Positions 1-64,000 of a stretch of DNA of 64,000 nucleotides are shown piece after piece. The stretch is from Planctomycetota bacterium. Lineage in GTDB: Bacteria > Planctomycetota > UBA8742 > UBA2392. The stretch spans positions 1-64,000 of the forward strand of contig JAMQHL010000025.1 in the NCBI GenBank assembly GCA_025993795.1, given 5' to 3'. Made by a program: the position numbers and the translations under genes. The stretch's first letter is position 1. Every line of letters begins with the position of its first letter. Under the pieces are notes generated by a model, which worked only from the letters and a program-made list of their open reading frames with translations, was not told the DNA's origin and ran no database searches.

Positions 1-195
1 GAAGGTCGAACAAGATCAAGCGAAGCATTCATACACCTTGCGATGACACACCTGATGGTTCGAAGACTGAAGCCCGCTTCTTAAACAAGCTCTAAGCGGC
101 TCGCTTCTTGCTCCATTTGGCAATCGGCAGCAGCATGGCGGAAACAGTACAATCTGGGCAACTGTGTTCAATGGCCCGGCGAAAAGGAACGCCCG

Positions 196-807
196 GTGGC
201 AAGCGAAGATCAACACGATGCATGGTATGACGATAAGTCGGAACGCATGCAACTCATTCTTGGGCCGGAGCATGGCATGGTCATGCACGCCATCATTCCC
301 TTTGAGATTGGCGGTGGTCTCGACCTGTACTATTACCCTAAGCGAATAAGAGGGTGCGCCATCGCAACCAAGGAGCTTTCTCCCGCTCTCGGTGAGGGGC
401 CGAACAATGACCGGTTTGAGCGCTACGAGCTGGTCATGTTCACTCGTCACCACTTGGATCTAGACCAAGCGAGGAAACCAAAGTCTTCCTTCGGCAAGGC
501 TCACACGTCCATCAACTCCATTCTGAACTGCATTGCGGCGTACAGCCAGCAAGCAACATTGAACCCCCACCAGACATGCGAGTTCCCAAGGGACATGGAG
601 GGCGTGGGCGGAATGTGCCTGGTCTTCGATGAGTACGGAGATTCCAACCCATACGTCCGTCAGGACTTTGGCTTGCTGGCGATCATCGAGGTCTTTCGGA
701 GCGAGATGGAATTCGCCCATCGAAATGGAGGTGAAGCGCTAATCAACTTGTTGAAACAAGCCGGGCACTACCCCTACTCAGACTTAGATCGGAAGCCTGT
801 CGCCTAA
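196..807 (+). CDS. Suppressor-of-fused (SUFU) domain protein
   Basis: A 203-residue soluble protein read from a GTG start. The C-terminal half carries the pattern I associate with bacterial SUFU-domain proteins: a hydrophobic GLLAIIEVFRSEMEFA helix followed by a closing HYPYSDLDRKPVA stretch. An earlier ELVMFTRHH segment also fits. There is no signal peptide or membrane segment. Bacterial SUFU proteins are mostly uncharacterised; several occur as immunity-like or accessory proteins, so no precise role is assigned. The gene converges on the acetyltransferase gene and the two stop regions overlap by four bases. Base composition looks less GC-rich than the following genes, which could reflect transfer. 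The family call is moderate; the start is uncertain because no clear Shine-Dalgarno site is seen. Confidence 0.65.
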   Translation: MASEDQHDAWYDDKSERMQLILGPEHGMVMHAIIPFEIGGGLDLYYYPKRIRGCAIATKELSPALGEGPNNDRFERYELVMFTRHHLDLDQARKPKSSFGKAHTSINSILNCIAAYSQQATLNPHQTCEFPRDMEGVGGMCLVFDEYGDSNPYVRQDFGLLAIIEVFRSEMEFAHRNGGEALINLLKQAGHYPYSDLDRKPVA

Positions 808-1307
808 ACACTCAGCCGCTTGGCCAGCACCACACTGCGGTAGGTCTTGCGGCCCCACTGGTGATAGTCCACGATCTCATAGCCCCGCCCGGTGTAGAAC
901 CTTATCAGGTAGTCCGCGCTCTCGCTGGTGTCGCCGCCGATCGCCCGATAGCCAAGCTCGCGGGCGCGGTTCTCGATCGCATCCATCAGCGCCGAGCCTA
1001 TGCCCAGGTGCCGGAACTCGGGCTCAACGCCAAGCTGCCCGGCGTAAGCCACGCCTTCCTGGCTGGCCCATGCGGGTTTGTTAGACCGGTCCAGGATCAG
1101 CAAGCTCGTGCCGACAATGCGGCCGTCCATCACCGCCACATAGCATTCATTGCCTTCGATGCGCTCGCGCGTGACTTCAACGCTCTGGTCAGCCGCCGTG
1201 TAGTTGAAACCCATATCAACAAGCCGCTGGTAGCTGCGGTGCAGCAGCTCAGTCAGCTCGTGCAGCGAGTCGCCCGGTTGCAGCAGTCGAATCTCGAAGT
1301 CCGGCAT
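804..1307 (-). CDS. GNAT-family N-acetyltransferase
   Basis: A 167-residue GNAT fold acetyltransferase expected to transfer an acetyl group from acetyl-CoA to an unknown amine. Motif A is clear: GQLGVEPEFRHLGIGSALMD contains the beta-4 strand followed by the R-x-x-G-x-G/A pyrophosphate loop. A C-terminal FYTGRGYEIVD strand-turn matches motif B. The start at MPDFEIRLL is chosen over one 11 codons upstream because the longer form would run into the upstream small gene. It lies 7 bases downstream of that small membrane-protein gene and probably shares its transcript. The substrate cannot be read from sequence. Confidence 0.88.
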   Translation of the reverse strand: MPDFEIRLLQPGDSLHELTELLHRSYQRLVDMGFNYTAADQSVEVTRERIEGNECYVAVMDGRIVGTSLLILDRSNKPAWASQEGVAYAGQLGVEPEFRHLGIGSALMDAIENRARELGYRAIGGDTSESADYLIRFYTGRGYEIVDYHQWGRKTYRSVVLAKRLSV

Positions 1308-1314
1308 CGCAGTG

Positions 1315-1467
1315 CTACGGGATCCAGCGGTTCGGCACAATGTACACCGCTACCAGCCACAGCACCATCAGCAACAGGCATACCAGCGCAACCACCGATG
1401 CAGCCGCCAGCCCATACACAAGCCAGCGCGGCGGCGGCTGTTCGTCGTTGATGCTCCAGTCCTGCAT
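1315..1467 (-). CDS. Small single-pass membrane protein, 50 residues
   Basis: A 50-residue reading frame starting MQDWSINDEQPPPRW, followed by one strongly hydrophobic segment of about 28 residues (residues 17-44) and a short tail ending VPNRWIP. The charged N terminus and single helix suggest a small inner-membrane protein. It sits between the terminator that ends the adenosylhomocysteinase unit and the acetyltransferase gene, 7 bases upstream of the latter. The frame stays open further upstream, but that region contains the terminator hairpin, so the short start is preferred. Function unknown. Confidence 0.55.
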   Translation of the reverse strand: MQDWSINDEQPPPRWLVYGLAAASVVALVCLLLMVLWLVAVYIVPNRWIP

Positions 1468-1529
1468 GACGTTGAAACGAACAACTGCTGATAACGTTGT
1501 CACCCACTCGTTTGCCTGCTTCGCAACGC

Positions 1530-1553
1530 AAAACCCCGGGCTGGCGCCCGGGG
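1530..1553 (-). terminator. Rho-independent terminator after ahcY
   Basis: A perfect 8-bp GC inverted repeat, CCCCGGGC (1534-1541) with GCCCGGGG (1546-1553). On the minus strand it is followed by TTTTGCG. It lies about 30 bases past the ahcY stop codon, so it most likely terminates that transcript. Confidence 0.8.
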
Positions 1554-1585
1554 CTCTTGTTCTCTGGTTGCGTTGCCGCCGGTAA

Positions 1586-3774
<2,189 letters not shown>

Positions 3775-3907
3775 TGTGTCCCCTGTCGATCGGAGCAACA
3801 GCAACGCAATTCAGCAATTGCCTAAGAAATGTCTACAATCTATAGAGTGTCAGTTACACAATGTCATGGACGGTTGGCAACCGTGGACAATCCATTAAAG
3901 AGGCACC

Positions 3908-4168
3908 ATGGCCGACAAGACCCAGCAATCGTACTATGACGCGCTCTCGGAAGAGGCCAAAATGTTGCTTGTCCTGCGCGACGAACTCTACATGGGTTCG
4001 TGGGACAAGATGGTCGACGACTTGAAGAACCGGCTGAAGGGCCGGCCATACATCTTCAAGCTCGTTAACCGGATCGAGGAGGACCTCGAGCGCATTGAGG
4101 CGTTGAGTTCTTACGAGGAAAAACACAAGCTAAACCTCCGCGATTACGACAAAGGAGATCGCCAGTGA
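3908..4168 (+). CDS. Small conserved-looking helical protein, 86 residues
   Basis: An 86-residue acidic/basic helical protein starting MADKTQQSYYDALSEEAK, rich in Glu, Lys, Asp and Leu, with no membrane segment. Its stop overlaps the GTG start of the downstream beta-propeller lipoprotein (GTGA overlap at 4165-4168), so the two are translationally coupled. I do not recognise the family. The coupling suggests a cytoplasmic partner or regulator of the lipoprotein, but that is inference. Confidence 0.7.
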   Translation: MADKTQQSYYDALSEEAKMLLVLRDELYMGSWDKMVDDLKNRLKGRPYIFKLVNRIEEDLERIEALSSYEEKHKLNLRDYDKGDRQ

Positions 4169-5664
4169 AGCATCGTACGTTCGCCAAACGTGCGCTTACG
4201 ATTCTCCCCCCCGGATTCTTGGCGCTTTCATTGATTGTGGCTGGATGTGTTGGATCTCAGCGGCGACCAGCCGACCGCAACCCGCTTGCACCGGACCCGA
4301 CAAGCCGGCAGTCCGCGTCGTACTACGAGACGCAGCTCATGGAGCTGCCGTTGCGTGTGCGGTCGTACGACCTGACCGGCAACATGCGGCGCAATCCTGT
4401 CGTGATCCGCGATATGCATGTGATTCATGACGACGTGCGCGACGAAATTCTGGTGATCGACGCCGACAAGGGCCGCAACACGTTGTGGTCGATTGACGCC
4501 TACGACTTCACGTTGCACTGGAAAACGCCGATTGAAAAGCGCGTCAACTTCGACCCGATTGCCACCCGTAATTATGTCGTGCTGATGAACAGCGACGGTG
4601 AGTACCAGTCCTATGACCGCCTCAGCAACCCGCGCGTTGATGAGGCGCGGCTTGTCAACATGGGCCGCTTCGAGGGCGACGTGTTTCCCTCTGCGCCGCC
4701 CACGGCCAATGATTCGCACGTGTACGTGCCCGCCACAAACACCAACGCTGTGCGCGGCCTTTCGATGGCTACCAATGGCCGTGGAGAGGGCGCCGATACC
4801 TGGTCGTTCCCGCGACCCGGACAGTCCGTGCAGGAACGTTTCTTACAGATCAGCCTGAAACCGGCCGCCGATGGCGAGACCGTGGCATTCGTCAACAACA
4901 ACTACTTCCTTTACATGGTAGACGCGCAAACCGGCGAGTTCCGTGCCGAGTGCGCGCTTGACGCCCACTCACGCACGCCGCCGGTGATCAAGGACGACTT
5001 GGTGTTTGTCGGCAGCGACATCGGCCAGCTTTTCGCATGGCAGAAGTCGGGCGAAAGCGCGTTTGTCATCACGCTTGAGGGGCTGCCCTGCGGCAACATT
5101 TTTGTCGAAGACCGCTGGATCTTTGTGCATACGCTGGAGATGTACGACCAGGAAGTTCCGACAGACGACGGCAAGGGCACACGCCTGAAGACAGCTACGC
5201 GCCCCGGCCAGCTGCTGGCATTCCAGTATGAACTGATCGACGTGCCCAACGACCGGCCGGTGTTCAATGTGATTGACGGCGACCCGTCCACAGCCTGGAA
5301 GATAGACCCCATGTGGACGCTGCCTGATGTCGGCCAGGAAGTACTGATGGTGCACGACAACCGCGTCTATGTGCTGTACGAAGAGAATGAAGAGTTTCTT
5401 AGCGTACGCGAAAAGGCCAAGCTGCGCGGCGAAGGCCGCATCGTCACCAAACGCGACGAACTGCGCACGGTCAGCCGCCAGCTGCGCGTTCTCGACGTCA
5501 AGACTGGCAACCTGCTGCGCCCGGAGTGGGACTTGAACCTGGCGGACTTCCCGTTCGTTGTCGGCAGCATGCACGAACGCGACCGCGCGATCTACCTGGG
5601 CACAAAAGACGGCTACGTTTTCAAAGTGTTCGGGAACAACAAGCGCGCAGCCGGCGGCGGCTAG
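4165..5664 (+). CDS. PQQ-like beta-propeller lipoprotein (BamB-like repeats)
   Basis: A 499-residue exported lipoprotein. The N terminus is basic (MKHRTFAKR), followed by a hydrophobic stretch ending in the lipobox VAGC at about residue 28. The rest shows repeated beta-propeller blades of the PQQ/quinoprotein type: LWSIDAYDFTLHWKTPIEKR, LYMVDAQTGEFRAECALD and LRVLDVKTGNLLRPEWDL, each with the W/L-x-x-D-x-x-T-G core. These resemble BamB, but no other outer-membrane assembly gene is near, so a scaffold role is only inferred. A GTG start is used with a strong AAAGGAG site at 4151-4157. A strong terminator follows. Confidence 0.82.
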   Translation: MKHRTFAKRALTILPPGFLALSLIVAGCVGSQRRPADRNPLAPDPTSRQSASYYETQLMELPLRVRSYDLTGNMRRNPVVIRDMHVIHDDVRDEILVIDADKGRNTLWSIDAYDFTLHWKTPIEKRVNFDPIATRNYVVLMNSDGEYQSYDRLSNPRVDEARLVNMGRFEGDVFPSAPPTANDSHVYVPATNTNAVRGLSMATNGRGEGADTWSFPRPGQSVQERFLQISLKPAADGETVAFVNNNYFLYMVDAQTGEFRAECALDAHSRTPPVIKDDLVFVGSDIGQLFAWQKSGESAFVITLEGLPCGNIFVEDRWIFVHTLEMYDQEVPTDDGKGTRLKTATRPGQLLAFQYELIDVPNDRPVFNVIDGDPSTAWKIDPMWTLPDVGQEVLMVHDNRVYVLYEENEEFLSVREKAKLRGEGRIVTKRDELRTVSRQLRVLDVKTGNLLRPEWDLNLADFPFVVGSMHERDRAIYLGTKDGYVFKVFGNNKRAAGGG

Positions 5665-5699
5665 TCCGATCCGACGCAGGACCAGTGCAGCTTAGTACA

Positions 5700-5727
5700 G
5701 AAAGGCGCAGCGACGGCTGCGCCTTTC
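5700..5727 (+). terminator. Strong stem-loop terminator
   Basis: A perfect 12-bp inverted repeat, arms 5700-5711 and 5716-5727, with a GACG tetraloop. The outer arm is A-rich and its partner T-rich, so it can act on either strand. It ends the lipoprotein transcript. Confidence 0.85.
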
Positions 5728-5779
5728 CATTTAGAACAGCCCAATCACCGGCAAAGGCGTTTCAAACCCGGAGGCAAGT

Positions 5780-5989
5780 ATGTCCCATCCTGACAAGACA
5801 GGTCTTAAAACCCGCGCCAAGACGCAGTTCAACGTGCGCTGGGACGAGTACAGCAGCAACGTCAAGCTCGTGGCGCAGGTCATTAAGGCCCAGATCAAAC
5901 ATGGAACCGGCGACCTGCACGGTGAGCTGAGCAAGGCCTTTCGCCAGCTGGGCAATGACGTCATTGAGTGCATTGTTGACGAAATGTAG
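5780..5989 (+). CDS. Small hypothetical helical protein, 69 residues
   Basis: A 69-residue soluble protein starting MSHPDKTGLKTRAK with a predicted long amphipathic helix (SSNVKLVAQVIKAQIKHG) and a second helix at the C terminus. A GGAGG ribosome-binding site at 5770-5774 sits 5 bases before the ATG, which supports expression. It is flanked by a terminator upstream and a convergent VWA-domain gene 5 bases downstream. I do not recognise the family and assign no function. Confidence 0.65.
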   Translation: MSHPDKTGLKTRAKTQFNVRWDEYSSNVKLVAQVIKAQIKHGTGDLHGELSKAFRQLGNDVIECIVDEM

Positions 5990-5994
5990 GCGCT

Positions 5995-8406
5995 TCACGT
6001 CGCGCGGTTCCGCAACGCGAATCCGGCAACAAGAAACGTGAGCGCAAGCAATGCTGCCGCCCAGGTCAGGTCAATGGGCGACTTCGCGGGCTCGCCGATG
6101 CGGGTCGGCGTCCAGGCATCGAGGCTGCTCACTACACGGATGCCGGCTTGTGCGGCCATGGAGAAGAAGACCTCATCGTCGCCGGTTAACCTGAGTTCAT
6201 GCGGCACCAGGCGCGGTAGCGCAATGCGCTGTAGCAGCAACTCGCCGTCAAAGACCTGCAACTCCTCTCCTGCCGGCAACTTATCCAGCAGCCAGCGCCC
6301 CGGCGTATCAAGCCGTGCGGCGCCGCCGCTGGAAAGGCGCAAGTCCCTGGCGGGGGCCGCAATCGTTCCGACCCAGATCAGCTCGGCGCCTTGCTCAAGG
6401 ACATTCAGGAGCAGGTTGGTACGGCTGGCGGTGGCAAGAATGAACTCAATGGCAAACGCAAGTCGTTCTTGAAAGAACCCGGTGCCCCAGAACGCCGCAA
6501 GCCGCTCATCGCCCCAAGAGCGAGTGCACAGGCAAGCCGTGCGGCCAACAAGCTGCCGGTGCGCAAGCAGCGGGTACTCCGGAAAACGCACGGCCGGCGT
6601 CTGCGCGGTCAGTGTCGGCGTTACCGACCTCTCCGTGCGCAGGGCCGTCTTGGCCAGCAGGTGCAGCGGCTCAGGCACACCGCCCACTTCCCACTTGTCG
6701 GTTGACACCCAACTGCTGTCGCCCCCGGCAAGGGCCCTGTCCAGAGTCTCCAGCAGTTTACTGAACCCGTCGCTGCCGGCTGTCCAGAAGTGCACGTCGG
6801 GCTTCGACGGCGCTTCCCGCAACCAGCCAATCCACGCGTGTTGGGCTGGGTCAGTCAAGACAATGTCAGCACGGACCTTGCCGGCTGCCAGCGCATCCGC
6901 GAGCTCGAGCCATTCAAGCTGGCTTGCGCTGTTGTCTTCGCCGTCGGTGATCACGAACAGCCGCCGCTGTTGGTCTTCGCCGCCGCCCAATGCCGCCAGC
7001 GCTGTGCTCATGCTGCGACGGATGCGAGTGGTCAGTTCGGCGCGCAGGCCCCGAAGCGTCGCTGTGTGCTCAGGGGCGCCGGGACGCCGAAAGACGATGT
7101 CGCCCTGCACGGACTGGTTGAAGCCAACGAGTGCCACGGCGTCCGTCGGTGACGCGGTTGCCAGCACACGCTCTGCAGCCTCGCGCAGGCGGTCCAGCTT
7201 GGTGGCGCCCCCGGGCAGCGTTTGCCCCATGCTTTCGGATGCATCGAGCAACAGCAACAGGCGATGCGGCGGCACGTCCTGGGGGCGAAAGCGCACGGGC
7301 ATGACATCCTCCAGCGCTGTGCCGCGATAGCCGCCCGGCCCGAATGCGCCCTCTGCGCCGAGCATCAACAGGTTGCCGCCTGCCATGACCCAATCGCGCA
7401 GTACCTGCAAACCGTCGCGCGTGGCCCCGGATTCATGCAACGGCAGATTGTTGATGATCAGCGCCCCAATGCCTTCCAGTGCCGCAGCCGTCACAGGCAA
7501 CTCATGACTTACACGCACTTCATTGCGCGGGTCGGCCCGCAGTGTCACAAGCAGTCCATCTGCGGCCGGCGAGTGACCGCGCGGTACACAGTAGGCGATC
7601 ACGCGGCGGCCCCCGGCGTAGAAAGCCACAGATGCCTCGTCGTTCGCGGGTTCGCGATCGCCCGCGACTTCCAGTACCAGCCGCACGCGCACAAGGCCGC
7701 TGCCCGGCGCGACCAGACTGTAGCTGAGCCCAGCCGCGAGCCCGCCCTTCACGCTGCGCGTGCCCTGTGCGATCGCGTTGCTTCCGATCATCATCTTCCA
7801 GCCGATCTGCGCGTCTGTGTCGCACTGAATCGTGGCGCGCAACAGGGCCGTGCCGCCATCCGCAACAGACGTCGGTGCCGTGAAATCAAGGACTGACGCA
7901 TCCGGTCTGGCGGGCGGCGGCAAGCGCAGAAGCAGCAGGCGGCGGGTGTCTACGGCCTGCATCAGATCCGCGAGGCGCCCCCGGCCATCGGTCGCGAGAA
8001 TGACTTCGCCATCGACGGCGGCGTCCGCACGCAGACCCGCCAATGCGGTGTAGTCGGTGCCGCCGCCCCCAGGCGACCCCACAGAACGCAGCGCATCAGA
8101 CAGCTCGTATCGCGCAACACTGTGCGAAGCCGGAAGTGTCGCCCCTGCCAGGGCATCCACAATTGCCGCTTCAGCGGCGGCCTTGCGCGGCGCAATCGAC
8201 CCGGAGACATCCTGCACGACTGCATGCGTCGCTCCGGGCGCCTCACTGCCTATTGATGGGCGCGCGCCGGCCAGAAGAAATGCCGCGCCCGCCAGCGCAA
8301 ACAGCGGCGCTGCCGGCCGACGCAGCTTGATCGCCGCCGCGACTGCTGCCAGCGCGACAGCGGCAGATACGATTACCAGCCACGGGATGTCGAACTCAAG
8401 TCCCAT
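5995..8406 (-). CDS. Membrane-anchored VWA-domain protein (BatA-like)
   Basis: An 803-residue protein with two N-terminal transmembrane helices (residues about 7-47), a large periplasmic part and one C-terminal helix (about 775-797). A von Willebrand A domain in the middle begins with LLLLLDASESMGQ near residue 385. It provides the D-x-S-x-S metal-ion-dependent adhesion site, and ITDGEDNS later gives the second metal segment. A GALIINNLPLHESG-type strand before it resembles the class-I glutamine-amidotransferase-like fold often found in such proteins, which is inference. The architecture resembles large BatA/DUF4159-type VWA membrane proteins, but no MoxR ATPase is adjacent. It converges on the 69-residue gene and diverges from the SpoIID-like gene. 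Confidence 0.82.
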   Translation of the reverse strand: MGLEFDIPWLVIVSAAVALAAVAAAIKLRRPAAPLFALAGAAFLLAGARPSIGSEAPGATHAVVQDVSGSIAPRKAAAEAAIVDALAGATLPASHSVARYELSDALRSVGSPGGGGTDYTALAGLRADAAVDGEVILATDGRGRLADLMQAVDTRRLLLLRLPPPARPDASVLDFTAPTSVADGGTALLRATIQCDTDAQIGWKMMIGSNAIAQGTRSVKGGLAAGLSYSLVAPGSGLVRVRLVLEVAGDREPANDEASVAFYAGGRRVIAYCVPRGHSPAADGLLVTLRADPRNEVRVSHELPVTAAALEGIGALIINNLPLHESGATRDGLQVLRDWVMAGGNLLMLGAEGAFGPGGYRGTALEDVMPVRFRPQDVPPHRLLLLLDASESMGQTLPGGATKLDRLREAAERVLATASPTDAVALVGFNQSVQGDIVFRRPGAPEHTATLRGLRAELTTRIRRSMSTALAALGGGEDQQRRLFVITDGEDNSASQLEWLELADALAAGKVRADIVLTDPAQHAWIGWLREAPSKPDVHFWTAGSDGFSKLLETLDRALAGGDSSWVSTDKWEVGGVPEPLHLLAKTALRTERSVTPTLTAQTPAVRFPEYPLLAHRQLVGRTACLCTRSWGDERLAAFWGTGFFQERLAFAIEFILATASRTNLLLNVLEQGAELIWVGTIAAPARDLRLSSGGAARLDTPGRWLLDKLPAGEELQVFDGELLLQRIALPRLVPHELRLTGDDEVFFSMAAQAGIRVVSSLDAWTPTRIGEPAKSPIDLTWAAALLALTFLVAGFALRNRAT

Positions 8407-8489
8407 AATTTCTGCGGCCGATCGCCCGCTCCTGCCGATGAACGTTGCGGGTTCCCGCCGATTCGGGCGGAAGACGAATGGAGAGTTCC

Positions 8490-9689
8490 ATGATCAAGCA
8501 CGTCGGCATCGTTCTCTTCTTCTTGATGTTCCTGCTCGTGTCCTGTGCCAACTTCCAATCCGGAAAATCCGGCCCCGAACTTCTTGCACCGATACCGACC
8601 TATGGTGCTGCCCCTTTGGTTCGGGTCAAGCTGTCCAGGCCCAGTGCAGCGACGACTCTGCAAGTAGACGCGGGAAAGGCAACCATCTCGCTTGATGGCG
8701 TACGCACCGAGGCAACGGGCAAGATTACGATCTCTCTCGATGGCGCGGCCATGAACGTCGAAGGAATCGGGCGCGCTAGTTTCGTTGAAATCGCGCCGGC
8801 ACTCGCGCCGGAACACTTCAGTGTCGAGAACCGGGTCTATCGCGGCCGCCTGCGCGTCATCTGTGGCGCCGACGGTTGGGAAGTCATCAACGTTGTTGAC
8901 CTTGAACAATACGTGGCGGGAGTCGTAGGCTGGGAGATGATTACCGGCTGGCCCCTCGAGGCGCTGAAGGCCCAGGCAATCGCAAGCCGCACTTATGCCG
9001 TATTCGAGATGGAATACGCACGCGGCAACGGCCGCACCTGGGACCTTGACGACACCACGGCCTACCAGGTGTACGGAGGGGTGGGTCCAGCCGACAAACC
9101 CAAGCAGTGGCGCGAAACACCGAACGTGCTGCTGGCGCGCGAATCCACCAATGGCGTGATCCTGACCTATCAGGGCAAGGGCTTCCGCGCGTTCTTTCAC
9201 AGCACCAGTGGCGGCCACACGGTCAATCCTTCGGCCGGCCTGGGTATCGACGAAAGCATACCGCCACTTGCCGGCGCTGACCTGGGCGACTTCGGTAAGG
9301 ACAGCCCCAAACACCGCTGGGAGCAGCGCATGGCCGCAGGCGAGTTGAAGGCGCGCCTGATTGAAAAGAAGATCACGCCCTCCGACCTTATCCGCATCGA
9401 AGCAGCCGAGACCGCACCCAGCGGCCACGCGGTGACCGTGAAGCTCTATGATCGGAAGGGGCACCATCGAGTCATATCGGCCGTTGACCTTCGGCGTGTG
9501 CTCGGGCTGTACAGCACCAACTTTTCAGCGGAGAAGCAGGGCGACGAATGGGTGTTCACAGGGCGCGGTTATGGTCACGGATGCGGCATGTGCCAGTGGA
9601 GCGCCAAGGGAATGGCTGCCGCCGGCTGGAAATCCGCACGCATTCTTGAAACCATGTACCCCGGCAGTGAACAGAAGTCGTTGTACTAG
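8490..9689 (+). CDS. SpoIID/LytB-domain lipoprotein
   Basis: A 399-residue exported lipoprotein. The start MIKHVGIVLFFLMFLLVSC is chosen because GGAGAG lies 4-5 bases upstream; it yields a signal peptide with lipobox LVSC. The SpoIID/LytB hallmark segments are present: GWEMITGWPLEALKAQAIAS followed by RTYA, then STSGGHT, and a C-terminal GRGYGHGCGMCQWSAKGMA. SpoIID proteins are lytic transglycosylases that cleave denuded peptidoglycan glycan strands; relatives in non-sporulating bacteria are cell-wall enzymes or amidase enhancers. Here it probably acts on peptidoglycan from the membrane surface. A good terminator follows. Confidence 0.92.
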   Translation: MIKHVGIVLFFLMFLLVSCANFQSGKSGPELLAPIPTYGAAPLVRVKLSRPSAATTLQVDAGKATISLDGVRTEATGKITISLDGAAMNVEGIGRASFVEIAPALAPEHFSVENRVYRGRLRVICGADGWEVINVVDLEQYVAGVVGWEMITGWPLEALKAQAIASRTYAVFEMEYARGNGRTWDLDDTTAYQVYGGVGPADKPKQWRETPNVLLARESTNGVILTYQGKGFRAFFHSTSGGHTVNPSAGLGIDESIPPLAGADLGDFGKDSPKHRWEQRMAAGELKARLIEKKITPSDLIRIEAAETAPSGHAVTVKLYDRKGHHRVISAVDLRRVLGLYSTNFSAEKQGDEWVFTGRGYGHGCGMCQWSAKGMAAAGWKSARILETMYPGSEQKSLY

Positions 9690-9706
9690 ACGGTGCAGAC
9701 TGCAAG

Positions 9707-9732
9707 GCCCGCGACAATGTCGCGGGCTTTCT
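9707..9732 (+). terminator. Rho-independent terminator
   Basis: A 9-bp GC-rich inverted repeat (9707-9715 with 9719-9727, loop AAT) followed by TTTCTT, 17 bases after the SpoIID-like stop codon. It separates that gene from the uracil-DNA glycosylase gene. Confidence 0.85.
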
Positions 9733-9744
9733 TATGCTCGCACC

Positions 9745-10557
9745 ATGGCACTGTCCAAGGCACAACTGGCACGGCAGCTTCGCGGTCACCTGGAGTTGCT
9801 CGCAGCAGGCGGCGTGCGCGAGCTTCCCGTCGCCACCAGGTCGCAGCCAACCCGCAAGCCGGCGCCGAAGCGCCAGGCACCACCCCGCATGGCGGCCCCT
9901 GCGGTACCCACGGCCGGGTTCAAGGCGGTGGTCGTGCCGTCTTGCGCCTTGGCTGAGCTCAATACCTTCCAAGGCGATGCGGCACGCACGCTGGAGCCGC
10001 TTGCAGAGCAGGTCAGGGTGTGCGCCAGGTGTCGGCTCTGCGAGACACGGACGCAGACAGTGTTCGGGACCGGCAACCCGCGTTCGCCGCTGATGATTGT
10101 CGGAGAAGCACCCGGCGGCGATGAGGACACCAAGGGCGTGCCGTTTGTCGGACGGGCGGGCAAGCTGCTGACCGACATCATCGAGAAGGGCATGAAGTAC
10201 AGGCGTGAACACGTCTACATCGCCAACGTGCTGAAGTGTCGCCCGCCGAACAACCGCAACCCTGAACAGGACGAGATTGACGCGTGCCGCGGCTACCTAC
10301 AGCAACAGATCGATTTGATTAACCCGAAAGTGATCCTTGCCGTGGGTCTGTTTCCAGCGCAGTGGCTGACGGGTCAGAAGCTGCCGATCGGCAAGCTGCG
10401 CGGGCAAGTGTACGAGGTCAACGGCCGCAAGGTAATCGCCACCTATCACCCCGCATACCTGCTGCGCAACTACACCGTAGAAACGCGCAAGAAGGTCCAC
10501 GAGGATGTGCTGTTAGCCGTTGGCATTCTCGGTTCCGGCCCCCTCATCAACGAATAG
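9745..10557 (+). CDS. Uracil-DNA glycosylase, family 4 (Fe-S type)
   Basis: A 270-residue DNA-repair enzyme removing uracil from DNA. After an N-terminal extension of about 90 residues rich in Pro, Arg and Ala come the first cluster cysteines in [10 protein letters not shown]. Catalytic motif [20 protein letters not shown] follows, with the family-4 GEAPG-x-x-E form. Then come [13 protein letters not shown] with the third cysteine and the C-terminal [10 protein letters not shown] motif. A fourth cluster cysteine is probably the C in EIDACRGYL. The ATG at 9745 is used; the frame is open upstream, but that would run through the terminator hairpin. The basic N-terminal tail is longer than in typical family-4 enzymes. 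Confidence 0.93.
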
Positions 10558-10578
10558 GGGCGCAGCACGCTGCGCCCC
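10557..10578. terminator. Hairpin between convergent genes
   Basis: A 9-bp perfect inverted repeat (10557-10565 with 10570-10578, loop CACG) starting at the last base of the glycosylase stop codon and preceding the end of the convergent DUF3160-like gene. It lacks a T-tract on either side, so terminator function is likely but not certain. Confidence 0.5.
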
Positions 10579-10607
10579 CGGTCACACGTCTTGCACATTC
10601 GTTGCGT

Positions 10608-13286
10608 CTACTTTGATGTGAAGTTCTTAATCCAGTGCGGCTCCGCTGGAGTCCAGCCGCCATCCAACATATTCTGCCAGGCTTCGTCCGTGAGCCTGTC
10701 CTTCATCGGGTGCTTGAACTCGTGGAAAGTGAGCACCGGACCGAATCCGACCAGCAGGTCGCCATCGGGGTTCAGGTACGCAATCGCACACATCCGCAGC
10801 TTGCCGGTCCCGACCTCAAGCACTTGCTTGCTGTTGCCGTCCGTGTGCACATCGGCAACGACGTCCGTGCGAAGGGCACGGCTGTCCAGTTCGCCGTACT
10901 CTGGTTGCAGCGTCCACGCTACAGAACCGGCGAAGTCCTTGATGTACTTGTAGTCCTCGGCAGACAGCTCCTTATTCTGCAGCTCCTCGTCGCTGATGCG
11001 CTTGAGGCGCTCGACCATCTGTGTCAGCCGCTTCAAGCGACGTTCTGCTTTCGGGGCCAGGATGTTCAATGCGCCAAGCCCGCGCTCCATCATCCTGCAC
11101 AGGCTGTGCATGCGGGCATAGAACTCAGGCAGTGGTTCTACAAAGCCTACGACGCGGGGTTCGCGCGGCACACCCCCGCCGGCCATCATGGTGTAACTCT
11201 GCTTTGCGTACAGAATGGTGTCGTGACGAAGCTGCGCCCAGCTTGCCAGCGCGGCGGTCAATGCGCGGTCTTCGAACGCCTGGGTCTGCATGTACGTCGG
11301 GTAGCCTTTGCGGGTCTCCTTTGCATCAAGCAGCGGCTTCAGCGCATACAGCCAGCCGTAGTACAGGTTCTGGTTCCAGTCCTTAGCGGTCAGGGTGTCC
11401 CATTCGCTGCGAATCAGCTTTGCTGTCTCTGGATAGTTCTTCCAGGCGGCATCACCCCCTTCCGCCAACAGGTCCATGGCGCGATCGCTGCCCATGACGT
11501 GCATGACGTCAAGGCCGCGGGGAAAGCCCCGAATCGGACCGCGATCGGACGAAGTGTATGTAAACCGCTGCTCCAGCGGCACGGTGTGTTCCAGCGGCTG
11601 ATCAACGTTCGGGTACACCAGCCGCCCCATGGCCTCGCTGTCCGGGATGTAACGCTGGCCCATCAGGCGCATGCCTTGCACGGCCCGCAAACCTTCCTTG
11701 AAGAGCTCTGTCCCCCAGCCCCAGGCGGCGATACCGGCAGTACCGCCATAGATTCGAGCCAGCGGCAAAGCCTCCAGCCCTTCCATGAACTTGCGCAGTG
11801 CCTTCGTGTCGGTCAGTGAGCGCGGGTCAGCGCCGCCAAGAGTGGCATTGTACTCAGCGGGTGTAAGGTCGTCGGCCGCGCCAACAAAGAACGCGGTGGA
11901 GGCATAGACGCGCATCCACAAGTCCTTGAGCGAAACGTCGCCGCGAACAGCCATGGCCCACTTGGGGCGATCCGACATTGCCGAGATCGAAGCACCTTCA
12001 ATGTCATTGGCCAGCAGCGCCGCCTGCAGGGTCATGCGGTCAGCCATCTCGGGCGTAACCGGGGGATTGGCGGTGATGCGGGCGTTGCCCTGCGGTATTT
12101 CGTGAAACAGAAACGTGGCCCGACCAAACCACATCATCGCATTGAAGTACTTCTTCAGCAGCTCTGATCGGGTGTAGTGTCCGCGCGGAACGTACTGGCT
12201 GTAGTCTTCCTTGTATCCGAAGATCGGGCTCGCATCCGGGCCCTTGTGGACCGCCATCAGCTTCAATTCAGCGCCCACCAGTTCCGCAACGTAGTCCGGC
12301 ACTTCTGCGGTGCGGGCCCCGCTTTCGATTATGCGGCCGGTTTGCTCACCATCCCTGTTTCTCTCGGCTTTGCGTTCGCGCGGGATTTCTGCCAGCAGTT
12401 TGTGCGCAACTGAAAGGTAGGCAACATTACGGCGATAGGCCTCGCCCAATCGACGCTGTTGATCAACCTGCTCGGGCGTCATGTTGCCGGCCTGCAGGTT
12501 GGCCATCGATTGCTCGTAACCCTTCTTCTGGCTGTCCAGCAGGTTGACGGTCATGTCCAACATGTCCCACGCCAGAACTTCTTCCTCCAGATCTTTGAGC
12601 GTTTCATCAAAGCAGATATGAAACAGGTGCAGGATCACGTCGGGCGTGATCACCAGCGGCACATCCTCGCGCTTGAGCAGGTCGTAGATATCGCCGAGAT
12701 CGTGACCGACGGCCTCTGGCAGCACGACAAATCCATTCTCGCGCAGCAGCCGCATCGCATCTTCATTGTTCAGAAGGTTCTGCACCCGTCTGGGCTTGGT
12801 GTTCGCGATCTTTGCTGAATCTAGCGGCAGGTCGTATTGCGGGACGACGGCCGCCGCTCCAGCCTCGCTCTGCGAGTAGTACTTGAAGAAGTCGAAGTCC
12901 GGACCGGTCAGCCGCCCCTTGTCTACAGCCGCATCGGGCACCTTTCGCTCCTGGCCCTTTGGCTTGTCTTCGCCCTCATCGGACACGGGCGCGTTGCCCG
13001 CTGCCAGGTTTCCCGCAGGGCCGGCGGGTGGCGTCGCCCACGACATCATGAATAGCGCAATGCCGAACACCGCCAGCGCGGCGGCATACAGCAGCCACGT
13101 GGCCGGAATGCGAATCTGCGGCAGTTGATAGACGGGTGCTGTTGCATCCATGTTCTTCTCCTTGTTTGCTTGCTCAATGGCGTTCGCCAGACGGGACAGT
13201 TCGGCAGCGCCCAGGCCGCCAATGTCGGGCCGCGCGCCGGCGGCCACAATGTTTGCAGTTGCACGGTCGAGGTTGGGGTCTGTCAT
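10608..13286 (-). CDS. Membrane-anchored DUF3160-like protein with cytoplasmic tail
   Basis: An 892-residue protein. Residues 1-60 form a charged cytoplasmic segment, a transmembrane helix lies at about 62-83 (ATWLLYAAALAVFGIALFMM), and the rest is extracytoplasmic. The segment GFVVLPEAVGHDLGDIYDLL followed by DVPLVITPDVILHLFHICFD resembles the N-terminal core of DUF3160 proteins, and the C-terminal FHEFKHPMKDRLTDEAW also fits. The start codon overlaps the sigma-factor stop (ATGA at 13283-13286) and has GAGGAG upstream. A second internal ATG at 13151 with AAGGAG would give a form lacking the cytoplasmic tail. Overlap with a sigma factor plus a single-pass topology is the classic anti-sigma layout, so it may sequester that sigma factor; this is inference. 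Confidence 0.75.
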   Translation of the reverse strand: MTDPNLDRATANIVAAGARPDIGGLGAAELSRLANAIEQANKEKNMDATAPVYQLPQIRIPATWLLYAAALAVFGIALFMMSWATPPAGPAGNLAAGNAPVSDEGEDKPKGQERKVPDAAVDKGRLTGPDFDFFKYYSQSEAGAAAVVPQYDLPLDSAKIANTKPRRVQNLLNNEDAMRLLRENGFVVLPEAVGHDLGDIYDLLKREDVPLVITPDVILHLFHICFDETLKDLEEEVLAWDMLDMTVNLLDSQKKGYEQSMANLQAGNMTPEQVDQQRRLGEAYRRNVAYLSVAHKLLAEIPRERKAERNRDGEQTGRIIESGARTAEVPDYVAELVGAELKLMAVHKGPDASPIFGYKEDYSQYVPRGHYTRSELLKKYFNAMMWFGRATFLFHEIPQGNARITANPPVTPEMADRMTLQAALLANDIEGASISAMSDRPKWAMAVRGDVSLKDLWMRVYASTAFFVGAADDLTPAEYNATLGGADPRSLTDTKALRKFMEGLEALPLARIYGGTAGIAAWGWGTELFKEGLRAVQGMRLMGQRYIPDSEAMGRLVYPNVDQPLEHTVPLEQRFTYTSSDRGPIRGFPRGLDVMHVMGSDRAMDLLAEGGDAAWKNYPETAKLIRSEWDTLTAKDWNQNLYYGWLYALKPLLDAKETRKGYPTYMQTQAFEDRALTAALASWAQLRHDTILYAKQSYTMMAGGGVPREPRVVGFVEPLPEFYARMHSLCRMMERGLGALNILAPKAERRLKRLTQMVERLKRISDEELQNKELSAEDYKYIKDFAGSVAWTLQPEYGELDSRALRTDVVADVHTDGNSKQVLEVGTGKLRMCAIAYLNPDGDLLVGFGPVLTFHEFKHPMKDRLTDEAWQNMLDGGWTPAEPHWIKNFTSK

Positions 13287-13858
13287 AGCAGCTCCTCGGG
13301 GTTCTGGACGATCCGGCGCAGCACCACATGCAGTGCCACGCGCGCCCGTGCCAGCAGCGACTCCACGGCCTTGATGCCAAGCTGCATGCGCACGCCGATT
13401 TCGGCGTGGCTCATGCCTTCCCGATAGAATGCGAGCAGCGCCTCGCGCTGCCGCGGCGCCAGCTCGTCGAGCGCGGCGGCGCATACGGCACGCACTTCTG
13501 CCTTCATCAACGCGTCTTCCGGCATGGCATCGCCCGCGAGGAATGACGGGCGCAAATCCTCGGGCCGCACGCCAAGCGACGTCAGCGTCATCGCATGGCG
13601 CCCCGCTTTGCGACTGGTGTCGATCAGCTTGTTGCGGGTCACCGCCACCAGCCATGCCCACATCGCCTCATCGTCGGCCCACCGCCTGCCGCCGTTGCGC
13701 TCACGCACCGCAGCCGCAAGTGCTTCCTGCACCGCATCCAGCGCGGCTTCGCGGTCGTGACTTCGCGACGCTGCGAAGGCAAACAGCGGCTCGGCGAGCG
13801 AAAGAAATCGCTCAAGGCCTGGCGCCTGTTGCCGAAGCGGCGGTGACATGACCGGCAT
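13283..13858 (-). CDS. RNA polymerase sigma factor, ECF-like sigma-70 family
   Basis: A 191-residue sigma factor. Region 2 is visible in FAASRSHDREAALDAVQEAL followed by WAWLVAVTRNKLIDTSRK. Region 4 is DELAPRQREALLAFYREGMS followed by HAEIGVRMQLGIKAVESLLA and RARVALH, a clear helix-turn-helix with the usual spacing. Length fits an ECF sigma factor. The start at MPVMSPPLRQQ is chosen because AAAGG lies 5 bases upstream; starts nine codons earlier (13885) or further up are possible. Its stop overlaps the start of the membrane protein at 13286, indicating co-expression. A secretin-N-domain protein is divergently transcribed and may be part of the regulon. Confidence 0.85.
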   Translation of the reverse strand: MPVMSPPLRQQAPGLERFLSLAEPLFAFAASRSHDREAALDAVQEALAAAVRERNGGRRWADDEAMWAWLVAVTRNKLIDTSRKAGRHAMTLTSLGVRPEDLRPSFLAGDAMPEDALMKAEVRAVCAAALDELAPRQREALLAFYREGMSHAEIGVRMQLGIKAVESLLARARVALHVVLRRIVQNPEELL

Positions 13859-14043
13859 TGTCGCCTTTGATTCGTGCTGCACCATAGACTCGTTCGAGAA
13901 GCCTCCGCCCCTCGCACTTTCCTGAAATTTCGCAAAGCGTCCAACGCCAGCCAACGCCAAACGTTTCAATAGACGTCCAAGCCGGACGGCTTCCCAACCA
14001 AACCTGACGCAAGGCACTCCGCATACCGGAGAAAGGAACTGCT

Positions 14044-14853
14044 ATGTCCAAACGACTTCGCGTACTCACAGCCGCCCTGCTGGTAGCGGCAACGTTCACA
14101 CTCAGCGGTGCCCAGGAAGCAAAACCGGAGGCACCCGACACCTACCGCCTGCGCGGCTTGACCGAAGTAAAGGTCGACGAGCTGATGCGCCTGTATTCGG
14201 CGCAGACAGGCCGGCCGATCATTGTTCAGCCGAAGGCACTTCCGGAAAGCGTGACCGTCCTTACCGGCGAGGCGGAAAGCAACGCCGGCGTCGAATCACT
14301 GTTGCGGACAACGCTGGCGCAGTATCGCCTGGCGCTCGTGCAGGTCGGCGAGTTCGACCAGATTGTGCCAACCGTGGAAGCACTGACATGGGCCCGCACC
14401 GTAAAGCCTGACGAACTGAAACGCATTGAGCCGCTGCTGGTCGTTCGCACAGTTGTGACGCTGAAGCACATGACGGCAAACGCAGTCGCGTCTGCCTTGC
14501 GCAACCTTTCGAACCGACAGGGTGGATTGGTCCAACCGATCGCGGATGCCGGCCGACAGCCGGGCGCTGTATTGATTTGCGACTATGCCGAGAATGTGCG
14601 CGAGCTGCTGGCAGTGATAGATCTGATTGACCAACCGCGCGAGCAAGCGCCTGACGCGATGCGCAGCGAAGTCATCACACTCAAGCACACACAGGCAAGC
14701 GACATCATGGCTGCGCTGCAATCGGCCTGCGGCGACAACGTCAGGGCGGGAGTCGATGCGATGAACAACCGCGTCGTCATCTCCGGCAGCAATGAACAGG
14801 TTGAGCGGGTAATCGACGTGGTCAACAAGCTCGACCAGCCGAAAGCCAAGTGA
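14044..14853 (+). CDS. Exported protein with secretin N-domain (NolW-like) repeats
   Basis: A 269-residue protein with a signal peptide (LTAALLVAATFTLSGAQ, cleavage near residue 23). Two copies of the secretin short N-domain follow: VVTLKHMTANAVASALRNLS ending VLICDYAENVRELLAVIDLI, and VITLKHTQASDIMAALQSAC ending VVISGSNEQVERVIDVVNKL. Before them is an STN-like segment (YSAQTGRPIIVQPKALPESV). It stops before any secretin pore domain, so it cannot form the outer-membrane channel itself. It may be a periplasmic partner of a secretin or a degenerate derivative. It has an AAAGGA site upstream and diverges from the sigma-factor operon. Confidence 0.8.
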   Translation: MSKRLRVLTAALLVAATFTLSGAQEAKPEAPDTYRLRGLTEVKVDELMRLYSAQTGRPIIVQPKALPESVTVLTGEAESNAGVESLLRTTLAQYRLALVQVGEFDQIVPTVEALTWARTVKPDELKRIEPLLVVRTVVTLKHMTANAVASALRNLSNRQGGLVQPIADAGRQPGAVLICDYAENVRELLAVIDLIDQPREQAPDAMRSEVITLKHTQASDIMAALQSACGDNVRAGVDAMNNRVVISGSNEQVERVIDVVNKLDQPKAK

Positions 14854-14909
14854 CTACGGCGGCCGGGGCGCGGGATTGCCTGCGCCCCGCTGCGCGTTAG
14901 AACGGCTGC

Positions 14910-15044
14910 ATGCCCTGGTACATCATTCTCGGCTTGGGGCTTTCGCTGGTGCTAGGCGCCGGAATGCTGGCGTTCATCTATTTTGGCTTGATCAAGCCGG
15001 GCCAGAAGGACTCTCCGGTTCCTCCGACACCACCTGCGCCGTGA
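14910..15044 (+). CDS. Small single-pass membrane protein, 44 residues
   Basis: A 44-residue frame starting MPWYIILGLGLSLVLGAGML, giving one hydrophobic helix of about 27 residues, then a short Lys/Gln segment and a Pro-rich tail (DSPVPPTPPAP). It overlaps the 3' end of the convergent AMMECR1 gene by 53 bases. There is no strong Shine-Dalgarno site, but the helix-plus-polar-tail layout resembles the other short membrane frames at 1315 and 24645. Function unknown. Confidence 0.45.
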   Translation: MPWYIILGLGLSLVLGAGMLAFIYFGLIKPGQKDSPVPPTPPAP

Positions 15045-15579
15045 AGCTCAGTACCTCGGTGCCGGGCTGTTTCCAGGCATCTGCGGCAAGGCCGGCTTTG
15101 TGGCATGTGTGCGCCAGAAATTCCTCACGGTCCCACCCCCACTCTGTCGCCACCTGGGGCAGCAGCACACCGGAACGGTGGCCGCGTCGAATGTAGAGAC
15201 CATGGACGCCAGGAACGACATCGGCGGGGTCAGCGGGCACCATCGGCGTCAGGACACTGACTTCATACACCAATTCTGGCAGCTCATGTTTGGTCACGGC
15301 GGGGAAGCGGCTGTCGCGCGTGCCGGCAGCGACGGCAAGCTCAAGCAGTAGATCGCCCAATGGGCCTTCGTTCTGCATGTGACCTATGCACCCGCGAAGA
15401 TCGCCGGCACGCGTATGCAGGCTGACGAACGCGCCGCACGGCAAGGCAAGGCCGCCGGTGAAAGGCTTCGCAGGCGTCAGCATTCGCCCGTTCGCGATAA
15501 AATGTTCGAGGCTTGAACGAACAAGCAACAACGCGTCGCGTCGCTCGCTCGCGGACAATGGCCCGGTGCTCTGCTGCAT
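14992..15579 (-). CDS. AMMECR1-domain protein
   Basis: A 195-residue protein of the AMMECR1 family, whose biochemical activity is not established. The family hallmark LRGCIGHM is present, together with CGAFVSLHTRAG just before it, FPAVTKHELPELVYEVSVL, a GLYIRRGHRSGVLLPQVATE segment and the closing WDREEFLAHTCHKAGL. The start MQQSTGPLSASER is chosen over upstream alternatives because AAGGAG lies 7 bases before it. In many prokaryotes AMMECR1 is associated with MEMO and a radical SAM protein; neither is nearby here. It diverges from the etf genes. Confidence 0.92.
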   Translation of the reverse strand: MQQSTGPLSASERRDALLLVRSSLEHFIANGRMLTPAKPFTGGLALPCGAFVSLHTRAGDLRGCIGHMQNEGPLGDLLLELAVAAGTRDSRFPAVTKHELPELVYEVSVLTPMVPADPADVVPGVHGLYIRRGHRSGVLLPQVATEWGWDREEFLAHTCHKAGLAADAWKQPGTEVLSFTAQVVSEEPESPSGPA

Positions 15580-15682
15580 GGAATAACTCCTTGCGGTCGT
15601 TGCGTGCGCGAATATGCTCCGGTCCGCATCATAGGAACCGTGGGCAAGCACGCCCATCCAACGACCGACAAGTGAGCCATCC

Positions 15683-16432
15683 ATGGAAATAGTCGTGTGC
15701 ATCCGCAGGGCGCCAACCACAGACGCGCGCATCAAACCGGCCGGCGATGGCAAGAACTACGAGCCCGGCGGGATCAACTACGATATCAGCGAGTACGACA
15801 AGTACGCGATTGAAGCCGGCATCCAGCTGAAAGAGAAGCACTCGGGCAAGGTAACCGTGCTGTGCATGGGCTCGAAGGAAGCCACCAAAGAAGTACGGAC
15901 AGCAATTGCCATGGGCTGCGACGCGGCCGAGTTGCTGGTGGACGAAGCATTCCGTGACTCGTGGGCGACAGCCAACGCGCTTGCGGCCCGCATCAAGACG
16001 CTGCCTCACGACATCGTGCTGTTCGGATGGAACAGCGTTGACAACCAGAGCGCGGCAACGGGCCAGATGGTCGCCGAGCTTCTGGGCCTGCCCAGTGTCA
16101 GCGTTGCAGTAAACATGGAAGTTGCCGATGGTGCCGCGCAGATCGAGCGCCTGGCCGCCGGCGGAAAGCGCGAGAAGTACCACGTCAAGCTGCCCGCTGT
16201 GGTGACGTGCCAGAAGGGGCTGAACAAGTACCGAAGCCCGAACATGAAGGGCATCATGGCCGCCAAGAAGACGGTCGTGACAGAGATGCCGGCCAACGCA
16301 CCCGCAGACGGCGTTTCTGTCTTGCGGCTGCAACCGCCACCGCCGCGCGCCGACGGCAAAATTGTGGGTAAGGGTTCCGATGCTGTGAGCGAGCTGGTTC
16401 GCCTGCTGCGGGAAGAAGCCAAAGTAATCTGA
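15683..16432 (+). CDS. etfB: Electron transfer flavoprotein, beta subunit
   Basis: A 249-residue protein that binds AMP and pairs with EtfA to carry electrons from acyl-CoA and other flavin dehydrogenases. Recognisable segments are NYDISEYDKYAIEAGIQLKE, VLCMGSKEATKEVRTAIAMG followed by CDAAELL, and the ETF-beta signature region VAVNMEV to KLPAVVTCQKGLNKYR, followed by SPNMKGIMAAKK. Length is normal for EtfB. The etfA gene follows after 18 bases, the standard order for this heterodimer. No acyl-CoA dehydrogenase is nearby. Confidence 0.96.
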   Translation: MEIVVCIRRAPTTDARIKPAGDGKNYEPGGINYDISEYDKYAIEAGIQLKEKHSGKVTVLCMGSKEATKEVRTAIAMGCDAAELLVDEAFRDSWATANALAARIKTLPHDIVLFGWNSVDNQSAATGQMVAELLGLPSVSVAVNMEVADGAAQIERLAAGGKREKYHVKLPAVVTCQKGLNKYRSPNMKGIMAAKKTVVTEMPANAPADGVSVLRLQPPPPRADGKIVGKGSDAVSELVRLLREEAKVI

Positions 16433-16450
16433 TTACGCGAAGGATTGTCC

Positions 16451-17428
16451 ATGCCGGATGTACTCGTTTTCATTGAATGCAGCGAAGGCAAGCCCGTGAA
16501 GACCGCCCTGCAGGCACTCGGCGCTGGCAGCCGTCTCGCCACCGAGCTTGGCGGAGTTGCGATCGCGTTAGTGATCGGCGGAGACGGCGGCGATCTTGGC
16601 AAGAAGGGTGCGGGCAAAGTGCTGGTGGCGTCCGGCGACGCGGTCAAGGCCTACAGCCCCGACGGGTACGCCCGCATATTGGCGGACCAAGCGGCAGCGA
16701 CCGGCGCTGGCGTCGTTCTGGCCAGCGCCACACCGATGGGCAAAGATTTCGTGGCTCGGGCTGCAGCGCGCGCCAAGTGCGGACTTGCCGCTGACTGCAC
16801 CGAGTTGAAAGTTGAAGGCGGAAAGCCCGTCGCAGTGCGGCCAGTGTACGCCGGCAAGGCAATGCTCGCCGTGCAGGCCCCCGGTCAATTGTGGGCGACA
16901 TTGCGCGCCAATGCCTTTGGCGAAGCGACCACTGCCCTTGATGCAAAGATCGATCCCGTAGTGATCGGGTTCGACACCAGCTCGTTGAAGGCTGTCGTGC
17001 GCGAAATTGTAGAGGGCGTGCGGGGCAAGCTTGATGTTGCTGAGGCAGAAGTGGTGGTATCAGGCGGGCGCGGTTTGAAAGACCCCGCAGGCGAAGGCAA
17101 GCAGAACTGGCAGAACCTGGAGAAACTTTCAGAAGCGATCGGCGCTGCCGTTGGCGCTTCAAGGGCCGTTGTGGACGCAGGCTGGCGTCCCCATGGCGAC
17201 CAGGTGGGGCAAACGGGAAAGACGGTCAGCCCGAAGCTGTATATCGCATGCGGAATCAGCGGAGCGATCCAGCACCTCGCCGGCATGAGTGGCAGCAAAG
17301 TGATTGTCGCGATCAACAAGGATGAGAACGCGCCGATCTTCAAGGTCGCTGACTACGGCATCGTCGGCACCGTCGAAGAAGTAGTGCCGGCACTAACCGA
17401 AGCGTTCAACAAGTCGCTGCAGGGATAG
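16451..17428 (+). CDS. etfA: Electron transfer flavoprotein, alpha subunit
   Basis: A 325-residue FAD-binding subunit of the electron transfer flavoprotein. The C-terminal FAD domain contains VVVSGGRGLKDP, the GASRAVVDAGWRPHGDQVGQ loop, the signature LYIACGISGAIQHLAGMS and VIVAINKDENAPIFKVADYG, all diagnostic. The ATG at 16451 with AAGGAT upstream is used rather than a TTG two codons earlier. It follows etfB in one transcript. A 412-base non-coding stretch follows. Confidence 0.96.
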   Translation: MPDVLVFIECSEGKPVKTALQALGAGSRLATELGGVAIALVIGGDGGDLGKKGAGKVLVASGDAVKAYSPDGYARILADQAAATGAGVVLASATPMGKDFVARAAARAKCGLAADCTELKVEGGKPVAVRPVYAGKAMLAVQAPGQLWATLRANAFGEATTALDAKIDPVVIGFDTSSLKAVVREIVEGVRGKLDVAEAEVVVSGGRGLKDPAGEGKQNWQNLEKLSEAIGAAVGASRAVVDAGWRPHGDQVGQTGKTVSPKLYIACGISGAIQHLAGMSGSKVIVAINKDENAPIFKVADYGIVGTVEEVVPALTEAFNKSLQG

Positions 17429-17840
17429 CCCCACGGCTTGAAACTCGAAACCGGGCCAGCGGCGCGGGCGGAAGCGCGAAGTGGACCGTTTGTCCACAAT
17501 TCGTTGGGGCTTCGCAACGCTGTCCTATGCCGAAAGAACTTGCCGCGTGAGTCTGCGCATTACACAACGTAACTTATAACATGTGATTTCACTGACACAC
17601 CCTAAGCCACAGATAACGCTATACTTAGAGCCCACTTTGACATCAGACTCAGCTTCAGAAGCGCTCAGGATTTTTGCCTTTTGATTTTGCTGAAACCTTG
17701 ATTTCTAGCCTGTCCGGCTCGGGCACTGACACGTTATCCACAATGTGTGTGGGAAATGCCGAGGCGATTTCTGACATACCCGCCCGCCTTGAGACTCAAG
17801 CCCTGCACGCTATTCTGACCCCGCAGGTCGAGACCCGAAC
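17429..17840. other. Non-coding stretch with inverted repeat and DnaA-box match
   Basis: A 412-base interval without a convincing gene. It holds an inverted repeat GTGGAC-cgttt-GTCCAC (17481-17497), a one-mismatch DnaA box TTGTCCACA (17490-17498), an exact DnaA-box match TTATCCACA (17734-17742) and a locally AT-rich run near 17665-17700. A TATACT hexamer at 17620-17625 could be a -10 element but has no good -35 partner. It may hold the promoter of the ligase gene at 17841. An open frame across its end looks like an overlap shadow. Confidence 0.6.
17734..17742 (+). promoter_or_regulatory. Perfect DnaA-box consensus match
   Basis: TTATCCACA matches the high-affinity DnaA box exactly. A near match lies about 240 bases upstream. 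A single exact nonamer is expected by chance in a window this size, so binding is only possible. Confidence 0.3.
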
Positions 17841-19862
17841 ATGGCCCCCAAACCGAAAAGCAAAAAGCCCAGGAAACCGGCCCGCCGCCGCGGGGAGACG
17901 CACGTTCCCGCCGCAAGAAAACCAGCCACAAAGCCGGCTCGCAAGTCTGATGCCCCCACCGCCGCAATGCCGAAAGCGCCGTCCGCCAAGCACAGCACCA
18001 ACAGCGTGCGGCCGCGCTTTACCGAACCCCTGCGCCGTTTTGGTGAGTACGAGAATGTTCGCGCGCTGATCCAGGGCCAGGCAGCGAAACTGGGCGCACG
18101 CACTTTCCTGATCAACGAAGACGATGGGCGCGAGTACAGCTTCGCCAAGTTGAACGAACGTACAAACCGCGTCGCGAACCTCCTGCGCGGGCTGGGCGCA
18201 ACCACCGGCAGCCGAGTGGCGCTGGTGTTGCCGAACTCGCCGGATTTTGTCTTTGCGTTGCTGGGAGCGATGAAGGGCGGCTTTATCGCCGTGCCATTGA
18301 ACCTTTCGCTGCCGGTAGAAACGCTGCGCTTTGCGCTGGAGGATTGCGGCGCAAACTACCTGATCACCGACAGCAACACCTTTCATGCGCTTGGCGATCT
18401 GCATCTTCTGCCGGGGCTTGATGCGGTTCTGGTGGCTGACAACCTGGATCGAAGCCGCGACCCCAAACTGGCGTCTTCTGCCAGCGGCCAGCAGGTGCTC
18501 GACCTGCTCACCAGCCTGGAGGCCGCCAGCGACGCCGAACTGCCAACTGAACACCCTCGCTGGTGGGACGAGGCTGAAATAGTCTACACCGGTCACCAGC
18601 TTGATCAGCCGCGCGGCGCAATTCTGCAGCATCGCCAGTTCCTGACTTCCGCGCGTTGGCTCTCGGTCTGGTTGAACCTCGGCGACGAACAGCGCGTGAT
18701 GAGTGTGCTGCCGCTGTTTCATGCCAATGGGCAAGTTACCTCGCTGTTCCTGCCGCTGGTGACGGGTGGAAGCGTCGTCTTATCGCGCGAGTTCAGTGTC
18801 AGCCGGGTCTGGAAGGCGATTGAGCGCTATCGCGTCACAACGCTTTCGGCCGTGCCCAGCATGCTGGGTATTCTTGCCGACCGCGAGTTGTCTGAAGCCA
18901 TACGCGGACACGCAAAGGTGACCTCGCCCTGGCCGTCGGCCCACGAAAGCCCGGGCACTCTGGCGCAACGGGACGACAACGAGGCCCGCGAAAAAGGGCT
19001 GGCCCGGGCCCACGATACCAGCAGCCTTGAGCGCGTAATCTGCGGCGCGGCACCGCTGCCTGCGGCTGTGCAGAAGGCGTTCGAGAAGTGTTTTCTGACG
19101 CCTGTGATCGAAGGTTTCAGCATGGCGGAAACCACGTGCTTCGCAGCGCTCAACCCGGGCGATGGAACGCGCCGCATTGGCAGCGTCGGAGTCGCGGTCG
19201 GAAACAAGGTGGCCATTCAGGATGACCGGCAAGCAGCACGTCCGCTGACGGAATGGCAACCGAACAGCCTGCAACGCATGAGCCCCACGATGTTTCCAAC
19301 CGCCGATATCGATGAGCCGGGCGAAATCTGCGTTTGGGGCGAAAATGTCTTGAAAGAATACCTGCACCGGCCGCAGCTTAACCCGGTGGCGTTTGCCGGA
19401 GGATGGTTCCATACCGGCGACATGGGCAAGATGGATCGTGACGGGTTTCTGTACGTGCTGGGCAAGAAGGGCGAGGCGATTGACCTTGGCAGCGAACGCA
19501 TGATGCCCCGCGAGGTGGACGAGCTGCTTTACGCACACGACAAGGTCGAGAATGTCGCGACCATCGGCATCGATCACCCGCGCAAGGGCCCGCAAGTCAC
19601 CACGTGGGTCGTGATGAAAGCCGGAACGTTTTCAGGCGGGCCCGAGAACGGGCGCCTGCCCGCCAATGACAGCCAGGCCGAAACCGTGCAGCAGGACATT
19701 CGCCACTACCTGGCAGCCAAGCTGCCGGTGAAGAAGCGGCCAAGCAGCATCATTTTCGCACGCAGGCTGCCGCAGGACGTGGCGGGCAAGACCCGCGTGA
19801 TCGAGCTGCGCAGGCTGATCCAAGGCACGAAGCGCCCCATACAGCGCGATGAAGAGGAATAG
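17841..19862 (+). CDS. AMP-dependent synthetase/ligase-like protein with altered P-loop
   Basis: A 673-residue protein of the ANL (acyl-CoA synthetase) superfamily. Residues 1-60 are a disordered, Lys/Arg/Pro/Ala-rich extension. The core is recognisable from YSFAKLNERTNRVANLLRGL, then VLPLFHANGQV, AVPSMLG, EGFSMAETT, the A8 region GGWFHTGDMGKMDRDGFLYV and the A10 lysine in VAGKTRVIEL (about residue 650). The phosphate-binding loop at residues about 247-258 reads VYTGHQLDQPRG, where the family has YTSGTTG-x-PKG: same length, every loop residue changed. The usual A8 arginine is lysine (GKKGEAIDLGSE). Adenylation may be impaired or specialised. The family is sure; activity is doubtful. Confidence 0.88.
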   Translation: MAPKPKSKKPRKPARRRGETHVPAARKPATKPARKSDAPTAAMPKAPSAKHSTNSVRPRFTEPLRRFGEYENVRALIQGQAAKLGARTFLINEDDGREYSFAKLNERTNRVANLLRGLGATTGSRVALVLPNSPDFVFALLGAMKGGFIAVPLNLSLPVETLRFALEDCGANYLITDSNTFHALGDLHLLPGLDAVLVADNLDRSRDPKLASSASGQQVLDLLTSLEAASDAELPTEHPRWWDEAEIVYTGHQLDQPRGAILQHRQFLTSARWLSVWLNLGDEQRVMSVLPLFHANGQVTSLFLPLVTGGSVVLSREFSVSRVWKAIERYRVTTLSAVPSMLGILADRELSEAIRGHAKVTSPWPSAHESPGTLAQRDDNEAREKGLARAHDTSSLERVICGAAPLPAAVQKAFEKCFLTPVIEGFSMAETTCFAALNPGDGTRRIGSVGVAVGNKVAIQDDRQAARPLTEWQPNSLQRMSPTMFPTADIDEPGEICVWGENVLKEYLHRPQLNPVAFAGGWFHTGDMGKMDRDGFLYVLGKKGEAIDLGSERMMPREVDELLYAHDKVENVATIGIDHPRKGPQVTTWVVMKAGTFSGGPENGRLPANDSQAETVQQDIRHYLAAKLPVKKRPSSIIFARRLPQDVAGKTRVIELRRLIQGTKRPIQRDEEE

Positions 19863-19884
19863 GAAGAGCGTTAGACGGGCACAC

Positions 19885-20907
19885 CTAAACGATGATTGCG
19901 CCGCCGGTCTTCTTCAGCGTCGCGGTCAGGGCCTCAATCGTCGCAGCCACGATCTCGTGCTCGACCTCATGTATCGGCCTTCCGCGCACGTTGGCGCCTG
20001 ATGCGCGCAAGTGCCCACCGCCGTTGTACAACGCCGCGACTTCATTTACCGCAATCTGGCCTTCGCTGCGCCAGCTCACTTTCAGGTCGTCGGGCGCGCT
20101 TTCCCGAAACAGGATGCAGACCATCGTGCCCTGAAGCGACTTCGGGATTGTCACCATCTCTGCGGCGTCGGCTTCGTTGCAACCTGTTGTCTCAAGCATC
20201 GCGCGCGTCACTGTGGCAACCGCCAGCTTGCCGTCCATGTGAACAACCAGCGTACCCGCAACCATCGACTCAAGCTTCAGCCGCTGGATTGACTTGCTGC
20301 GGTAGATGCGACCGGTCAATGCGGACACGTCCAGCGCGTAATCTTCGACCAGTTGCGCGACAATCCGATAGGCATCGGGCGTGCTGTTGCTGAACATGAA
20401 GCGCCCCGTGTCCGTCACAATTGCCACGAACAGGGCCTCGGCGGCCGCCTTGTTCAGCGGAATGCCGGCTTGCTGCAGGGTATGGAACACAACCTCGCCG
20501 CTGCTGCTGGCGCGGGGCAGTACGACCGCTACGTTTCCAAAGCCGGGGTTGTCAACGTGATGATCCAGGTTCAGCACGCGCGTTCCCGGTGCGAGGCGCT
20601 GCAGAATGCCGCGGGCACGGCTTTCCGCACCGCAATCGACCATCACGCAGGTGTCGTAGCCCTCAAGCGTTGCCACCTGCTGGATCGGCAGCAATGAATC
20701 CGCCCCCTCAAGAAAGCCGTACTTTCCGGCGCCGCCGTCCTGTGTTACGGCGATACACTCCCGTCCGGATGCGAGCAGCGCGGCGCGTAACGCAAGCAGG
20801 CTGCCCAGGGCGTCGCCGTCCATCTGCGGGTGCCCGCCCAGCACTACACGACGTGCCTGCGTGAGCAGACGGGCGGCACCGCTGTAATCTGCCCTGGGCT
20901 GGTCCAC
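19885..20907 (-). CDS. nrnA: DHH-family phosphoesterase, NrnA-like oligoribonuclease / pAp phosphatase
   Basis: A 340-residue manganese phosphoesterase degrading short RNA oligonucleotides and 3'-phosphoadenosine 5'-phosphate. Metal ligands are visible: H26, D30 and D32 in GGHPQMDGDALGS, D91 in VMVDCGAES, and the DHH triad at about 115-117 in LNLDHHVDN. D171 in AIVTDTGRF is the fourth aspartate. The C-terminal DHHA1 domain has the substrate motif YNGGGHLRASG. It abuts the upstream FAH-family gene with no gap and is the last gene of the four-gene minus-strand operon. Confidence 0.93.
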   Translation of the reverse strand: MDQPRADYSGAARLLTQARRVVLGGHPQMDGDALGSLLALRAALLASGRECIAVTQDGGAGKYGFLEGADSLLPIQQVATLEGYDTCVMVDCGAESRARGILQRLAPGTRVLNLDHHVDNPGFGNVAVVLPRASSSGEVVFHTLQQAGIPLNKAAAEALFVAIVTDTGRFMFSNSTPDAYRIVAQLVEDYALDVSALTGRIYRSKSIQRLKLESMVAGTLVVHMDGKLAVATVTRAMLETTGCNEADAAEMVTIPKSLQGTMVCILFRESAPDDLKVSWRSEGQIAVNEVAALYNGGGHLRASGANVRGRPIHEVEHEIVAATIEALTATLKKTGGAIIV

Positions 20908-21777
20908 TCAATCCTGCTTTCTGGCTGCGCGCTCAACCGGGTTTCGAAGTACGCCCACGCCTTCAATCTCGCACTCGCACACGTCGCCATCTGCCAGGTT
21001 GCCGACGCCTTCGGGCGTGCCTGAAGCGATAACGTCCCCGGGCTCCAATGTCATCCAGCGCGACATCTCAATGATCATGCTTTCGATGTTGTGGATCATG
21101 TCGGCAGTGGTCGCGTCCTGCCGCGCCTCACCGTTCACGCGGCACACAATGCGCAAGTTCTGCGGGTCCGGCACATACCGCGCAGGCACAAAATACGGGC
21201 CCATGGGCGTGAACGTGTCAAAGTTCTTGCTGCGCAGCCACGGGTGTTTGTTCTCGCGGTCGTCCTTCTGCACGCGGCGCGCGCTGACGTCGTTGATGAT
21301 TGTGTACCCGGCGACGCAACCCAGCGCCCCGATTGTCAGCTCCTTGACACGCCGACCGATCACAACACCCAGTTCAACTTCATGGTCCACGCGCCCGTCC
21401 ACCCACCCGGGCACCATGATCGGCCGCTTGTGACCGGCAAGGCTGCTCGTGAGCTTGCTAAACCATACCGGCGCAGCCGGCGCCGTGTTCCCGAACTCGG
21501 CTGCGTGCTTTCGGTAGTTCTGCACCATCGCCAGGATCTTCCCCGGCCGCGGGATCGGGGGCAGCCAGTGGATCGTGGCTGGTATGTCTTCGAGCAACAG
21601 CGTTTCTTGTCCAATGGCGGCGATCAGCGCATCAAGCTCATCGGCGCAAATGAACTCGAGGATCTCGCGTTTGCCGAAGTCGCGCACAGCGCCGCGTGTA
21701 ACATCGTGCTGCACGCCGCCGCGCTCGACGCCCAGTTGCCTTTCGCCATCGCGATCAAACGCAAAGAAACGCATCAT
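20908..21777 (-). CDS. Fumarylacetoacetate hydrolase-family protein
   Basis: A 289-residue FAH-fold enzyme. After an N-terminal domain of about 75 residues comes the catalytic domain starting PGKILAMVQNYRKHAAEFG. Metal-binding acidic residues appear in DHEVELGVVIG, and the family segments GYTIINDVSARRVQ, RSKNFDTFTPMGPYFV and SGTPEGVGNLADGD are all present. Members hydrolyse, decarboxylate or isomerise acyl-pyruvates and related beta-diketo compounds; the exact substrate is unknown. The start overlaps the CoaB stop by four bases (ATGA), so the gene is translationally coupled. Confidence 0.92.
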   Translation of the reverse strand: MMRFFAFDRDGERQLGVERGGVQHDVTRGAVRDFGKREILEFICADELDALIAAIGQETLLLEDIPATIHWLPPIPRPGKILAMVQNYRKHAAEFGNTAPAAPVWFSKLTSSLAGHKRPIMVPGWVDGRVDHEVELGVVIGRRVKELTIGALGCVAGYTIINDVSARRVQKDDRENKHPWLRSKNFDTFTPMGPYFVPARYVPDPQNLRIVCRVNGEARQDATTADMIHNIESMIIEMSRWMTLEPGDVIASGTPEGVGNLADGDVCECEIEGVGVLRNPVERAARKQD

Positions 21778-22451
21778 GCCTCGTCAAATCCCCTCAGGTG
21801 CGGCAGGGCGGCACCTGCGCGCAATCTTGCTGCAAGCTCAATCACCTTCAGCGCAACCGCGGCCTTGCTTGACGGCGGCAGCTCAGCCACAAGGCCCCGA
21901 TCATTGATGATCCAGACATGCTCAGAGCCTTCGCCAAAATGCCCGGGCGTGTTGACCACCATGAGGTCGCAATGCTTGGCCTTCAGCTTTTTCAGGCCGT
22001 GTTTCAGGGGGTCTCTTACCTCAAGGCTATAACCAACAATCACTTGCCGGTCGCGACGCTTCCTGCCCAGCGTCTTGAGAATGTCCGGGTTCTGCACAAG
22101 CTGAAGCGTGACCTCCTTGGCCCCCTTCTTGACTTTGCCGTCGAACCGCTCTTTCGGCCGGTAGTCGCTGACGGCTGCGCTGGCGATAAACACATCACAG
22201 GCTTGAAAACGCTCTTGCGCCGCACCCAGCATGTCCTGCGCGCTGACCACCGGTATCCAGCGCACGCCCGGTGGCGGCACAAGATGGGTCGGGCCGCACA
22301 CAACGGTGACCGCAGCACCGGCCGCCTTTGCGGCTTTCGCAAGCTCGATGCCCATGCGCCCCGTGCTGGGGTTTCCGAGAAACCGCACGTCATCAAGAAA
22401 TTCGTGCGTGGGACCGGCTGTGATCAAGACGTTGGCCGCTAGATCAGCCAT
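21774..22451 (-). CDS. coaB: Phosphopantothenate-cysteine ligase (CoaB), stand-alone
   Basis: A 225-residue protein matching only the C-terminal half of bifunctional CoaBC. It ligates cysteine to 4'-phosphopantothenate in coenzyme A synthesis. Motifs: ITAGPTHEFLDDVRFLGNPS followed by TGRMG, then SAAVSDYRPKE, KVKKG with the lysine that binds the acyl-nucleotide intermediate, VQNPDIL, and the dimer-region NTPGHFGEGSEHVWIIN. The CoaC decarboxylase flavodoxin-like half is absent and must be encoded elsewhere. It overlaps the asparaginase gene by 13 bases upstream and the FAH-family gene by 4 bases downstream. Confidence 0.9.
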   Translation of the reverse strand: MADLAANVLITAGPTHEFLDDVRFLGNPSTGRMGIELAKAAKAAGAAVTVVCGPTHLVPPPGVRWIPVVSAQDMLGAAQERFQACDVFIASAAVSDYRPKERFDGKVKKGAKEVTLQLVQNPDILKTLGRKRRDRQVIVGYSLEVRDPLKHGLKKLKAKHCDLMVVNTPGHFGEGSEHVWIINDRGLVAELPPSSKAAVALKVIELAARLRAGAALPHLRGFDEA

Positions 22452-23407
22452 GTACGCAACCCCCTCGCATCCATTCCGGCGCCCAGCGCAGCCATGACGA
22501 TCATGCGCGCTTTGTGGCCCGGGATACCCGGCGCGAACACCAGTCCTGTCTCGCGCAGGCGCGCGCCGCCGCCCTCATAACCATACGTGCCGCTGACTCG
22601 CCCGCCCCAACAGCGAGAAGTCAGCACGGTCAACACGCCGGCATCAACCGCGCGCTTGGCCGCTTCAGCCATCGGCGGCGGCAGGTTGCCACGCCCCATG
22701 GCCTCAATGACCAGGCCTTTGTCGCCGCGCTTCACGCAACAGTCGATCAGGGTGCCGTCATCGCCGGCGCTGGCTACCACGAGGCCTACGCGCGCCTCCA
22801 GCCGCTCTCCTACAAGCGACTTGCGTGCCACCGGGTAGCGATGCAGGCGCAACTCGTCGCCGTCAAACAGTCCAAGCGGGCCTACGTCGGGCGACTGAAA
22901 CGTGTCGATCGCATCGGTGTAGGTCTTGGTAACTTCGCTGGCGGCAAACACCGTTGAGTTCATCACCACCATCACGCCGCGCCCATTCGCACGCGGGTCG
23001 GCGGCGACGCGGCAGCCGTGGTACAGGTTGATCGGCCCGTCCCACGAAAGCTGGCTGCTGGTACGCATGGCGCCGACCAGCACGACAGGCTTTTCGCCCG
23101 CATGCCGCAGGTCAAGCAACGTCGCGGTTTCTTCAAGGGTGTCGGTGCCGTGTGTGATGACCACACCGTCATGATTGACCAGCGCAGCCTGCACGCGGTT
23201 GCTCAATTCAAGCATGCGCGCCGGAGTCATGTGCGGCCCCGGCAACTGGCCGAAGTCGTCCACATGTACGCTGCAAAAGTTGTCGAGGCCGGGAACATCC
23301 CGCAGCAGTTCATCTCCAGACAGCACCGGCACGGCACCGCGGCCTGCGTCGTCGCGCATGCTGATCGTGCCACCAGTGAAAATGAGCTGAAGCCTCGGCT
23401 TGTTCAC
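22439..23407 (-). CDS. L-asparaginase, type I/II family
   Basis: A 322-residue amidohydrolase converting asparagine to aspartate and ammonia. Both catalytic triad segments are visible: the N-terminal IFTGGTISM with the nucleophilic threonine (T14 or T11), and VVITHGTDTLEET near residue 84 with the second threonine and its aspartate. VLVGAMRTSSQLSWDGPINL provides the third conserved element. No signal peptide is present, so it is probably cytoplasmic. It is the first gene of the minus-strand operon that continues with coaB, the FAH-family gene and nrnA. Confidence 0.93.
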   Translation of the reverse strand: MNKPRLQLIFTGGTISMRDDAGRGAVPVLSGDELLRDVPGLDNFCSVHVDDFGQLPGPHMTPARMLELSNRVQAALVNHDGVVITHGTDTLEETATLLDLRHAGEKPVVLVGAMRTSSQLSWDGPINLYHGCRVAADPRANGRGVMVVMNSTVFAASEVTKTYTDAIDTFQSPDVGPLGLFDGDELRLHRYPVARKSLVGERLEARVGLVVASAGDDGTLIDCCVKRGDKGLVIEAMGRGNLPPPMAEAAKRAVDAGVLTVLTSRCWGGRVSGTYGYEGGGARLRETGLVFAPGIPGHKARMIVMAALGAGMDARGLRTWLI

Positions 23408-23549
23408 CCCTGCAATCTAGGACGCGCATAAAGCGCGGCAACTGCGAAGCGGCGTGCGGCTTACAGTGTGCGCACCCGTAAGCCACTTTTGACGATTTGA
23501 CGCTGCAGCATTACGCGGCTATCGATAAGGTTGTGACCCGGAGACAGCC

Positions 23550-24581
23550 ATGCACAAGATTTCTGACTTTCGTTCCGACACTGTCACACTTCCGACCCCC
23601 GAGATGTATGAAGCCATGGCCCGCGCCGAACTGGGCGATGACGTGCTGGGCACTGAACCCACCGTCAAGCGCCTCGAAGCCATGACCGCCAACCTGCTGG
23701 GCAAAGAGGCCGGCTTGTTTGTGCCAAGCGGCACGATGGGCAACCAGATCGCGATTGCGCTGCACGCTCGCGACGGTGAAGAGGTGATCTGCGAGTTCGG
23801 CGCACACACGTACAACAACGAATCCGGCGCGTTGGCCATGATTGCGCGGGCGCAAGTAAGGCCGCTGCACGGCAGGCTGGGCGTGATGGAGCCGGGCGAG
23901 GTCCAGAAGCTGATTCGACCAAAGAACGTCCACAACCCGCGCACGGCGCTGATCACGGTCGAGAACACGCACAACGCAGCGGGCGGCACGATAGTGCCAC
24001 TTGCGAATATTCAGGCCCTGGCAGACGTCGCACGCCGCAATAAGACCGCATACCACCTGGACGGAGCGCGGCTCTGGAACGCCCACGTCGCCAGCGGCGT
24101 GCCGCTGAAAGACTGGTGCGCGCCCTTCAACACGATCAGCGTATGCCTGAGCAAGGGCCTGTGCTCACCGGTGGGCAGCGTGGTGGTAGGCACCCGTGAA
24201 CACATTGAACGCGGGCGCTACATCAGAAAGCAGCTCGGCGGCGGCATGCGCCAGAGCGGCCTGCTGGCGGCTTGCGGCATCATCAGCATCACAAAGATGA
24301 TCGAGCGCCTGAAAGACGACCATGCCAACGCACGCCGCCTTGCCGATGGCATCGCAAAACTGCCCGGCGTTGAACTTGACCTGTCCACAGTCCAGACCAA
24401 CATCCTGTACTTCGGCGTGCCAGGGCGCGAAGCCGAGTTTGACACGTGGCTCAAACGCCTCGAAGCGCAGAAAGTGCTGGCCATGTATCTCGGTACGCGC
24501 TGGCGGCTGGTCACACACAATGACGTCGATGGCGAAGACGTGGACCGCGCGTTGCTGGCGTGGCGGCAGATTCTGGCCTGA
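23550..24581 (+). CDS. ltaE: Low-specificity L-threonine aldolase
   Basis: A 343-residue pyridoxal-phosphate enzyme cleaving L-threonine or L-allo-threonine into glycine and acetaldehyde. It opens with the family hallmark [20 protein letters not shown], followed by [11 protein letters not shown], the cofactor-stacking [29 protein letters not shown] with the cofactor aspartate, and [16 protein letters not shown] with the Schiff-base lysine. The ATG at 23550 is used. It diverges from the asparaginase operon across 142 bases. Confidence 0.95.
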
Positions 24582-24644
24582 GACCAGGCGGGCAATCTCT
24601 CGAAATCGCTTGCCCCGGCGCCGGAATTGGCCCATGCTTCAGTC

Positions 24645-24803
24645 ATGAGCCAGATTTGGGAATGGGTCCAGGGCAATGCTCTTGCGATCGTGAGCGGGAT
24701 TGTGTTGCTGTTATTGGCGGCAGCAATCTACGCCGTCGTCGTAAGGACCGACAAAAACCACAAGGTTCAGACAGACAGCGACGACCCGGGCGGCGACGAT
24801 TGA
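24645..24803 (+). CDS. Small single-pass membrane protein, 52 residues
   Basis: A 52-residue frame starting MSQIWEWVQGNALAIVSGIV with one hydrophobic helix (about residues 11-33), then a polar tail ending in a run of acidic residues (DSDDPGGDD). It lies 63 bases after ltaE on the same strand and ends 3 bases before the convergent PhnD-like gene, with no overlap. This clean fit between genes supports it being real. Function unknown. Confidence 0.5.
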   Translation: MSQIWEWVQGNALAIVSGIVLLLLAAAIYAVVVRTDKNHKVQTDSDDPGGDD

Positions 24804-24806
24804 AGG

Positions 24807-25661
24807 TCAGGTCGATGCGCGCATGCGCAGCCGATTGAGCACTGAGCTCTCGGGCGCCGGCATCTCAAAGTAGCCGTGCTCTGCGGCGACAGCCTCGAAG
24901 TCGAGAATGCGCTGGTAGACACCATTGTCCAGCAGCGCGACGCCACCAATGCCGAGATTGGCACGAGTTTGTGCCGTGTCGGGATTCGCCATGACGCGCA
25001 CAACTGCGTTCTGAAGTTTTCGCGAAAACACGCGGCCATAGCGCACACTCGTCACGTACGGCGGCGCGGGCGCAAGCGGCGTCTGGGCCAGCACCCTCAG
25101 CCCGTCAAGAAACGCGGGCCGATGCAGCTTGAGCAGCCCCCAAGTCACACAATCGATGCAGGCGACGTCGGCTGTGCCGCTGTGCAGCATCTTGATACTG
25201 ATCAGGTGTGCGCCGCTTTCAGCAACGTTGCCAAAAAACCGCCCATGGCGGGACAGCGGCGCGATCATCGCGCGCAACGAATTGGTGCCGCTGTGCGACG
25301 AGATGTTGTTAATCACCGCGCGCGCTCCACGCAGGTCCGCGAGCTCATGGGCCTTGAACCCGGCGGGCACAACCACAAAGCTTGAGTAGTAATGCGCGCT
25401 GCAACCCGGCATCAAGAAGCATGGCGCCGCAATGGCTTTCAGAAAACGCCCCGCATCAAGGGCAATGTCATAACCGCACGCCTGCGTGAACATGAGCGAG
25501 GGGTGCATCCACTGTTCGCTGTGGTGAAGGTCGCGTTCGAGCACGTCGGGCACGTAGTTTACGGCGTCGGCGCGGAGTTGTCTGGCCACGGATTGCCACA
25601 GGTCGTCAGTGTATTGGCGGACTTCCGGCAGGTCGTACCAGGGCATGCTGGCAATAGCCAT
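24807..25661 (-). CDS. PhnD-like phosphate/phosphonate-binding protein without signal peptide
   Basis: A 284-residue type-II periplasmic-binding-fold protein. The opening MAIASMPWYDLPEVRQYTDD and the sequence FKAHELADLRGARAVINNIS followed by SHSGTNSLRAMIAPL match COG3221-type substrate-binding proteins. A later GTADVACIDCVTWGLLKLHR strand-helix provides the second ligand-binding lobe. No signal peptide or lipobox is visible and no ABC permease or ATPase is nearby. It may be a cytoplasmic sensor or orphan binding protein. An ATG five codons downstream (MPWYDLPEV) is an alternative start. Confidence 0.72.
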   Translation of the reverse strand: MAIASMPWYDLPEVRQYTDDLWQSVARQLRADAVNYVPDVLERDLHHSEQWMHPSLMFTQACGYDIALDAGRFLKAIAAPCFLMPGCSAHYYSSFVVVPAGFKAHELADLRGARAVINNISSHSGTNSLRAMIAPLSRHGRFFGNVAESGAHLISIKMLHSGTADVACIDCVTWGLLKLHRPAFLDGLRVLAQTPLAPAPPYVTSVRYGRVFSRKLQNAVVRVMANPDTAQTRANLGIGGVALLDNGVYQRILDFEAVAAEHGYFEMPAPESSVLNRLRMRAST

Positions 25662-25711
25662 CCAGCATAGGTGGCGCCGCGGGGCAGGGACTTACGCCGC
25701 CTAGAATCAGA

Positions 25712-25737
25712 AAACCCCCGGCGAATGCCAGGGGTTT
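25712..25737 (-). terminator. Terminator after groEL
   Basis: An inverted repeat with one mismatch (25712-25720 region with 25729-25737 region, loop GAAT). On the minus strand it is followed by TTTTCTG, about 25 bases after the groEL stop codon. Confidence 0.7.
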
Positions 25738-25761
25738 CATGCGTACCGATGATCCGACAAA

Positions 25762-27435
<1,674 letters not shown>

Positions 27436-27590
27436 CTGTCTTTCCTCGTGGTTTGCCCCGTTTCCGCCACCACGTGTTCAACACGGAGTGTCAGAGTAAC
27501 GGAGGGGTTCGGTTCGGTTCGGTAGTCATCAGCAGGAGCGTAGACCCAGGACTTTGCGGTTCTCTGTCTCTTCGTTCCTGCCTTCTGCAA

Positions 27591-27884
27591 TTACTCGATC
27601 ACGGCCAGAACTTCTTCCTCGCTCATCAGGATGTAGTCCTTGCCGTCGATCTTTACGTCAGTGCCGGCGTAGCTCTTGAACAGCACGCGGTCGCCCGCTT
27701 TGACCTGGAAGCCGATGCGCTCGCCGTTTTCGGCGATGCGGCCCTGGCCAACAGCCACGATCTTGCCTTCCTTGGGCTTTTCCTTGCTGCTGTCGGGCAG
27801 AATGATGCCGCCCTTGGTCTTGTCTTCAGCCTTTGCGCGCTCAATGAGCACTTTGTCGTTCAAGGGTCGAACCTTCGTTGCCAT
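27591..27884 (-). CDS. groES: Co-chaperonin GroES (10 kDa)
   Basis: A 97-residue lid subunit for GroEL. Diagnostic segments are VRPLNDKVLIERAKAEDKT, the mobile loop GGIILPDSSKEKPKEGKIVA and DYILMSEEEVLAVIE at the end. GGAGAG lies about 7 bases upstream of the start. No CIRCE element (TTAGCACTC-N9-GAGTGCTAA) occurs in the 27-base gap to the upstream gene or in the 174 bases before the operon, so HrcA control is not indicated. Confidence 0.98.
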   Translation of the reverse strand: MATKVRPLNDKVLIERAKAEDKTKGGIILPDSSKEKPKEGKIVAVGQGRIAENGERIGFQVKAGDRVLFKSYAGTDVKIDGKDYILMSEEEVLAVIE

Positions 27885-27911
27885 AGCTCTTCTCTCCGTG
27901 TTTCGCTCAGA

Positions 27912-28325
27912 TCAATTCAAGTTTTCGCGATCAAGGCGCTCCAGCAGGCCTTCGCGGGGCATTTCCGAAGGCGCTTCCACGTTGCCGCCCGCCTGCGCCA
28001 GGTCGTTCTCTGTGATTCCCGTGCCTTCCACAAGCATCGGCAATGGCGGCAGCAGACCCTTCTCCGCCATCTGCCTCAACAGCATCAAGCCGGTGATCAG
28101 GGGCTGGTCCGTGCCCTGCTCCGCCATGGCCTTCAGCTGCAATAGCGTCTGCTGCAAGGGGTCGGATGTCCCGCTGTCTACGTTGGCCTGAAACATCTCC
28201 ATGGCAATGGCAACCGGGTCGTTGCCCATCGCAGCGGGCACGGCGAACTTGAAAACGCCCGCCGGCGTCTGCACCAGCACGTAGCGTGTTTCAGGATCGT
28301 TCGGCTGTGAGCTCATGCGATTCAT
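27912..28325 (-). CDS. Hypothetical protein in groESL operon
   Basis: A 137-residue soluble protein starting MNRMSSQPNDPETRYVLVQT. It has a beta-rich start (ETRYVLVQTPAGVFKFAVPA) followed by helices (QQTLLQLKAMAEQ and LLRQMAEKG). No recognised domain, no membrane segment. Its start overlaps the response-regulator stop (ATGA at 28325) and it sits 27 bases before groES, so it is embedded in the chaperonin operon. An alternative ATG three codons downstream is possible. Role unknown; the operon position suggests a link to folding or stress. Confidence 0.7.
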   Translation of the reverse strand: MNRMSSQPNDPETRYVLVQTPAGVFKFAVPAAMGNDPVAIAMEMFQANVDSGTSDPLQQTLLQLKAMAEQGTDQPLITGLMLLRQMAEKGLLPPLPMLVEGTGITENDLAQAGGNVEAPSEMPREGLLERLDRENLN

Positions 28326-28696
28326 CAGTTTGCCGCGATGGCACGCCTTACCAGTTCACGAAACAGGCCTACCTTGAAGGGCTTGCGCAGCAAATCAAAC
28401 GGCTTCAGTCGCAGCGCCTGCTCAATCAGAACTTCCGTCGCCTCTGCTGTCATGAAAATGCAGCCAACACCCGGCAGCTCTTCATGGACCGCGTTGTACA
28501 GCCCTACGCCGGTCATGTCCGGCAGATTCAGGTCAAGCACAAGCAGGTCGAAACGCACCTGCCTGATCAAGCCAATGGCCTCGTCGCCCCGGCCCGCTTG
28601 GCTTGTATCAACGCCCTCGTCCTCGAGCACATCTGCAAGCGTGCTTCGGAGCGGGACATTATCGTCCACAAGCAGTATGCTGCGCCGCAGAGCCAT
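28325..28696 (-). CDS. Stand-alone response regulator receiver protein
   Basis: A 123-residue CheY-like receiver domain with no output domain. Acidic pocket D11-D12 (LLVDDN), phosphoacceptor D55 (LLVLDLNLPDM), T83 (FMTAEAT) and K105-P106 (LLRKPF) are all present, so it should be phosphorylatable. The start MALRRSILLVDDN is chosen because the domain begins there; upstream frame extensions are out of register with the fold. It is the first gene of the operon leading to groES and groEL. No histidine kinase is near. Confidence 0.92.
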   Translation of the reverse strand: MALRRSILLVDDNVPLRSTLADVLEDEGVDTSQAGRGDEAIGLIRQVRFDLLVLDLNLPDMTGVGLYNAVHEELPGVGCIFMTAEATEVLIEQALRLKPFDLLRKPFKVGLFRELVRRAIAAN

Positions 28697-28870
28697 CGGT
28701 CTATGTAGTGCAAAGGCGATGCCAGTGAGTTGAATTGAACGTGGCTGTCTATAAGCCATTGGGCAGCAAACTGTTACGTTGCAGAACCAGACTGGCGGTG
28801 GTACAAGTCGCTGTCGGTATGACAGGATTGCCACCGCACCCGATTCAGGGTGCCACGTTGGCAGGCGAGA

Positions 28871-29191
28871 ATGAAACTCATCGTTGCAGTCATCAAGCCC
28901 TATAAGCTCAACGCGTGCATTCGTGTGCTCGCCGAGTTGGGCGTAACAGACGTGCTTCATTCCGAGGCCCGGGGCTATGGTCGCCAGAAGGACCACCTCA
29001 GGGACTATCGTGATGACCGATTCGCGGTGGCGTTTCTGCCCAAGGTAAGGCTGGAGTTTGCCGTCGAGCCCGAGCACGCGAAAGCGGCAATCAACGGACT
29101 GATTGCCGCATGCCGCACCGGGCGGCAGGGTGACGGAAAAATCTGGGTGCTTGATGCCCGTGTGGCAGAGATCGAAGCTGTGACCGCATGA
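28871..29191 (+). CDS. P-II-like nitrogen regulatory protein lacking Tyr51
   Basis: A 106-residue P-II fold protein. It has MKLIVAVIKPYKL at the start, the T-loop region GYGRQKDHLRDYRDDRFAVA followed by FLPKVRLEF, and RTGRQGDGKIWVL with the GDGK element. Position 51, the uridylylated tyrosine in enteric GlnB, is Phe. The C-terminal loop bearing the usual RTGE signature is absent. It may bind ATP and 2-oxoglutarate but is not expected to be uridylylated at the standard site. Its stop overlaps the start of the phosphatidyltransferase gene (ATGA). An inverted repeat TGCCA-cgt-TGGCA lies just upstream (28851-28863). Confidence 0.88.
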   Translation: MKLIVAVIKPYKLNACIRVLAELGVTDVLHSEARGYGRQKDHLRDYRDDRFAVAFLPKVRLEFAVEPEHAKAAINGLIAACRTGRQGDGKIWVLDARVAEIEAVTA

Positions 29192-29787
29192 GCAGTGCCA
29201 CAGTGCCTGACCGATTCCGCTTCTGGACGCTGGCGAATATTTTCACATTCGCGCGATTCGTATTTGCACCGGTATGCGCGATCCTGTTCCTGCAAGAAAC
29301 CTGGTGGGGTGTGTGGGTTGCCGGTTGGCTTGCGGGCCTGGCGATGTTCACGGACTTCTGCGATGGCTACTTCGCGCGGCGCCAGAAGCAGGTAAGCGAC
29401 CTGGGCAAAATCTTCGACCCGCTGGCCGACGCCGTCTTTTTCATCATGGTCTGGACAGCCCTTGGTGTGGCTGGTGCGTACCCCTTGTGGCTGGCGTTAC
29501 CGTTTATCGCCCGTGAGCTGGTGCAGCATGTGTACCTGCGGCCAAGCGCAATGCGGCTGGGCGTGGTGCTGGGGGCGAACTTCTGGGGCAAGCTGAAGAC
29601 GCTGGTGCAGACGCTGGTGCTGATCGCGATGTGCTGGATTGAGTTTGGAATTGACTACTATCCCGAGTACACACGGCTGGCCCGTGGCACCAACATCGTG
29701 CTGATCAGCGTGACTGCACTGGTGAGCGTGGTTTCGATTGTGCCATACTTCGGGGCCTTGCGGCGTGCCCAGATGGCGCGACACTAA
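29188..29787 (+). CDS. CDP-alcohol phosphatidyltransferase (PgsA-like)
   Basis: A 199-residue integral membrane enzyme with several hydrophobic helices that joins a CDP-activated lipid to an alcohol. The family signature is complete at residues 56-81: D56-x-x-D59-G60-x-x-A63-R64, then G73, D77 and D81 in DFCDGYFARRQKQVSDLG continuing KIFDPLAD. Size and motif fit CDP-diacylglycerol-glycerol-3-phosphate 3-phosphatidyltransferase, but other alcohol acceptors are possible. It overlaps the upstream P-II-like gene by four bases and is followed 4 bases later by a ThiF-type gene. Confidence 0.88.
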   Translation: MSSATVPDRFRFWTLANIFTFARFVFAPVCAILFLQETWWGVWVAGWLAGLAMFTDFCDGYFARRQKQVSDLGKIFDPLADAVFFIMVWTALGVAGAYPLWLALPFIARELVQHVYLRPSAMRLGVVLGANFWGKLKTLVQTLVLIAMCWIEFGIDYYPEYTRLARGTNIVLISVTALVSVVSIVPYFGALRRAQMARH

Positions 29788-29791
29788 CGCC

Positions 29792-30799
29792 ATGTCTCGA
29801 TACACACGGCAGGAACTGTTCGCGCCTGTAGGCCCGCAGGGCCAAGCGCACATTCGTGCTTCGCGGGTGCTGCTGGTCGGTTGCGGTGCACTGGGCACGC
29901 ATCTGGCCGAATTCTGCGTGCGGGCAGGGGTCGGCGAGTTGCGCATCTTGGACCGTGACTTCGTCGAGGAAAGCAACCTTCAGCGGCAGAGTCTGTTCAC
30001 GGAAGCAGACGCCCGGCAAGCCCAGCCAAAAGCCGAAGCGGCGCGCCTTGCGCTGCAACGCGTGAACAGTGATGTGCAGATTTCAGCCCACATAGAGGAC
30101 TTCAACTGGCGCAACGCGCTGAAGCTGGTTGACGGTGCCACGTTGATCCTTGACGGCAGCGACAACTTCGAAACCCGCTTTCTGCTCAATGACCTCGCTG
30201 TCAGGCAGGGTATCCCGTGGGTCTATGCTGGCTGCGTCGGGTCGCGCGCCGTGTGCATGCCGGTGATTCCGGGCCGATCTGCGTGCCTGCGCTGCATGCT
30301 TGAAGAGCAGCCGCCCGCCGGCGGCGAAACCTGCGACACGACTGGCGTAATCTTGCCCGCGGTGTTGCAGGCCGTGGCATGGGCGAGCGTGGTTGCCCTG
30401 AAGATCATGAGCGGCAATGAAGGCGCGCTGTTCAAGAAGATGTACAGCTCAGACATGTGGACAGGCGAACGCCAGATCCTCGGGGCTGCAACCCCGCGCG
30501 CCGATTGCCCCTGCTGCGGCCTGCGCGAGTTTCCGTGGCTTGATGGTGAGCGCGGCGTCAAAGCCGCCACACTGTGCGGCCGCAACAGCGTACAGCTCAT
30601 GCCGGAAAAGGCTTTTGACTACGAAGCCGTAAGACAGCGCATTCGTGCGGCAGTGACAGTCACAACCGAGAACGACTTTCTCTTGCGAGTGCAGTCGGGG
30701 GAACTCACCCTCACGCTGTACCGCAATGGCCGGGCACTGGTACATGGAACGGATGATGAAGTGCGCTCCCGCGCGCTCTACACCAAACTCGTCGGCTGA
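29792..30799 (+). CDS. ThiF/MoeB/HesA-family E1-like adenylyltransferase
   Basis: A 335-residue enzyme expected to adenylate the C-terminal Gly-Gly of a small sulfur-carrier protein such as ThiS or MoaD. It begins YTRQELFAPVG, then the ATP-binding Rossmann motif VGCGALGTHLAE, the DRDFVEESNLQRQSLFTEAD signature and LILDGSDNFETRFLLND. Zinc cysteine pairs are CLRCM and CPCCG, and the candidate catalytic cysteine is in GETCDTTGVILP. A C-terminal extension of about 70 residues carries a short strand-rich domain. Neither thiS nor moaD is nearby. It is the third gene of the P-II operon. Confidence 0.92.
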   Translation: MSRYTRQELFAPVGPQGQAHIRASRVLLVGCGALGTHLAEFCVRAGVGELRILDRDFVEESNLQRQSLFTEADARQAQPKAEAARLALQRVNSDVQISAHIEDFNWRNALKLVDGATLILDGSDNFETRFLLNDLAVRQGIPWVYAGCVGSRAVCMPVIPGRSACLRCMLEEQPPAGGETCDTTGVILPAVLQAVAWASVVALKIMSGNEGALFKKMYSSDMWTGERQILGAATPRADCPCCGLREFPWLDGERGVKAATLCGRNSVQLMPEKAFDYEAVRQRIRAAVTVTTENDFLLRVQSGELTLTLYRNGRALVHGTDDEVRSRALYTKLVG

Positions 30800-30804
30800 G
30801 ACTC

Positions 30805-32685
30805 CTATCCTGCAAGGGCCGGCGGCTGGCCATCGGCGGTACTGACAGCGGCTGGGACGCCACTGCCACTGGCAAACTGAAGCTGGTACAACTTGGCGTA
30901 ACGGCCGCCTCGGGCAAGCAGTTGGGCATGGCTGCCTTGCTCAACCACCTCGCCCTTGTGCAGCACGAGTATGTTGTCGCTGTCAGTAATGGTGCTCAGA
31001 CGATGCGCGACCACAACAGCTGTTCTGCCCTGCATCAGTTTCTTTAAAGCGTCCTGGATCAGGGCCTCAGTCTCGCTGTCGATGTTGCTCGTGGCTTCAT
31101 CCAGCACGAGAATTCTGGGGTTGAATGCAAGCGCGCGCGCAAACGCGATCAGCTGCCGCTGCCCGGCACTGAACGTCGCGCCACGCTCGGCCACCATCGC
31201 ACTGTATCCGCCGTTCAGGCCTTCAATGAACGCGGCGGCGTGCACGACCTCCGCCGCCTGCCTGACCTGCTCTGAACTGATAGATGCACTGCCTAGCCGG
31301 ATATTCTCTAGCACCGTGCCTGCAAACAGGAACACATCCTGCAACACCATGCTGAAGGCGGCGCGCAGGTGCTCTTTGGTCATTTCCCGGATATCGACTC
31401 CGTCAATCAGGATGGCGCCCTTGTGGATGTCATAGAAGCGCATCAGCAGGCTGATAATGGTGGTCTTGCCGCTGCCGGTGGCCCCTACCAGCGCCAGCGA
31501 ACTGCCGGCGTGCACCTTGAAGCTGACCCCCTTCAGTACCCAGTCTTGTGCGTCTGCGGCCTTGGCGCCGTATGCAAACCAGACATCCTTGAACTCGATA
31601 TCGCCGCGGATCTCGGGCGATTTCGGCTGTGCGGGGTTCTGCACTTCGTCCTTGGTGTCAATGATGCGAAACAGCCGCTCCGCCGATGCCATGGCGCTTT
31701 GCAGCACATTGTACTTCTCGCTCATCTCACGGATCGGCCGGAACATCATCGGTGTGTACAGAAAGAAGGCAAAGAATGTGCCGTAGTTCAGCGTGCCGCC
31801 AAAGATCGCCGTGGTGCCAAACCACACGACCAGCATGACCGTGGCTGTGCCCGCAAGTTCAACGACTGGAAAGAAGATGCTGAAGTTGAACACGGTGCGA
31901 TAGCTGGACTCGCGATAGTCGGCACTGCGCTTGTCGAACTTGTCGGCCATCGCTTTCTCGGTGCCGAAGATGCGCGTAACGCGCCAGCCCTGGATCGTCT
32001 CGTTCAGGAAACTGTTCACGACGGCAAGCTTGACGCGCATGTCGCGAAAGCTGCTGCGCGCGCGGCCGCGGAACACCCAGGTAATGCCCGCCATAACCGG
32101 GATCGCCCCCACCACAATCAGCCCCATGCGCCAATCCAGCCACATCATCAGCGCCAGGGCGCCAATCACGATCAACGCGTCGCCGACCAGTTGTACCAGC
32201 CCGCTGGCAAACACCTCGCCGATGGCCTCAACGTCGCTGGTGACGCGGGTAACAAGCCGGCCCACGGGGTTGCGATCAAAGAAGCGCAGAGGCAGCTTCT
32301 GGATGTGTGCATAGCAATGCTGGCGCACGTCCAGAACCGTCTTCTGGCCCAGCTTGGCGAACAGGTAAGTGTTGAAGTAGCGAGTCACAAACTGCAACCC
32401 GACGAGCCCGAGAAACCCGAACGAATACAGGCCCAGTGTGCGCCATGCTTCATCCTTGGCGGGGCCAGGGGAGTCCGCTTCGCCCATCACCATGAAAGGG
32501 CCGTTGACCGTTTCCCGAACTACCAGCGGTAGCATCAGTTCGCACGCGGCAGCGAACAGCATGAAGAACGTTCCCCATACTACCAGGCCGATGTACGGCT
32601 TGGCGTACGGGGCCAGCCGCTTGATCAGCCGGGCATCATAGGCCTTGCCAAGGAACTCGTCGTCGTCGTGATAAGCTTCCGCCAA
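30805..32685 (-). CDS. ABC exporter, fused permease and ATPase (MsbA-like)
   Basis: A 626-residue half-transporter. Six transmembrane helices occupy about residues 35-330, including FMLFAAACELMLPLVVRETV and ALMMWLDWRMGLIVVGAIPV. The nucleotide-binding domain follows: Walker A VGATGSGKTTI near residue 400, the signature FSAGQRQLIAFARAL near 503 (Gly-to-Ala change in the usual SGGQ), Walker B ILVLDEATSNID near 523, and the H-loop VVAHRLSTI. It should form a dimer exporting lipids or drugs. It diverges from the ESCRT-like cluster across 96 bases, so the two may share control. Confidence 0.95.
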   Translation of the reverse strand: MAEAYHDDDEFLGKAYDARLIKRLAPYAKPYIGLVVWGTFFMLFAAACELMLPLVVRETVNGPFMVMGEADSPGPAKDEAWRTLGLYSFGFLGLVGLQFVTRYFNTYLFAKLGQKTVLDVRQHCYAHIQKLPLRFFDRNPVGRLVTRVTSDVEAIGEVFASGLVQLVGDALIVIGALALMMWLDWRMGLIVVGAIPVMAGITWVFRGRARSSFRDMRVKLAVVNSFLNETIQGWRVTRIFGTEKAMADKFDKRSADYRESSYRTVFNFSIFFPVVELAGTATVMLVVWFGTTAIFGGTLNYGTFFAFFLYTPMMFRPIREMSEKYNVLQSAMASAERLFRIIDTKDEVQNPAQPKSPEIRGDIEFKDVWFAYGAKAADAQDWVLKGVSFKVHAGSSLALVGATGSGKTTIISLLMRFYDIHKGAILIDGVDIREMTKEHLRAAFSMVLQDVFLFAGTVLENIRLGSASISSEQVRQAAEVVHAAAFIEGLNGGYSAMVAERGATFSAGQRQLIAFARALAFNPRILVLDEATSNIDSETEALIQDALKKLMQGRTAVVVAHRLSTITDSDNILVLHKGEVVEQGSHAQLLARGGRYAKLYQLQFASGSGVPAAVSTADGQPPALAG

Positions 32686-32753
32686 CTGCGCCTGCCTTCC
32701 GTAAACAGCCTAGAGGGGCAACGAAACGCTGCAACCCGCCGCCCCTTCACGCG

Positions 32754-32781
32754 TTGTGAAATTAGCTATACTCAAGGGGCC
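32754..32781 (+). promoter_or_regulatory. Possible promoter or leader of the ESCRT-like cluster
   Basis: A TATACT hexamer (32767-32772) sits 9 bases before the first ATG of the cluster, followed by AAGGGG (32774-32779). No good -35 element is found at normal spacing, so if this is a -10 element the transcript would be nearly leaderless. Weak evidence. Confidence 0.25.
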
Positions 32782-33558
32782 ATGCTTGAGCGCGCCACAG
32801 CGGTATCTGCGATGCAAAGCCTGTTTTCGGGGCTTGAGAGCCGCATTGTTCGTCAACGCATGTTGCCGCACCCGGGCGAAGGGTCGCTCTATGATTTCGA
32901 CCCAAACCGGGTATCGCGCCGCAGTTTCCGGCAAGGCGACCTGTCCCCCGGCGGCAAGGGGCCATTCATCCGCCGCGAATCTATCGGTCTGCTTCATAAG
33001 CCGATGCTGGGCCTGGCAGCGGTCAAAGTCTGTGTCGTACTCGACTTCGGCAACGCAGAACGCCGATTCACCGCCGACGCAATCCAGGAAACTGTCCGCT
33101 GGGCCTTGGCGCCGCTGCGGCCGGACATCTATTTCGTGATCGGTTTCGCCGGCGCACGCGAACCCCACTTGGCGGGCCACACGGATGAGGTTCTGCGGGC
33201 GCTTTCAGGGGGCACGAACTGGCGAGGGGCGTTGATTGAATACGCCGATCCAGGTTGGGCCGTCACCGCGCCCAGAGACGGCGCGATCCTGCCTGCATTG
33301 TTCGAGAACCTGTTCGACCCTGAACCCGTTGACCAGAAGATCGCGCGGGTTGACGCGGCGCTCTTGGCTGCCCATGAACTGCGCGAGCCGGGCGGGTTTA
33401 TGCTGCTTGATGACCTTGCCCAACGTGTCGCGGTGGGCAAAGATCTGGTCACAGACCGCGCGATCCTGTATGCCGAGCGGACACCCGGTCTTGGCGTCAA
33501 GGAAGTCGGCGGAGACCTGATCATCCAGCGTGACCGATTTGAAAGCATGAGGGCCTGA
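32782..33558 (+). CDS. Hypothetical protein with winged-helix-like C terminus, first gene of ESCRT-like cluster
   Basis: A 258-residue soluble protein. The middle has an alternating strand-helix pattern, AVKVCVVLDFGNAERRF followed by IQETVRWALAPLRPDIYFVI, reminiscent of a VWA-like or Rossmann fold but without a D-x-S-x-S motif. The last 70 residues fit a winged helix: one helix (KIARVDAALLAAHELREPG), a second (LLDDLAQRVAVG), a third (KDLVTDRAILYAER) and a beta wing (GVKEVGGDLIIQRDRF). Winged helices are found in eukaryotic ESCRT-II and CHMP7 and in archaeal CdvB, making this a candidate adaptor; that is inference. Its stop overlaps the next gene's start (TGATG at 33556-33560). Confidence 0.65.
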   Translation: MLERATAVSAMQSLFSGLESRIVRQRMLPHPGEGSLYDFDPNRVSRRSFRQGDLSPGGKGPFIRRESIGLLHKPMLGLAAVKVCVVLDFGNAERRFTADAIQETVRWALAPLRPDIYFVIGFAGAREPHLAGHTDEVLRALSGGTNWRGALIEYADPGWAVTAPRDGAILPALFENLFDPEPVDQKIARVDAALLAAHELREPGGFMLLDDLAQRVAVGKDLVTDRAILYAERTPGLGVKEVGGDLIIQRDRFESMRA

Positions 33559-34238
33559 TGAGCCTGCTCGACCGCATCAAAAACATGATCAAGGGCCAAG
33601 CCGGCGAAGCCGAGCAGGTGATTCGTGATGCCAGCAGCACGCGCGAAATGCTTGAGCATCTGGACGACCTGATTACGCAGAACGAGGTCGAGTTACGCAA
33701 AACCCGGCAGGAGCTGGCGCGACTGGAACTGTCTGAGCGCGCCAGCATCGAGAACATCAAGTCCGGCCGCGTGGGCGACCGCGAGAAGGAGTTTGTGCTG
33801 CTGCAGATCAAGCGCACACGCACCCAGATGGAAAGCCTGAAGCTCAAGGCCGACATCCTGAACAAGAACATCGAGCTGCACCTGAACCTTGTTGGCAAGA
33901 TCCAGGCCATGGAGGCCATGGACCTTCGTGGTATTGAGCAGTCGGTTGTAGAGCGCGTCATGCTCGACTTCGAAGAAGGCATGGAAAAGTACCGGGAAGC
34001 CGTGCACGCCGGAGAAGGCATAACGCAGAGCCGCGAAGATGTTCTGACCGCCAAGGACAAAGAGGAGTTGCGCACACTGGAAAAGGAAATCCTGGGTGAG
34101 AAGCCAAGGACAGAAAAGCCGAACATGGACCAGGAACTCGCTGACATTGAGGCGGAACTGATGCAGGCAGAACACGAGCGCAAACAAGCTTCAAAAGAGA
34201 ACGACAAGCAGATGAAGCAGAAACCCGAGCTTGAGTAG
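33558..34238 (+). CDS. ESCRT-III-like helical protein 1
   Basis: A 226-residue, almost entirely helical, highly charged protein. The N terminus MSLLDRIKNMIKG is a short amphipathic membrane-binding-type helix. Long helices follow: TREMLEHLDDLITQNEVELR, then VLLQIKRTRTQMESLKLKAD and ILNKNIELHLNLVGKIQAME. An acidic C-terminal region ends in a predicted helix MDQELADIEAELMQAEHERK that resembles an MIT-interacting motif. The layout of basic first hairpin, acidic second half and terminal helix is that of CHMP/Snf7 proteins; PspA/Vipp1 is the alternative in the same superfamily. It overlaps the upstream gene (ATGA) and is followed by two further proteins of similar build and a Vps4-like ATPase. Confidence 0.72.
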   Translation: MSLLDRIKNMIKGQAGEAEQVIRDASSTREMLEHLDDLITQNEVELRKTRQELARLELSERASIENIKSGRVGDREKEFVLLQIKRTRTQMESLKLKADILNKNIELHLNLVGKIQAMEAMDLRGIEQSVVERVMLDFEEGMEKYREAVHAGEGITQSREDVLTAKDKEELRTLEKEILGEKPRTEKPNMDQELADIEAELMQAEHERKQASKENDKQMKQKPELE

Positions 34239-34354
34239 CGACGCTGTTACAGAAGCGGGCTCGTTTCGTAGCACAGTACTTTGCAGGCAGTTCTCACAAT
34301 GTAAGCGGCAGGTGTCAGCCGGGGCAGATGCCCCGCAGGAAGTCCGGAGGGTCA

Positions 34355-34972
34355 ATGCCACAGAACTTTTTCAGCATGTTGTTCGGCGGGCGGATCGACC
34401 TGCGCAAACTGAAGGTGAAGCTGCGTGAGGTTGAGCGCGACCGCCGCAAGTACTTCATGGAGTTGCGCAAGAGTTCTGCCAAGCAGGGCACGTTGATTGA
34501 GCAGATCAAGGCCGCGCGCCGCGAAGGCAACCAGATCGAAGTGGACTACCTCTGGGAAGAGTTGAAGGCGATCAAGTACGACTTCGCGTTCAGCCGCCGC
34601 ACCGCCAAAGTGAGCAACCTGGAAGGCATTGCCCTGAAGAAGTACATCCGCGGCCTGGAGCGACTTGAAAAGCGCAAGGACAAAGACGGCGTCAACAAGT
34701 TGCTGCAACGCATTCGCACCAGCGGGCTCGATGCCAAGCTCGCGCTGCAACAGATTGATGAGCAGGCGTACATGGATGAACTCAACGCCACGCTGGAAGA
34801 CATCGGGCTGGAAATCGACGGAGAGTTTGAGGACCAGGACCCCGAAAAGGAGCGCTTCCTGTCCGAGATCGACACGATCAATGAAGCCGAAGAAGCAGGC
34901 AACTTCGACGAGGCCCTGAAAACCGAAGCTGAACTCAAACACAAGCTCGAATCCGAAGAAGGAGCGGTTTGA
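34355..34972 (+). CDS. ESCRT-III-like helical protein 2
   Basis: A 205-residue helical protein starting at 34355 with GGAGGG 4 bases upstream. Its N terminus, MPQNFFSMLFGG, has the aromatic-hydrophobic tip followed by a basic helix seen in Snf7-type proteins. Next come RKLKVKLREVERDRRKYFME, then LIEQIKAARREGNQIEVDYL, and VSNLEGIALKKYIRGLERLE. The second half is strongly acidic (EIDGEFEDQDPEKERFLSEI) and ends in a helix EALKTEAELKHKLESEE. The split into a basic first half and acidic second half fits autoinhibited ESCRT-III architecture. It lies 71 bases upstream of the MIT-AAA ATPase gene. Confidence 0.68.
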   Translation: MPQNFFSMLFGGRIDLRKLKVKLREVERDRRKYFMELRKSSAKQGTLIEQIKAARREGNQIEVDYLWEELKAIKYDFAFSRRTAKVSNLEGIALKKYIRGLERLEKRKDKDGVNKLLQRIRTSGLDAKLALQQIDEQAYMDELNATLEDIGLEIDGEFEDQDPEKERFLSEIDTINEAEEAGNFDEALKTEAELKHKLESEEGAV

Positions 34973-35043
34973 AGTAGAGGTCCCATGCTGCACAGGCACT
35001 GCGCTGTTACTTGACCTCTGTACTTTGACCTTCTGGGTACGTC

Positions 35044-36282
35044 ATGGATCTTAGCGGCAAACTCAAACGCTCCTGCGAAGACTCGCTGCACAAGGCCAAG
35101 ATGGCATGGAAGGCGGGTGATTCCGATACAGCCGCCGGTCACTTTGAGGCAGCCAGCAAGTCGATGTTCAAGTATGCCGAGTACGCCACTTCGCGCAGCA
35201 TGGAGTATGCGCGCAAACGCAAGGCCATCGAGTACCGCGACTTTGCCAAGCGCCTGCGCGACACCGCAGCAGAGCAGGCCAAGGGCGGCAAGCTGCCGCC
35301 GCCACCCAGCACCAGCGTCGATGAAGACCGTGCGCAGGAAGCCGGCGCGGGCGAAACCGACCGCAGCATCAGCGAGACGGTAAGCCAGTTGATTCACACC
35401 AGCACGTTGACGTGGGACGACATTGGCGGGCTTGACGAAACCAAACGCGACATCAAGTACACGCTCGGGCTGTCGCTGGCCAAGCCGCCTGCCGAGGTGA
35501 AGATCACCACGTTTCGCAACATCCTGTTCTACGGGCCGCCCGGCACGGGCAAGACGCTGTTAGCAGCGGCGACCAGCAACAGCCTGAAGGTGACAACGGA
35601 GGGCCAGGCGCTGTTCTTCAACGTCAAGGTCAGCAGCGTGCTAAGCAAGTACTTTGGCGAAAGCAGCAAGATCATCAGCGAGATCTACGGCGCTGCGCGC
35701 GATAACTCGCCCAGCGTTGTGTTCCTTGATGAATTCGAGAGCCTGACAACGTCGCGCGATTCCGGCGAACAGTCGGGCGCAGAACGCCGCATTCTTTCAA
35801 CGATTCTGGCTGAAATGGACGGCCTGAGCGAGAAAGGGCGCAGCGACATTTTCGTGCTCACAATCGCCGCTACCAACCGCCCCTGGGACATTGACGCCGC
35901 CGTCATGTCTCGCTTCGAGAAGCAGATTCTGATTCCGCTGCCTGACCCTGAAAGCCGCACCGCCATCTTGCGCATCCAGCTTGAGCGAAAGGGCTACCAC
36001 GTTGCGGACGATGTCTTGGAACAACTGATCGAAATCACCGACGGCTACTCAGGGCGTGAAATCGAGCGGCTTTGCAAGCAGGCCACGAGCCAGATGCTGG
36101 GCGAACTCAATGCCGACCTGCCGGAGATCCTGGACAGCGGCCTGAAGGCCACGCAGAACTACCAGGTCAGGGTCCGCGCGCTGATTGCGGACGACTTCGA
36201 GCGTGCGGCAACCATGATCAAGCCGGTCACCAGCCCCGCCGACATGCAGCGCTACCTCGACTGGAGCCCGGAAGCGGACTGA
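35044..36282 (+). CDS. Vps4-like AAA ATPase with N-terminal MIT-like domain
   Basis: A 412-residue meiotic-clade AAA ATPase. Residues about 8-75 form an MIT-like three-helix bundle (KAKMAWKAGDSDTAAGHFEA, then KYAEYATSRSMEYARKRKAI). A Pro/acidic linker leads to LTWDDIGGLDETKRDI at 122. Walker A is GPPGTGKT (164-171), Walker B VVFLDE (225-230), the sensor AATNRPWDID starts at 275, arginine-finger segment SRFEKQILIPLPDPESR starts at 289, and sensor-2-type GYSGREIERL at 334. WDDI-x-GL, SRFEK, LPLP-type and GYSG motifs resemble Vps4/katanin. The C terminus lacks the extra beta domain of Vps4. It most likely disassembles the neighbouring ESCRT-III-like proteins, which is inference. Neither FtsH-like protease nor proteasome genes are nearby. 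Confidence 0.93.
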   Translation: MDLSGKLKRSCEDSLHKAKMAWKAGDSDTAAGHFEAASKSMFKYAEYATSRSMEYARKRKAIEYRDFAKRLRDTAAEQAKGGKLPPPPSTSVDEDRAQEAGAGETDRSISETVSQLIHTSTLTWDDIGGLDETKRDIKYTLGLSLAKPPAEVKITTFRNILFYGPPGTGKTLLAAATSNSLKVTTEGQALFFNVKVSSVLSKYFGESSKIISEIYGAARDNSPSVVFLDEFESLTTSRDSGEQSGAERRILSTILAEMDGLSEKGRSDIFVLTIAATNRPWDIDAAVMSRFEKQILIPLPDPESRTAILRIQLERKGYHVADDVLEQLIEITDGYSGREIERLCKQATSQMLGELNADLPEILDSGLKATQNYQVRVRALIADDFERAATMIKPVTSPADMQRYLDWSPEAD

Positions 36283-36306
36283 GGATGCGCGGTGCGAACG
36301 CCAATC

Positions 36307-37116
36307 ATGCCTGAGACACGACTGCTTGTTGAAGAATCGCTGCGGCCTGAGCTTGAGGCGCTGGACCTGCTTTCCCTTGACGCAATCTTTCAGCGAAGTG
36401 ACTTGAGCGTTGTGAAGGCAAAGCTTGCCGAGCGCCAGACGCTACGCCTTGAGTCCGCAACAGGAACGTCGTGGTTCATCAAGCGCTACAACCAGCCAGC
36501 CCCGGACCCGTTCTGGAGCGGCTTGTTTGCCGAGCAGTTTGATTCCCCGGTGCAGCGCGAGTGGGCAGTGCTGCGCCGGCTGTACAAGCTGGGCATTGAC
36601 GCCCCGCGGCCTGCCGCGTGCATCGAAGAACTGGACGGTGCCCGCGTGCTCCGGGCCGCGCTGGTCACGGTCGGGCTGCCGGCTGTCACAAGCCTGCAGG
36701 CGCTGGTTCGGGCCGGCAGGGTTTCACCCGCCCGGCGCCAGCGTATTGCGGCCCAACTGGGGCGTATCCTGCGCACCATGCACGACGGCGGTGTGAACCA
36801 TCGCGACTTCTACCTGGTTCACATTCTGGTGGGCGCCGACGATCGCTTGTTTGTGACGGACCTGAACCGGGCTGATATTCGGAAACGCGTGACGCATCGC
36901 TGGCGCGTCAAGGATGTTGCCGCGCTGCTGCACTCGGCGCCCGGAGCTGTCACCGCCACGGACAAGGCCCGCTTTCTTTGCGCCTACCTTGGCAAACGCA
37001 AGCTGCGCAGCGCCCGCGAGTTCATCGAGGCTGCGTTCCGCAAGTCGGCTCGCATGACGGCTCATACGCGCAAGAGAGTGTCCGAGGGCGAACCGAACTA
37101 TCACGTAGTGGAGTGA
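36307..37116 (+). CDS. WaaP/InaA-type lipopolysaccharide kinase-family protein
   Basis: A 269-residue protein-kinase-fold protein. Features are the N-lobe lysine in GTSWFIKRYNQPAPDPFW, the helix QREWAVLRRLYKLGIDAPRP, the catalytic loop GGVNHRDFYLVHILV with HRD, and the metal-binding VTDLNRADIRKRVTHRWRVK where DLN replaces the usual DFG or DLH. These segments match WaaP/InaA/Kdo-kinase relatives that phosphorylate lipopolysaccharide core sugars or related substrates. A GTG start five codons upstream is possible. It is inserted between the MIT-AAA gene and the CHMP-like gene in the same orientation, which is unusual and may indicate a role in the cluster. Confidence 0.82.
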   Translation: MPETRLLVEESLRPELEALDLLSLDAIFQRSDLSVVKAKLAERQTLRLESATGTSWFIKRYNQPAPDPFWSGLFAEQFDSPVQREWAVLRRLYKLGIDAPRPAACIEELDGARVLRAALVTVGLPAVTSLQALVRAGRVSPARRQRIAAQLGRILRTMHDGGVNHRDFYLVHILVGADDRLFVTDLNRADIRKRVTHRWRVKDVAALLHSAPGAVTATDKARFLCAYLGKRKLRSAREFIEAAFRKSARMTAHTRKRVSEGEPNYHVVE

Positions 37117-37241
37117 GGACAGCCAAGCTTGGAACTTGCGGCAGTCACTTGAGAGCCCTGCCCGCGTTTTGGCAAGTACGGCGGGGACAACCCATTGAAG
37201 ATTGCGGCGCGATCTTCGATCATTCTTTCCCAAGGAGACCC

Positions 37242-37847
37242 ATGGGTATCTTCAAAAGCAAAGAAGAGCGTCGCATCGCGCGGGATATGGAGATCAAGAA
37301 GGGCATCCAGCGCATGAAGCGCCAGGTGCGCGAACTCAACAAGTCAGAGGAAGAATGGCTTGAGAAAGCCCGCAAGGCCGGCCGCATGGGGGCCAACGAC
37401 CAGCTTGCCTTCATTCGCAAGTCTCTCAAGGCGACCACGGCCCAGCGCCGCATGCTTGAGCGTCAGATGCTCACGATTGAAGCCGCCTACCAGATGAAGA
37501 ACCAGGCCGAGAGTTTTGCCGTGTTCGCCGAGAGCATGGGCGTCGTCAGCAAGAGCATCAACGAGATCTACAAGACGACAGACCTGGAAAGCACGCAGCG
37601 CAATTTCGAACACGCCATGATGCAGGCCGAGACCATGGGCCAGCGCATGGACCTGTTCCTGGACATGACCAAAGAGAGCCTGTTTGAGCAGGACAGCGCT
37701 ACCGGCGAAACGCTGGTAACTGATGCCGAGATCGACCAGATGATCGGCATATCAACGGACGACCGCAAGAAGAAGAGTCGCGAGGAACTTGATCGTGACA
37801 TCGCCCGTGAACTCGGCGAGGACCTGGAAGAGGACAAAGCCAAATAG
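37242..37847 (+). CDS. ESCRT-III-like (CHMP-type) helical protein 3
   Basis: A 201-residue protein with the closest visible resemblance to eukaryotic CHMP proteins. It starts MGIFKSKEERRIARDMEIKK, very like the MGLFGK opening of CHMP3, with AGGAG 4 bases before the ATG. A first hairpin follows (KRQVRELNKSEEEWLEKARK, then AFIRKSLKATTAQRRMLERQ). The middle region VFAESMGVVSKSINEIYKTT and NFEHAMMQAETMGQRMDLFL matches the helix 3-4 pattern, with acidic VTDAEIDQMIGIS after it. The last helix SREELDRDIARELGEDLEED could serve as a MIM1-like MIT-binding motif. PspA/Vipp1 is the alternative fold-mate, but that family lacks an MIT-ATPase partner. Confidence 0.78.
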   Translation: MGIFKSKEERRIARDMEIKKGIQRMKRQVRELNKSEEEWLEKARKAGRMGANDQLAFIRKSLKATTAQRRMLERQMLTIEAAYQMKNQAESFAVFAESMGVVSKSINEIYKTTDLESTQRNFEHAMMQAETMGQRMDLFLDMTKESLFEQDSATGETLVTDAEIDQMIGISTDDRKKKSREELDRDIARELGEDLEEDKAK

Positions 37848-37866
37848 GCGGCGCGACGGGGGCAAC

Positions 37867-38334
37867 TCAAATCATCGGCATCTGCGCCAAGTTGGCCGGC
37901 AGCTTGCGCTCGCACCAGTGCTGCAGCCGCTCAAGTCGCCCGCTGGATTCGATCTTGTGATAGCCGAAGATCCGCGGTGCATCGTTTCCAAAACTTTCAA
38001 ACCCGGTCTGCTCAATGCTGACCCGCACGCCGCGTTCCGAGCTGACGATCACAACCATCTCCTGCACCCTGCCGGAAAGCCAGTTGAACTGCCACGAACC
38101 GCCGAGGCGCCAGTTCGCGTCCCAGGTTGCGTACTCAAAAGTATCAACCCGGTCGCGACCGACGTAGCGCAACTCGTACCCGCCGCCCACGTCCTGTTTG
38201 TGCTCGCAGACCGGTTGCCCCCACCATGCACGCAACTCGTAGACGTCCGTGAGTGCCCGCCATGCTGTCTGCTCGTCGCACGCGATTTCGCGCTCGAGCC
38301 GGAGGTAGTGAGGAGCAAGAACCTTGGTCGTCAT
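37867..38334 (-). CDS. SRPBCC (AHSA1-like) domain protein
   Basis: A 155-residue soluble protein with a START/Bet v1-like ligand pocket fold. It opens HYLRLEREIACDEQTAWRAL followed by TDVYELRAWWGQPV, the usual first strand, helix pair and W-W segment of AHSA1-type proteins. A curved sheet follows (GGGYELRYVGRDRVDTFEYA) and the final helix is RLERLQHWCERKL. Ligand unknown. It converges on the ESCRT-like cluster 19 bases away and overlaps nothing. It lies just downstream of murD on the same strand (3-base gap). Confidence 0.85.
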   Translation of the reverse strand: MTTKVLAPHYLRLEREIACDEQTAWRALTDVYELRAWWGQPVCEHKQDVGGGYELRYVGRDRVDTFEYATWDANWRLGGSWQFNWLSGRVQEMVVIVSSERGVRVSIEQTGFESFGNDAPRIFGYHKIESSGRLERLQHWCERKLPANLAQMPMI

Positions 38335-38337
38335 AGG

Positions 38338-39942
38338 TTATGTTTCGTGTGCTTCTACTAACGCCTTGAAATGTCGTCCACGGTGTTCGAAGTTTGTGAA
38401 CCGCGTGTTGGGGGCATACTCGTAAAAGCTCGCGCTGGCCGGCGACATCAGTATGACCCAACTTGCCTTCACGGTTTCAAACGCAATCTCGCAGGCCTCA
38501 TCAAAACTGCCAACGATCCCAACCCTTGGTCTGTCATGGGCGTCCAAACCGCCGGAAGTCCCGTACTTGCGCATCCAAGCGGCGGAGCAACTCCGCTTGA
38601 TCGCGCCGGCATTCGGCCCCTGCACGAGGACCATCTGTAAGTGCCGGTGCGCAAAGATCGCATCCGCCAAGTCGTCGTAGCTCAATCCCTTGTCGCTGCC
38701 GCCAAGGATTAACACCAACGGATGGTCAGGGAAGGCGCTGAGTGCGGCAATCGTGGACTCGGGGGTGGTTGCGATGCTGTCATTGAAGCAACGCGCGCCG
38801 TTGACTACGCCGCAGAACTCAAGCCGGTGCTCAACACCCCGAAACCGGCGCGCGCCCCCCAGCGTCTTCAGCGTCGGCTCAAGCCGCTGGTCGAGGCCCG
38901 CGTAGACTAACGCCAGCGCACACAGAAAATTCTGCCAGTTGAAGCGGCCGGGCAGTCGCAAGTCGCCCGGCGCAAAGGGCACGTCGGCAGCCTTGACGCT
39001 GGAGCGCTGGTGGATCCTGCATAGCACCGGCTTACCGCCCTCCGAGGTGATCAACGCGGGGCTGTCAGCGACGTCGCCGGCTGTGCCGCGCCGTGCATGG
39101 CAACTGATGTCATTCTCGGTCACCAGCCAGGCTGTGCTTCCTGCCGACGTGCGCTCGCTTACCAGATCGTTGACTCCGGGCCCGTCGAAGAACATTGCTC
39201 TCTCGTTGGGCAAGTAGCGATAGATCGCGCTTTTTGCCCAGGCGTACTCAGCCATGTCCTTATGCCAATCCAGGTGATTGGCCGTAATGTTGGTAACGAG
39301 ACTGATTGCGCACGAACGCCGGATGCGATGCCAATCCTGAAGTTGAAAGCTGCTTAACTCCAGCACCACGACATCGTCGGCCGTGATCTCGGGAAGGCGA
39401 TTGATCAGCGGCTCGCCGCAATTTCCGCCGAGCCAAACCTTGCCCGGCAAAGAAGCCTGGGCCTTCGCAGTATCGGCCCACCGGCCCTCAAGCTCAGGCT
39501 GGGCCCGCTGCATTACCTCACACAGCATCTCGTAGGCAAGCAGAGCCGTTGTTGTCTTGCCGTTGCTGCCGGTAACGCCCACCGTTCTCGCCGGACATGC
39601 CTCAATGAAGAGGCTCATTTCCATCGTGACTTCGGCGCCTGATTCGCGCGCAAGTTGCAAGTACCTGTTGTCCGGGCGCACTGCGGGGCTGTGGATTACA
39701 ACATCGGCGTTTCGGAAGTCCTCTTCGCGATGCTCGCCCAAGCGGTACTCAACGGGCAAGCCTTGCAGCTCGTCAATGCTCCGGCGGAGAACGTCTGGCC
39801 CACGCAGGTCGGTAACGACCAGACTCGAGCAGTACGCCGCAAGAAACTTCACGCTTTCGGTGCCGCCGCCAAACACGCCCAGGCCCATCACAAGCCCACG
39901 TTTGCCGCGGAAGCGCTCCGGAAATTGAAGCCGTTCGGTCAT
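38338..39942 (-). CDS. murD: UDP-N-acetylmuramoylalanine-D-glutamate ligase
   Basis: A 534-residue Mur ligase adding D-glutamate to UDP-MurNAc-L-Ala. The N-terminal Rossmann-like domain has GLVMGLGVFGGGTESVKFLA. The central ATPase domain has the P-loop VGVTGSNGKTTTALLAYEML (about residue 118), VVVLELSSFQLQDW, NITANHLDWH and later the catalytic-lysine region YAWAKSAIYRYLPNE. The C-terminal domain has RFRGVEHRLEFCGVVNGARC followed by FNDSIATTPESTIAAL. MurD is normally about 450 residues, so this is long. It lies outside any division/cell-wall cluster. Its start overlaps the PEGA lipoprotein stop by four bases. Confidence 0.93.
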   Translation of the reverse strand: MTERLQFPERFRGKRGLVMGLGVFGGGTESVKFLAAYCSSLVVTDLRGPDVLRRSIDELQGLPVEYRLGEHREEDFRNADVVIHSPAVRPDNRYLQLARESGAEVTMEMSLFIEACPARTVGVTGSNGKTTTALLAYEMLCEVMQRAQPELEGRWADTAKAQASLPGKVWLGGNCGEPLINRLPEITADDVVVLELSSFQLQDWHRIRRSCAISLVTNITANHLDWHKDMAEYAWAKSAIYRYLPNERAMFFDGPGVNDLVSERTSAGSTAWLVTENDISCHARRGTAGDVADSPALITSEGGKPVLCRIHQRSSVKAADVPFAPGDLRLPGRFNWQNFLCALALVYAGLDQRLEPTLKTLGGARRFRGVEHRLEFCGVVNGARCFNDSIATTPESTIAALSAFPDHPLVLILGGSDKGLSYDDLADAIFAHRHLQMVLVQGPNAGAIKRSCSAAWMRKYGTSGGLDAHDRPRVGIVGSFDEACEIAFETVKASWVILMSPASASFYEYAPNTRFTNFEHRGRHFKALVEAHET

Positions 39943-40412
39943 TTCTCAACGGGCGCCAGAGGTTTGCGCGCCCACCAGGCCCAGTACTCAAACCTGTCTT
40001 CGGGGCGCGACCTGTCACGGTACTCCCGGGCGTTGTGGTACAAGTTCGCAACGTCAGCGGGCTCGGCGGGCACAAACTTCACGTCAACGTAATGCTCATC
40101 GACGATGACCCAGGGCGTCAGCACCTCGGCAAAAAAGTCCAGCGGCGGGTACTCGTACCATGGCACCTCGAGCTTGACTGATCCGCTGACTGTCTGGAAG
40201 CCCGGCTTGCGCAAAGTGTACTCGCGAGTGCCGTAGTAGATGAAGTTGACATAGAGTGGCCCGTCGGGGTCCTTGGCGTCGCGAGTTTTGCCGACAAACT
40301 CGCCGTCAATGTAGACGTCGGCGCCCGGGGGGTCAGAACGCACGTAAATGCGGCGCTCAACGCAACCCGACACAATAATGCATAACAGCAACAGCAATCC
40401 AAAGCGCGCCAT
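39939..40412 (-). CDS. PEGA-domain lipoprotein
   Basis: A 157-residue lipoprotein. The signal sequence MARFGLLLLLCIIVSGC ends in lipobox VSGC. A PEGA domain follows at once: RRIYVRSDPPGADVYIDGEF followed by VGKT, then YTLRKPGFQTVSGSVKLEVP. PEGA domains occur in surface and periplasmic proteins and are thought to mediate binding. The remainder is aromatic-rich with no recognised motif. It overlaps the murD start by four bases (ATGA), suggesting a cell-envelope function. Confidence 0.88.
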   Translation of the reverse strand: MARFGLLLLLCIIVSGCVERRIYVRSDPPGADVYIDGEFVGKTRDAKDPDGPLYVNFIYYGTREYTLRKPGFQTVSGSVKLEVPWYEYPPLDFFAEVLTPWVIVDEHYVDVKFVPAEPADVANLYHNAREYRDRSRPEDRFEYWAWWARKPLAPVEK

Positions 40413-40512
40413 GGGCGGATGTTAGCAACGGGCAGGTTGCGCGGAAGGTTGAAGGCAGACCCGCCGGTTATAGAGTCTCGGCGTATCGTGCAGGGCCATC
40501 TGGGGGTTATCA

Positions 40513-41406
40513 ATGAAGAGCAAGTTCAACCGCGTCTTAATCCCGACTGACTTCAGCGATACCGCCCAGACTGCCGTGAACCTCGGGGCCGAGATCGCAG
40601 CCTATTACAAGTCGACCATCGACCTCGTGAATGCGGTCGATGCCACGGTTTACGCGTATGCCGGCTATCCGTTTGCTTCGCTGTCCAAGGAGTTGCTGAC
40701 CAGTGCCGAAGACGCCCTGCGCCGCGCCAAGCTGCCCGCATCAGCCGGCGCCCTGAAGGTCAATCGCTTTGTGCTGTCGGGTAACCCCGCCACCGAAGTG
40801 GTGGAGCACGCCAAGCGCCACAGCGCTGACCTGATTGTTGTCGGCACCCATGGTCGCGGCGCGATTGGGCGCTTCCTGCTGGGCAGTGTTGCTGACCGCG
40901 TGCTGCAAAACGCGGCCTGCCCCGTGATAGTCACCAAGAAGCCAAAAGGGAAGATCAAGCACCCCAAGAAGAAGTCCAAGCCGTTTTCCCGCATCCTGTT
41001 CCCCACGGACTTCAGCAAGACCGCAGGCAAGGCACTTGCCCGCGCCGTTGCCTTGACCGAGGACATGGATGCGGAGCTGTTTGTTCTGCATGTGGTGGAC
41101 GACAGCCTGATCACCACCCACGTCGAAGATGAACGCACGATCATTCTGAAGGAGTTGCGTCGCCACGCCCTGGACGAGATGAAGAAGCAACTGCCGGCGG
41201 AATTGCTTCAGAACTTCGAGACGATCGGCGCCGTAAAGCGCGGGGAACCGGGCAAGCAGATCTGCGCGTTTGCCGAAGCCAATCACTGCGACCTGATCGT
41301 GATGGGCAGCCACGGCCGCACGGGCATAGAACGCGCGCTGATGGGCAGCGTCGCCGACAAAGTCGTGCGTCGCGCCAAGTGCTCGGTGCTGATCGAGCGC
41401 AAGTAA
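40513..41406 (+). CDS. Tandem universal stress protein (two USP domains)
   Basis: A 297-residue protein with two USP domains. Each begins with the family opening (RVLIPTDFSDTAQTAV and RILFPTDFSKTAGKALARAV) and ends with the nucleotide motif G-x2-G-x9-G-S (GTHGRGAIGRFLLGSVADRV and GSHGRTGIERALMGSVADKV). Both motifs are intact, so ATP binding is expected. A lysine-rich linker (KKPKGKIKHPKKKSKP) joins the halves. Tandem USPs are common in stress response. A strong terminator follows. Confidence 0.94.
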   Translation: MKSKFNRVLIPTDFSDTAQTAVNLGAEIAAYYKSTIDLVNAVDATVYAYAGYPFASLSKELLTSAEDALRRAKLPASAGALKVNRFVLSGNPATEVVEHAKRHSADLIVVGTHGRGAIGRFLLGSVADRVLQNAACPVIVTKKPKGKIKHPKKKSKPFSRILFPTDFSKTAGKALARAVALTEDMDAELFVLHVVDDSLITTHVEDERTIILKELRRHALDEMKKQLPAELLQNFETIGAVKRGEPGKQICAFAEANHCDLIVMGSHGRTGIERALMGSVADKVVRRAKCSVLIERK

Positions 41407-41420
41407 CGCAAGCCATGCAA

Positions 41421-41448
41421 AAAGGGCGGGCCTGTTGGCCCGCCCTTT
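41421..41448. terminator. Bidirectional terminator between convergent genes
   Basis: A 12-bp perfect inverted repeat (41421-41432 with 41437-41448, loop TGTT) with A-rich and T-rich ends, able to terminate both the USP transcript and the convergent TPR-lipoprotein transcript. Confidence 0.88.
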
Positions 41449-41469
41449 CTAATGATCCACTCTCCAGTA

Positions 41470-43065
41470 CTACGGCCAGATTTCCTTCAACGCCGGGTCC
41501 CCTCGCAGTTCTTTGAGACAGGGGTCAAAGTCCCACCATAGTCGATTGTTGTAGCCGGCTTCGCGGGCCTTCTTCAGGTGCTCAAGGGCCTTCTTTCGTT
41601 CTTCGTCGGGCTTGCGCGCAGGCTTCTTTTCAAGCCGCATGTCCTCAATCTGCAGGGCCGCGGCATACAGCGCGGCTAATCCGTAGTGATCGCGCGCCGG
41701 GTTTTGGCTGGTAGTAACCTGCAGTTCAAACTCATCCATGGTGTCCAACAGTTCCGTAGACCGCCTGCTGCCTTCTTTCAGCTCTTCCTGCAGGTCGTCG
41801 TACTTGACCTTGTTCCATGCCAGGAAGTAGCACGCCCGGGCATGCATCGAGCCCGGGGCCGCAGATGCGGCGTAAGAGTACGCATTCGCAGCCTCGCCAA
41901 ACTTGTTTTGCGAGTAAGCGGCATGGCCCTGAAGCAGCTTCACCGCAGCGCGCTTTGGCTCAAGTTTCGCGGCTGCGCGTGCGTCGTCATATGCGCCCTT
42001 GCTGTTGCCGCTCAGCAGCCGCAGCATGCCGCGCTGCGTAAGCAACTCGGCGCTGGACTGCTTCTTGATGGCGGCATCGAGTTCGGTGATGCCCTTGGCA
42101 AGCTCCTTGCTCATCAATCGAATCGTCCCCAGGATGGTCCAGATGCGCTCGTCGTCTGAGCCCTTCTGCGCCGCCGCGTCAATCTGCTTCAGTGCTTCGT
42201 CATTCTTGCCGGCGGCAAAGGCGATCTCCGCCTTGGCCACAAGAATCTGCGCTGCGAAAGCCTCGGCCTGCAGGCCCTCTGCCTTTGCAAGCGCGGCCTG
42301 CGCGTCATCTGCATTTCCGGCGCGGGCATTGCACACTGCAAGGGCTATCCAGGCCCGGGTGCTGTATGGGTTGTTGGTAGTTGCGCTAACAAGCTCACTC
42401 TTGGCGCCGACAAAGCTCTCCAGTGCAAGTTGAGTGCGGCCCAGAAGAATGAGGGGTTCCTCGGCGGACGGGTCTACCGCCTTTGCGGCGGTTGCTTCAC
42501 TGGCAGCGGTCGCAAGCTCGCCGCGGCGCAGCAGGTATTCACCCAGAGCCATGTGGCCGGCAAGGTTGTAGCGATCAAGTCGAACGGCCTCTTTGGCCAG
42601 TTCAAAGGCTTCCTTTTCCTGCCGGTTCAGGCACATGAAGTAGGCATCCCAGCCCATCACTTTGGGTTCGGCGGGGTCCGCTTCGCGCGCCTTCTTGACC
42701 AGCTCAAGGGCAGCCTTGTTGTCGCCCATCATGTTCTTGAACTTCGCCATCGCGATCAGCGCGTCGGCGCCGCCGTCCAGCTCGATCCAGCGGGCGATGT
42801 CGGCTTCCGCTTCTGTCAGCATGCCCTTCTTGAGGTAGGCACGGCTGCGCACTGAGTGTGCGCTGCCCAGACTGGCGCTGATCTCAAGCGCCTGAGTGCA
42901 CAATTCGATGGCTTTGTCGTGCTCGCCGAAGTCGTGATGCTTCTCGGCGGTGGTAACCATTTCGGCTGCGCGCTGCGCTTTCTGTTCATCAGATTCGCTG
43001 CATGCGCTCACACACACCAGCGTCAGCAACAGCGCGATCGATGCGATGCTTCGTAGGGTGCCCAT
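41470..43065 (-). CDS. TPR-repeat lipoprotein
   Basis: A 531-residue exported lipoprotein with lipobox VSAC near residue 22 (IALLLTLVCVSAC). It carries many tetratricopeptide repeats: HHDFGEHDKAIELCTQALEI, then SAHSVRSRAYLKKGMLTEAE, LAGHMALGEYLLRRGELATA, and RAWIALAVCNARAGNADDAQ show the A/G and W-like spacing of TPR helices. A Lys-rich tail region (EKKPARKPDEERKKALEHLK) precedes the end. TPRs mediate protein binding; no partner is evident. Confidence 0.87.
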   Translation of the reverse strand: MGTLRSIASIALLLTLVCVSACSESDEQKAQRAAEMVTTAEKHHDFGEHDKAIELCTQALEISASLGSAHSVRSRAYLKKGMLTEAEADIARWIELDGGADALIAMAKFKNMMGDNKAALELVKKAREADPAEPKVMGWDAYFMCLNRQEKEAFELAKEAVRLDRYNLAGHMALGEYLLRRGELATAASEATAAKAVDPSAEEPLILLGRTQLALESFVGAKSELVSATTNNPYSTRAWIALAVCNARAGNADDAQAALAKAEGLQAEAFAAQILVAKAEIAFAAGKNDEALKQIDAAAQKGSDDERIWTILGTIRLMSKELAKGITELDAAIKKQSSAELLTQRGMLRLLSGNSKGAYDDARAAAKLEPKRAAVKLLQGHAAYSQNKFGEAANAYSYAASAAPGSMHARACYFLAWNKVKYDDLQEELKEGSRRSTELLDTMDEFELQVTTSQNPARDHYGLAALYAAALQIEDMRLEKKPARKPDEERKKALEHLKKAREAGYNNRLWWDFDPCLKELRGDPALKEIWP

Positions 43066-43107
43066 GGTGCCTCCGTGTCCAGGGAGTCTAGCTACCGGGT
43101 AAAAAGA

Positions 43108-44136
43108 TTACGACGGGCTTTCACCCAGCAGCTTGACCAGCAGCGCCTTCTGCGCGTGAAGGCGGTTCTCGGCCTGCTGGTAGATCACGCAGTCGTCGTC
43201 ATCAAGCACGCCGTCGGTGGCAACGACGTTGCGACGTATGGGCAGACAGTGCATGAACTTGGCACGATTCGTCTGCCCCATCTTGGCTTCGCTGATTGTC
43301 CATGAGGGCAGCGTCTTACGATACGCAAATTCCTCTGCGGGCCTGCCGTAGAACTCACGCGACAACCAGCTCTTGGCGTAGATCACTCCTGCGCCCTTGA
43401 AGGCTTCGTCCTGGTTGTTGCTCACCTTCACGGTGCCTCCTGACTTGGCGGCAATCTGCTGCGCCTGCTCCATCACTTCCGGTGCAAGCTCAAACTTCGG
43501 CGGATGCGCCACAGTCACGTCACAGCCGCCCATCGCGGCGGCCAGCAGAAAGCTGTGCGGCACCGCAAGCGGAAGCGGCTTGACGTGCGGGGCCCACGAC
43601 AGCACGACCTTTTTGCGGCGGGTAGTCTGGTTGAAGATTTCGCGCAGGGTCATCAGGTCGGCCAAACCCTGGCACGGATGCTCAACCGCGCTCTCGAGGT
43701 TCACCAAGGGCAAGCTGGCATACTTCGCGAAGCTTGAAAGAATCGGGTCTGTCCGGTCTTCGTCGTAACTCTTGAGCTTGGGAAAACTGCGCACCGCAAG
43801 CGCGTCGCCATAACGCGACAGGGTCTTGGCAGCGTCCTTGATGTGTTCGGGGCTGTCGCCGTCCATCACGACGCCTTCGCGCCACTCAAGGTTCCAGGCG
43901 TCCTGGCCAACGTTCAGCACCACCGGGTGAGCCTGAAGCTGTGCCGCGCCGATTTCAAAGCTGGTGCGGGTGCGTAAACTGCTGTTGAAGAACAGCATGA
44001 TGATCGTGCGACCCTTGAGGCTCCAGTGGCGCTGCTCGCGCTTCATTTCGGCGGCGAGATCAAGAATGTCGTTGATCTCGCTGATCTCGAAATCTGCCAG
44101 TCGAAGAAAGTCGCGTCCGCGGATGTCTGTGGTCAT
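43108..44136 (-). CDS. argF: N-acetylornithine/ornithine-type carbamoyltransferase
   Basis: A 342-residue arginine-biosynthesis enzyme. The carbamoyl-phosphate motif FFNSSLRTRTSFE, the HPCQGLADLMT box and HCLPIRRNVVATDGVLDDDD are conserved across transcarbamylases. The segments EGVVMDGDSPEHIKDAAKTL, FPKLKSYDEDRTDPIL and VVLSWAPHVKPLPLAVPHSF match the acetylornithine/succinylornithine subgroup rather than classical ornithine transcarbamylase. The start MTTDIRGRDFLRL is chosen because the domain begins there; the upstream open frame overlaps the divergent hexomutase gene. No other arg gene is in the window. Confidence 0.88.
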   Translation of the reverse strand: MTTDIRGRDFLRLADFEISEINDILDLAAEMKREQRHWSLKGRTIIMLFFNSSLRTRTSFEIGAAQLQAHPVVLNVGQDAWNLEWREGVVMDGDSPEHIKDAAKTLSRYGDALAVRSFPKLKSYDEDRTDPILSSFAKYASLPLVNLESAVEHPCQGLADLMTLREIFNQTTRRKKVVLSWAPHVKPLPLAVPHSFLLAAAMGGCDVTVAHPPKFELAPEVMEQAQQIAAKSGGTVKVSNNQDEAFKGAGVIYAKSWLSREFYGRPAEEFAYRKTLPSWTISEAKMGQTNRAKFMHCLPIRRNVVATDGVLDDDDCVIYQQAENRLHAQKALLVKLLGESPS

Positions 44137-44247
44137 TTCGCTGCCCCCGTCAACGCCGGGAAATATGCCCCCTGTCGGGCGGATGTAAAGGCCAGTGGCG
44201 CGACTTGGCAGCGGGACTACACTGCGGTCACGCATCCGGGAGAGTGC

Positions 44248-45648
44248 ATGGGGCTTTTTAAGGCATATGACGTTCGTGGCGTGGTGCCGGAACAGCTCAA
44301 CCCGCCGATTGCATTCCGCATTGGCTACGGGTTCGCCAAACTGTTGTCCGAGGACAAGCCCGCGCCGCGGGTCATTGTCGGCATGGATGCGCGCCCGTCC
44401 GGCCCGGCGCTCGCCGCCGCGTTCATGGACGGCCTGGCCACCGGCGGCGCAGAAGCGCGCTTTATCGGGCCTTGCAGCACCCCCATGCTGTATTGGGCCG
44501 TGGCCGGTGAACCCGGCAACCACGGCGGCGCGATGATCACCGCAAGCCATAACCCGGCCCGCTACAATGGCATCAAGTTTTGTCGCGAAGAAGCCATACC
44601 GATTGCCGGCGATACCGGCCTTGCCGATATCGAAGCATTCGCAGCAACGGCGCATGAACCCCCGCCCGTCTGGCAGCACAAACCGGTCGTTGACCTGCTG
44701 GATGGCGACGCGCCCGAGGGCCTGTTTCCGCCTCTGGGCTTTAACCCTCGTGTGTTTGCCGGCTATGTGTCCCACCTGCGCCGATTCGCAAAGCGCACGC
44801 CCGAAAAGCTGAAGGTCGCCGTCGATACCGCCAATGGCATGGGCGGCGTCTACCTGGGTTTTCTGCGATCACTTGGACTTGAACTGCACGTCATCAACGG
44901 TGAGTTCGACGGCACCTTTCCAAATCACGAAGCCAACCCCAGCCGGCTTGAGAACCTGAAACCGTTGTGTGAACTGGTGCGACAGCGCCAATGCTCGTTG
45001 GGGATTGCACTGGATGGCGACGCCGACCGTGCGGTGTTCATTGACGAGGCCGGCACGCCCGTCGGGCAGGACATCATCACTGCGCTGATTGCCTCAGAGA
45101 TGCTCAAGCGCCACAAGGGCGCGCCGATTCTGTATGACCTGCGCAGCAGCCGGATTGTCGCGGAATCCGTGGAAGCGGCAGGCGGCCGTGCGGTGCGCGA
45201 ACGGGTAGGCCATAGCTTCATGAAGGCGACCATGCGCAAGATCGGCTGCGTGTTCGGCGGTGAGCTGGCGGGGCACTACTATTTCAAGGACAACTGGTAC
45301 GCCGACAGCGCAATCATTGCGGTGATTGAAGTCCTGAATGCACTGGGCATCACCGGCGCCAAACTTGGCGAGCTGGTGCGCCCCTACCGCAAGTACGCCC
45401 AGACCGGCGAGATCAACTTCAGGGTGAAGGACAAAGAGGGCGTGTTCCAGAAGGTTCAAGAGGCTTTCGCGGACGGCAAGATTGACCACCTTGATGGCGT
45501 CACCGTCGAGTTTCCCGACTGGTGGATGAACCTGCGCGCCAGCAACACAGAGTCGCTGATTCGCCTGAACATGGAAGCGCAAACCCCTGCACTGCTTCAG
45601 GACAAGTTCGCCCAGGTTCAGTCCCTGGTCGGCGAACCAGACGCTTAG
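44248..45648 (+). CDS. Phosphomannomutase/phosphoglucomutase
   Basis: A 466-residue phosphohexomutase interconverting hexose 1- and 6-phosphates. It starts MGLFKAYDVRGVVPEQLNPP; the phosphoserine loop is MITASHNPARYNGIKF, the metal loop ALDGDADRAVF, the sugar-binding loop GGELAGHYYFKDNWYADSA, and the phosphate-binding loop WMNLRASNTESLIRLNMEAQ. It begins 111 bases from the divergent carbamoyltransferase start. Mannose versus glucose preference cannot be told from sequence; the length and motifs fit the AlgC/ManB-type. Confidence 0.95.
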   Translation: MGLFKAYDVRGVVPEQLNPPIAFRIGYGFAKLLSEDKPAPRVIVGMDARPSGPALAAAFMDGLATGGAEARFIGPCSTPMLYWAVAGEPGNHGGAMITASHNPARYNGIKFCREEAIPIAGDTGLADIEAFAATAHEPPPVWQHKPVVDLLDGDAPEGLFPPLGFNPRVFAGYVSHLRRFAKRTPEKLKVAVDTANGMGGVYLGFLRSLGLELHVINGEFDGTFPNHEANPSRLENLKPLCELVRQRQCSLGIALDGDADRAVFIDEAGTPVGQDIITALIASEMLKRHKGAPILYDLRSSRIVAESVEAAGGRAVRERVGHSFMKATMRKIGCVFGGELAGHYYFKDNWYADSAIIAVIEVLNALGITGAKLGELVRPYRKYAQTGEINFRVKDKEGVFQKVQEAFADGKIDHLDGVTVEFPDWWMNLRASNTESLIRLNMEAQTPALLQDKFAQVQSLVGEPDA

Positions 45649-45662
45649 CGACTGTCGCTAAG
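45644..45662. terminator. Hairpin across convergent stop codons
   Basis: An 8-bp inverted repeat (45644-45651 with 45655-45662, loop CTG) that includes both stop codons of the convergent mutase and eRF1-like genes. No clear T-tract; a possible bidirectional terminator. Confidence 0.4.
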
Positions 45663-46785
45663 TCATCCGCGGTGAGCGCAACAGCGCCGCCGCACCGCCG
45701 AACTTGCCTGTAAACCCGTGGTTCTTCACGAACTCAAGGTGCGTTCCGAACTTCACGGCTGTGCGCGTGACCACTTCTATGAGGTCGACGTCGACGATGT
45801 CTTTGCTTTCGCAAGCGTGGCAGACTTTCGTCGGGTCCTTGAAGATCATTCCACATTCATTGCAATGCGAACCCTGGCGCTTGAGGTCGTGGGGCAGCAG
45901 CACCTCGTAGGCCTGGCCGCGCGCCAGGTAGGCCAGGGTGTCCTCGAGGCCGCTGACGCCCATGGTGCTGCTGTGAATCTCGCGCACCACGCGGTCCATC
46001 TTCGCCGTCTCTTCTTCCTGTTCCGCCTTGTGGAAGTAGTCCACCGCGGTCTGAAGCAGCTCATGGTCTGCCGCGCGCGAATCTACGCGTTCGCCATCAA
46101 TCACCCGTCGAGCCACGTCGGAAGTCAATGCCGCCTTCAATATGCTGCGGGACTTGTCCGGTCCGATCAGCACGACGCGCTTGTACCGATGCTTTGCAAC
46201 CAGCTGCGCCAGCATGTCCGCAACTTCCTGGATATGCGCGTGCTTTTCACCTTCGATGCCGCGCTGAAAGCGCATCTGGGACCAACCACCACGATGGATA
46301 CGCCTGTGTACCAGGTTCTTGATCTCGCTCGTGTCCACTAGTTCACCCAGCGCAACCTCAAAAATGCGGGCGTTGCGGCTGTCCAGATGCACAACGGCGT
46401 AAGGCTCAAACTCTTCGCCGATGAATGCCAGCTGGCTGATGAACGGGTAGCGACGGTAAGCGACCTGGTCCTCAAACGGAATCGAGGTTTCAAAGCGCTC
46501 AATCACTTCGCCACCCTTGAGAAACAACGCAAGCCCGATCACGCTGCGACTGAGATCCTGGCTGCGGATCAACTCGGCCTGGGCTACACCCCTGCGCAGG
46601 AAATCAATTCCTCGCTTGTCGTCACCAAGCATGCGCTCAAGTTCAGCGGCGCGGTTCTTGATGAAGATCAGGTTCTCCTTGCGGCGGTCTTGTCCGCCGT
46701 CACGGCAGCGCAGATACACCGACAGCACGTGCGGGTACTGCACCTCCAATGTCGCGAGGGCTTGCAGGCGGGCTTTCAACTCCAT
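45658..46785 (-). CDS. Bacterial eRF1-like (baeRF / Vms1-type) protein with zinc ribbon
   Basis: A 375-residue protein resembling archaeo-eukaryotic release factors. A central domain starts EPYAVVHLDSRNARIFEVAL and reaches RRIHRGGWSQMRFQRGIEGE, where G166-G167-W-S-Q lies at the position of the GGQ loop. VADMLAQLVAKHRYKRVVLI continues the domain, followed by ILKAALTSDVARRV. A C-terminal L7Ae-like part includes GLEDTLAYLARGQAYEVLLP, and a zinc ribbon with C308, C311, C322 and C325 (CNECGMIFKDPTKVCHAC). baeRF families are thought to act in ribosome rescue or translation conflict; the role here is not established. Confidence 0.83.
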   Translation of the reverse strand: MELKARLQALATLEVQYPHVLSVYLRCRDGGQDRRKENLIFIKNRAAELERMLGDDKRGIDFLRRGVAQAELIRSQDLSRSVIGLALFLKGGEVIERFETSIPFEDQVAYRRYPFISQLAFIGEEFEPYAVVHLDSRNARIFEVALGELVDTSEIKNLVHRRIHRGGWSQMRFQRGIEGEKHAHIQEVADMLAQLVAKHRYKRVVLIGPDKSRSILKAALTSDVARRVIDGERVDSRAADHELLQTAVDYFHKAEQEEETAKMDRVVREIHSSTMGVSGLEDTLAYLARGQAYEVLLPHDLKRQGSHCNECGMIFKDPTKVCHACESKDIVDVDLIEVVTRTAVKFGTHLEFVKNHGFTGKFGGAAALLRSPRMT

Positions 46786-46882
46786 CGAGATCTCCGGCTC
46801 AGGACTGACACGGCAAAGGATAGGACGCCGCGACTAATGTGCAAACGCTACCCCTTCACTGGCGGGCCGCTATATTCCATCT

Positions 46883-47755
46883 ATGCCGATATCTGCAAGG
46901 CCCAGTCGACTCCCACCCTGGTTGAAACGCCCCCTGCCCCGCAGCGGTGGCCAGAAGCCGCTCGAGAGTCTGCTGCGCGAGCAACAGCTCAATACCGTGT
47001 GTGAAGAGGCAAATTGCCCCAACAAGGCGCAGTGCTTCAGCCATGGCACCGCCACCTTCATGATTCTGGGCGACGTCTGCACCCGCTCGTGCCGTTTTTG
47101 CGGCGTAATCAGCGGCCGGCCGCCGGCACCCCCGGACAGTGACGAACCCAGGCGCCTGGCTGAGTCCGCAAAGGCCATGCGACTTGAACACGTCGTGATC
47201 ACCAGCGTAGACCGCGACGACCTGCCTGACGGCGGCAGCAATCATTGGGCAGACGTAGTCAATGCCGTAAAAGCGGCCCTGCCCGCTGCAACTGTGGAAG
47301 TCCTGACACCGGACTTTCAGGCCGTTACCTCGCAGATCGACAGGGTGGTCGGTGCGGGGCCGCACATCTACAACCACAACATCGAAGTCGTGCCGTCGCT
47401 GTTTCGGACGATCCAGCCCAGCAAACGCTATGACCGCAGCCTGCTTCTGCTCAGGCATGTCAAGGGGACCGCGCCAGGCATGACTACCAAGAGCGGGCTG
47501 ATGGTCGGGTTGGGCGAGACCCGCGCCGAAGTCCGCCAGACCATGCAGGAACTGCGTGCGCACGACGTGGACATGCTGAGCATAGGACAGTACCTCAAGC
47601 CCGCCCCCGGCTTGGCCGAAGTGGTAAGATACTATGAGCCGGGCGAGTTCGAGGAAATGAAGCAGGAAGCACTTGCGTTAGGCTTTCCCATGGTTGCCAG
47701 CGGGCCCTTCGTCCGCAGCAGCTACAACGCCAAAGAACAGTTCACTTCGGGATGA
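46883..47755 (+). CDS. lipA: Lipoyl synthase
   Basis: A 290-residue radical SAM enzyme inserting two sulfurs into octanoyl groups on lipoyl proteins. Auxiliary-cluster cysteines are in [13 protein letters not shown], the radical SAM triad is CTRSCRFC, and RSSYNAKE provides the C-terminal RSS-Y motif. [31 protein letters not shown] and GETRAEV are all present. The start may be somewhat downstream, as the first residues are variable. The stop overlaps the next gene by four bases (ATGA). No lipB is nearby. Confidence 0.96.
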
Positions 47756-48210
47756 AACCAGCCATGGCGAAAACAGAATCATCTGGCGTAAGCGCCCAGC
47801 GTCCGTTCCGCGTGCTTGTGGCAAAGGCCGGGCTGGATGGCCATGACCGCGGCGCCAAAGTCGTTGCAGCCAGTCTGCGTGACGCGGGTGTAGAAGTCAT
47901 TTACACGGGTTTGCGCCAGACGCCGGAAATGATTGTACATGCTGCGATGCAGGAAGACGCCGACGCAGTCGGCCTCAGCTCGCTGTCCGGGGCCCACATG
48001 ACGCTGTTTGCGCGTGTGCTCGAACTGCTGCAAGAAAACAAAGCCGACAACATTCTGCTGTTCGGCGGCGGTGTCATGCCGCAGCCGGATATCGACAAAC
48101 TCATCCAGTTGGGTGTCGGCCGCATCTTCGGGCCGGGCACAGACACGCGCGACATTTTGAAGTACCTGAGCGACGAGATTCCAAAACGCAGAGCCACCCA
48201 AGAGGTGTGA
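47752..48210 (+). CDS. Cobalamin-binding domain protein (methylmalonyl-CoA mutase C-terminal type)
   Basis: A 152-residue B12-binding domain. The DxHxxG motif is visible in [20 protein letters not shown], with further [33 protein letters not shown] (the S-x-L box) and [11 protein letters not shown] (the GGG box). This is the small-subunit form of methylmalonyl-CoA mutase; the large catalytic subunit is not in the window. It is coupled by an ATGA overlap to lipA and closely followed by sppA. It may pair with a separate mutase subunit. Confidence 0.92.
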
Positions 48211-48212
48211 TT

Positions 48213-49355
48213 ATGGAACAACAGAACTTCCCGCCGCCACCGCCCCCAACAGGGTACGTGCCGCCACCACCACCGGGCCAGCCGGGGATGGGACCAATGC
48301 AGGGCTATCGCATGCAGAAACCGCGAACCGGCATGTGGCGCACGCTTGGGTTGGTTCTTTTCATCGGCGTGATCGGGTTCAACCTGCTGATCCTTATGGG
48401 TATGTTCGCCGGCGCCGGCGTGATGGGTGGCGGAGGTGACCCCCACGGCTTGACCGAACGCGGCCGCCAGTCGGGCTCGTCAAGCAAGATTGCGGTCATC
48501 CCCGTTGAAGGCGTGATCATGGAGGGCGGGGGCGGCGGCTTGTTTGGCGGCGGCATTGACCCCGTGGCCCTTGCGCTTGACGGCCTTCGCAAAGCCGAAT
48601 CCGACGAGAAGGTTGTCGCCATCATCATTGAAGTAAACAGCCCCGGCGGCGGTGTCACGGCCAGCGACACGATTCATCATGCAATCCTTGAGTTCAAGAA
48701 AGACTCCGGCAAGCCTGTAGTCGTTTACATGAAGGACCTTGCCGCCAGCGGCGGTTACTACATCGCGGCGCCTGCCGATCACATTGTTGCGCAGCGCACC
48801 ACGCTGACCGGAAGCATCGGCGTGATCATCCAGGGATTCAACTTTCACGGTACGCTTACAGAAATCGTGAAGGGCCAGGATGCAACCGTCAAGGCCGGCG
48901 GCAACAAGGCAATGGGCAGCATGTTTGGAGATCCTGAAAGCGAAGAATACAGGCAGGGTCGCCAACTGCTGCAGGACCTGGCCGACGAAATGCACGGCAC
49001 TTTCAAGGGCGTTGTGAAGGACGGGCGCGATACCAAGCTCAAGCCCGACTGGGAACAGTACGCCGACGGTCGCATCCTGAGCGCATCCCAAGCGAAAGAC
49101 ATCGGGCTGATCGACGAGATTGGCTACTTCAACAGTGCCGTCGCGGCCGCAGAGCGCCTTGCGGGCGTCAGTGACGCTGCCGTAGTCGAGTACGGCCGCG
49201 AGATCGGACTGGGGGCATTGTTCGGGCTGAATTCAGAAGAACTTGAGCGCATGGAGAAGTCAGGGGCCATGGCATTCGAAGAGCGCATGAGCGCCAGGCT
49301 ACAGGCGCAGTTGCGGCTATACCCGGGCCAGCCTATGGCGATCTGGGTGCCGTAG
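48213..49355 (+). CDS. sppA: Signal peptide peptidase SppA, short form
   Basis: A 380-residue membrane serine peptidase. The N terminus is a cytoplasmic proline-rich tail (PPPPPPTGYVPPPPPGQPGM) followed by a transmembrane helix (LGLVLFIGVIGFNLLILMGM). The Clp-like domain has EVNSPGGGVTASDTIHHA, the nucleophile region DLAASGGYYIAAPADHIVAQ, TGSIGVIIQG and a lysine region KAGGNKAMGSMFG. The length suits the 36 kDa form. The ATG at 48213, two codons into an open frame that overlaps the upstream gene, has AGAGG at proper spacing. Confidence 0.92.
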   Translation: MEQQNFPPPPPPTGYVPPPPPGQPGMGPMQGYRMQKPRTGMWRTLGLVLFIGVIGFNLLILMGMFAGAGVMGGGGDPHGLTERGRQSGSSSKIAVIPVEGVIMEGGGGGLFGGGIDPVALALDGLRKAESDEKVVAIIIEVNSPGGGVTASDTIHHAILEFKKDSGKPVVVYMKDLAASGGYYIAAPADHIVAQRTTLTGSIGVIIQGFNFHGTLTEIVKGQDATVKAGGNKAMGSMFGDPESEEYRQGRQLLQDLADEMHGTFKGVVKDGRDTKLKPDWEQYADGRILSASQAKDIGLIDEIGYFNSAVAAAERLAGVSDAAVVEYGREIGLGALFGLNSEELERMEKSGAMAFEERMSARLQAQLRLYPGQPMAIWVP

Positions 49356-49405
49356 GGTGAAAGGCGTCGCTGACGTTTCGGGACCGGCACCGCAGCCCTG
49401 TACGT

Positions 49406-50164
49406 TCAGAATGCATAGCGTACCAGCAAGAAGAACAATGCCAGCAGGGCCACCACGGCAATCGTGATCCACTCGAAATACGTTTCGAGAAACGGCTTCA
49501 CCTTGTCGCCGAGCGCAAAGATCAGAACGCCCATACCGAAAAAGCGCAGGCCCCTGCCGAGTACACTGGCGACAATCAACGCAGCAAGGCTGACGTTGAA
49601 CACGCCACCGGCAATCGTGAACACCTTGTATGGAATCGGGCTGAGCGCCGCGCTGAAATAGGCCAGAAATGCGTTGTCCTCAAACTTCTGCTGCACCAGA
49701 TAGAAGTATCCGTCGGGGTAAAAGACCGTCTCGCCTTCCCGTGGCAGCGCGGCAACTTGGTCGGCGCTTAGCCCGGCGGCAGATTCGGGTGTGCCGAACC
49801 AGCTCGCGCCGGCACCCAGGGCACGCACCACATCATCAACAACTCCGAACAGGGCTTGTCCGATGTACCAGCCGACGACACCGCCAATCACGCTTGCCAC
49901 GGTGCACAGAAAGCCGTACCACAACGCGCGATTGCGTTTGCCAAGGCACATTGCAATCAACAGCGGGTCCGGCGGAGCCGGAAAGAAGCTGGAATCCGCA
50001 AACGACACGAACAGCATCACCGGCAGGCCCCACTTCGTGTCTGCCCATCCCACCATCCACGCGTAGACGCGTTTCAGTTGGCGCAGCGGCCAGAACAGCG
50101 CCCCCAGCAAGCCTCCGCGGGGCGCCTTCGATGGCGCGGTTAAGGCTTGCTCCGGCTCAGGCAC
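49406..50164 (-). CDS. DedA/VTT-domain membrane protein (YqaA-like)
   Basis: A 252-residue integral membrane protein of the VTT superfamily, which are lipid scramblases or transporters. Helices include LPVMLFVSFADSSFFPAPPD, FLCTVASVIGGVVGWYIGQA, AYFSAALSPIPYKVFTIAGG, LAALIVASVLGRGLRFFGMG and a C-terminal VALLALFFLLVRYAF. The F-x-P-x-P re-entrant loop and the PIPYKVFTIAGG element are typical. Its start overlaps hemD by eight bases. Confidence 0.9.
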   Translation of the reverse strand: MPEPEQALTAPSKAPRGGLLGALFWPLRQLKRVYAWMVGWADTKWGLPVMLFVSFADSSFFPAPPDPLLIAMCLGKRNRALWYGFLCTVASVIGGVVGWYIGQALFGVVDDVVRALGAGASWFGTPESAAGLSADQVAALPREGETVFYPDGYFYLVQQKFEDNAFLAYFSAALSPIPYKVFTIAGGVFNVSLAALIVASVLGRGLRFFGMGVLIFALGDKVKPFLETYFEWITIAVVALLALFFLLVRYAF

Positions 50165-50909
50165 GCTGCGACTCTCCGGCGATGATGACTTGCGCTAATC
50201 CCTGAGCGCTGTGGTCGGCAGCTTCGCCCGCAAGCTGAAGGCCTGCCGCCTCCAGGGTTCGCGAAGTGCTGGGGCCGATACTGTAGATGCGCAGCAATTT
50301 CAGACCGTCGGCCATTGCGGCTGAGGCGTTTTCGGCAGCGCTGGAACTCGCAAAGGCAATCGCGTGCAGCGTGCCCGCCCGCAGCAGGTTCGAAAGCGAC
50401 TCAAGGCCGGCGACGTCGGGCACGTTGCGATACGCAATGGGGTCATCCACCACCGCCCCCAGTGCCTGCAAACCGTCTTTGAGCGTCGTCGGCGCTGCGT
50501 CTCCCCGGGGCCAAAGCACACTGGCCCCCTGTACCCCCACCTCGGCCAATGCCTCAAGCATGCCCTTGGAATGCGCGCGAGCCGGCTGCAGCGTGACGGT
50601 CAACCCGTGAGACCGCACGAATTCCGAGGTGGCACTGCCAACGCATCCGATGCGCAACGCAGGCGAAGGCTTTGCGCGGCTCAGCACCGCCCGTGCGGCA
50701 TTGACGCTGGTCAAGACCAGCCATTCGTATGCGTCGATCTGCTTCAGTGCTTCCAGCAATGGCGCAGGATCATCGGGGGGGACAATCCGAATCAGCGGGC
50801 AGTCGTATGAACTCGCCCCTTGACGTGCCAACACTTCCGCCAGCTCTGCGTTGGCTTCGCTTTCGCGCGTCAGCGCGATATGCAGACCGCTGAGGGTTCT
50901 ATGTCCCAT
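50157..50909 (-). CDS. hemD: Uroporphyrinogen-III synthase
   Basis: A 250-residue heme-pathway enzyme cyclising hydroxymethylbilane. The two alternating domains are visible: GLHIALTRESEANAELAEVL, then YEWLVLTSVNAARAVLSRAK, GCVGSATSEFVRSHGL, VLWPRGDAAPTTLKDGLQAL, AIAFASSSAAENASAAMADG and IYSIGPSTSRTLEAAGLQLA. The family has low identity but this strand-and-loop order is characteristic. No other heme gene is adjacent. It overlaps the DedA-like gene downstream by eight bases. Confidence 0.88.
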   Translation of the reverse strand: MGHRTLSGLHIALTRESEANAELAEVLARQGASSYDCPLIRIVPPDDPAPLLEALKQIDAYEWLVLTSVNAARAVLSRAKPSPALRIGCVGSATSEFVRSHGLTVTLQPARAHSKGMLEALAEVGVQGASVLWPRGDAAPTTLKDGLQALGAVVDDPIAYRNVPDVAGLESLSNLLRAGTLHAIAFASSSAAENASAAMADGLKLLRIYSIGPSTSRTLEAAGLQLAGEAADHSAQGLAQVIIAGESQRA

Positions 50910-50951
50910 GGCTGCCGCTATAACTCACACAGGGTCATTGAGGGAAGCCGG

Positions 50952-51368
50952 ATGCGCCGTCTGATCGCATTTTCCATCATTTCAGTCCTGCTCAGTGGTT
51001 GCTCGGCGGCCTTTGACCTGAATGCAAGCCGCAACTTTGCCGACAATTTCATGCAGAAACTTGCCCGCGCTGACCTGAATGGCGCGTGGGAAATGTGCGA
51101 CGAAAGCGCGCTCAACCGCGACACACTTGATCGTATCGCCAGCAATCCTGACTTCGCGGAACTTTTCCGCGACTACAAGGGTCTGGAACATGGCGATGGC
51201 GGACAGCTGACCGAACGTAACGGGTTCGATGACGTGCGCCTGGCCCCGGCCAAAGTCAAAGGCGACAAAGGCACAGAGGGCTGCGTCGTGCATTTCGGGC
51301 TGCGGAAGTATCCGGAAGGCTGGAAGGTCATCGCGTTCCAGATCGATCGAAGCACCAGAACTGAATGA
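50952..51368 (+). CDS. Small lipoprotein of unknown function
   Basis: A 138-residue lipoprotein. The start MRRLIAFSIISVLLSGC gives lipobox LSGC, with GGGAAG 4 bases before the ATG. The remainder (SRNFADNFMQKLARADLNGA followed by WEMCDESALN, then GLRKYPEGWKVIAFQID) resembles small NTF2/DUF4864-like domains often found downstream of lipoprotein signals; that is only a weak resemblance. The stop overlaps the start of the peptidase gene (ATGA). Confidence 0.75.
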   Translation: MRRLIAFSIISVLLSGCSAAFDLNASRNFADNFMQKLARADLNGAWEMCDESALNRDTLDRIASNPDFAELFRDYKGLEHGDGGQLTERNGFDDVRLAPAKVKGDKGTEGCVVHFGLRKYPEGWKVIAFQIDRSTRTE

Positions 51369-51976
51369 ACCGCGTTCTTCTCACAGGATTTGAACCCTTT
51401 GGCGACTGGTCCAGCAACCCGTCGTGGGATGCGCTGCAACGTGCGGAGAACCTGGGCCTGTTCGACAGCCTTGAAGTGGTGCTTGCGCGTATCCCGGTTA
51501 CATACGCAGGCGCCTACAACGCGCTGGCCCGGGCGGTGCACGAGCATGCGCCGAAAAGCGTTGTCAGCTTTGGCCTGCATGGCGGCATCAGGGGCCGCGG
51601 CGCCGACGTTATCTACATTGAGACCACCGCCCGCAACCGCGACGGCGCTGGCAAGCCTGACAACGCCGGCATACTGCGCGCTGCCATCGCGATCGATGAA
51701 GGTTCGCCCGCTGAGCTGCAAAGCACGCTGCCAATGTCGGGCCTGATCGGCGCGCTGAAAGGTGCAGGCTTTAATGCCCAATCATCTGATGACGCCGGGG
51801 CTTACCTGTGCAATCATCTCTTTTACCGGGGCGCGCTTGCGTTTCGTGAGCAGATTCGTTACGGCTTTATTCATGTGCCGCCCGTAGAATCGCAGGGTGG
51901 AACGTTAACGCTCGATCAGCTGGCCCATGCGATGTCAGTAGTCGCGCGTGTCACGTCAGAAAGCACTGCCCCATGA
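51365..51976 (+). CDS. pcp: Pyrrolidone-carboxylate peptidase (pyroglutamyl peptidase I)
   Basis: A 203-residue cysteine peptidase removing N-terminal pyroglutamate. It opens VLLTGFEPFGDWSSNPSWDA; the catalytic Glu is in IYIETTARN, Cys in DDAGAYLCNHLFYRGA and His in GFIHVPP, so the Glu-Cys-His triad is complete. The segment around the Glu is shorter and more divergent than in classical Pcp. It is coupled by ATGA overlaps both to the lipoprotein upstream and the adaptor protein downstream. Confidence 0.9.
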   Translation: MNRVLLTGFEPFGDWSSNPSWDALQRAENLGLFDSLEVVLARIPVTYAGAYNALARAVHEHAPKSVVSFGLHGGIRGRGADVIYIETTARNRDGAGKPDNAGILRAAIAIDEGSPAELQSTLPMSGLIGALKGAGFNAQSSDDAGAYLCNHLFYRGALAFREQIRYGFIHVPPVESQGGTLTLDQLAHAMSVVARVTSESTAP

Positions 51977-53373
51977 GAAGCTGGTCAATTCTGTTATTGA
52001 GCGCACTTGCATTTGTGTCGGCAGCATGTGGCGGCGGCGACTTCGGCGGCAAAGGCGGCTGGGGCAAGGGAGGCGAAGAAGAGAAGCGCGACCCGCTGGT
52101 AGAAGTCGTGCCCGCCTGGCGCGGCTCGATTCCAACACTGGAACGCAGCACCGGGCGCGTCGAAGCGCACAACCTTGCCGACGTGTACGCGCAGGTGTCA
52201 GAGGTTGCCATTGAGGTTCACCATGAAGTCGGCGACTACGTCGAGCAGGGCGCCCTTCTCGCCCGGCTGAAATCAGACGAGTTGCTGTTGGGATTGCGCG
52301 CCTCGGAAATCGCTTTGCAGGAAGCCGAGCTTGTCCATGGCAAGAACCAGCTGGACCTGACCAAGCGCAAATCCGAGCTTGAGCGGATCGAGAAGTACTT
52401 TGACCCCAAAAATCCTGAAGCGTCGAAACTGTTCAGCAAAGAAGCCTACGAAGCCGCCAAACTTGAGTACGACAAGGCCCGCAACGCGCTTGAATCAAGC
52501 AAACTGTCGCTCACCAAGTCGCGCGGCGAGGTTGCTGCTGCCGCCATGAGGCTGAGCCATACCAGCATCCTTGCGCCGATCAGCGGTGTGATCACTGAGC
52601 GCAATTTGCGCGCCAATGAGCTGGTCAGCGGAAACGCCCTGGTGTTCCGGATTGCCGATTTCTCGGTACTTGAGGTTAAGCTGGACGTGGCAGAAGCGCG
52701 CCTCTCTGCACTGCGCGAGCCTACACGCACCCCCGGCATCAGCGTCCTTGCGCTGGAAGACAAGGTGCGTATCGACAGCGCGCAAGCCGCGCTGCTTTCG
52801 ATTACGGCATTTCCGCTAGGCCGATTTCTAGGCTATGTGGACCGGATCTCGCCCACGGTTGACCAGGCCCGCGGCATGGTGGTCGTGACCGTGCGCGTGA
52901 TCCCACCCGGCAGTGTGGACGAGAAACTGCACGCGCCGCTGCTGAACCAGTTGGATCGCGATTCGCGCAAGGCTGTTCTCAACACCGTTCAGGGTTCCGG
53001 CAGCCTTTCCCTGCGACCGGGGATGTGGGTTGATGCGCGCATCGCCACAGAACACATTGAAAACGCGCTGCTGATCCCCGGCGCCGCCGTGGTCGGCGAC
53101 ACCGAGATGGTCTGGGTCGTTACCCCGGACAAAGACGCACCGGATACCGGTGTCGCACGTGCTATGGACATCAGCAATCGTCGCGGCATTGCCAGCGAAG
53201 GCGCGATTGAGCTGAAAGCCTTGGCACGCAAACCGAAACCAGAGGCCAGCGCAGGCAAGGGCACCGGGCGACCACCCGCACCAGAAGTGAAAGAAGGCGA
53301 CCTGATTGTCGTGCGTGGGCAGACGCTGTTGCGCGAGGGCCAGAAAGTCCGCATCCGCGACTTGTCGAAGTAG
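51973..53373 (+). CDS. RND efflux periplasmic adaptor lipoprotein (HlyD family)
   Basis: A 466-residue membrane fusion protein. The signal peptide MRSWSILLLSALAFVSAAC ends in lipobox SAAC. A Gly/Lys-rich linker follows, then the lipoyl-like half (VYAQVSEVAIEVHHEVGDYV followed by EQGALLARL), a helical hairpin with repeated Leu/Glu (EIALQEAELVHGKNQLDLTK, YEAAKLEYDKARNALESSKL), and the closing HTSILAPISGVITERNLRAN of the second lipoyl half. Beta-barrel and membrane-proximal segments come next. An adaptor bridges an inner-membrane pump and an outer-membrane channel; neither is in the window. Confidence 0.9.
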   Translation: MRSWSILLLSALAFVSAACGGGDFGGKGGWGKGGEEEKRDPLVEVVPAWRGSIPTLERSTGRVEAHNLADVYAQVSEVAIEVHHEVGDYVEQGALLARLKSDELLLGLRASEIALQEAELVHGKNQLDLTKRKSELERIEKYFDPKNPEASKLFSKEAYEAAKLEYDKARNALESSKLSLTKSRGEVAAAAMRLSHTSILAPISGVITERNLRANELVSGNALVFRIADFSVLEVKLDVAEARLSALREPTRTPGISVLALEDKVRIDSAQAALLSITAFPLGRFLGYVDRISPTVDQARGMVVVTVRVIPPGSVDEKLHAPLLNQLDRDSRKAVLNTVQGSGSLSLRPGMWVDARIATEHIENALLIPGAAVVGDTEMVWVVTPDKDAPDTGVARAMDISNRRGIASEGAIELKALARKPKPEASAGKGTGRPPAPEVKEGDLIVVRGQTLLREGQKVRIRDLSK

Positions 53374-53380
53374 CGGATAG

Positions 53381-53968
53381 CTAAGTCGTACGTTCCGGGC
53401 CGAACCAGACAAACTCGATTGTCACCTTCCACTGCGACAGGTCGTTGCCCTTCACGATGTCAACCTTCCCGAAGGTGCGCTGCTTGCGCTCTATGCTGAT
53501 CGACTGCGTAACGGCGTACTTGTCTGTGGCTTGCAGCGCGTTCTGCAGGAAAGCGGTCCATTCGGTCTGGGTGACGGAATCGAGCGTGACCTTGCACTTG
53601 TACTCAAGATAGCGCTCTTTGCCGACCTTCTTGGGCTCGCCCCGACCCGGCGTTACGTTGAAGCGGTTGTCGGTCTCCTGGATGTTCAGGTCGGCCGCAA
53701 TTGAACGCATGGTGACGTGGGTGTTGTTCATCATCTCGCGGTCAGGCGGCTTGATGATCTCCTGCTTGACCTTGTAGTAGTAGTCGCCGATGTTGGGCGA
53801 GTATGCGACGCTGATGTCCGCGAACTTGCCCGCGGCGGACACATACTCACCGGACAGGGTATCGCGCTGGTCGTTGGTGAATTTGTAGCCGATTAGCGCC
53901 ACCATCGCGAGCGCGAAGCACGCCACAATGTAGATCGACATGGCTTTGCTGCCTTCCTGCTCGGGCAT
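53381..53968 (-). CDS. Single-pass inner-membrane protein, possible GspM/PilO-like
   Basis: A 195-residue protein with one N-terminal transmembrane helix (MSIYIVACFALAMVALIGYK) and a periplasmic part that reads as alternating strands and helices, ending YAVTQSISIERKQRTFGKVD then WKVTIEFVWFGPE. The size, topology and position directly after a GspL/PilM-like gene (start/stop share base 53968) suggest the GspM/PilO role of anchoring the inner-membrane platform. Sequence alone does not prove the family. Confidence 0.6.
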   Translation of the reverse strand: MPEQEGSKAMSIYIVACFALAMVALIGYKFTNDQRDTLSGEYVSAAGKFADISVAYSPNIGDYYYKVKQEIIKPPDREMMNNTHVTMRSIAADLNIQETDNRFNVTPGRGEPKKVGKERYLEYKCKVTLDSVTQTEWTAFLQNALQATDKYAVTQSISIERKQRTFGKVDIVKGNDLSQWKVTIEFVWFGPERTT

Positions 53969-55860
53969 TACTTCGTCCCTCCCTTGGGCGCAGCGGCGGT
54001 CTTTGGCGGGGTCGGCTTCTTCAGTGTCAGCGTGATCTTCACCTGGCGGGCCTGCCGGCCCTGCAGGCCATCTACGGGCTTGCCGGGCGGGTCCTGGCGT
54101 GGGTCGCCATCAAACCAGTTCGGGTGCGACGTTGCGAGTGCGCGGAAAGCCGCCAGCATCCGGTCAACTTCAGCCAGGTCCTTGAACTCAGGAACCAGCT
54201 TCTTGTCCTTGACCATTTTGTCGCGCTCTTTCTGGTCTTCCGAGAGCGAGGAAAAGAAATCAATCTGCACGCTGGTGCCTGAGACGTTCAGGTTCAGTAG
54301 CGTGAAGTCATAGCTCGGCCCGGCGGCCTGGATGGCCTTGAACACCTCAACCAGAATCTGGTCTGCGTGGTGCGGTCGCAGATAGTTGTCTGTGGTTTCC
54401 CCCATCAGGAACTTCTGGTGAGCCTGAAGCTTCTTGTGGGCGTTGGTGATCTCCTGGGCCGGGTCGTCCTCGATCACGGAGTAGGCACGGTTCTTTTCCT
54501 GGTCCTTGTCGAACTTGGCCTTGTCGGTGGGCGCGTAGGCATAGGCCTTCTTGAAGAAGTATTCCGGCCCCTGCTCACGGTCGCGCAGGTCATGGATGCC
54601 GCGTTCGTACTGGCGCTTATGGGTCCAGCTCATCAGGAACAGAATGCCCGAGAAGAGCAGCACCAGCGTCGCCGTAAACGCAAGCGGCGTCTTGGCGTAA
54701 TCGAACAGCGTGCCCGGCGCCAGGTCACCATACCGGAAGTTGATGTGTGTGTAGTCCGACCCGACACCCTTGAGTGCTACGCCCGCCAGGTAACTCATTT
54801 CGCCGGCGTCAGGCAACGAAACGTCTGCTTTGCCGTCTTTGCCGGTGTTGATGGTGTGCAGCAGGTCAATGGCGATGCAATCGGAAATTGCGAGTTCATT
54901 GCCAAGCAACAGGGCAAGCTGTTCGCCAGCACCACCGAGCCCCGAAACCACAAGCCGCGTCGGCTCAGCGACCGGGTTGCTCATCAGGATGGTGCGCCGC
55001 GCCTCGACGGCCACGCGGTTCAGGAATTTCAGCAGCTCATCGCGGCTCATGTGCTTGATGCGCTCAGCCACTTCCTGCTCGCCTATGTTTACGCTTTCTG
55101 CTTCGGGCAGCTTCACAGAATCTGTGCTGCCGGCAAACTCGCGCGCTCGTGCCTCGGCATCAGCCTGCGCCTTGCGTGCCGCTTCTTTGGCGTCCGCCGC
55201 CCCCGCAGTGCCGCCGTGGGCGCCTGACAAATACGGGCTTAGAAACACACGCGCCGCGTACTCTTCGCCTTCGTGCACTTCGGAAACCGTGGCAATTGTG
55301 CCGGCAAAGTCCAACCAGAGAGCTGGCGGCTTGTCGGCAGCCAGCTCAGGGTGAATCAGTCCCAGGTTCATGGTGCCTGAAAGGTGGCTGTCTGCCCCCT
55401 CAACCGCAAGACCGGCGGCCTCCAGGGCCGTAATGCGCGACCGCACGTACTCTTTGTCGGCTGCATGCACCAGCAGGTGCGAGCTCTCGCCTTCGCTGCG
55501 CAGCACGTTGTAGCCGAGCGCCATGTCCTCAATCGAGACGTTCGGGATCACTGCCTCAACCTGGAACGGCAGCACGCGAGCAATCTGGCGTTTGTCGGTA
55601 AATGCCAGGTGGATGTCCCGGTAACGCATGCCCTCGGGTCCGACGACAAGAAACACCTTGCCGCCAAGCTTGTTCTGCTTCACGAATTCCGCGACCTGGG
55701 TGTTCAGCCACGCCTGCCGGTCGGCCACTGGCGTGCCGTCTTCGTTGCGAGCCTCGACCATCGTGCCGACCCAGACGTTCTTGATGCGCGGGTGGCGCTT
55801 GCTGCCCGCAATCTCCATGGCGGAAATTCTCGGGTACTCGATGTAAACGGCTATGGCCAC
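53968..55860 (-). CDS. GspL/PilM-like inner-membrane assembly protein
   Basis: A 630-residue protein with a cytoplasmic actin-like N-terminal part (about residues 1-390), one transmembrane helix (LAFTATLVLLFSGILFLMSW), and a periplasmic C-terminal part with a ferredoxin-like strand pattern (FTLLNLNVSGTSVQIDFFSS) ending in Lys/Pro-rich residues. Recognisable are AFTDKRQIARVLPFQVEAVI followed by PN (the PilM/GspL pseudopilin-platform opening), LWLDFAGTIATVSEVHEGEE and TRLVVSGLGGAGEQLALLLG. This is a PilM-N or GspL arrangement of type IV pilus or type II secretion machinery. A GspF/PilC gene lies at the window end. Confidence 0.78.
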   Translation of the reverse strand: MAIAVYIEYPRISAMEIAGSKRHPRIKNVWVGTMVEARNEDGTPVADRQAWLNTQVAEFVKQNKLGGKVFLVVGPEGMRYRDIHLAFTDKRQIARVLPFQVEAVIPNVSIEDMALGYNVLRSEGESSHLLVHAADKEYVRSRITALEAAGLAVEGADSHLSGTMNLGLIHPELAADKPPALWLDFAGTIATVSEVHEGEEYAARVFLSPYLSGAHGGTAGAADAKEAARKAQADAEARAREFAGSTDSVKLPEAESVNIGEQEVAERIKHMSRDELLKFLNRVAVEARRTILMSNPVAEPTRLVVSGLGGAGEQLALLLGNELAISDCIAIDLLHTINTGKDGKADVSLPDAGEMSYLAGVALKGVGSDYTHINFRYGDLAPGTLFDYAKTPLAFTATLVLLFSGILFLMSWTHKRQYERGIHDLRDREQGPEYFFKKAYAYAPTDKAKFDKDQEKNRAYSVIEDDPAQEITNAHKKLQAHQKFLMGETTDNYLRPHHADQILVEVFKAIQAAGPSYDFTLLNLNVSGTSVQIDFFSSLSEDQKERDKMVKDKKLVPEFKDLAEVDRMLAAFRALATSHPNWFDGDPRQDPPGKPVDGLQGRQARQVKITLTLKKPTPPKTAAAPKGGTK

Positions 55861-56025
55861 TCTGTTTCCTCCGGGCGCAACGCTTTCGGTTTATACGCTT
55901 CGGCTGCCCGATGTGTTGGCGGAATTCGGTACCGGTTTTGGGGTATCCGGCGCTGGATTCATTTCGGTGATTCCGTATCCGCATGCAACCGTGCCGCGTT
56001 ATGCTGCATTGACAAGGCCCATTCT

Positions 56026-57300
56026 ATGACCGACAGAACGATCCTCGACAACCTCACGTACGACGCCCTTCCCGCTGTTCTGGTCAGCGCTACGCTTCCC
56101 AACGACGAGCCATTTGGGAACGACCCGCTCGATGAGCTTGAAGCACTGGCCGAAACCGCCGGCCTGCAAGTCGTGGGCAAGGTGTACCAGAACCTTCAGA
56201 AGATCAGCCCGCGCACGTACATCGGCAAAGGCAAAGTGGTCGAAGTGGCCGACCTGGTGCTGGAAACCGGCGCCAAGCTGGTCGTTTTCGACAACGAGTT
56301 GCGCCCCAACCAGCAGGATGCGCTCGAAGAGGAAATCAAGGTCAGTGTGCTGGACCGCACAGAGCTGATCTTGACCATCTTCGGCCAGCACACGCGCACC
56401 CGCCAGGCCAAGGTGCAGGTGCAACTGGCACAGGCCGAGTACGAACTGCCCCGCCTGAAGAACCTGTGGACCCACCTTGAGCGCCAGCGCGGCAGCCTGG
56501 GCGCCGTCGGCGGCGCCGGCGAGCGCCAGATTGAAACGGACCGCCGCCTGCTGCGCGACCGAATCAGCAGCCTGAAAGCCGAGCTTGGGCAGATCAACCG
56601 CCGCCGCCACATTGAGGTTGAGCGCCGCAATGAGCTGTTTCAGGTGGCCATTGTGGGCTACACCAACGCCGGCAAGAGCACGCTGATGAACGCCTTGACG
56701 CAAGAGGGCGTGCTGGCTGAAGACAAGCTGTTCGCGACACTGGACACGCGCACCTGCGTGTGGAAGCTGCCCGACCACAAAGTGCTGCTCAGCGACACCG
56801 TGGGCTTCATTCGCAACCTGCCGCACAGACTGGTGGCAAGCTTTCACGCAACGCTGGAAGAAGTGCTGCAGGCCGACCTGCTGCTGCATGTCGTTGATGC
56901 CAGCCACATAAGCGCCGTGGAAATGGTGGAAGCCGTTAACGGCGTGCTGAAGGACATTGGCGCCGGCGACAAGCGCACTCTCATGGTGCTCAACAAGATC
57001 GACCTGGTGCGCGACCAGCCACAAGTCACTCATTTGCAGAACATGTACATCGAGCACGTGAAGGTGTCCGCCAAGTCAGGCGTCGGGCTGACCGAACTGG
57101 AACGCCGAGTGCAAGCCGTCGTCGAAGAGCGCGAGACAAAACTGGACTGGACATTCAGCGCCGGCAACGGCCGCCTGCTGGCCTACCTGCAACAGCACGG
57201 CAAGATCCTGAATTTGGAGTACGAAGACAGCGATGTGCACGTCAGGGCGCTGATCGAACCCAGATACTACGGGCAGGCCGTGGCGTTGCGCGACGCCTGA
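56026..57300 (+). CDS. hflX: GTPase HflX
   Basis: A 424-residue ribosome-associated GTPase that splits stalled or idle ribosomes. It has the N-terminal HflX domain (ISPRTYIGKGKVVEVADLV, FDNELRPNQQDALEE, VLDRTELILTIFGQHTRTRQ), the glycine-rich signature GAVGGAGERQIETDRRLLRD, and a GTPase domain with G1 GYTNAGKST, G3 DTVGFIRNLP and G4 NKID. The start MTDRTILDNLTYD matches the domain start and is 165 bases from the divergent GspL-like gene. Confidence 0.96.
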   Translation: MTDRTILDNLTYDALPAVLVSATLPNDEPFGNDPLDELEALAETAGLQVVGKVYQNLQKISPRTYIGKGKVVEVADLVLETGAKLVVFDNELRPNQQDALEEEIKVSVLDRTELILTIFGQHTRTRQAKVQVQLAQAEYELPRLKNLWTHLERQRGSLGAVGGAGERQIETDRRLLRDRISSLKAELGQINRRRHIEVERRNELFQVAIVGYTNAGKSTLMNALTQEGVLAEDKLFATLDTRTCVWKLPDHKVLLSDTVGFIRNLPHRLVASFHATLEEVLQADLLLHVVDASHISAVEMVEAVNGVLKDIGAGDKRTLMVLNKIDLVRDQPQVTHLQNMYIEHVKVSAKSGVGLTELERRVQAVVEERETKLDWTFSAGNGRLLAYLQQHGKILNLEYEDSDVHVRALIEPRYYGQAVALRDA

Positions 57301-57599
57301 GCCGTGTTCTGCTAGTCATTCTTTCACGATAGTTCCTTGATGTTCCCAGCGCTCCCGGCAGCCACATAGCCTCGGCATATGTGCCCAGCACGAACAGCGC
57401 GGCTGCGGCTGCGGCACCCTTTGCAACGGTGTCTTTACCCAATCCGGGGTGCTTTGCCTCGGCAAGTCCTTCATCCAATGCCGCCTTGAACCCGGAGCTC
57501 TTCGTGCCAGTCGGCTGGTTTGCGCGATTCCAAAACCCGGCGCAACTTGCAACCGGGGTCCGGGCCGCCGGGCAGGTATAGTTTCCCATGGAGGCTATC
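57301..57599. other. Intergenic stretch with an unconvincing antisense frame
   Basis: 299 bases between hflX and the zinc-ribbon gene. A minus-strand frame (stop at 57242, ATG at 57589) contains one hydrophobic Ala-rich segment but has no ribosome-binding site and overlaps the end of hflX by 59 bases. No promoter, repeat or RNA gene is evident. Confidence 0.4.
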
Positions 57600-57962
57600 A
57601 TGCACTACGGATGGATCGCACAGTCGGCAACCAATTCGCGCCGCGCGGAAAGTGCAGCGTCCGACGCCGCTTCGGCTGCGCGCAAGGCGGAAAGCACAGC
57701 GGCGCGGCTTGAAGACCTGATCGACCGGCAAATGCTGGTGATTCGTTCGTTGCTGACTATGTGCGAGAAAAAGGGGCTGTTCAACGAGCCGGAATTCCGC
57801 GAATTGATGAACGAGGTAGACCTCAGCGACGGGCGCCTGGACGGCAAGTTCAAACCGGAAGCCGGGCCCCAGAACTGCCCCAGTTGCGGCAAGGTCAATG
57901 GCAAGCGCGCGGTGACCTGCATGTACTGCGGCGTTCCCCTGGAGGGGCGGCCGATTCTTTAG
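57600..57962 (+). CDS. Small zinc-ribbon protein
   Basis: A 120-residue protein starting MHYGWIAQSATNSRRAESAA. A GGAGG site 5 bases upstream supports this ATG over one four codons earlier. Residues about 10-40 form an Ala/Glu/Arg-rich coiled-coil helix, and the C terminus carries a two-pair zinc ribbon (CPSCGKVNGKRAVTCMYCG). It resembles short zinc-ribbon proteins of unknown function. It precedes the FHA-sigma54 regulator by 118 bases on the same strand. Confidence 0.75.
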   Translation: MHYGWIAQSATNSRRAESAASDAASAARKAESTAARLEDLIDRQMLVIRSLLTMCEKKGLFNEPEFRELMNEVDLSDGRLDGKFKPEAGPQNCPSCGKVNGKRAVTCMYCGVPLEGRPIL

Positions 57963-58080
57963 CCCAACCCCCGCACTTGGGGCCATCGCACGGCCACGTG
58001 GTAACAAAGTTTCCACTGCATATTGACCTTGCAAATGCCTTGTTCTTCACTGTACGCCATAGTGGAGGACGCGTTACTGC

Positions 58081-59997
58081 ATGCCGTTTCTTGTTGTCGA
58101 TGAAAAAGGAAACACCAGCCGTTACCCGATTGCGGGTCGTGCTATCACCATCGGCCGCGCGCCCGACAACACCGTCATGCTCGCGGACGAAAAGGCAAGC
58201 CGCCACCACTGCCTGCTGGAGCAACAGCCCGACAAGAGCTGGGTGTTGCGTGACCTCAAGTCCCGCAACGGCACGTTTCTGCACGGTGACCCCGTGCTTG
58301 AGGAGGCAATTCAGTTCGGCGAAACATTCCAGATCGGCACCGCCCGCATTTCTCTGTTCTCTGAAGAATCGTCGGCGTTTGAAACCAAGAACGCCATCGA
58401 AGCCATCCCCGAAAGCGCCCTGCCGACCGCTGAACCCGTAGCGGTAGGTATTCTTGAAGCGTTCAATGCGTTCGCCAAACCAGCTGAGGAAGACACACCC
58501 AAGTCACTGTACTTTGCCGCGGCACGCTTCACCGGCCAGTTGCTGCCGGGCGTGCGGGTCGCGGTGTGCGTTGCCGACGAACGTGGTGAGGCGCGCCCCC
58601 GAGGCTTCTTTAACTTCATCAGCGGCACCCCGGAAAATGAACTGCCACCCAACTTCCAGAACAACGCCAACAAGCTGCTCAGCCCGCGCGCGCGAACCCA
58701 GGTCAAGCCCAGGGGCGCGACCGTACCGCCGTGCGTGTACCTGCCGCTCAAGGCCGGCGAACGGCTGGCGGGGGTGCTGTACGTTGAGCGCGAATCGAAG
58801 GAGTCCGAGTTCACGGAAACCCAGGTGGCGTTGCTTGAACACGCGGCCCATGTTGTTTCGGTAGCCGCCGGTGCCGCCCTAAGCCGCGCAAACGAAGAAG
58901 CGCTCGCGGCCAAGGTCGCCAACTTCGAGAACGAACTCGAGGGTGTGCGCCGCGAACTTGAAGCCAAGCTCGACCTGCAGACCGCAGAGCTGACTGCTTT
59001 GCGCATTGAGGCCGAATCGCGCGAGCCCGACAAGAAGTGGCAGCACGATTACAGCAACATCATCGGCGCAAGCAGCAGCATGCAGGAAGTCTTCCGCATG
59101 CTCGACAAGGTAACGGACCTGCCTGTGCCCGTATTGATTCTGGGTGAACCGGGCACCGGCAAAGAGCTGATCGCGCGTGCCTTGCACTTCAATTCAAGTC
59201 GCGCCAAGACCGGCCGGTTCGTGGCAGAAAACTGCGCCGCACTGCCCGACACGCTGTTTGAAAGCGAACTGTTCGGGTATGTGAAGGGCGCTTTCACCGG
59301 CGCCGACCGCGACAAGGTCGGGTTGTTCGGACATGCGGATGGCGGCACAATTTTTCTGGACGAAATCGGCGAGATCAGCCCCGCCATGCAGGCCAAGCTG
59401 CTGCGCGTGATTGAAGAAGGCGAGATTCGTCCGATCGGCGGCAAGGTAAGCAAGAAGGTTGACTTTAGACTGGTGTGCGCGACCAATCGCGACCTGGCCG
59501 AGCAGGTGCGCAAAGGCGCGTTCCGACAGGACCTGTTCTTTCGCATCAACGTGGTCACAATCCGGCTGCCGGCGTTGCGCGAGCGCAAAGAAGATATCCC
59601 GGTCATGGTGGACCACTTCTTCAAGGTTGCAGCGCGCGAGTCCGGCCATGCGCAACTCAAGATGGACCGTGGCGTGCTGCGCGCAATGTTGACCTATCAC
59701 TGGCCCGGCAACGTGCGCGAACTCGAGAACGAGGTCAAGAAGATCGTCGCCCTCTCCGACGGCCAGAAGGTTGACGCGGCGCAGCTCAGCCCGCATCTGC
59801 GCCAGGTTGCCGAAGAAGAATCGATGTCTGAAACCGGCACCTCGCTGAAAGATGTCGTCGAGAATGTCGAAAAACGAAAGATCGTTGAAGCCATTGAACG
59901 TACCAAAGGGAATAAGTCCCGGGCCGCGGAGTTGCTTGGCCTGTCACGCCTGGGACTGCGCAAGAAGATGGAACGCTACGGCATAGCCTCAGACTGA
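58081..59997 (+). CDS. Sigma-54-dependent activator with FHA and GAF domains
   Basis: A 638-residue transcription activator. An FHA phosphothreonine-binding domain occupies about residues 20-95 (GRAPDN at 25, SRHH at 40, SRNGTFLHG at 61). A GAF-like domain follows around 130-275, then a coiled coil to about 315. The AAA+ sigma-54 contact domain has Walker A GEPGTGKE (about 355), GAFTGA (about 403) and DEIGEISPAMQAKLLRVIEE. A Fis-type helix-turn-helix closes it (NKSRAAELLGLSRLGLRKKM). FHA input suggests that Ser/Thr phosphorylation, rather than a two-component receiver, controls it. No kinase is adjacent. Confidence 0.93.
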   Translation: MPFLVVDEKGNTSRYPIAGRAITIGRAPDNTVMLADEKASRHHCLLEQQPDKSWVLRDLKSRNGTFLHGDPVLEEAIQFGETFQIGTARISLFSEESSAFETKNAIEAIPESALPTAEPVAVGILEAFNAFAKPAEEDTPKSLYFAAARFTGQLLPGVRVAVCVADERGEARPRGFFNFISGTPENELPPNFQNNANKLLSPRARTQVKPRGATVPPCVYLPLKAGERLAGVLYVERESKESEFTETQVALLEHAAHVVSVAAGAALSRANEEALAAKVANFENELEGVRRELEAKLDLQTAELTALRIEAESREPDKKWQHDYSNIIGASSSMQEVFRMLDKVTDLPVPVLILGEPGTGKELIARALHFNSSRAKTGRFVAENCAALPDTLFESELFGYVKGAFTGADRDKVGLFGHADGGTIFLDEIGEISPAMQAKLLRVIEEGEIRPIGGKVSKKVDFRLVCATNRDLAEQVRKGAFRQDLFFRINVVTIRLPALRERKEDIPVMVDHFFKVAARESGHAQLKMDRGVLRAMLTYHWPGNVRELENEVKKIVALSDGQKVDAAQLSPHLRQVAEEESMSETGTSLKDVVENVEKRKIVEAIERTKGNKSRAAELLGLSRLGLRKKMERYGIASD

Positions 59998-60011
59998 ACA
60001 AGGATGCCATC

Positions 60012-61088
60012 TTGACGACCGGAACACGCGCCGACCGACACAATAACCCTGCTGCCCCACGCGGCGCTGCCGCTTGTCTTGCCACATTGCTGAGCGTGCT
60101 GCTGTTCGCGACGCCGATGTTTGCACAGATCTTCCCGCGCATAGAAAGAGACGAGGTCCAGCGCCGCATTCAGAGCGGCAAGGACGACACTCCGGACGAA
60201 GTTGAGACGCCGGACAAGCCGGTCGCCCCTACCCAGACCGTAGACGGAGAAAAGGCGCTGCGCCGCTTCAACGAGCTGCTGGCAGGATACGCAAGAGACG
60301 AAAAAGCAATCTGGGAAGCATCGGAACGGCATACTTCAACGCTTCATGTCTCAGTGCGCGATTACATCGAGGCGTCCATCCTGTTGAGAATGGGGCGTTA
60401 CAAAGATGCAGACAAGCGCCTCAGGGCCATCGGGAGTTCGGTCAAGAAAGAGGACGAGGCGCCCTCGCGCGAATGCAAGAACCTGATTGCCGAAATCAAG
60501 GCCGGCCGCGGCTACTACCTGCGAATGATCGCCGTGGTCATGGACTTCTGGAAAGATTTCGACACCGAAGAGCAGATGCTGGCGGTATGGGAAAAGGCGC
60601 ATCGTGAAGGCGACAAGATTGTGCAGGACGCGCGCAAAGCCATCGACAAGAAGAAGATCGAGAACGGCGAGAACCTGCCCCAGCAGATGACCTCGTGGCT
60701 TCTGAATGCCCGCATCTACTGGAAAAACCTGTGGGCGGCACAACAGAACGTGAAGAGACTTCCCGCCAACGTGAACAGCTGGAAGCAGCTGATCTCGGCC
60801 ACCGGGGGCCGCGAGGGAAAAAGCGAAGAGTACACGCCGATGTACCTTACTCAGCGCGCCGCCCTTGAAGTCGCCCGCGAGTTCTTCCAGCACGACGAAC
60901 TTGTCATCGGCGGAACCGCCGACAAGGCGCTGGGCTGGAACCATCTTGCATTGGGTCACCTGGACGGGTGGCCGGCGTTCTTTGAACCTAAACCCTATCA
61001 CTCGCCGGGTGGCCGGATCGCGCTTGCAGCCGGCAAGATTCTTGCCGAGGGCTGGGTAAAGATCATGGACGGGCTGAAGGCGTCTTAG
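60012..61088 (+). CDS. Exported protein of unknown function
   Basis: A 358-residue protein with a signal peptide (CLATLLSVLLFATPMFA, cleavage near residue 38). The mature part is helical and Lys/Glu/Arg-rich with no recognised domain (KALRRFNELLAGYARDEKAI, ECKNLIAEIKAGRGYYLRMI). The start is a TTG with AAGGA 8 bases upstream; no ATG in frame precedes the signal peptide. Its stop overlaps the GTG of the DUF167 gene (TAGTG), so the two are coupled. It starts 14 bases after the FHA regulator. Confidence 0.7.
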   Translation: MTTGTRADRHNNPAAPRGAAACLATLLSVLLFATPMFAQIFPRIERDEVQRRIQSGKDDTPDEVETPDKPVAPTQTVDGEKALRRFNELLAGYARDEKAIWEASERHTSTLHVSVRDYIEASILLRMGRYKDADKRLRAIGSSVKKEDEAPSRECKNLIAEIKAGRGYYLRMIAVVMDFWKDFDTEEQMLAVWEKAHREGDKIVQDARKAIDKKKIENGENLPQQMTSWLLNARIYWKNLWAAQQNVKRLPANVNSWKQLISATGGREGKSEEYTPMYLTQRAALEVAREFFQHDELVIGGTADKALGWNHLALGHLDGWPAFFEPKPYHSPGGRIALAAGKILAEGWVKIMDGLKAS

Positions 61089-61390
61089 TGGATGATCTGG
61101 AGATCGAATCCTGCGACGGCGCCCTGCTGCTGCGGTTACGCGTGGCCGCCGGCGCCCGCAAAGCCCACATCAAGGGCGTCCATGGCGGCGCCCTGAAGTT
61201 GTCGGTCCCTGAGCCGCCCGAAAAGGGCCGGGCCAATGAGGGTGTGTTGCGGCTGTTGGCCGAAACATTGCAGGTTGCACAACGCCAGATTGAACTTGTC
61301 TCAGGCCACGGCAGCCACGATAAGCGGGTGAGTATCACTGGGCTCGACGAGGCAACCGCTCGCGCCCGACTGAGTTCACATTCCGAGTAG
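61088..61390 (+). CDS. DUF167 (YggU-family) protein
   Basis: A 100-residue protein of the DUF167/YggU family, function unknown. The family core LRLRVAAGARKAHIKGVHGG followed by ALKLSVPEPPEKGRANEGVL and LVSGHGSHDKRVSI is clear: the P-P-x-x-G-x-A-N motif and the G-x-x-x-R-K/R ending. A GTG start overlaps the previous stop codon. It lies 27 bases upstream of the purine nucleoside phosphorylase gene. Confidence 0.92.
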   Translation: MDDLEIESCDGALLLRLRVAAGARKAHIKGVHGGALKLSVPEPPEKGRANEGVLRLLAETLQVAQRQIELVSGHGSHDKRVSITGLDEATARARLSSHSE

Positions 61391-61417
61391 CCGCCGGCGG
61401 CCTGGAGCAAGACGACC

Positions 61418-62251
61418 ATGAGCATCCTTCAACAACACCTGCAGGAATCTGTGCGCGCAATCCGTGAGCGCACCAAGACCAAAGCCAAAGTCGGAATCGT
61501 TCTGGGCACGGGCCTGGGCGCCCTTGGCAAGGAAGTACAAGCTGAGTTGCGCCTGCCGTTTTCCCGGATTCCGCACATGGCCAGTTCCAGCGTCCAGAGC
61601 CACAGCGGCGAGTTCGTGGCAGGCACGCTGAACGGCACGCCCGTGTATGTGCTGGAAGGGCGGCTTCACTTCTATGAGGGGCACCGTCTGAGCGACATCG
61701 TGTATCCAGTGCGCCTTCTGCATGCGCTTGGGTGCGAAGTGCTGGTGCTCAGCAATGCCGCGGGCGGCTTGAACCCCGACTGGGCTCTCGGCGACCTGAT
61801 GGCGATTGAAGACCACATCAACCTGCCGGGCCTGGTAGGCGCGAACCCGCTGGTCGGGCCCAACGACGACGCTGACGGCCCGCGCTTTCCGGACATGAGC
61901 CGGCCCTACGACCGCAAGTTGTTGGAGTCAGCGCATGCAGCCGCAAAGGCCACAGGTCTTGCACTGCGCGAGGGCGTGTATGTGATGGTCACCGGCCCGA
62001 ACCTTGAGACCCGCGCCGAGTATCGCATGTTGCGTAATCTGGGCGCCGACGTCGTCGGCATGAGCACACTGCCCGAAGTCGTTGCCGCGCGTCACGTGGG
62101 CATGCGCGTCGTTGCCTTCAGTATTGTGACCGACCTGTGCATCCCGGAAACGCTCGAAGAAGCCGACATTGATACGATCATCAAGACCGCCAACGCAGCC
62201 GAGCCCAAACTGACCAAGCTGGTCAAGCAGTTGGTCGGGACTCTGGCCTGA
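61418..62251 (+). CDS. Purine nucleoside phosphorylase, trimeric type
   Basis: A 277-residue enzyme of the PNP/MTAP superfamily that splits purine nucleosides with phosphate. Recognisable are VGIVLGTGLGALG, SSSVQSHSGEFVAG, VYVLEGRLHFYEGHRLSDIV, VLVLSNAAGGLNPDWALGDL followed by MAIEDHINLPG, GVYVMVTGPNLETRAEYRML, and VVGMSTLPEVVAARHVGMRV. Length and motifs fit the trimeric PNP-I type (PunA/DeoD-like in mammals and many bacteria). It is followed after 10 bases by a VOC protein gene. Confidence 0.94.
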   Translation: MSILQQHLQESVRAIRERTKTKAKVGIVLGTGLGALGKEVQAELRLPFSRIPHMASSSVQSHSGEFVAGTLNGTPVYVLEGRLHFYEGHRLSDIVYPVRLLHALGCEVLVLSNAAGGLNPDWALGDLMAIEDHINLPGLVGANPLVGPNDDADGPRFPDMSRPYDRKLLESAHAAAKATGLALREGVYVMVTGPNLETRAEYRMLRNLGADVVGMSTLPEVVAARHVGMRVVAFSIVTDLCIPETLEEADIDTIIKTANAAEPKLTKLVKQLVGTLA

Positions 62252-62261
62252 GGAGCGCCCG

Positions 62262-62621
62262 ATGTTTAGTGGATTCAGCCACGTGATGATGTTCGTGACC
62301 GACTTCGACCGGGCTGTGGGCTGGTACACGACCAAGCTCGGTTGCAGGGTCAACTTCAGTCACCCGCCGCATTACGCTTCGCTGCAAGAGCCGCAGACCA
62401 ACACCCGCATCGATCTGCACCCGACAGAATCTGACAGCAGAGACGTCGGCCACGGGCCGATGCCGTATTTCAAGGTGCAGAGCGTAGCAGAAGCACTGGC
62501 ATCGCTGGCCGCAAAGGGCATCAAGGTCGGCAAGGTCCAGCAGGAAGGACCCACGAAGTTCGCAACCTTCTGGGATTCCGAAGGCAACGCGCTGGGCGTG
62601 CAGGAGTACACGGCGGAATGA
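62262..62621 (+). CDS. VOC-family (glyoxalase/bleomycin-resistance-like) protein
   Basis: A 119-residue vicinal-oxygen-chelate fold protein. It has the first beta-alpha-beta module SHVMMFVTDFDRAVGWYTTK with LGCRVNFSHPP, and the second module MPYFKVQSVAEALASLAAKG followed by FATFWDSEGNALGVQEY. Metal-binding positions are not certain. Substrate unknown. It converges on the PTS EIIA gene. Confidence 0.88.
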   Translation: MFSGFSHVMMFVTDFDRAVGWYTTKLGCRVNFSHPPHYASLQEPQTNTRIDLHPTESDSRDVGHGPMPYFKVQSVAEALASLAAKGIKVGKVQQEGPTKFATFWDSEGNALGVQEYTAE

Positions 62622-62640
62622 CCCGGCGCCGGGTATCGCC

Positions 62641-63084
62641 CTACTTGAACATCGCGATCACGGCCGCGGGCGTCGCTGCCGAGAGAATTCCAGTACGCTT
62701 ACCCTCGTCCCGCAGCACATGCATCACTGCAGCCAGCACGCGCAGATAGGTGTTCTGGTCGTTGTCGGGCGCGGCAATCGTGACAATGATGCGAACCGGC
62801 TGCCCGTCAAGGCTGTCGTAATCAATCCCCTTGGCGCTACGGGCAATGCCCAGCGTAAAGGCCTTCACGCTGGCCAGTTTGGCGTGCGGCACGGCAATGG
62901 TCAGGCCGACACCGGTGGACATGATCTCTTCGCGCTCAAGAATGGCAGCCTTCAGGGCATCAACGTTGGTAACAGCGTCCGACTTGCCCAGGTCTTCCAC
63001 GATCTCGATCAGGGCGTCGCGTTTGGAGGCGCTCCTGAGCTCCATGAGAACCCGCTCGGGATGAAGCATGCCGGAGATATCCAT
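62641..63084 (-). CDS. PTS EIIA-like domain protein (fructose/nitrogen type)
   Basis: A 147-residue protein of the phosphoenolpyruvate phosphotransferase IIA family, starting MDISGMLHPERVLMELRSAS. The phospho-accepting histidine lies in STGVGLTIAVPHAKL, the position of the GIAIPH box in EIIA-Ntr and fructose EIIA. The ending VLRDEGKRTGILSAATPAAV fits too. No PTS permease or HPr is in the window, so a regulatory (PtsN-like) role is more likely than sugar uptake. Confidence 0.9.
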   Translation of the reverse strand: MDISGMLHPERVLMELRSASKRDALIEIVEDLGKSDAVTNVDALKAAILEREEIMSTGVGLTIAVPHAKLASVKAFTLGIARSAKGIDYDSLDGQPVRIIVTIAAPDNDQNTYLRVLAAVMHVLRDEGKRTGILSAATPAAVIAMFK

Positions 63085-63286
63085 AGGGTGTCTTCCTGCC
63101 CGGGTCCAACTGGTTCCTGCGTCAGCGGTCGGGTTTACAACTGCACGTCTCGCTTGCAATGGCCGGTGCGGGGCGTACACTTGCACGAGTTGCAAGTTTT
63201 GGGTCGAACGCCCCCCGTTCCCCAGTTGGGTGAGCACGTAATCGCGTGCCGCTCGGTCTGAAATCCCCTAGGGGAGGCACGGCAGA

Positions 63287-64000
63287 ATGCCAATCTTCGC
63301 CTACGAAGCGATCAACGCCCAGGGCCAGAAGGAAACGGGCGAACTCGAAGCCGCCAATCGCAACCAGGCGATTCTCGAGATTCGCAATGCCGGCCTGAAG
63401 CCTACAAAGGTCGCACAGCGGTCAGAGTCGGCCAAGAAGTCCGGCGGCGGCACCAGCGGCCCGGCTGCAGGCGGCGACAAGCCGGCAGCGCGCACCAAGG
63501 ACGGCAAGATCAAGGGCCGCGCTTCCGCCCAGGCGCTGACGGATTTTACGGCGCAGATGGCGGTGCTGATTGACGCCGGTCTGCCGGTGGTGCGAAGCCT
63601 GAAGGTACTTGCCAAGCAGCAGAAGCCCGGGCCGTTCAAATCCATTCTGGAAGACGTGAGCGAAAGCGTTGAGCAGGGTTCCAGCCTGTCGGAAGCGTTT
63701 GCGATGCACCCGCGCACATTTGACCGCCTGTTCGTGAACATGATCAAGGCCGGCGAGGCGGGCGGTATTCTGGACACGATTCTTCAACGCTTGGCCGACT
63801 TCATGGAAAAGGCCCAGCGCCTGAAAAAGAAGGTCGTGGGCGCGATGATCTACCCGATCATCGTCATGTCGGTCGCCGTAATGATTCTGACGGGCATCAT
63901 GATCTTCGTGATTCCTGCGTTCAAAAAGATGTTCGAAGAGCAGGGCCTTGAACTGCACATCATGACCCGCGTCCTGATCTTCCTGTCGGAGGGTGTCGCC
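63287..64000 (+). CDS. GspF/PilC inner-membrane platform protein, partial (window end)
   Basis: The first 238 codons of a type II secretion/type IV pilus platform protein. The opening MPIFAYEAINAQGQKETGEL is standard, followed by a Gly/Lys/Ala-rich insert, then FTAQMAVLIDAGLPVVRSLK, VEQGSSLSEAF, the MIKAGEAGGILDTILQRLAD signature and the first transmembrane pair beginning GAMIYPIIVMSVAVMILTGI. A good GGGGAGG ribosome-binding site precedes it. The sequence is cut by the window end, so its C terminus is unseen. It lies on the opposite strand about 7.4 kb from the GspL/PilM-like genes. Confidence 0.9.
   Translation, partial: MPIFAYEAINAQGQKETGELEAANRNQAILEIRNAGLKPTKVAQRSESAKKSGGGTSGPAAGGDKPAARTKDGKIKGRASAQALTDFTAQMAVLIDAGLPVVRSLKVLAKQQKPGPFKSILEDVSESVEQGSSLSEAFAMHPRTFDRLFVNMIKAGEAGGILDTILQRLADFMEKAQRLKKKVVGAMIYPIIVMSVAVMILTGIMIFVIPAFKKMFEEQGLELHIMTRVLIFLSEGVA

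Follow-up and report, generated by a model that had tools for sequence, protein, structure and literature searches.

A cluster of six genes on a Planctomycetota contig very probably encodes a bacterial system of the ESCRT-III/Vps4 kind, which, judging from its sequences, is likely to reshape or cut the cytoplasmic membrane with the use of ATP. By its profile matches, gene F is a relative of the Snf7/CHMP (ESCRT-III) proteins, and by its motor signature and phylogeny, gene D is a Vps4-type AAA ATPase; the two genes are kept together on one strand. Two additional genes, B and C, are predicted to encode further ESCRT-III-like subunits. The cluster lies in a window of 64,000 nucleotides, i.e., the whole stretch of DNA that was analysed, and the coordinates of its genes bear out the original prediction of six co-oriented genes:

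Gene A, 32782-33558, plus strand: protein of 258 aa without a family match
Gene B, 33558-34238, plus strand: helical protein of 226 aa
Gene C, 34355-34972, plus strand: helical protein of 205 aa
Gene D, 35044-36282, plus strand: Vps4-type AAA ATPase of 412 aa
Gene E, 36307-37116, plus strand: Kdo/WaaP-family kinase
Gene F, 37242-37847, plus strand: Snf7/CHMP-like ESCRT-III protein of 201 aa

The stop codon of A is overlapped by the start of B (at 33558). The G+C content of the cluster (0.597) is in line with that of the window (0.609), and the neighbouring genes are of bacterial type, encoding a MurD-like ligase, a carbamoyltransferase, a response regulator, and a CDP-alcohol phosphatidyltransferase. 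The open reading frames of the cluster are conserved genes rather than chance frames, because F and D recur across genomes and the order A-B-C-D-F is kept among the closest loci. Among the 13 closest loci (L024-L035 and L037; D identity 70-98%), the proposed search for the same gene set in relatives found this order intact in 12, while the 13th, L027, is cut so that its start is missing. An interpretation of the cluster as a defence system was rejected, as PADLOC returned only generic matches to AAA proteins (IetA, TRIP13, mad8) and to a kinase (PD-T4-6).

Snf7 (PF03357) is the top Pfam family for the F protein of the window, but its 18.3 bits lie below the Pfam cut-off of 27.3 bits and are in a near-tie with DUF1811 (18.2 bits). 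Among the 45 members of the F family, Snf7 is matched at E≤0.01 by 37 (best value, 6.5e-8) and DUF1811 by only two. Thus, the absence of any hit to the Snf7 superfamily, which had been named in advance as the result that would speak against an ESCRT assignment, turned into its opposite. In a smaller set, 12 of 14 F proteins match Snf7 at E≤1, and a precomputed PF03357 assignment is present on 34 of the 120 F homologues listed (the best 120 of 313). The Snf7 matches of the F family are specific, because the families of the likewise helical proteins B and C give none at E≤0.01 (0/31 and 0/51 members, respectively). To provide a scale, the Snf7 scores of ESCRT-III matches adjoining Vps4 genes are 10.3 and 16.7 bits for Thaumarchaeal, 30.0 bits for Bathyarchaeal, and 43.4 bits for Thorarchaeal genes. 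The F gene of Desulfobacter reaches 12.4 bits, and another gene scores higher in that genome; a Snf7 scan of the whole genome from which the window is derived gave nothing at E≤0.001.

Comparisons with proteins of known structure and with archaeal proteins point in the same direction. The phmmer search of the PDB with the window F alone returned four sequences, all of them CHMP3, and in a search with an F profile, rows 1-7 of 20 were CHMP3 and SNF7 (best E for CHMP3, 1.6e-4). Alignment of F with two Asgard ESCRT-III proteins using hhalign resulted in a probability of 86.8 and an E-value of 4.3e-6, in contrast to a weak match with CdvB (probability, 5.5). When a 45-row F profile was searched against 508 open reading frames, one Asgard ESCRT-III protein was found at 9.8e-6 and the second merely at 0.023, the top reversed decoy being at 1.1. 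It should be noted that with a different F profile, reversed decoys attained E-values as low as 0.023 among 4385 open reading frames, and therefore, weak matches between helical proteins call for caution. Furthermore, one F profile included distant rows that it then recovered, so that the E-values for those rows are not independent. The acidic C-terminal segment of F is conserved in most of the 45 members.

An alternative explanation would be a membrane-stress system of the PspA/Vipp1 type, outside the Vps4/CHMP branch and with a recruited AAA ATPase. ESCRT-III shares its superfamily with PspA and Vipp1 (PMC8281802), bacterial PspA has been reported beside distinct AAA ATPases (Ravi et al., PMC11237479), and Vipp1/PspA chains are present among the fold matches of C. 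However, F and its family match Snf7, PspA_IM30 is absent from the seven Pfam families listed for the 45 F members at E≤0.01, and neither Vipp1 nor PspA is found among the 20 PDB rows of the F profile. In addition, a scan of the window's genome, which is 85% complete, gave no PspA_IM30 (PF04012) match at E≤0.001, and D bears the Vps4 signature and clusters with archaeal Vps4-like genes, which makes this alternative quite improbable in comparison with an ESCRT-III/Vps4 system.

The assignment of D to the Vps4 type rests on its motor and its phylogeny. The protein contains an AAA domain (Pfam PF00004, E 1.1e-34) with intact Walker A and B motifs and the motor signature NxPWxxD...(S/R)RF(E/Q)K, and it lacks the insert of two residues that Cdc48 has. 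The signature is common to the Asgard, Bathyarchaeal, and Thaumarchaeal Vps4/CdvC rows and is missing in 10 of 10 Cdc48 rows; the D protein of Desulfobacter lacks the PW. In a midpoint-rooted tree of 41 chosen domains, all of them non-eukaryotic, a single clade (97/93) unites the D genes of Planctomycetota, Anaerolineae, and Desulfobacter, and the Vps4-like genes of Methanomicrobia and Halobacteria are closest to it. The branch that joins the bacterial and euryarchaeal clades directly, with the exclusion of Victivallales, has values of just 87/48, and the placement of the two long Victivallales branches is unsure. When the tree is rooted on Cdc48, the bacterial D genes group with the Asgard/TACK Vps4 rows (96/91). 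The presence of the family in bacteria is most probably explained either by transfer from euryarchaeal Vps4-like systems or by an ancestry shared with them.

The N-terminus of D had been described as MIT-like in the original prediction of a Vps4-like ATPase. The ATPase part of this claim agrees with the signature and the tree. For the N-terminal part (approximately residues 1-80), a profile search of the PDB gave VPS4 in 8 of 38 rows and the MIT domain of VPS4B as the top row (0.0011); however, a TPR design ties with it (0.0013), and Pfam MIT has no match on D. The N-terminus is MIT-like, with VPS4B MIT as the best but not decisive match. The Vps4_C domain is weak on D (13 of the 21.3 bits set by Pfam) and is found at E≤1 in 14 of 18 aligned D members versus 6 of 18 archaeal ones.

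D and F are also linked in their distribution. Of 60 Planctomycetota genomes, the window's own among them, 27 have F and 24 have D (at 1e-60), and in 21 of the 22 genomes having both, D is located upstream of F on the same contig and strand. This count leaves out five of the 27 F-positive genomes that are without D at 1e-60 (G004, G005, G020, G027, and G057) and two of the 24 D-positive genomes without an F match (G017 and G019). Each of the 16 genomes examined from the window's family has F, as do 56 of 392 Planctomycetota genomes, one of them marginal. Outside this phylum F is rare, being found in Anaerolineae, Desulfobacter, and perhaps Victivallales; the counts are 2 of 350 genomes for the phylum of G406 and 1 of 194 for the order of G402, the single case being G402 itself, the source of the query. 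For multicellular magnetotactic bacteria, which are of the same broader group as Desulfobacter, ESCRT-III homologues are reportedly claimed in a 2022 bioRxiv preprint (2022.11.08.515611). An open reading frame of 601 aa at L039 that seemingly joins D and F was rejected as a Vps4-ESCRT-III fusion, because its translation contains a stretch of X residues where the assembly has a gap; by eye, the frame past the gap is not continuous with D.

Three small helical proteins had been expected to be built like ESCRT-III subunits. F is related to these by its Snf7 matches, whereas B and C lack such matches and their fold matches are inconclusive. The AlphaFold2 model of B (mean pLDDT 76.9, pTM 0.51) predicts a layout similar to ESCRT-III and PspA, i.e., a short N-terminal helix, a long helical hairpin, and further helices. 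In a Foldseek search, ESCRT-III-superfamily chains accounted for six of the first 50 rows (four entries, E at least 0.19), and in a second fold comparison of B, such chains were outscored by BAR and bMERB domains; among B, C, and F, B is the least supported as an ESCRT-III-like protein. C is likewise predicted to be an ESCRT-III-like helical protein (mean pLDDT 76.0, pTM 0.62), with a basic N-terminal part and an acidic tail in which residues 163-199 are predicted to form a two-helix hairpin of their own, and chains of the ESCRT-III superfamily fill 15 of its first 50 Foldseek rows (E at least 0.34). The fold matches of both proteins are equalled or outscored by BAR, bMERB, and other helical folds. 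The predicted division into a basic first and an acidic second half is evident for C (charge of +15 in the first 60% and -21 in the last 40%) and F (+9 and -12), but not for B (-1 and -10).

At the profile-profile level (hhalign), no links were found among B, C, and F, nor between B or C and Asgard ESCRT-III or CdvB (probabilities below 8 for B and C, and below 6 each against the Asgard pair). With E-values of 8e-9 to 9e-6, a two-row profile made from the genes at the C position in L036 and L042 matched eight small open reading frames that lie next to four Vps4-like genes of archaea, the top reversed decoy being at 2.3, and C appears to be distantly linked to these ESCRT-III-like pairs adjoining archaeal Vps4-like genes.

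It could be argued that D serves other clients as an AAA unfoldase or disaggregase, with B, C, and F as unrelated coiled-coil adaptors, and that the likeness to ESCRT reflects the convergence of charged helical proteins. The absence of Snf7 matches from B and C, the unspecific fold matches of long helices, the resemblance of the D N-terminus also to TPR designs, and the E-value of 0.023 reached by some reversed decoys with one F profile would all fit such a scenario. Nevertheless, it seems very improbable, because the Snf7 matches are specific to the F family and not shared by the helical B and C families, and because the Vps4 signature of D, its Vps4-like relatives in archaea, and its conserved linkage with F all agree in speaking against it.

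Gene A had been proposed to be winged-helix-like, for which no support was obtained: its C-terminal part resembles a winged helix by eye alone, Pfam does not back this resemblance, and the PDB profile search gave no useful match. Homologues of A are present at 12 close loci and, with 21% identity, at L040 (4526-5467, E 2.8e-4). The A frames of relatives reach 895 aa, most probably due to a frame that stays open opposite a divergent ABC transporter gene, and therefore the last 258 residues alone were used. The predicted kinase-like gene, E, does encode a kinase-family protein, although of the Kdo/WaaP lipopolysaccharide-kinase type (Pfam PF06293, E 6.3e-27). It is located between D and F in nine of the 13 closest loci, is missing from some close relatives, and is probably an accessory and not a core gene. 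A kinase link across phyla was dropped, as the profile, when iterated, had begun to pick up ordinary protein kinases at other loci.

The ESCRT-III/Vps4 system might operate as follows. B, C, and F would co-polymerise at the inner face of the membrane via their short N-termini. Through its MIT-like domain, D would take hold of the acidic C-terminal segments of these proteins and, by hydrolysing ATP, extract subunits, whereupon the polymer would be reshaped and a membrane neck narrowed or severed. A may act as a winged-helix adaptor, comparable to several archaeal ESCRT loci. The system is likely to serve in constricting, vesiculating, or repairing the cytoplasmic membrane, in a lineage without FtsZ above the cut-off.

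As a special case of this explanation, the task of the system in the window's family might be cell division in place of FtsZ. FtsZ is above the cut-off in none of the 60 Planctomycetota genomes, own family included (two weak matches), every examined genome of this family has F, and the archaeal Cdv system is an ESCRT division system (PMC10936438 and PMC12993045). However, the cluster is patchy across the phylum, and 33 of the same 60 genomes are without an F match and yet have no FtsZ above the cut-off. Therefore, ESCRT is not a general FtsZ replacement of Planctomycetota, a possibility that was rejected, and a division role confined to the window's family is regarded as unlikely. A broader proposal would be a full multi-subunit ESCRT-III/Vps4 machine in bacteria that serves as a universal membrane-scission engine in the FtsZ-negative planctomycete family, either in the last step of division or in internal-membrane budding, and whose C-type subunits and ATPase form one module common to euryarchaea. 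This proposal is tentative and on balance doubtful; if true, ESCRT would be no archaeal-eukaryotic hallmark.

In a 2024 survey, systems with vps4 and ESCRT-III genes are confined to archaea and eukaryotes. A Snf7-type gene linked to one for a Vps4-type ATPase, as seen in Planctomycetota and with relatives scattered over Anaerolineae, Desulfobacter, and perhaps Victivallales, alters this picture. ESCRT-style membrane cutting in bacteria thereby becomes a testable question, and candidates for division or internal-membrane remodelling are provided for a phylum in which FtsZ was above the cut-off in 0 of 60 genomes.

The closest tree relatives of D belong to the euryarchaeal Vps4 systems of the Meth_adaptin/Halo_adaptin type (Makarova et al. 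2024), the archaeal loci being placed in these clades solely from the description in PMC10936438. The archaeal genes are adjoined by pairs of proteins of about 200 aa that are homologous to the C-type genes of L036 and L042, and an SPFH protein adjoins the cluster in the archaeal locus L044 and the planctomycete locus L038. Unlike these systems, the present cluster has a bacterial host and a Snf7-type F downstream of D, and Pfam searches of its six genes gave no adaptin, GOLD, or zinc-ribbon domain. With the Asgard and eukaryotic ESCRT-III and Vps4 proteins, the cluster is connected by the matches of the F profile to CHMP3/SNF7 and Asgard ESCRT-III and by the motor signature of D, whose N-terminus is MIT-like; in contrast, D falls into a clade separate from Asgard/TACK Vps4, and ESCRT-I/II and ubiquitin families are unmatched by the six genes in Pfam. 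Bacterial PspA/Vipp1 (IM30) proteins are of the same superfamily and remodel membranes in bacteria, but the present cluster differs from them in having no PspA_IM30 match, several candidate subunits, and an adjoining Vps4-type ATPase. Lastly, Ravi et al. 2024 (PMC11237479) describe bacterial Vps4-like AAA ATPases, interpreted as transferred from archaea, with which D agrees in being a Vps4-like AAA ATPase in a bacterium, and they also mention Snf7 homologues with TM segments near AAA ATPases in longer operons. In those bacteria, snf7 is described there as displaced by an unrelated TPR/6TM gene, whereas in the planctomycete cluster, a Snf7-type gene remains beside the ATPase.

The cluster under study occupies one stretch of the window:

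32782-37847, + strand: genes A to F, six genes (A, putative winged-helix protein; B and C, predicted ESCRT-III-like helical proteins; D, Vps4-type AAA ATPase; E, kinase; F, Snf7/CHMP-like protein)

The window is derived from a draft genome of 3.29 Mb, the nearest named relatives of which are Planctomycetota MAGs, with D 98% identical in JADZFR010000022. Both flanks of the cluster contain ordinary bacterial genes, and its G+C content fits that of the window. The order A-B-C-D-F is kept in 12 of the 13 closest loci (defined by a D identity of 70-98%), and the remaining locus is cut at its start. Convergent to the cluster, at 37867-39942, lie a gene with an AHSA1 domain and one for a MurD-like ligase, and a 155-aa minus-strand gene in this place recurs in six close loci (L024, L025, L026, L028, L030 and L035). 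A ThiF-family gene (E1-like fold) is located at 29738-30799, directly past the ABC transporter gene that precedes the cluster. In one related locus, L032, two large genes are found between D and F (9313-13398), the first with a trypsin-like domain.

The product of gene D is an AAA ATPase whose Walker motifs are intact, and its segment with 'PWxxD' and 'SRFEK', lacking the two-residue insert of Cdc48, follows the pattern of Asgard, Bathyarchaeal and Thaumarchaeal Vps4/CdvC sequences; the PW is missing from the Desulfobacter protein. A tree of 41 rows places the D genes of Planctomycetota, Anaerolineae and Desulfobacter in a single clade (supports 97/93), and closest to it are Vps4-like genes of Methanomicrobia/Halobacteria, joined by a branch with supports of 87/48, or 99/96 when one Victivallales gene is included. 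With the tree rooted on Cdc48, these two groups and the Asgard/TACK Vps4 sequences fall on one side (96/91). The best PDB match of the N terminus of D is the MIT domain of VPS4B (E 0.0011), tied by a designed TPR protein (0.0013), and Pfam MIT gave no match on D.

For the F protein of the window, Snf7 is the first Pfam match (E 0.002, 18.3 bits versus a family cut-off of 27.3), nearly tied by DUF1811 (E 0.0032, 18.2 bits), and a Snf7 scan of the window's genome gave no match at E<=0.001. Across the family, Snf7 is matched by 12 of 14 members at E<=1 and by 37 of 45 at E<=0.01 (best 6.5e-8), DUF1811 by 2 of the 45; precomputed PF03357 assignments are present on 34 of 120 F homologues listed from a total of 313. 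The four sequences matched in the PDB by the single F sequence are all CHMP3, and rows 1-7 of the 20 obtained with the F profile are CHMP3 and SNF7. Alignment with hhalign to two Asgard ESCRT-III proteins gave a probability of 86.8 over 101 columns. Among 508 ORFs, a 45-row F profile recovered one Asgard ESCRT-III protein at 9.8e-6 and the other at just 0.023, with the best reversed decoy at 1.1; with an earlier F profile and 4385 ORFs, such decoys reached 0.023. The top Snf7 match in each of the Anaerolineae genomes G406 and G407 is the F gene adjoining the AAA gene, at only 17.9 and 16.1 bits, and in Desulfobacter (G402) the F gene ranks second at 12.4 bits. In the same comparison, ESCRT-III matches adjoining archaeal Vps4 genes ranged from 10.3 and 16.7 bits (Thaumarchaeal) up to 43.4 (Thorarchaeal).

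F was found in 27 of 60 genomes (own included), with all 16 of the window's own family, and D in 24 of 60 at 1e-60; D lies upstream of F on one contig and strand in 21 of the 22 genomes with both. Among 392 Planctomycetota, F occurs in 56, a count that includes one marginal partial match (G366, 3.2e-4). It is also present in 2 of 350 genomes from the phylum to which G406 belongs (Chloroflexota according to tree labels) and in 1 of 194 from the order that contains Desulfobacter latus, where the single positive genome is the source of the query. The Victivallales occurrence (L051) is based on distant matches. In that locus, two AAA genes are clustered with several small helical ones (2741-7245); Vps4_C is above its cut-off on one AAA gene, and 5355-5963 holds the sole Snf7 match of its genome at E<=1.

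In other Planctomycetota and Anaerolineae loci, F is followed by another AAA gene, D2:

L041 (Anaerolineae), 8158-9318: D2
L036, 9517-10641: D2
L038, 6045-7298: D2
L040, 10798-11979: D2
L042, 3056-4174: D2

D2 of L041 matches MIT at 5.3e-4, below the MIT cut-off, and Vps4_C above its cut-off; a search of the window's genome gave no close D2 copy. A DA1-like protein (PF12315, 1.3e-17) is encoded near the ESCRT genes of L041 (12043-12825). An SPFH/Band 7 protein adjoins the planctomycete cluster L038 (7299-9206), and another, with zinc ribbons, the archaeal Vps4-like locus L044 (147-2006); an SPFH/Band 7 link is described for Meth_adaptin loci by Makarova et al. (PMC10936438).

Gene A is kept upstream of B, with a distant homologue in L040. 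Its C-terminal part resembles a winged helix by eye, a fold for which the databases gave no support; Makarova et al. (PMC10936438) describe archaeal loci in which winged-helix genes precede those of the ESCRT-III-like type. Gene E encodes a Kdo/WaaP kinase; it occurs in 9 of the 13 closest loci and is absent from the D-F interval in 4.

By homology, B, C and F would co-polymerise along the inner side of the membrane, D would capture their tails through its MIT-like domain, and ATP-driven removal of subunits might narrow or sever a membrane neck. Candidate processes compatible with this scheme are division, the remodelling of internal membranes, vesicles and repair. FtsZ was above its cut-off in none of 60 genomes (two weak matches), and in the window's genome (G000, 85% complete) neither FtsZ nor PspA_IM30 had a match at E<=0.001. 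The patchy distribution of the cluster argues against a general FtsZ substitute.

In the literature, an ESCRT system is defined by a Vps4 ATPase gene lying close to an ESCRT-III gene, and these defining parts are present in a bacterium. A 2024 survey places systems with both vps4 and ESCRT-III genes in archaea and eukaryotes alone. No linked Vps4-type/Snf7-type pair in Planctomycetota or Chloroflexota is reported in the accessible portions of the literature searched, bioRxiv and most subscription journals lying outside it. A 2022 preprint, by its title, reportedly concerns ESCRT-III homologues in multicellular magnetotactic bacteria. Carlton and Baum (2023) describe bacteria as being without a clear Vps4 homologue, and Ravi et al. 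(2024, PMC11237479) describe a transfer of Vps4-like ATPases to bacteria, but with displacement of snf7, as well as Snf7 homologues that carry a TM segment and are located near AAA ATPases.
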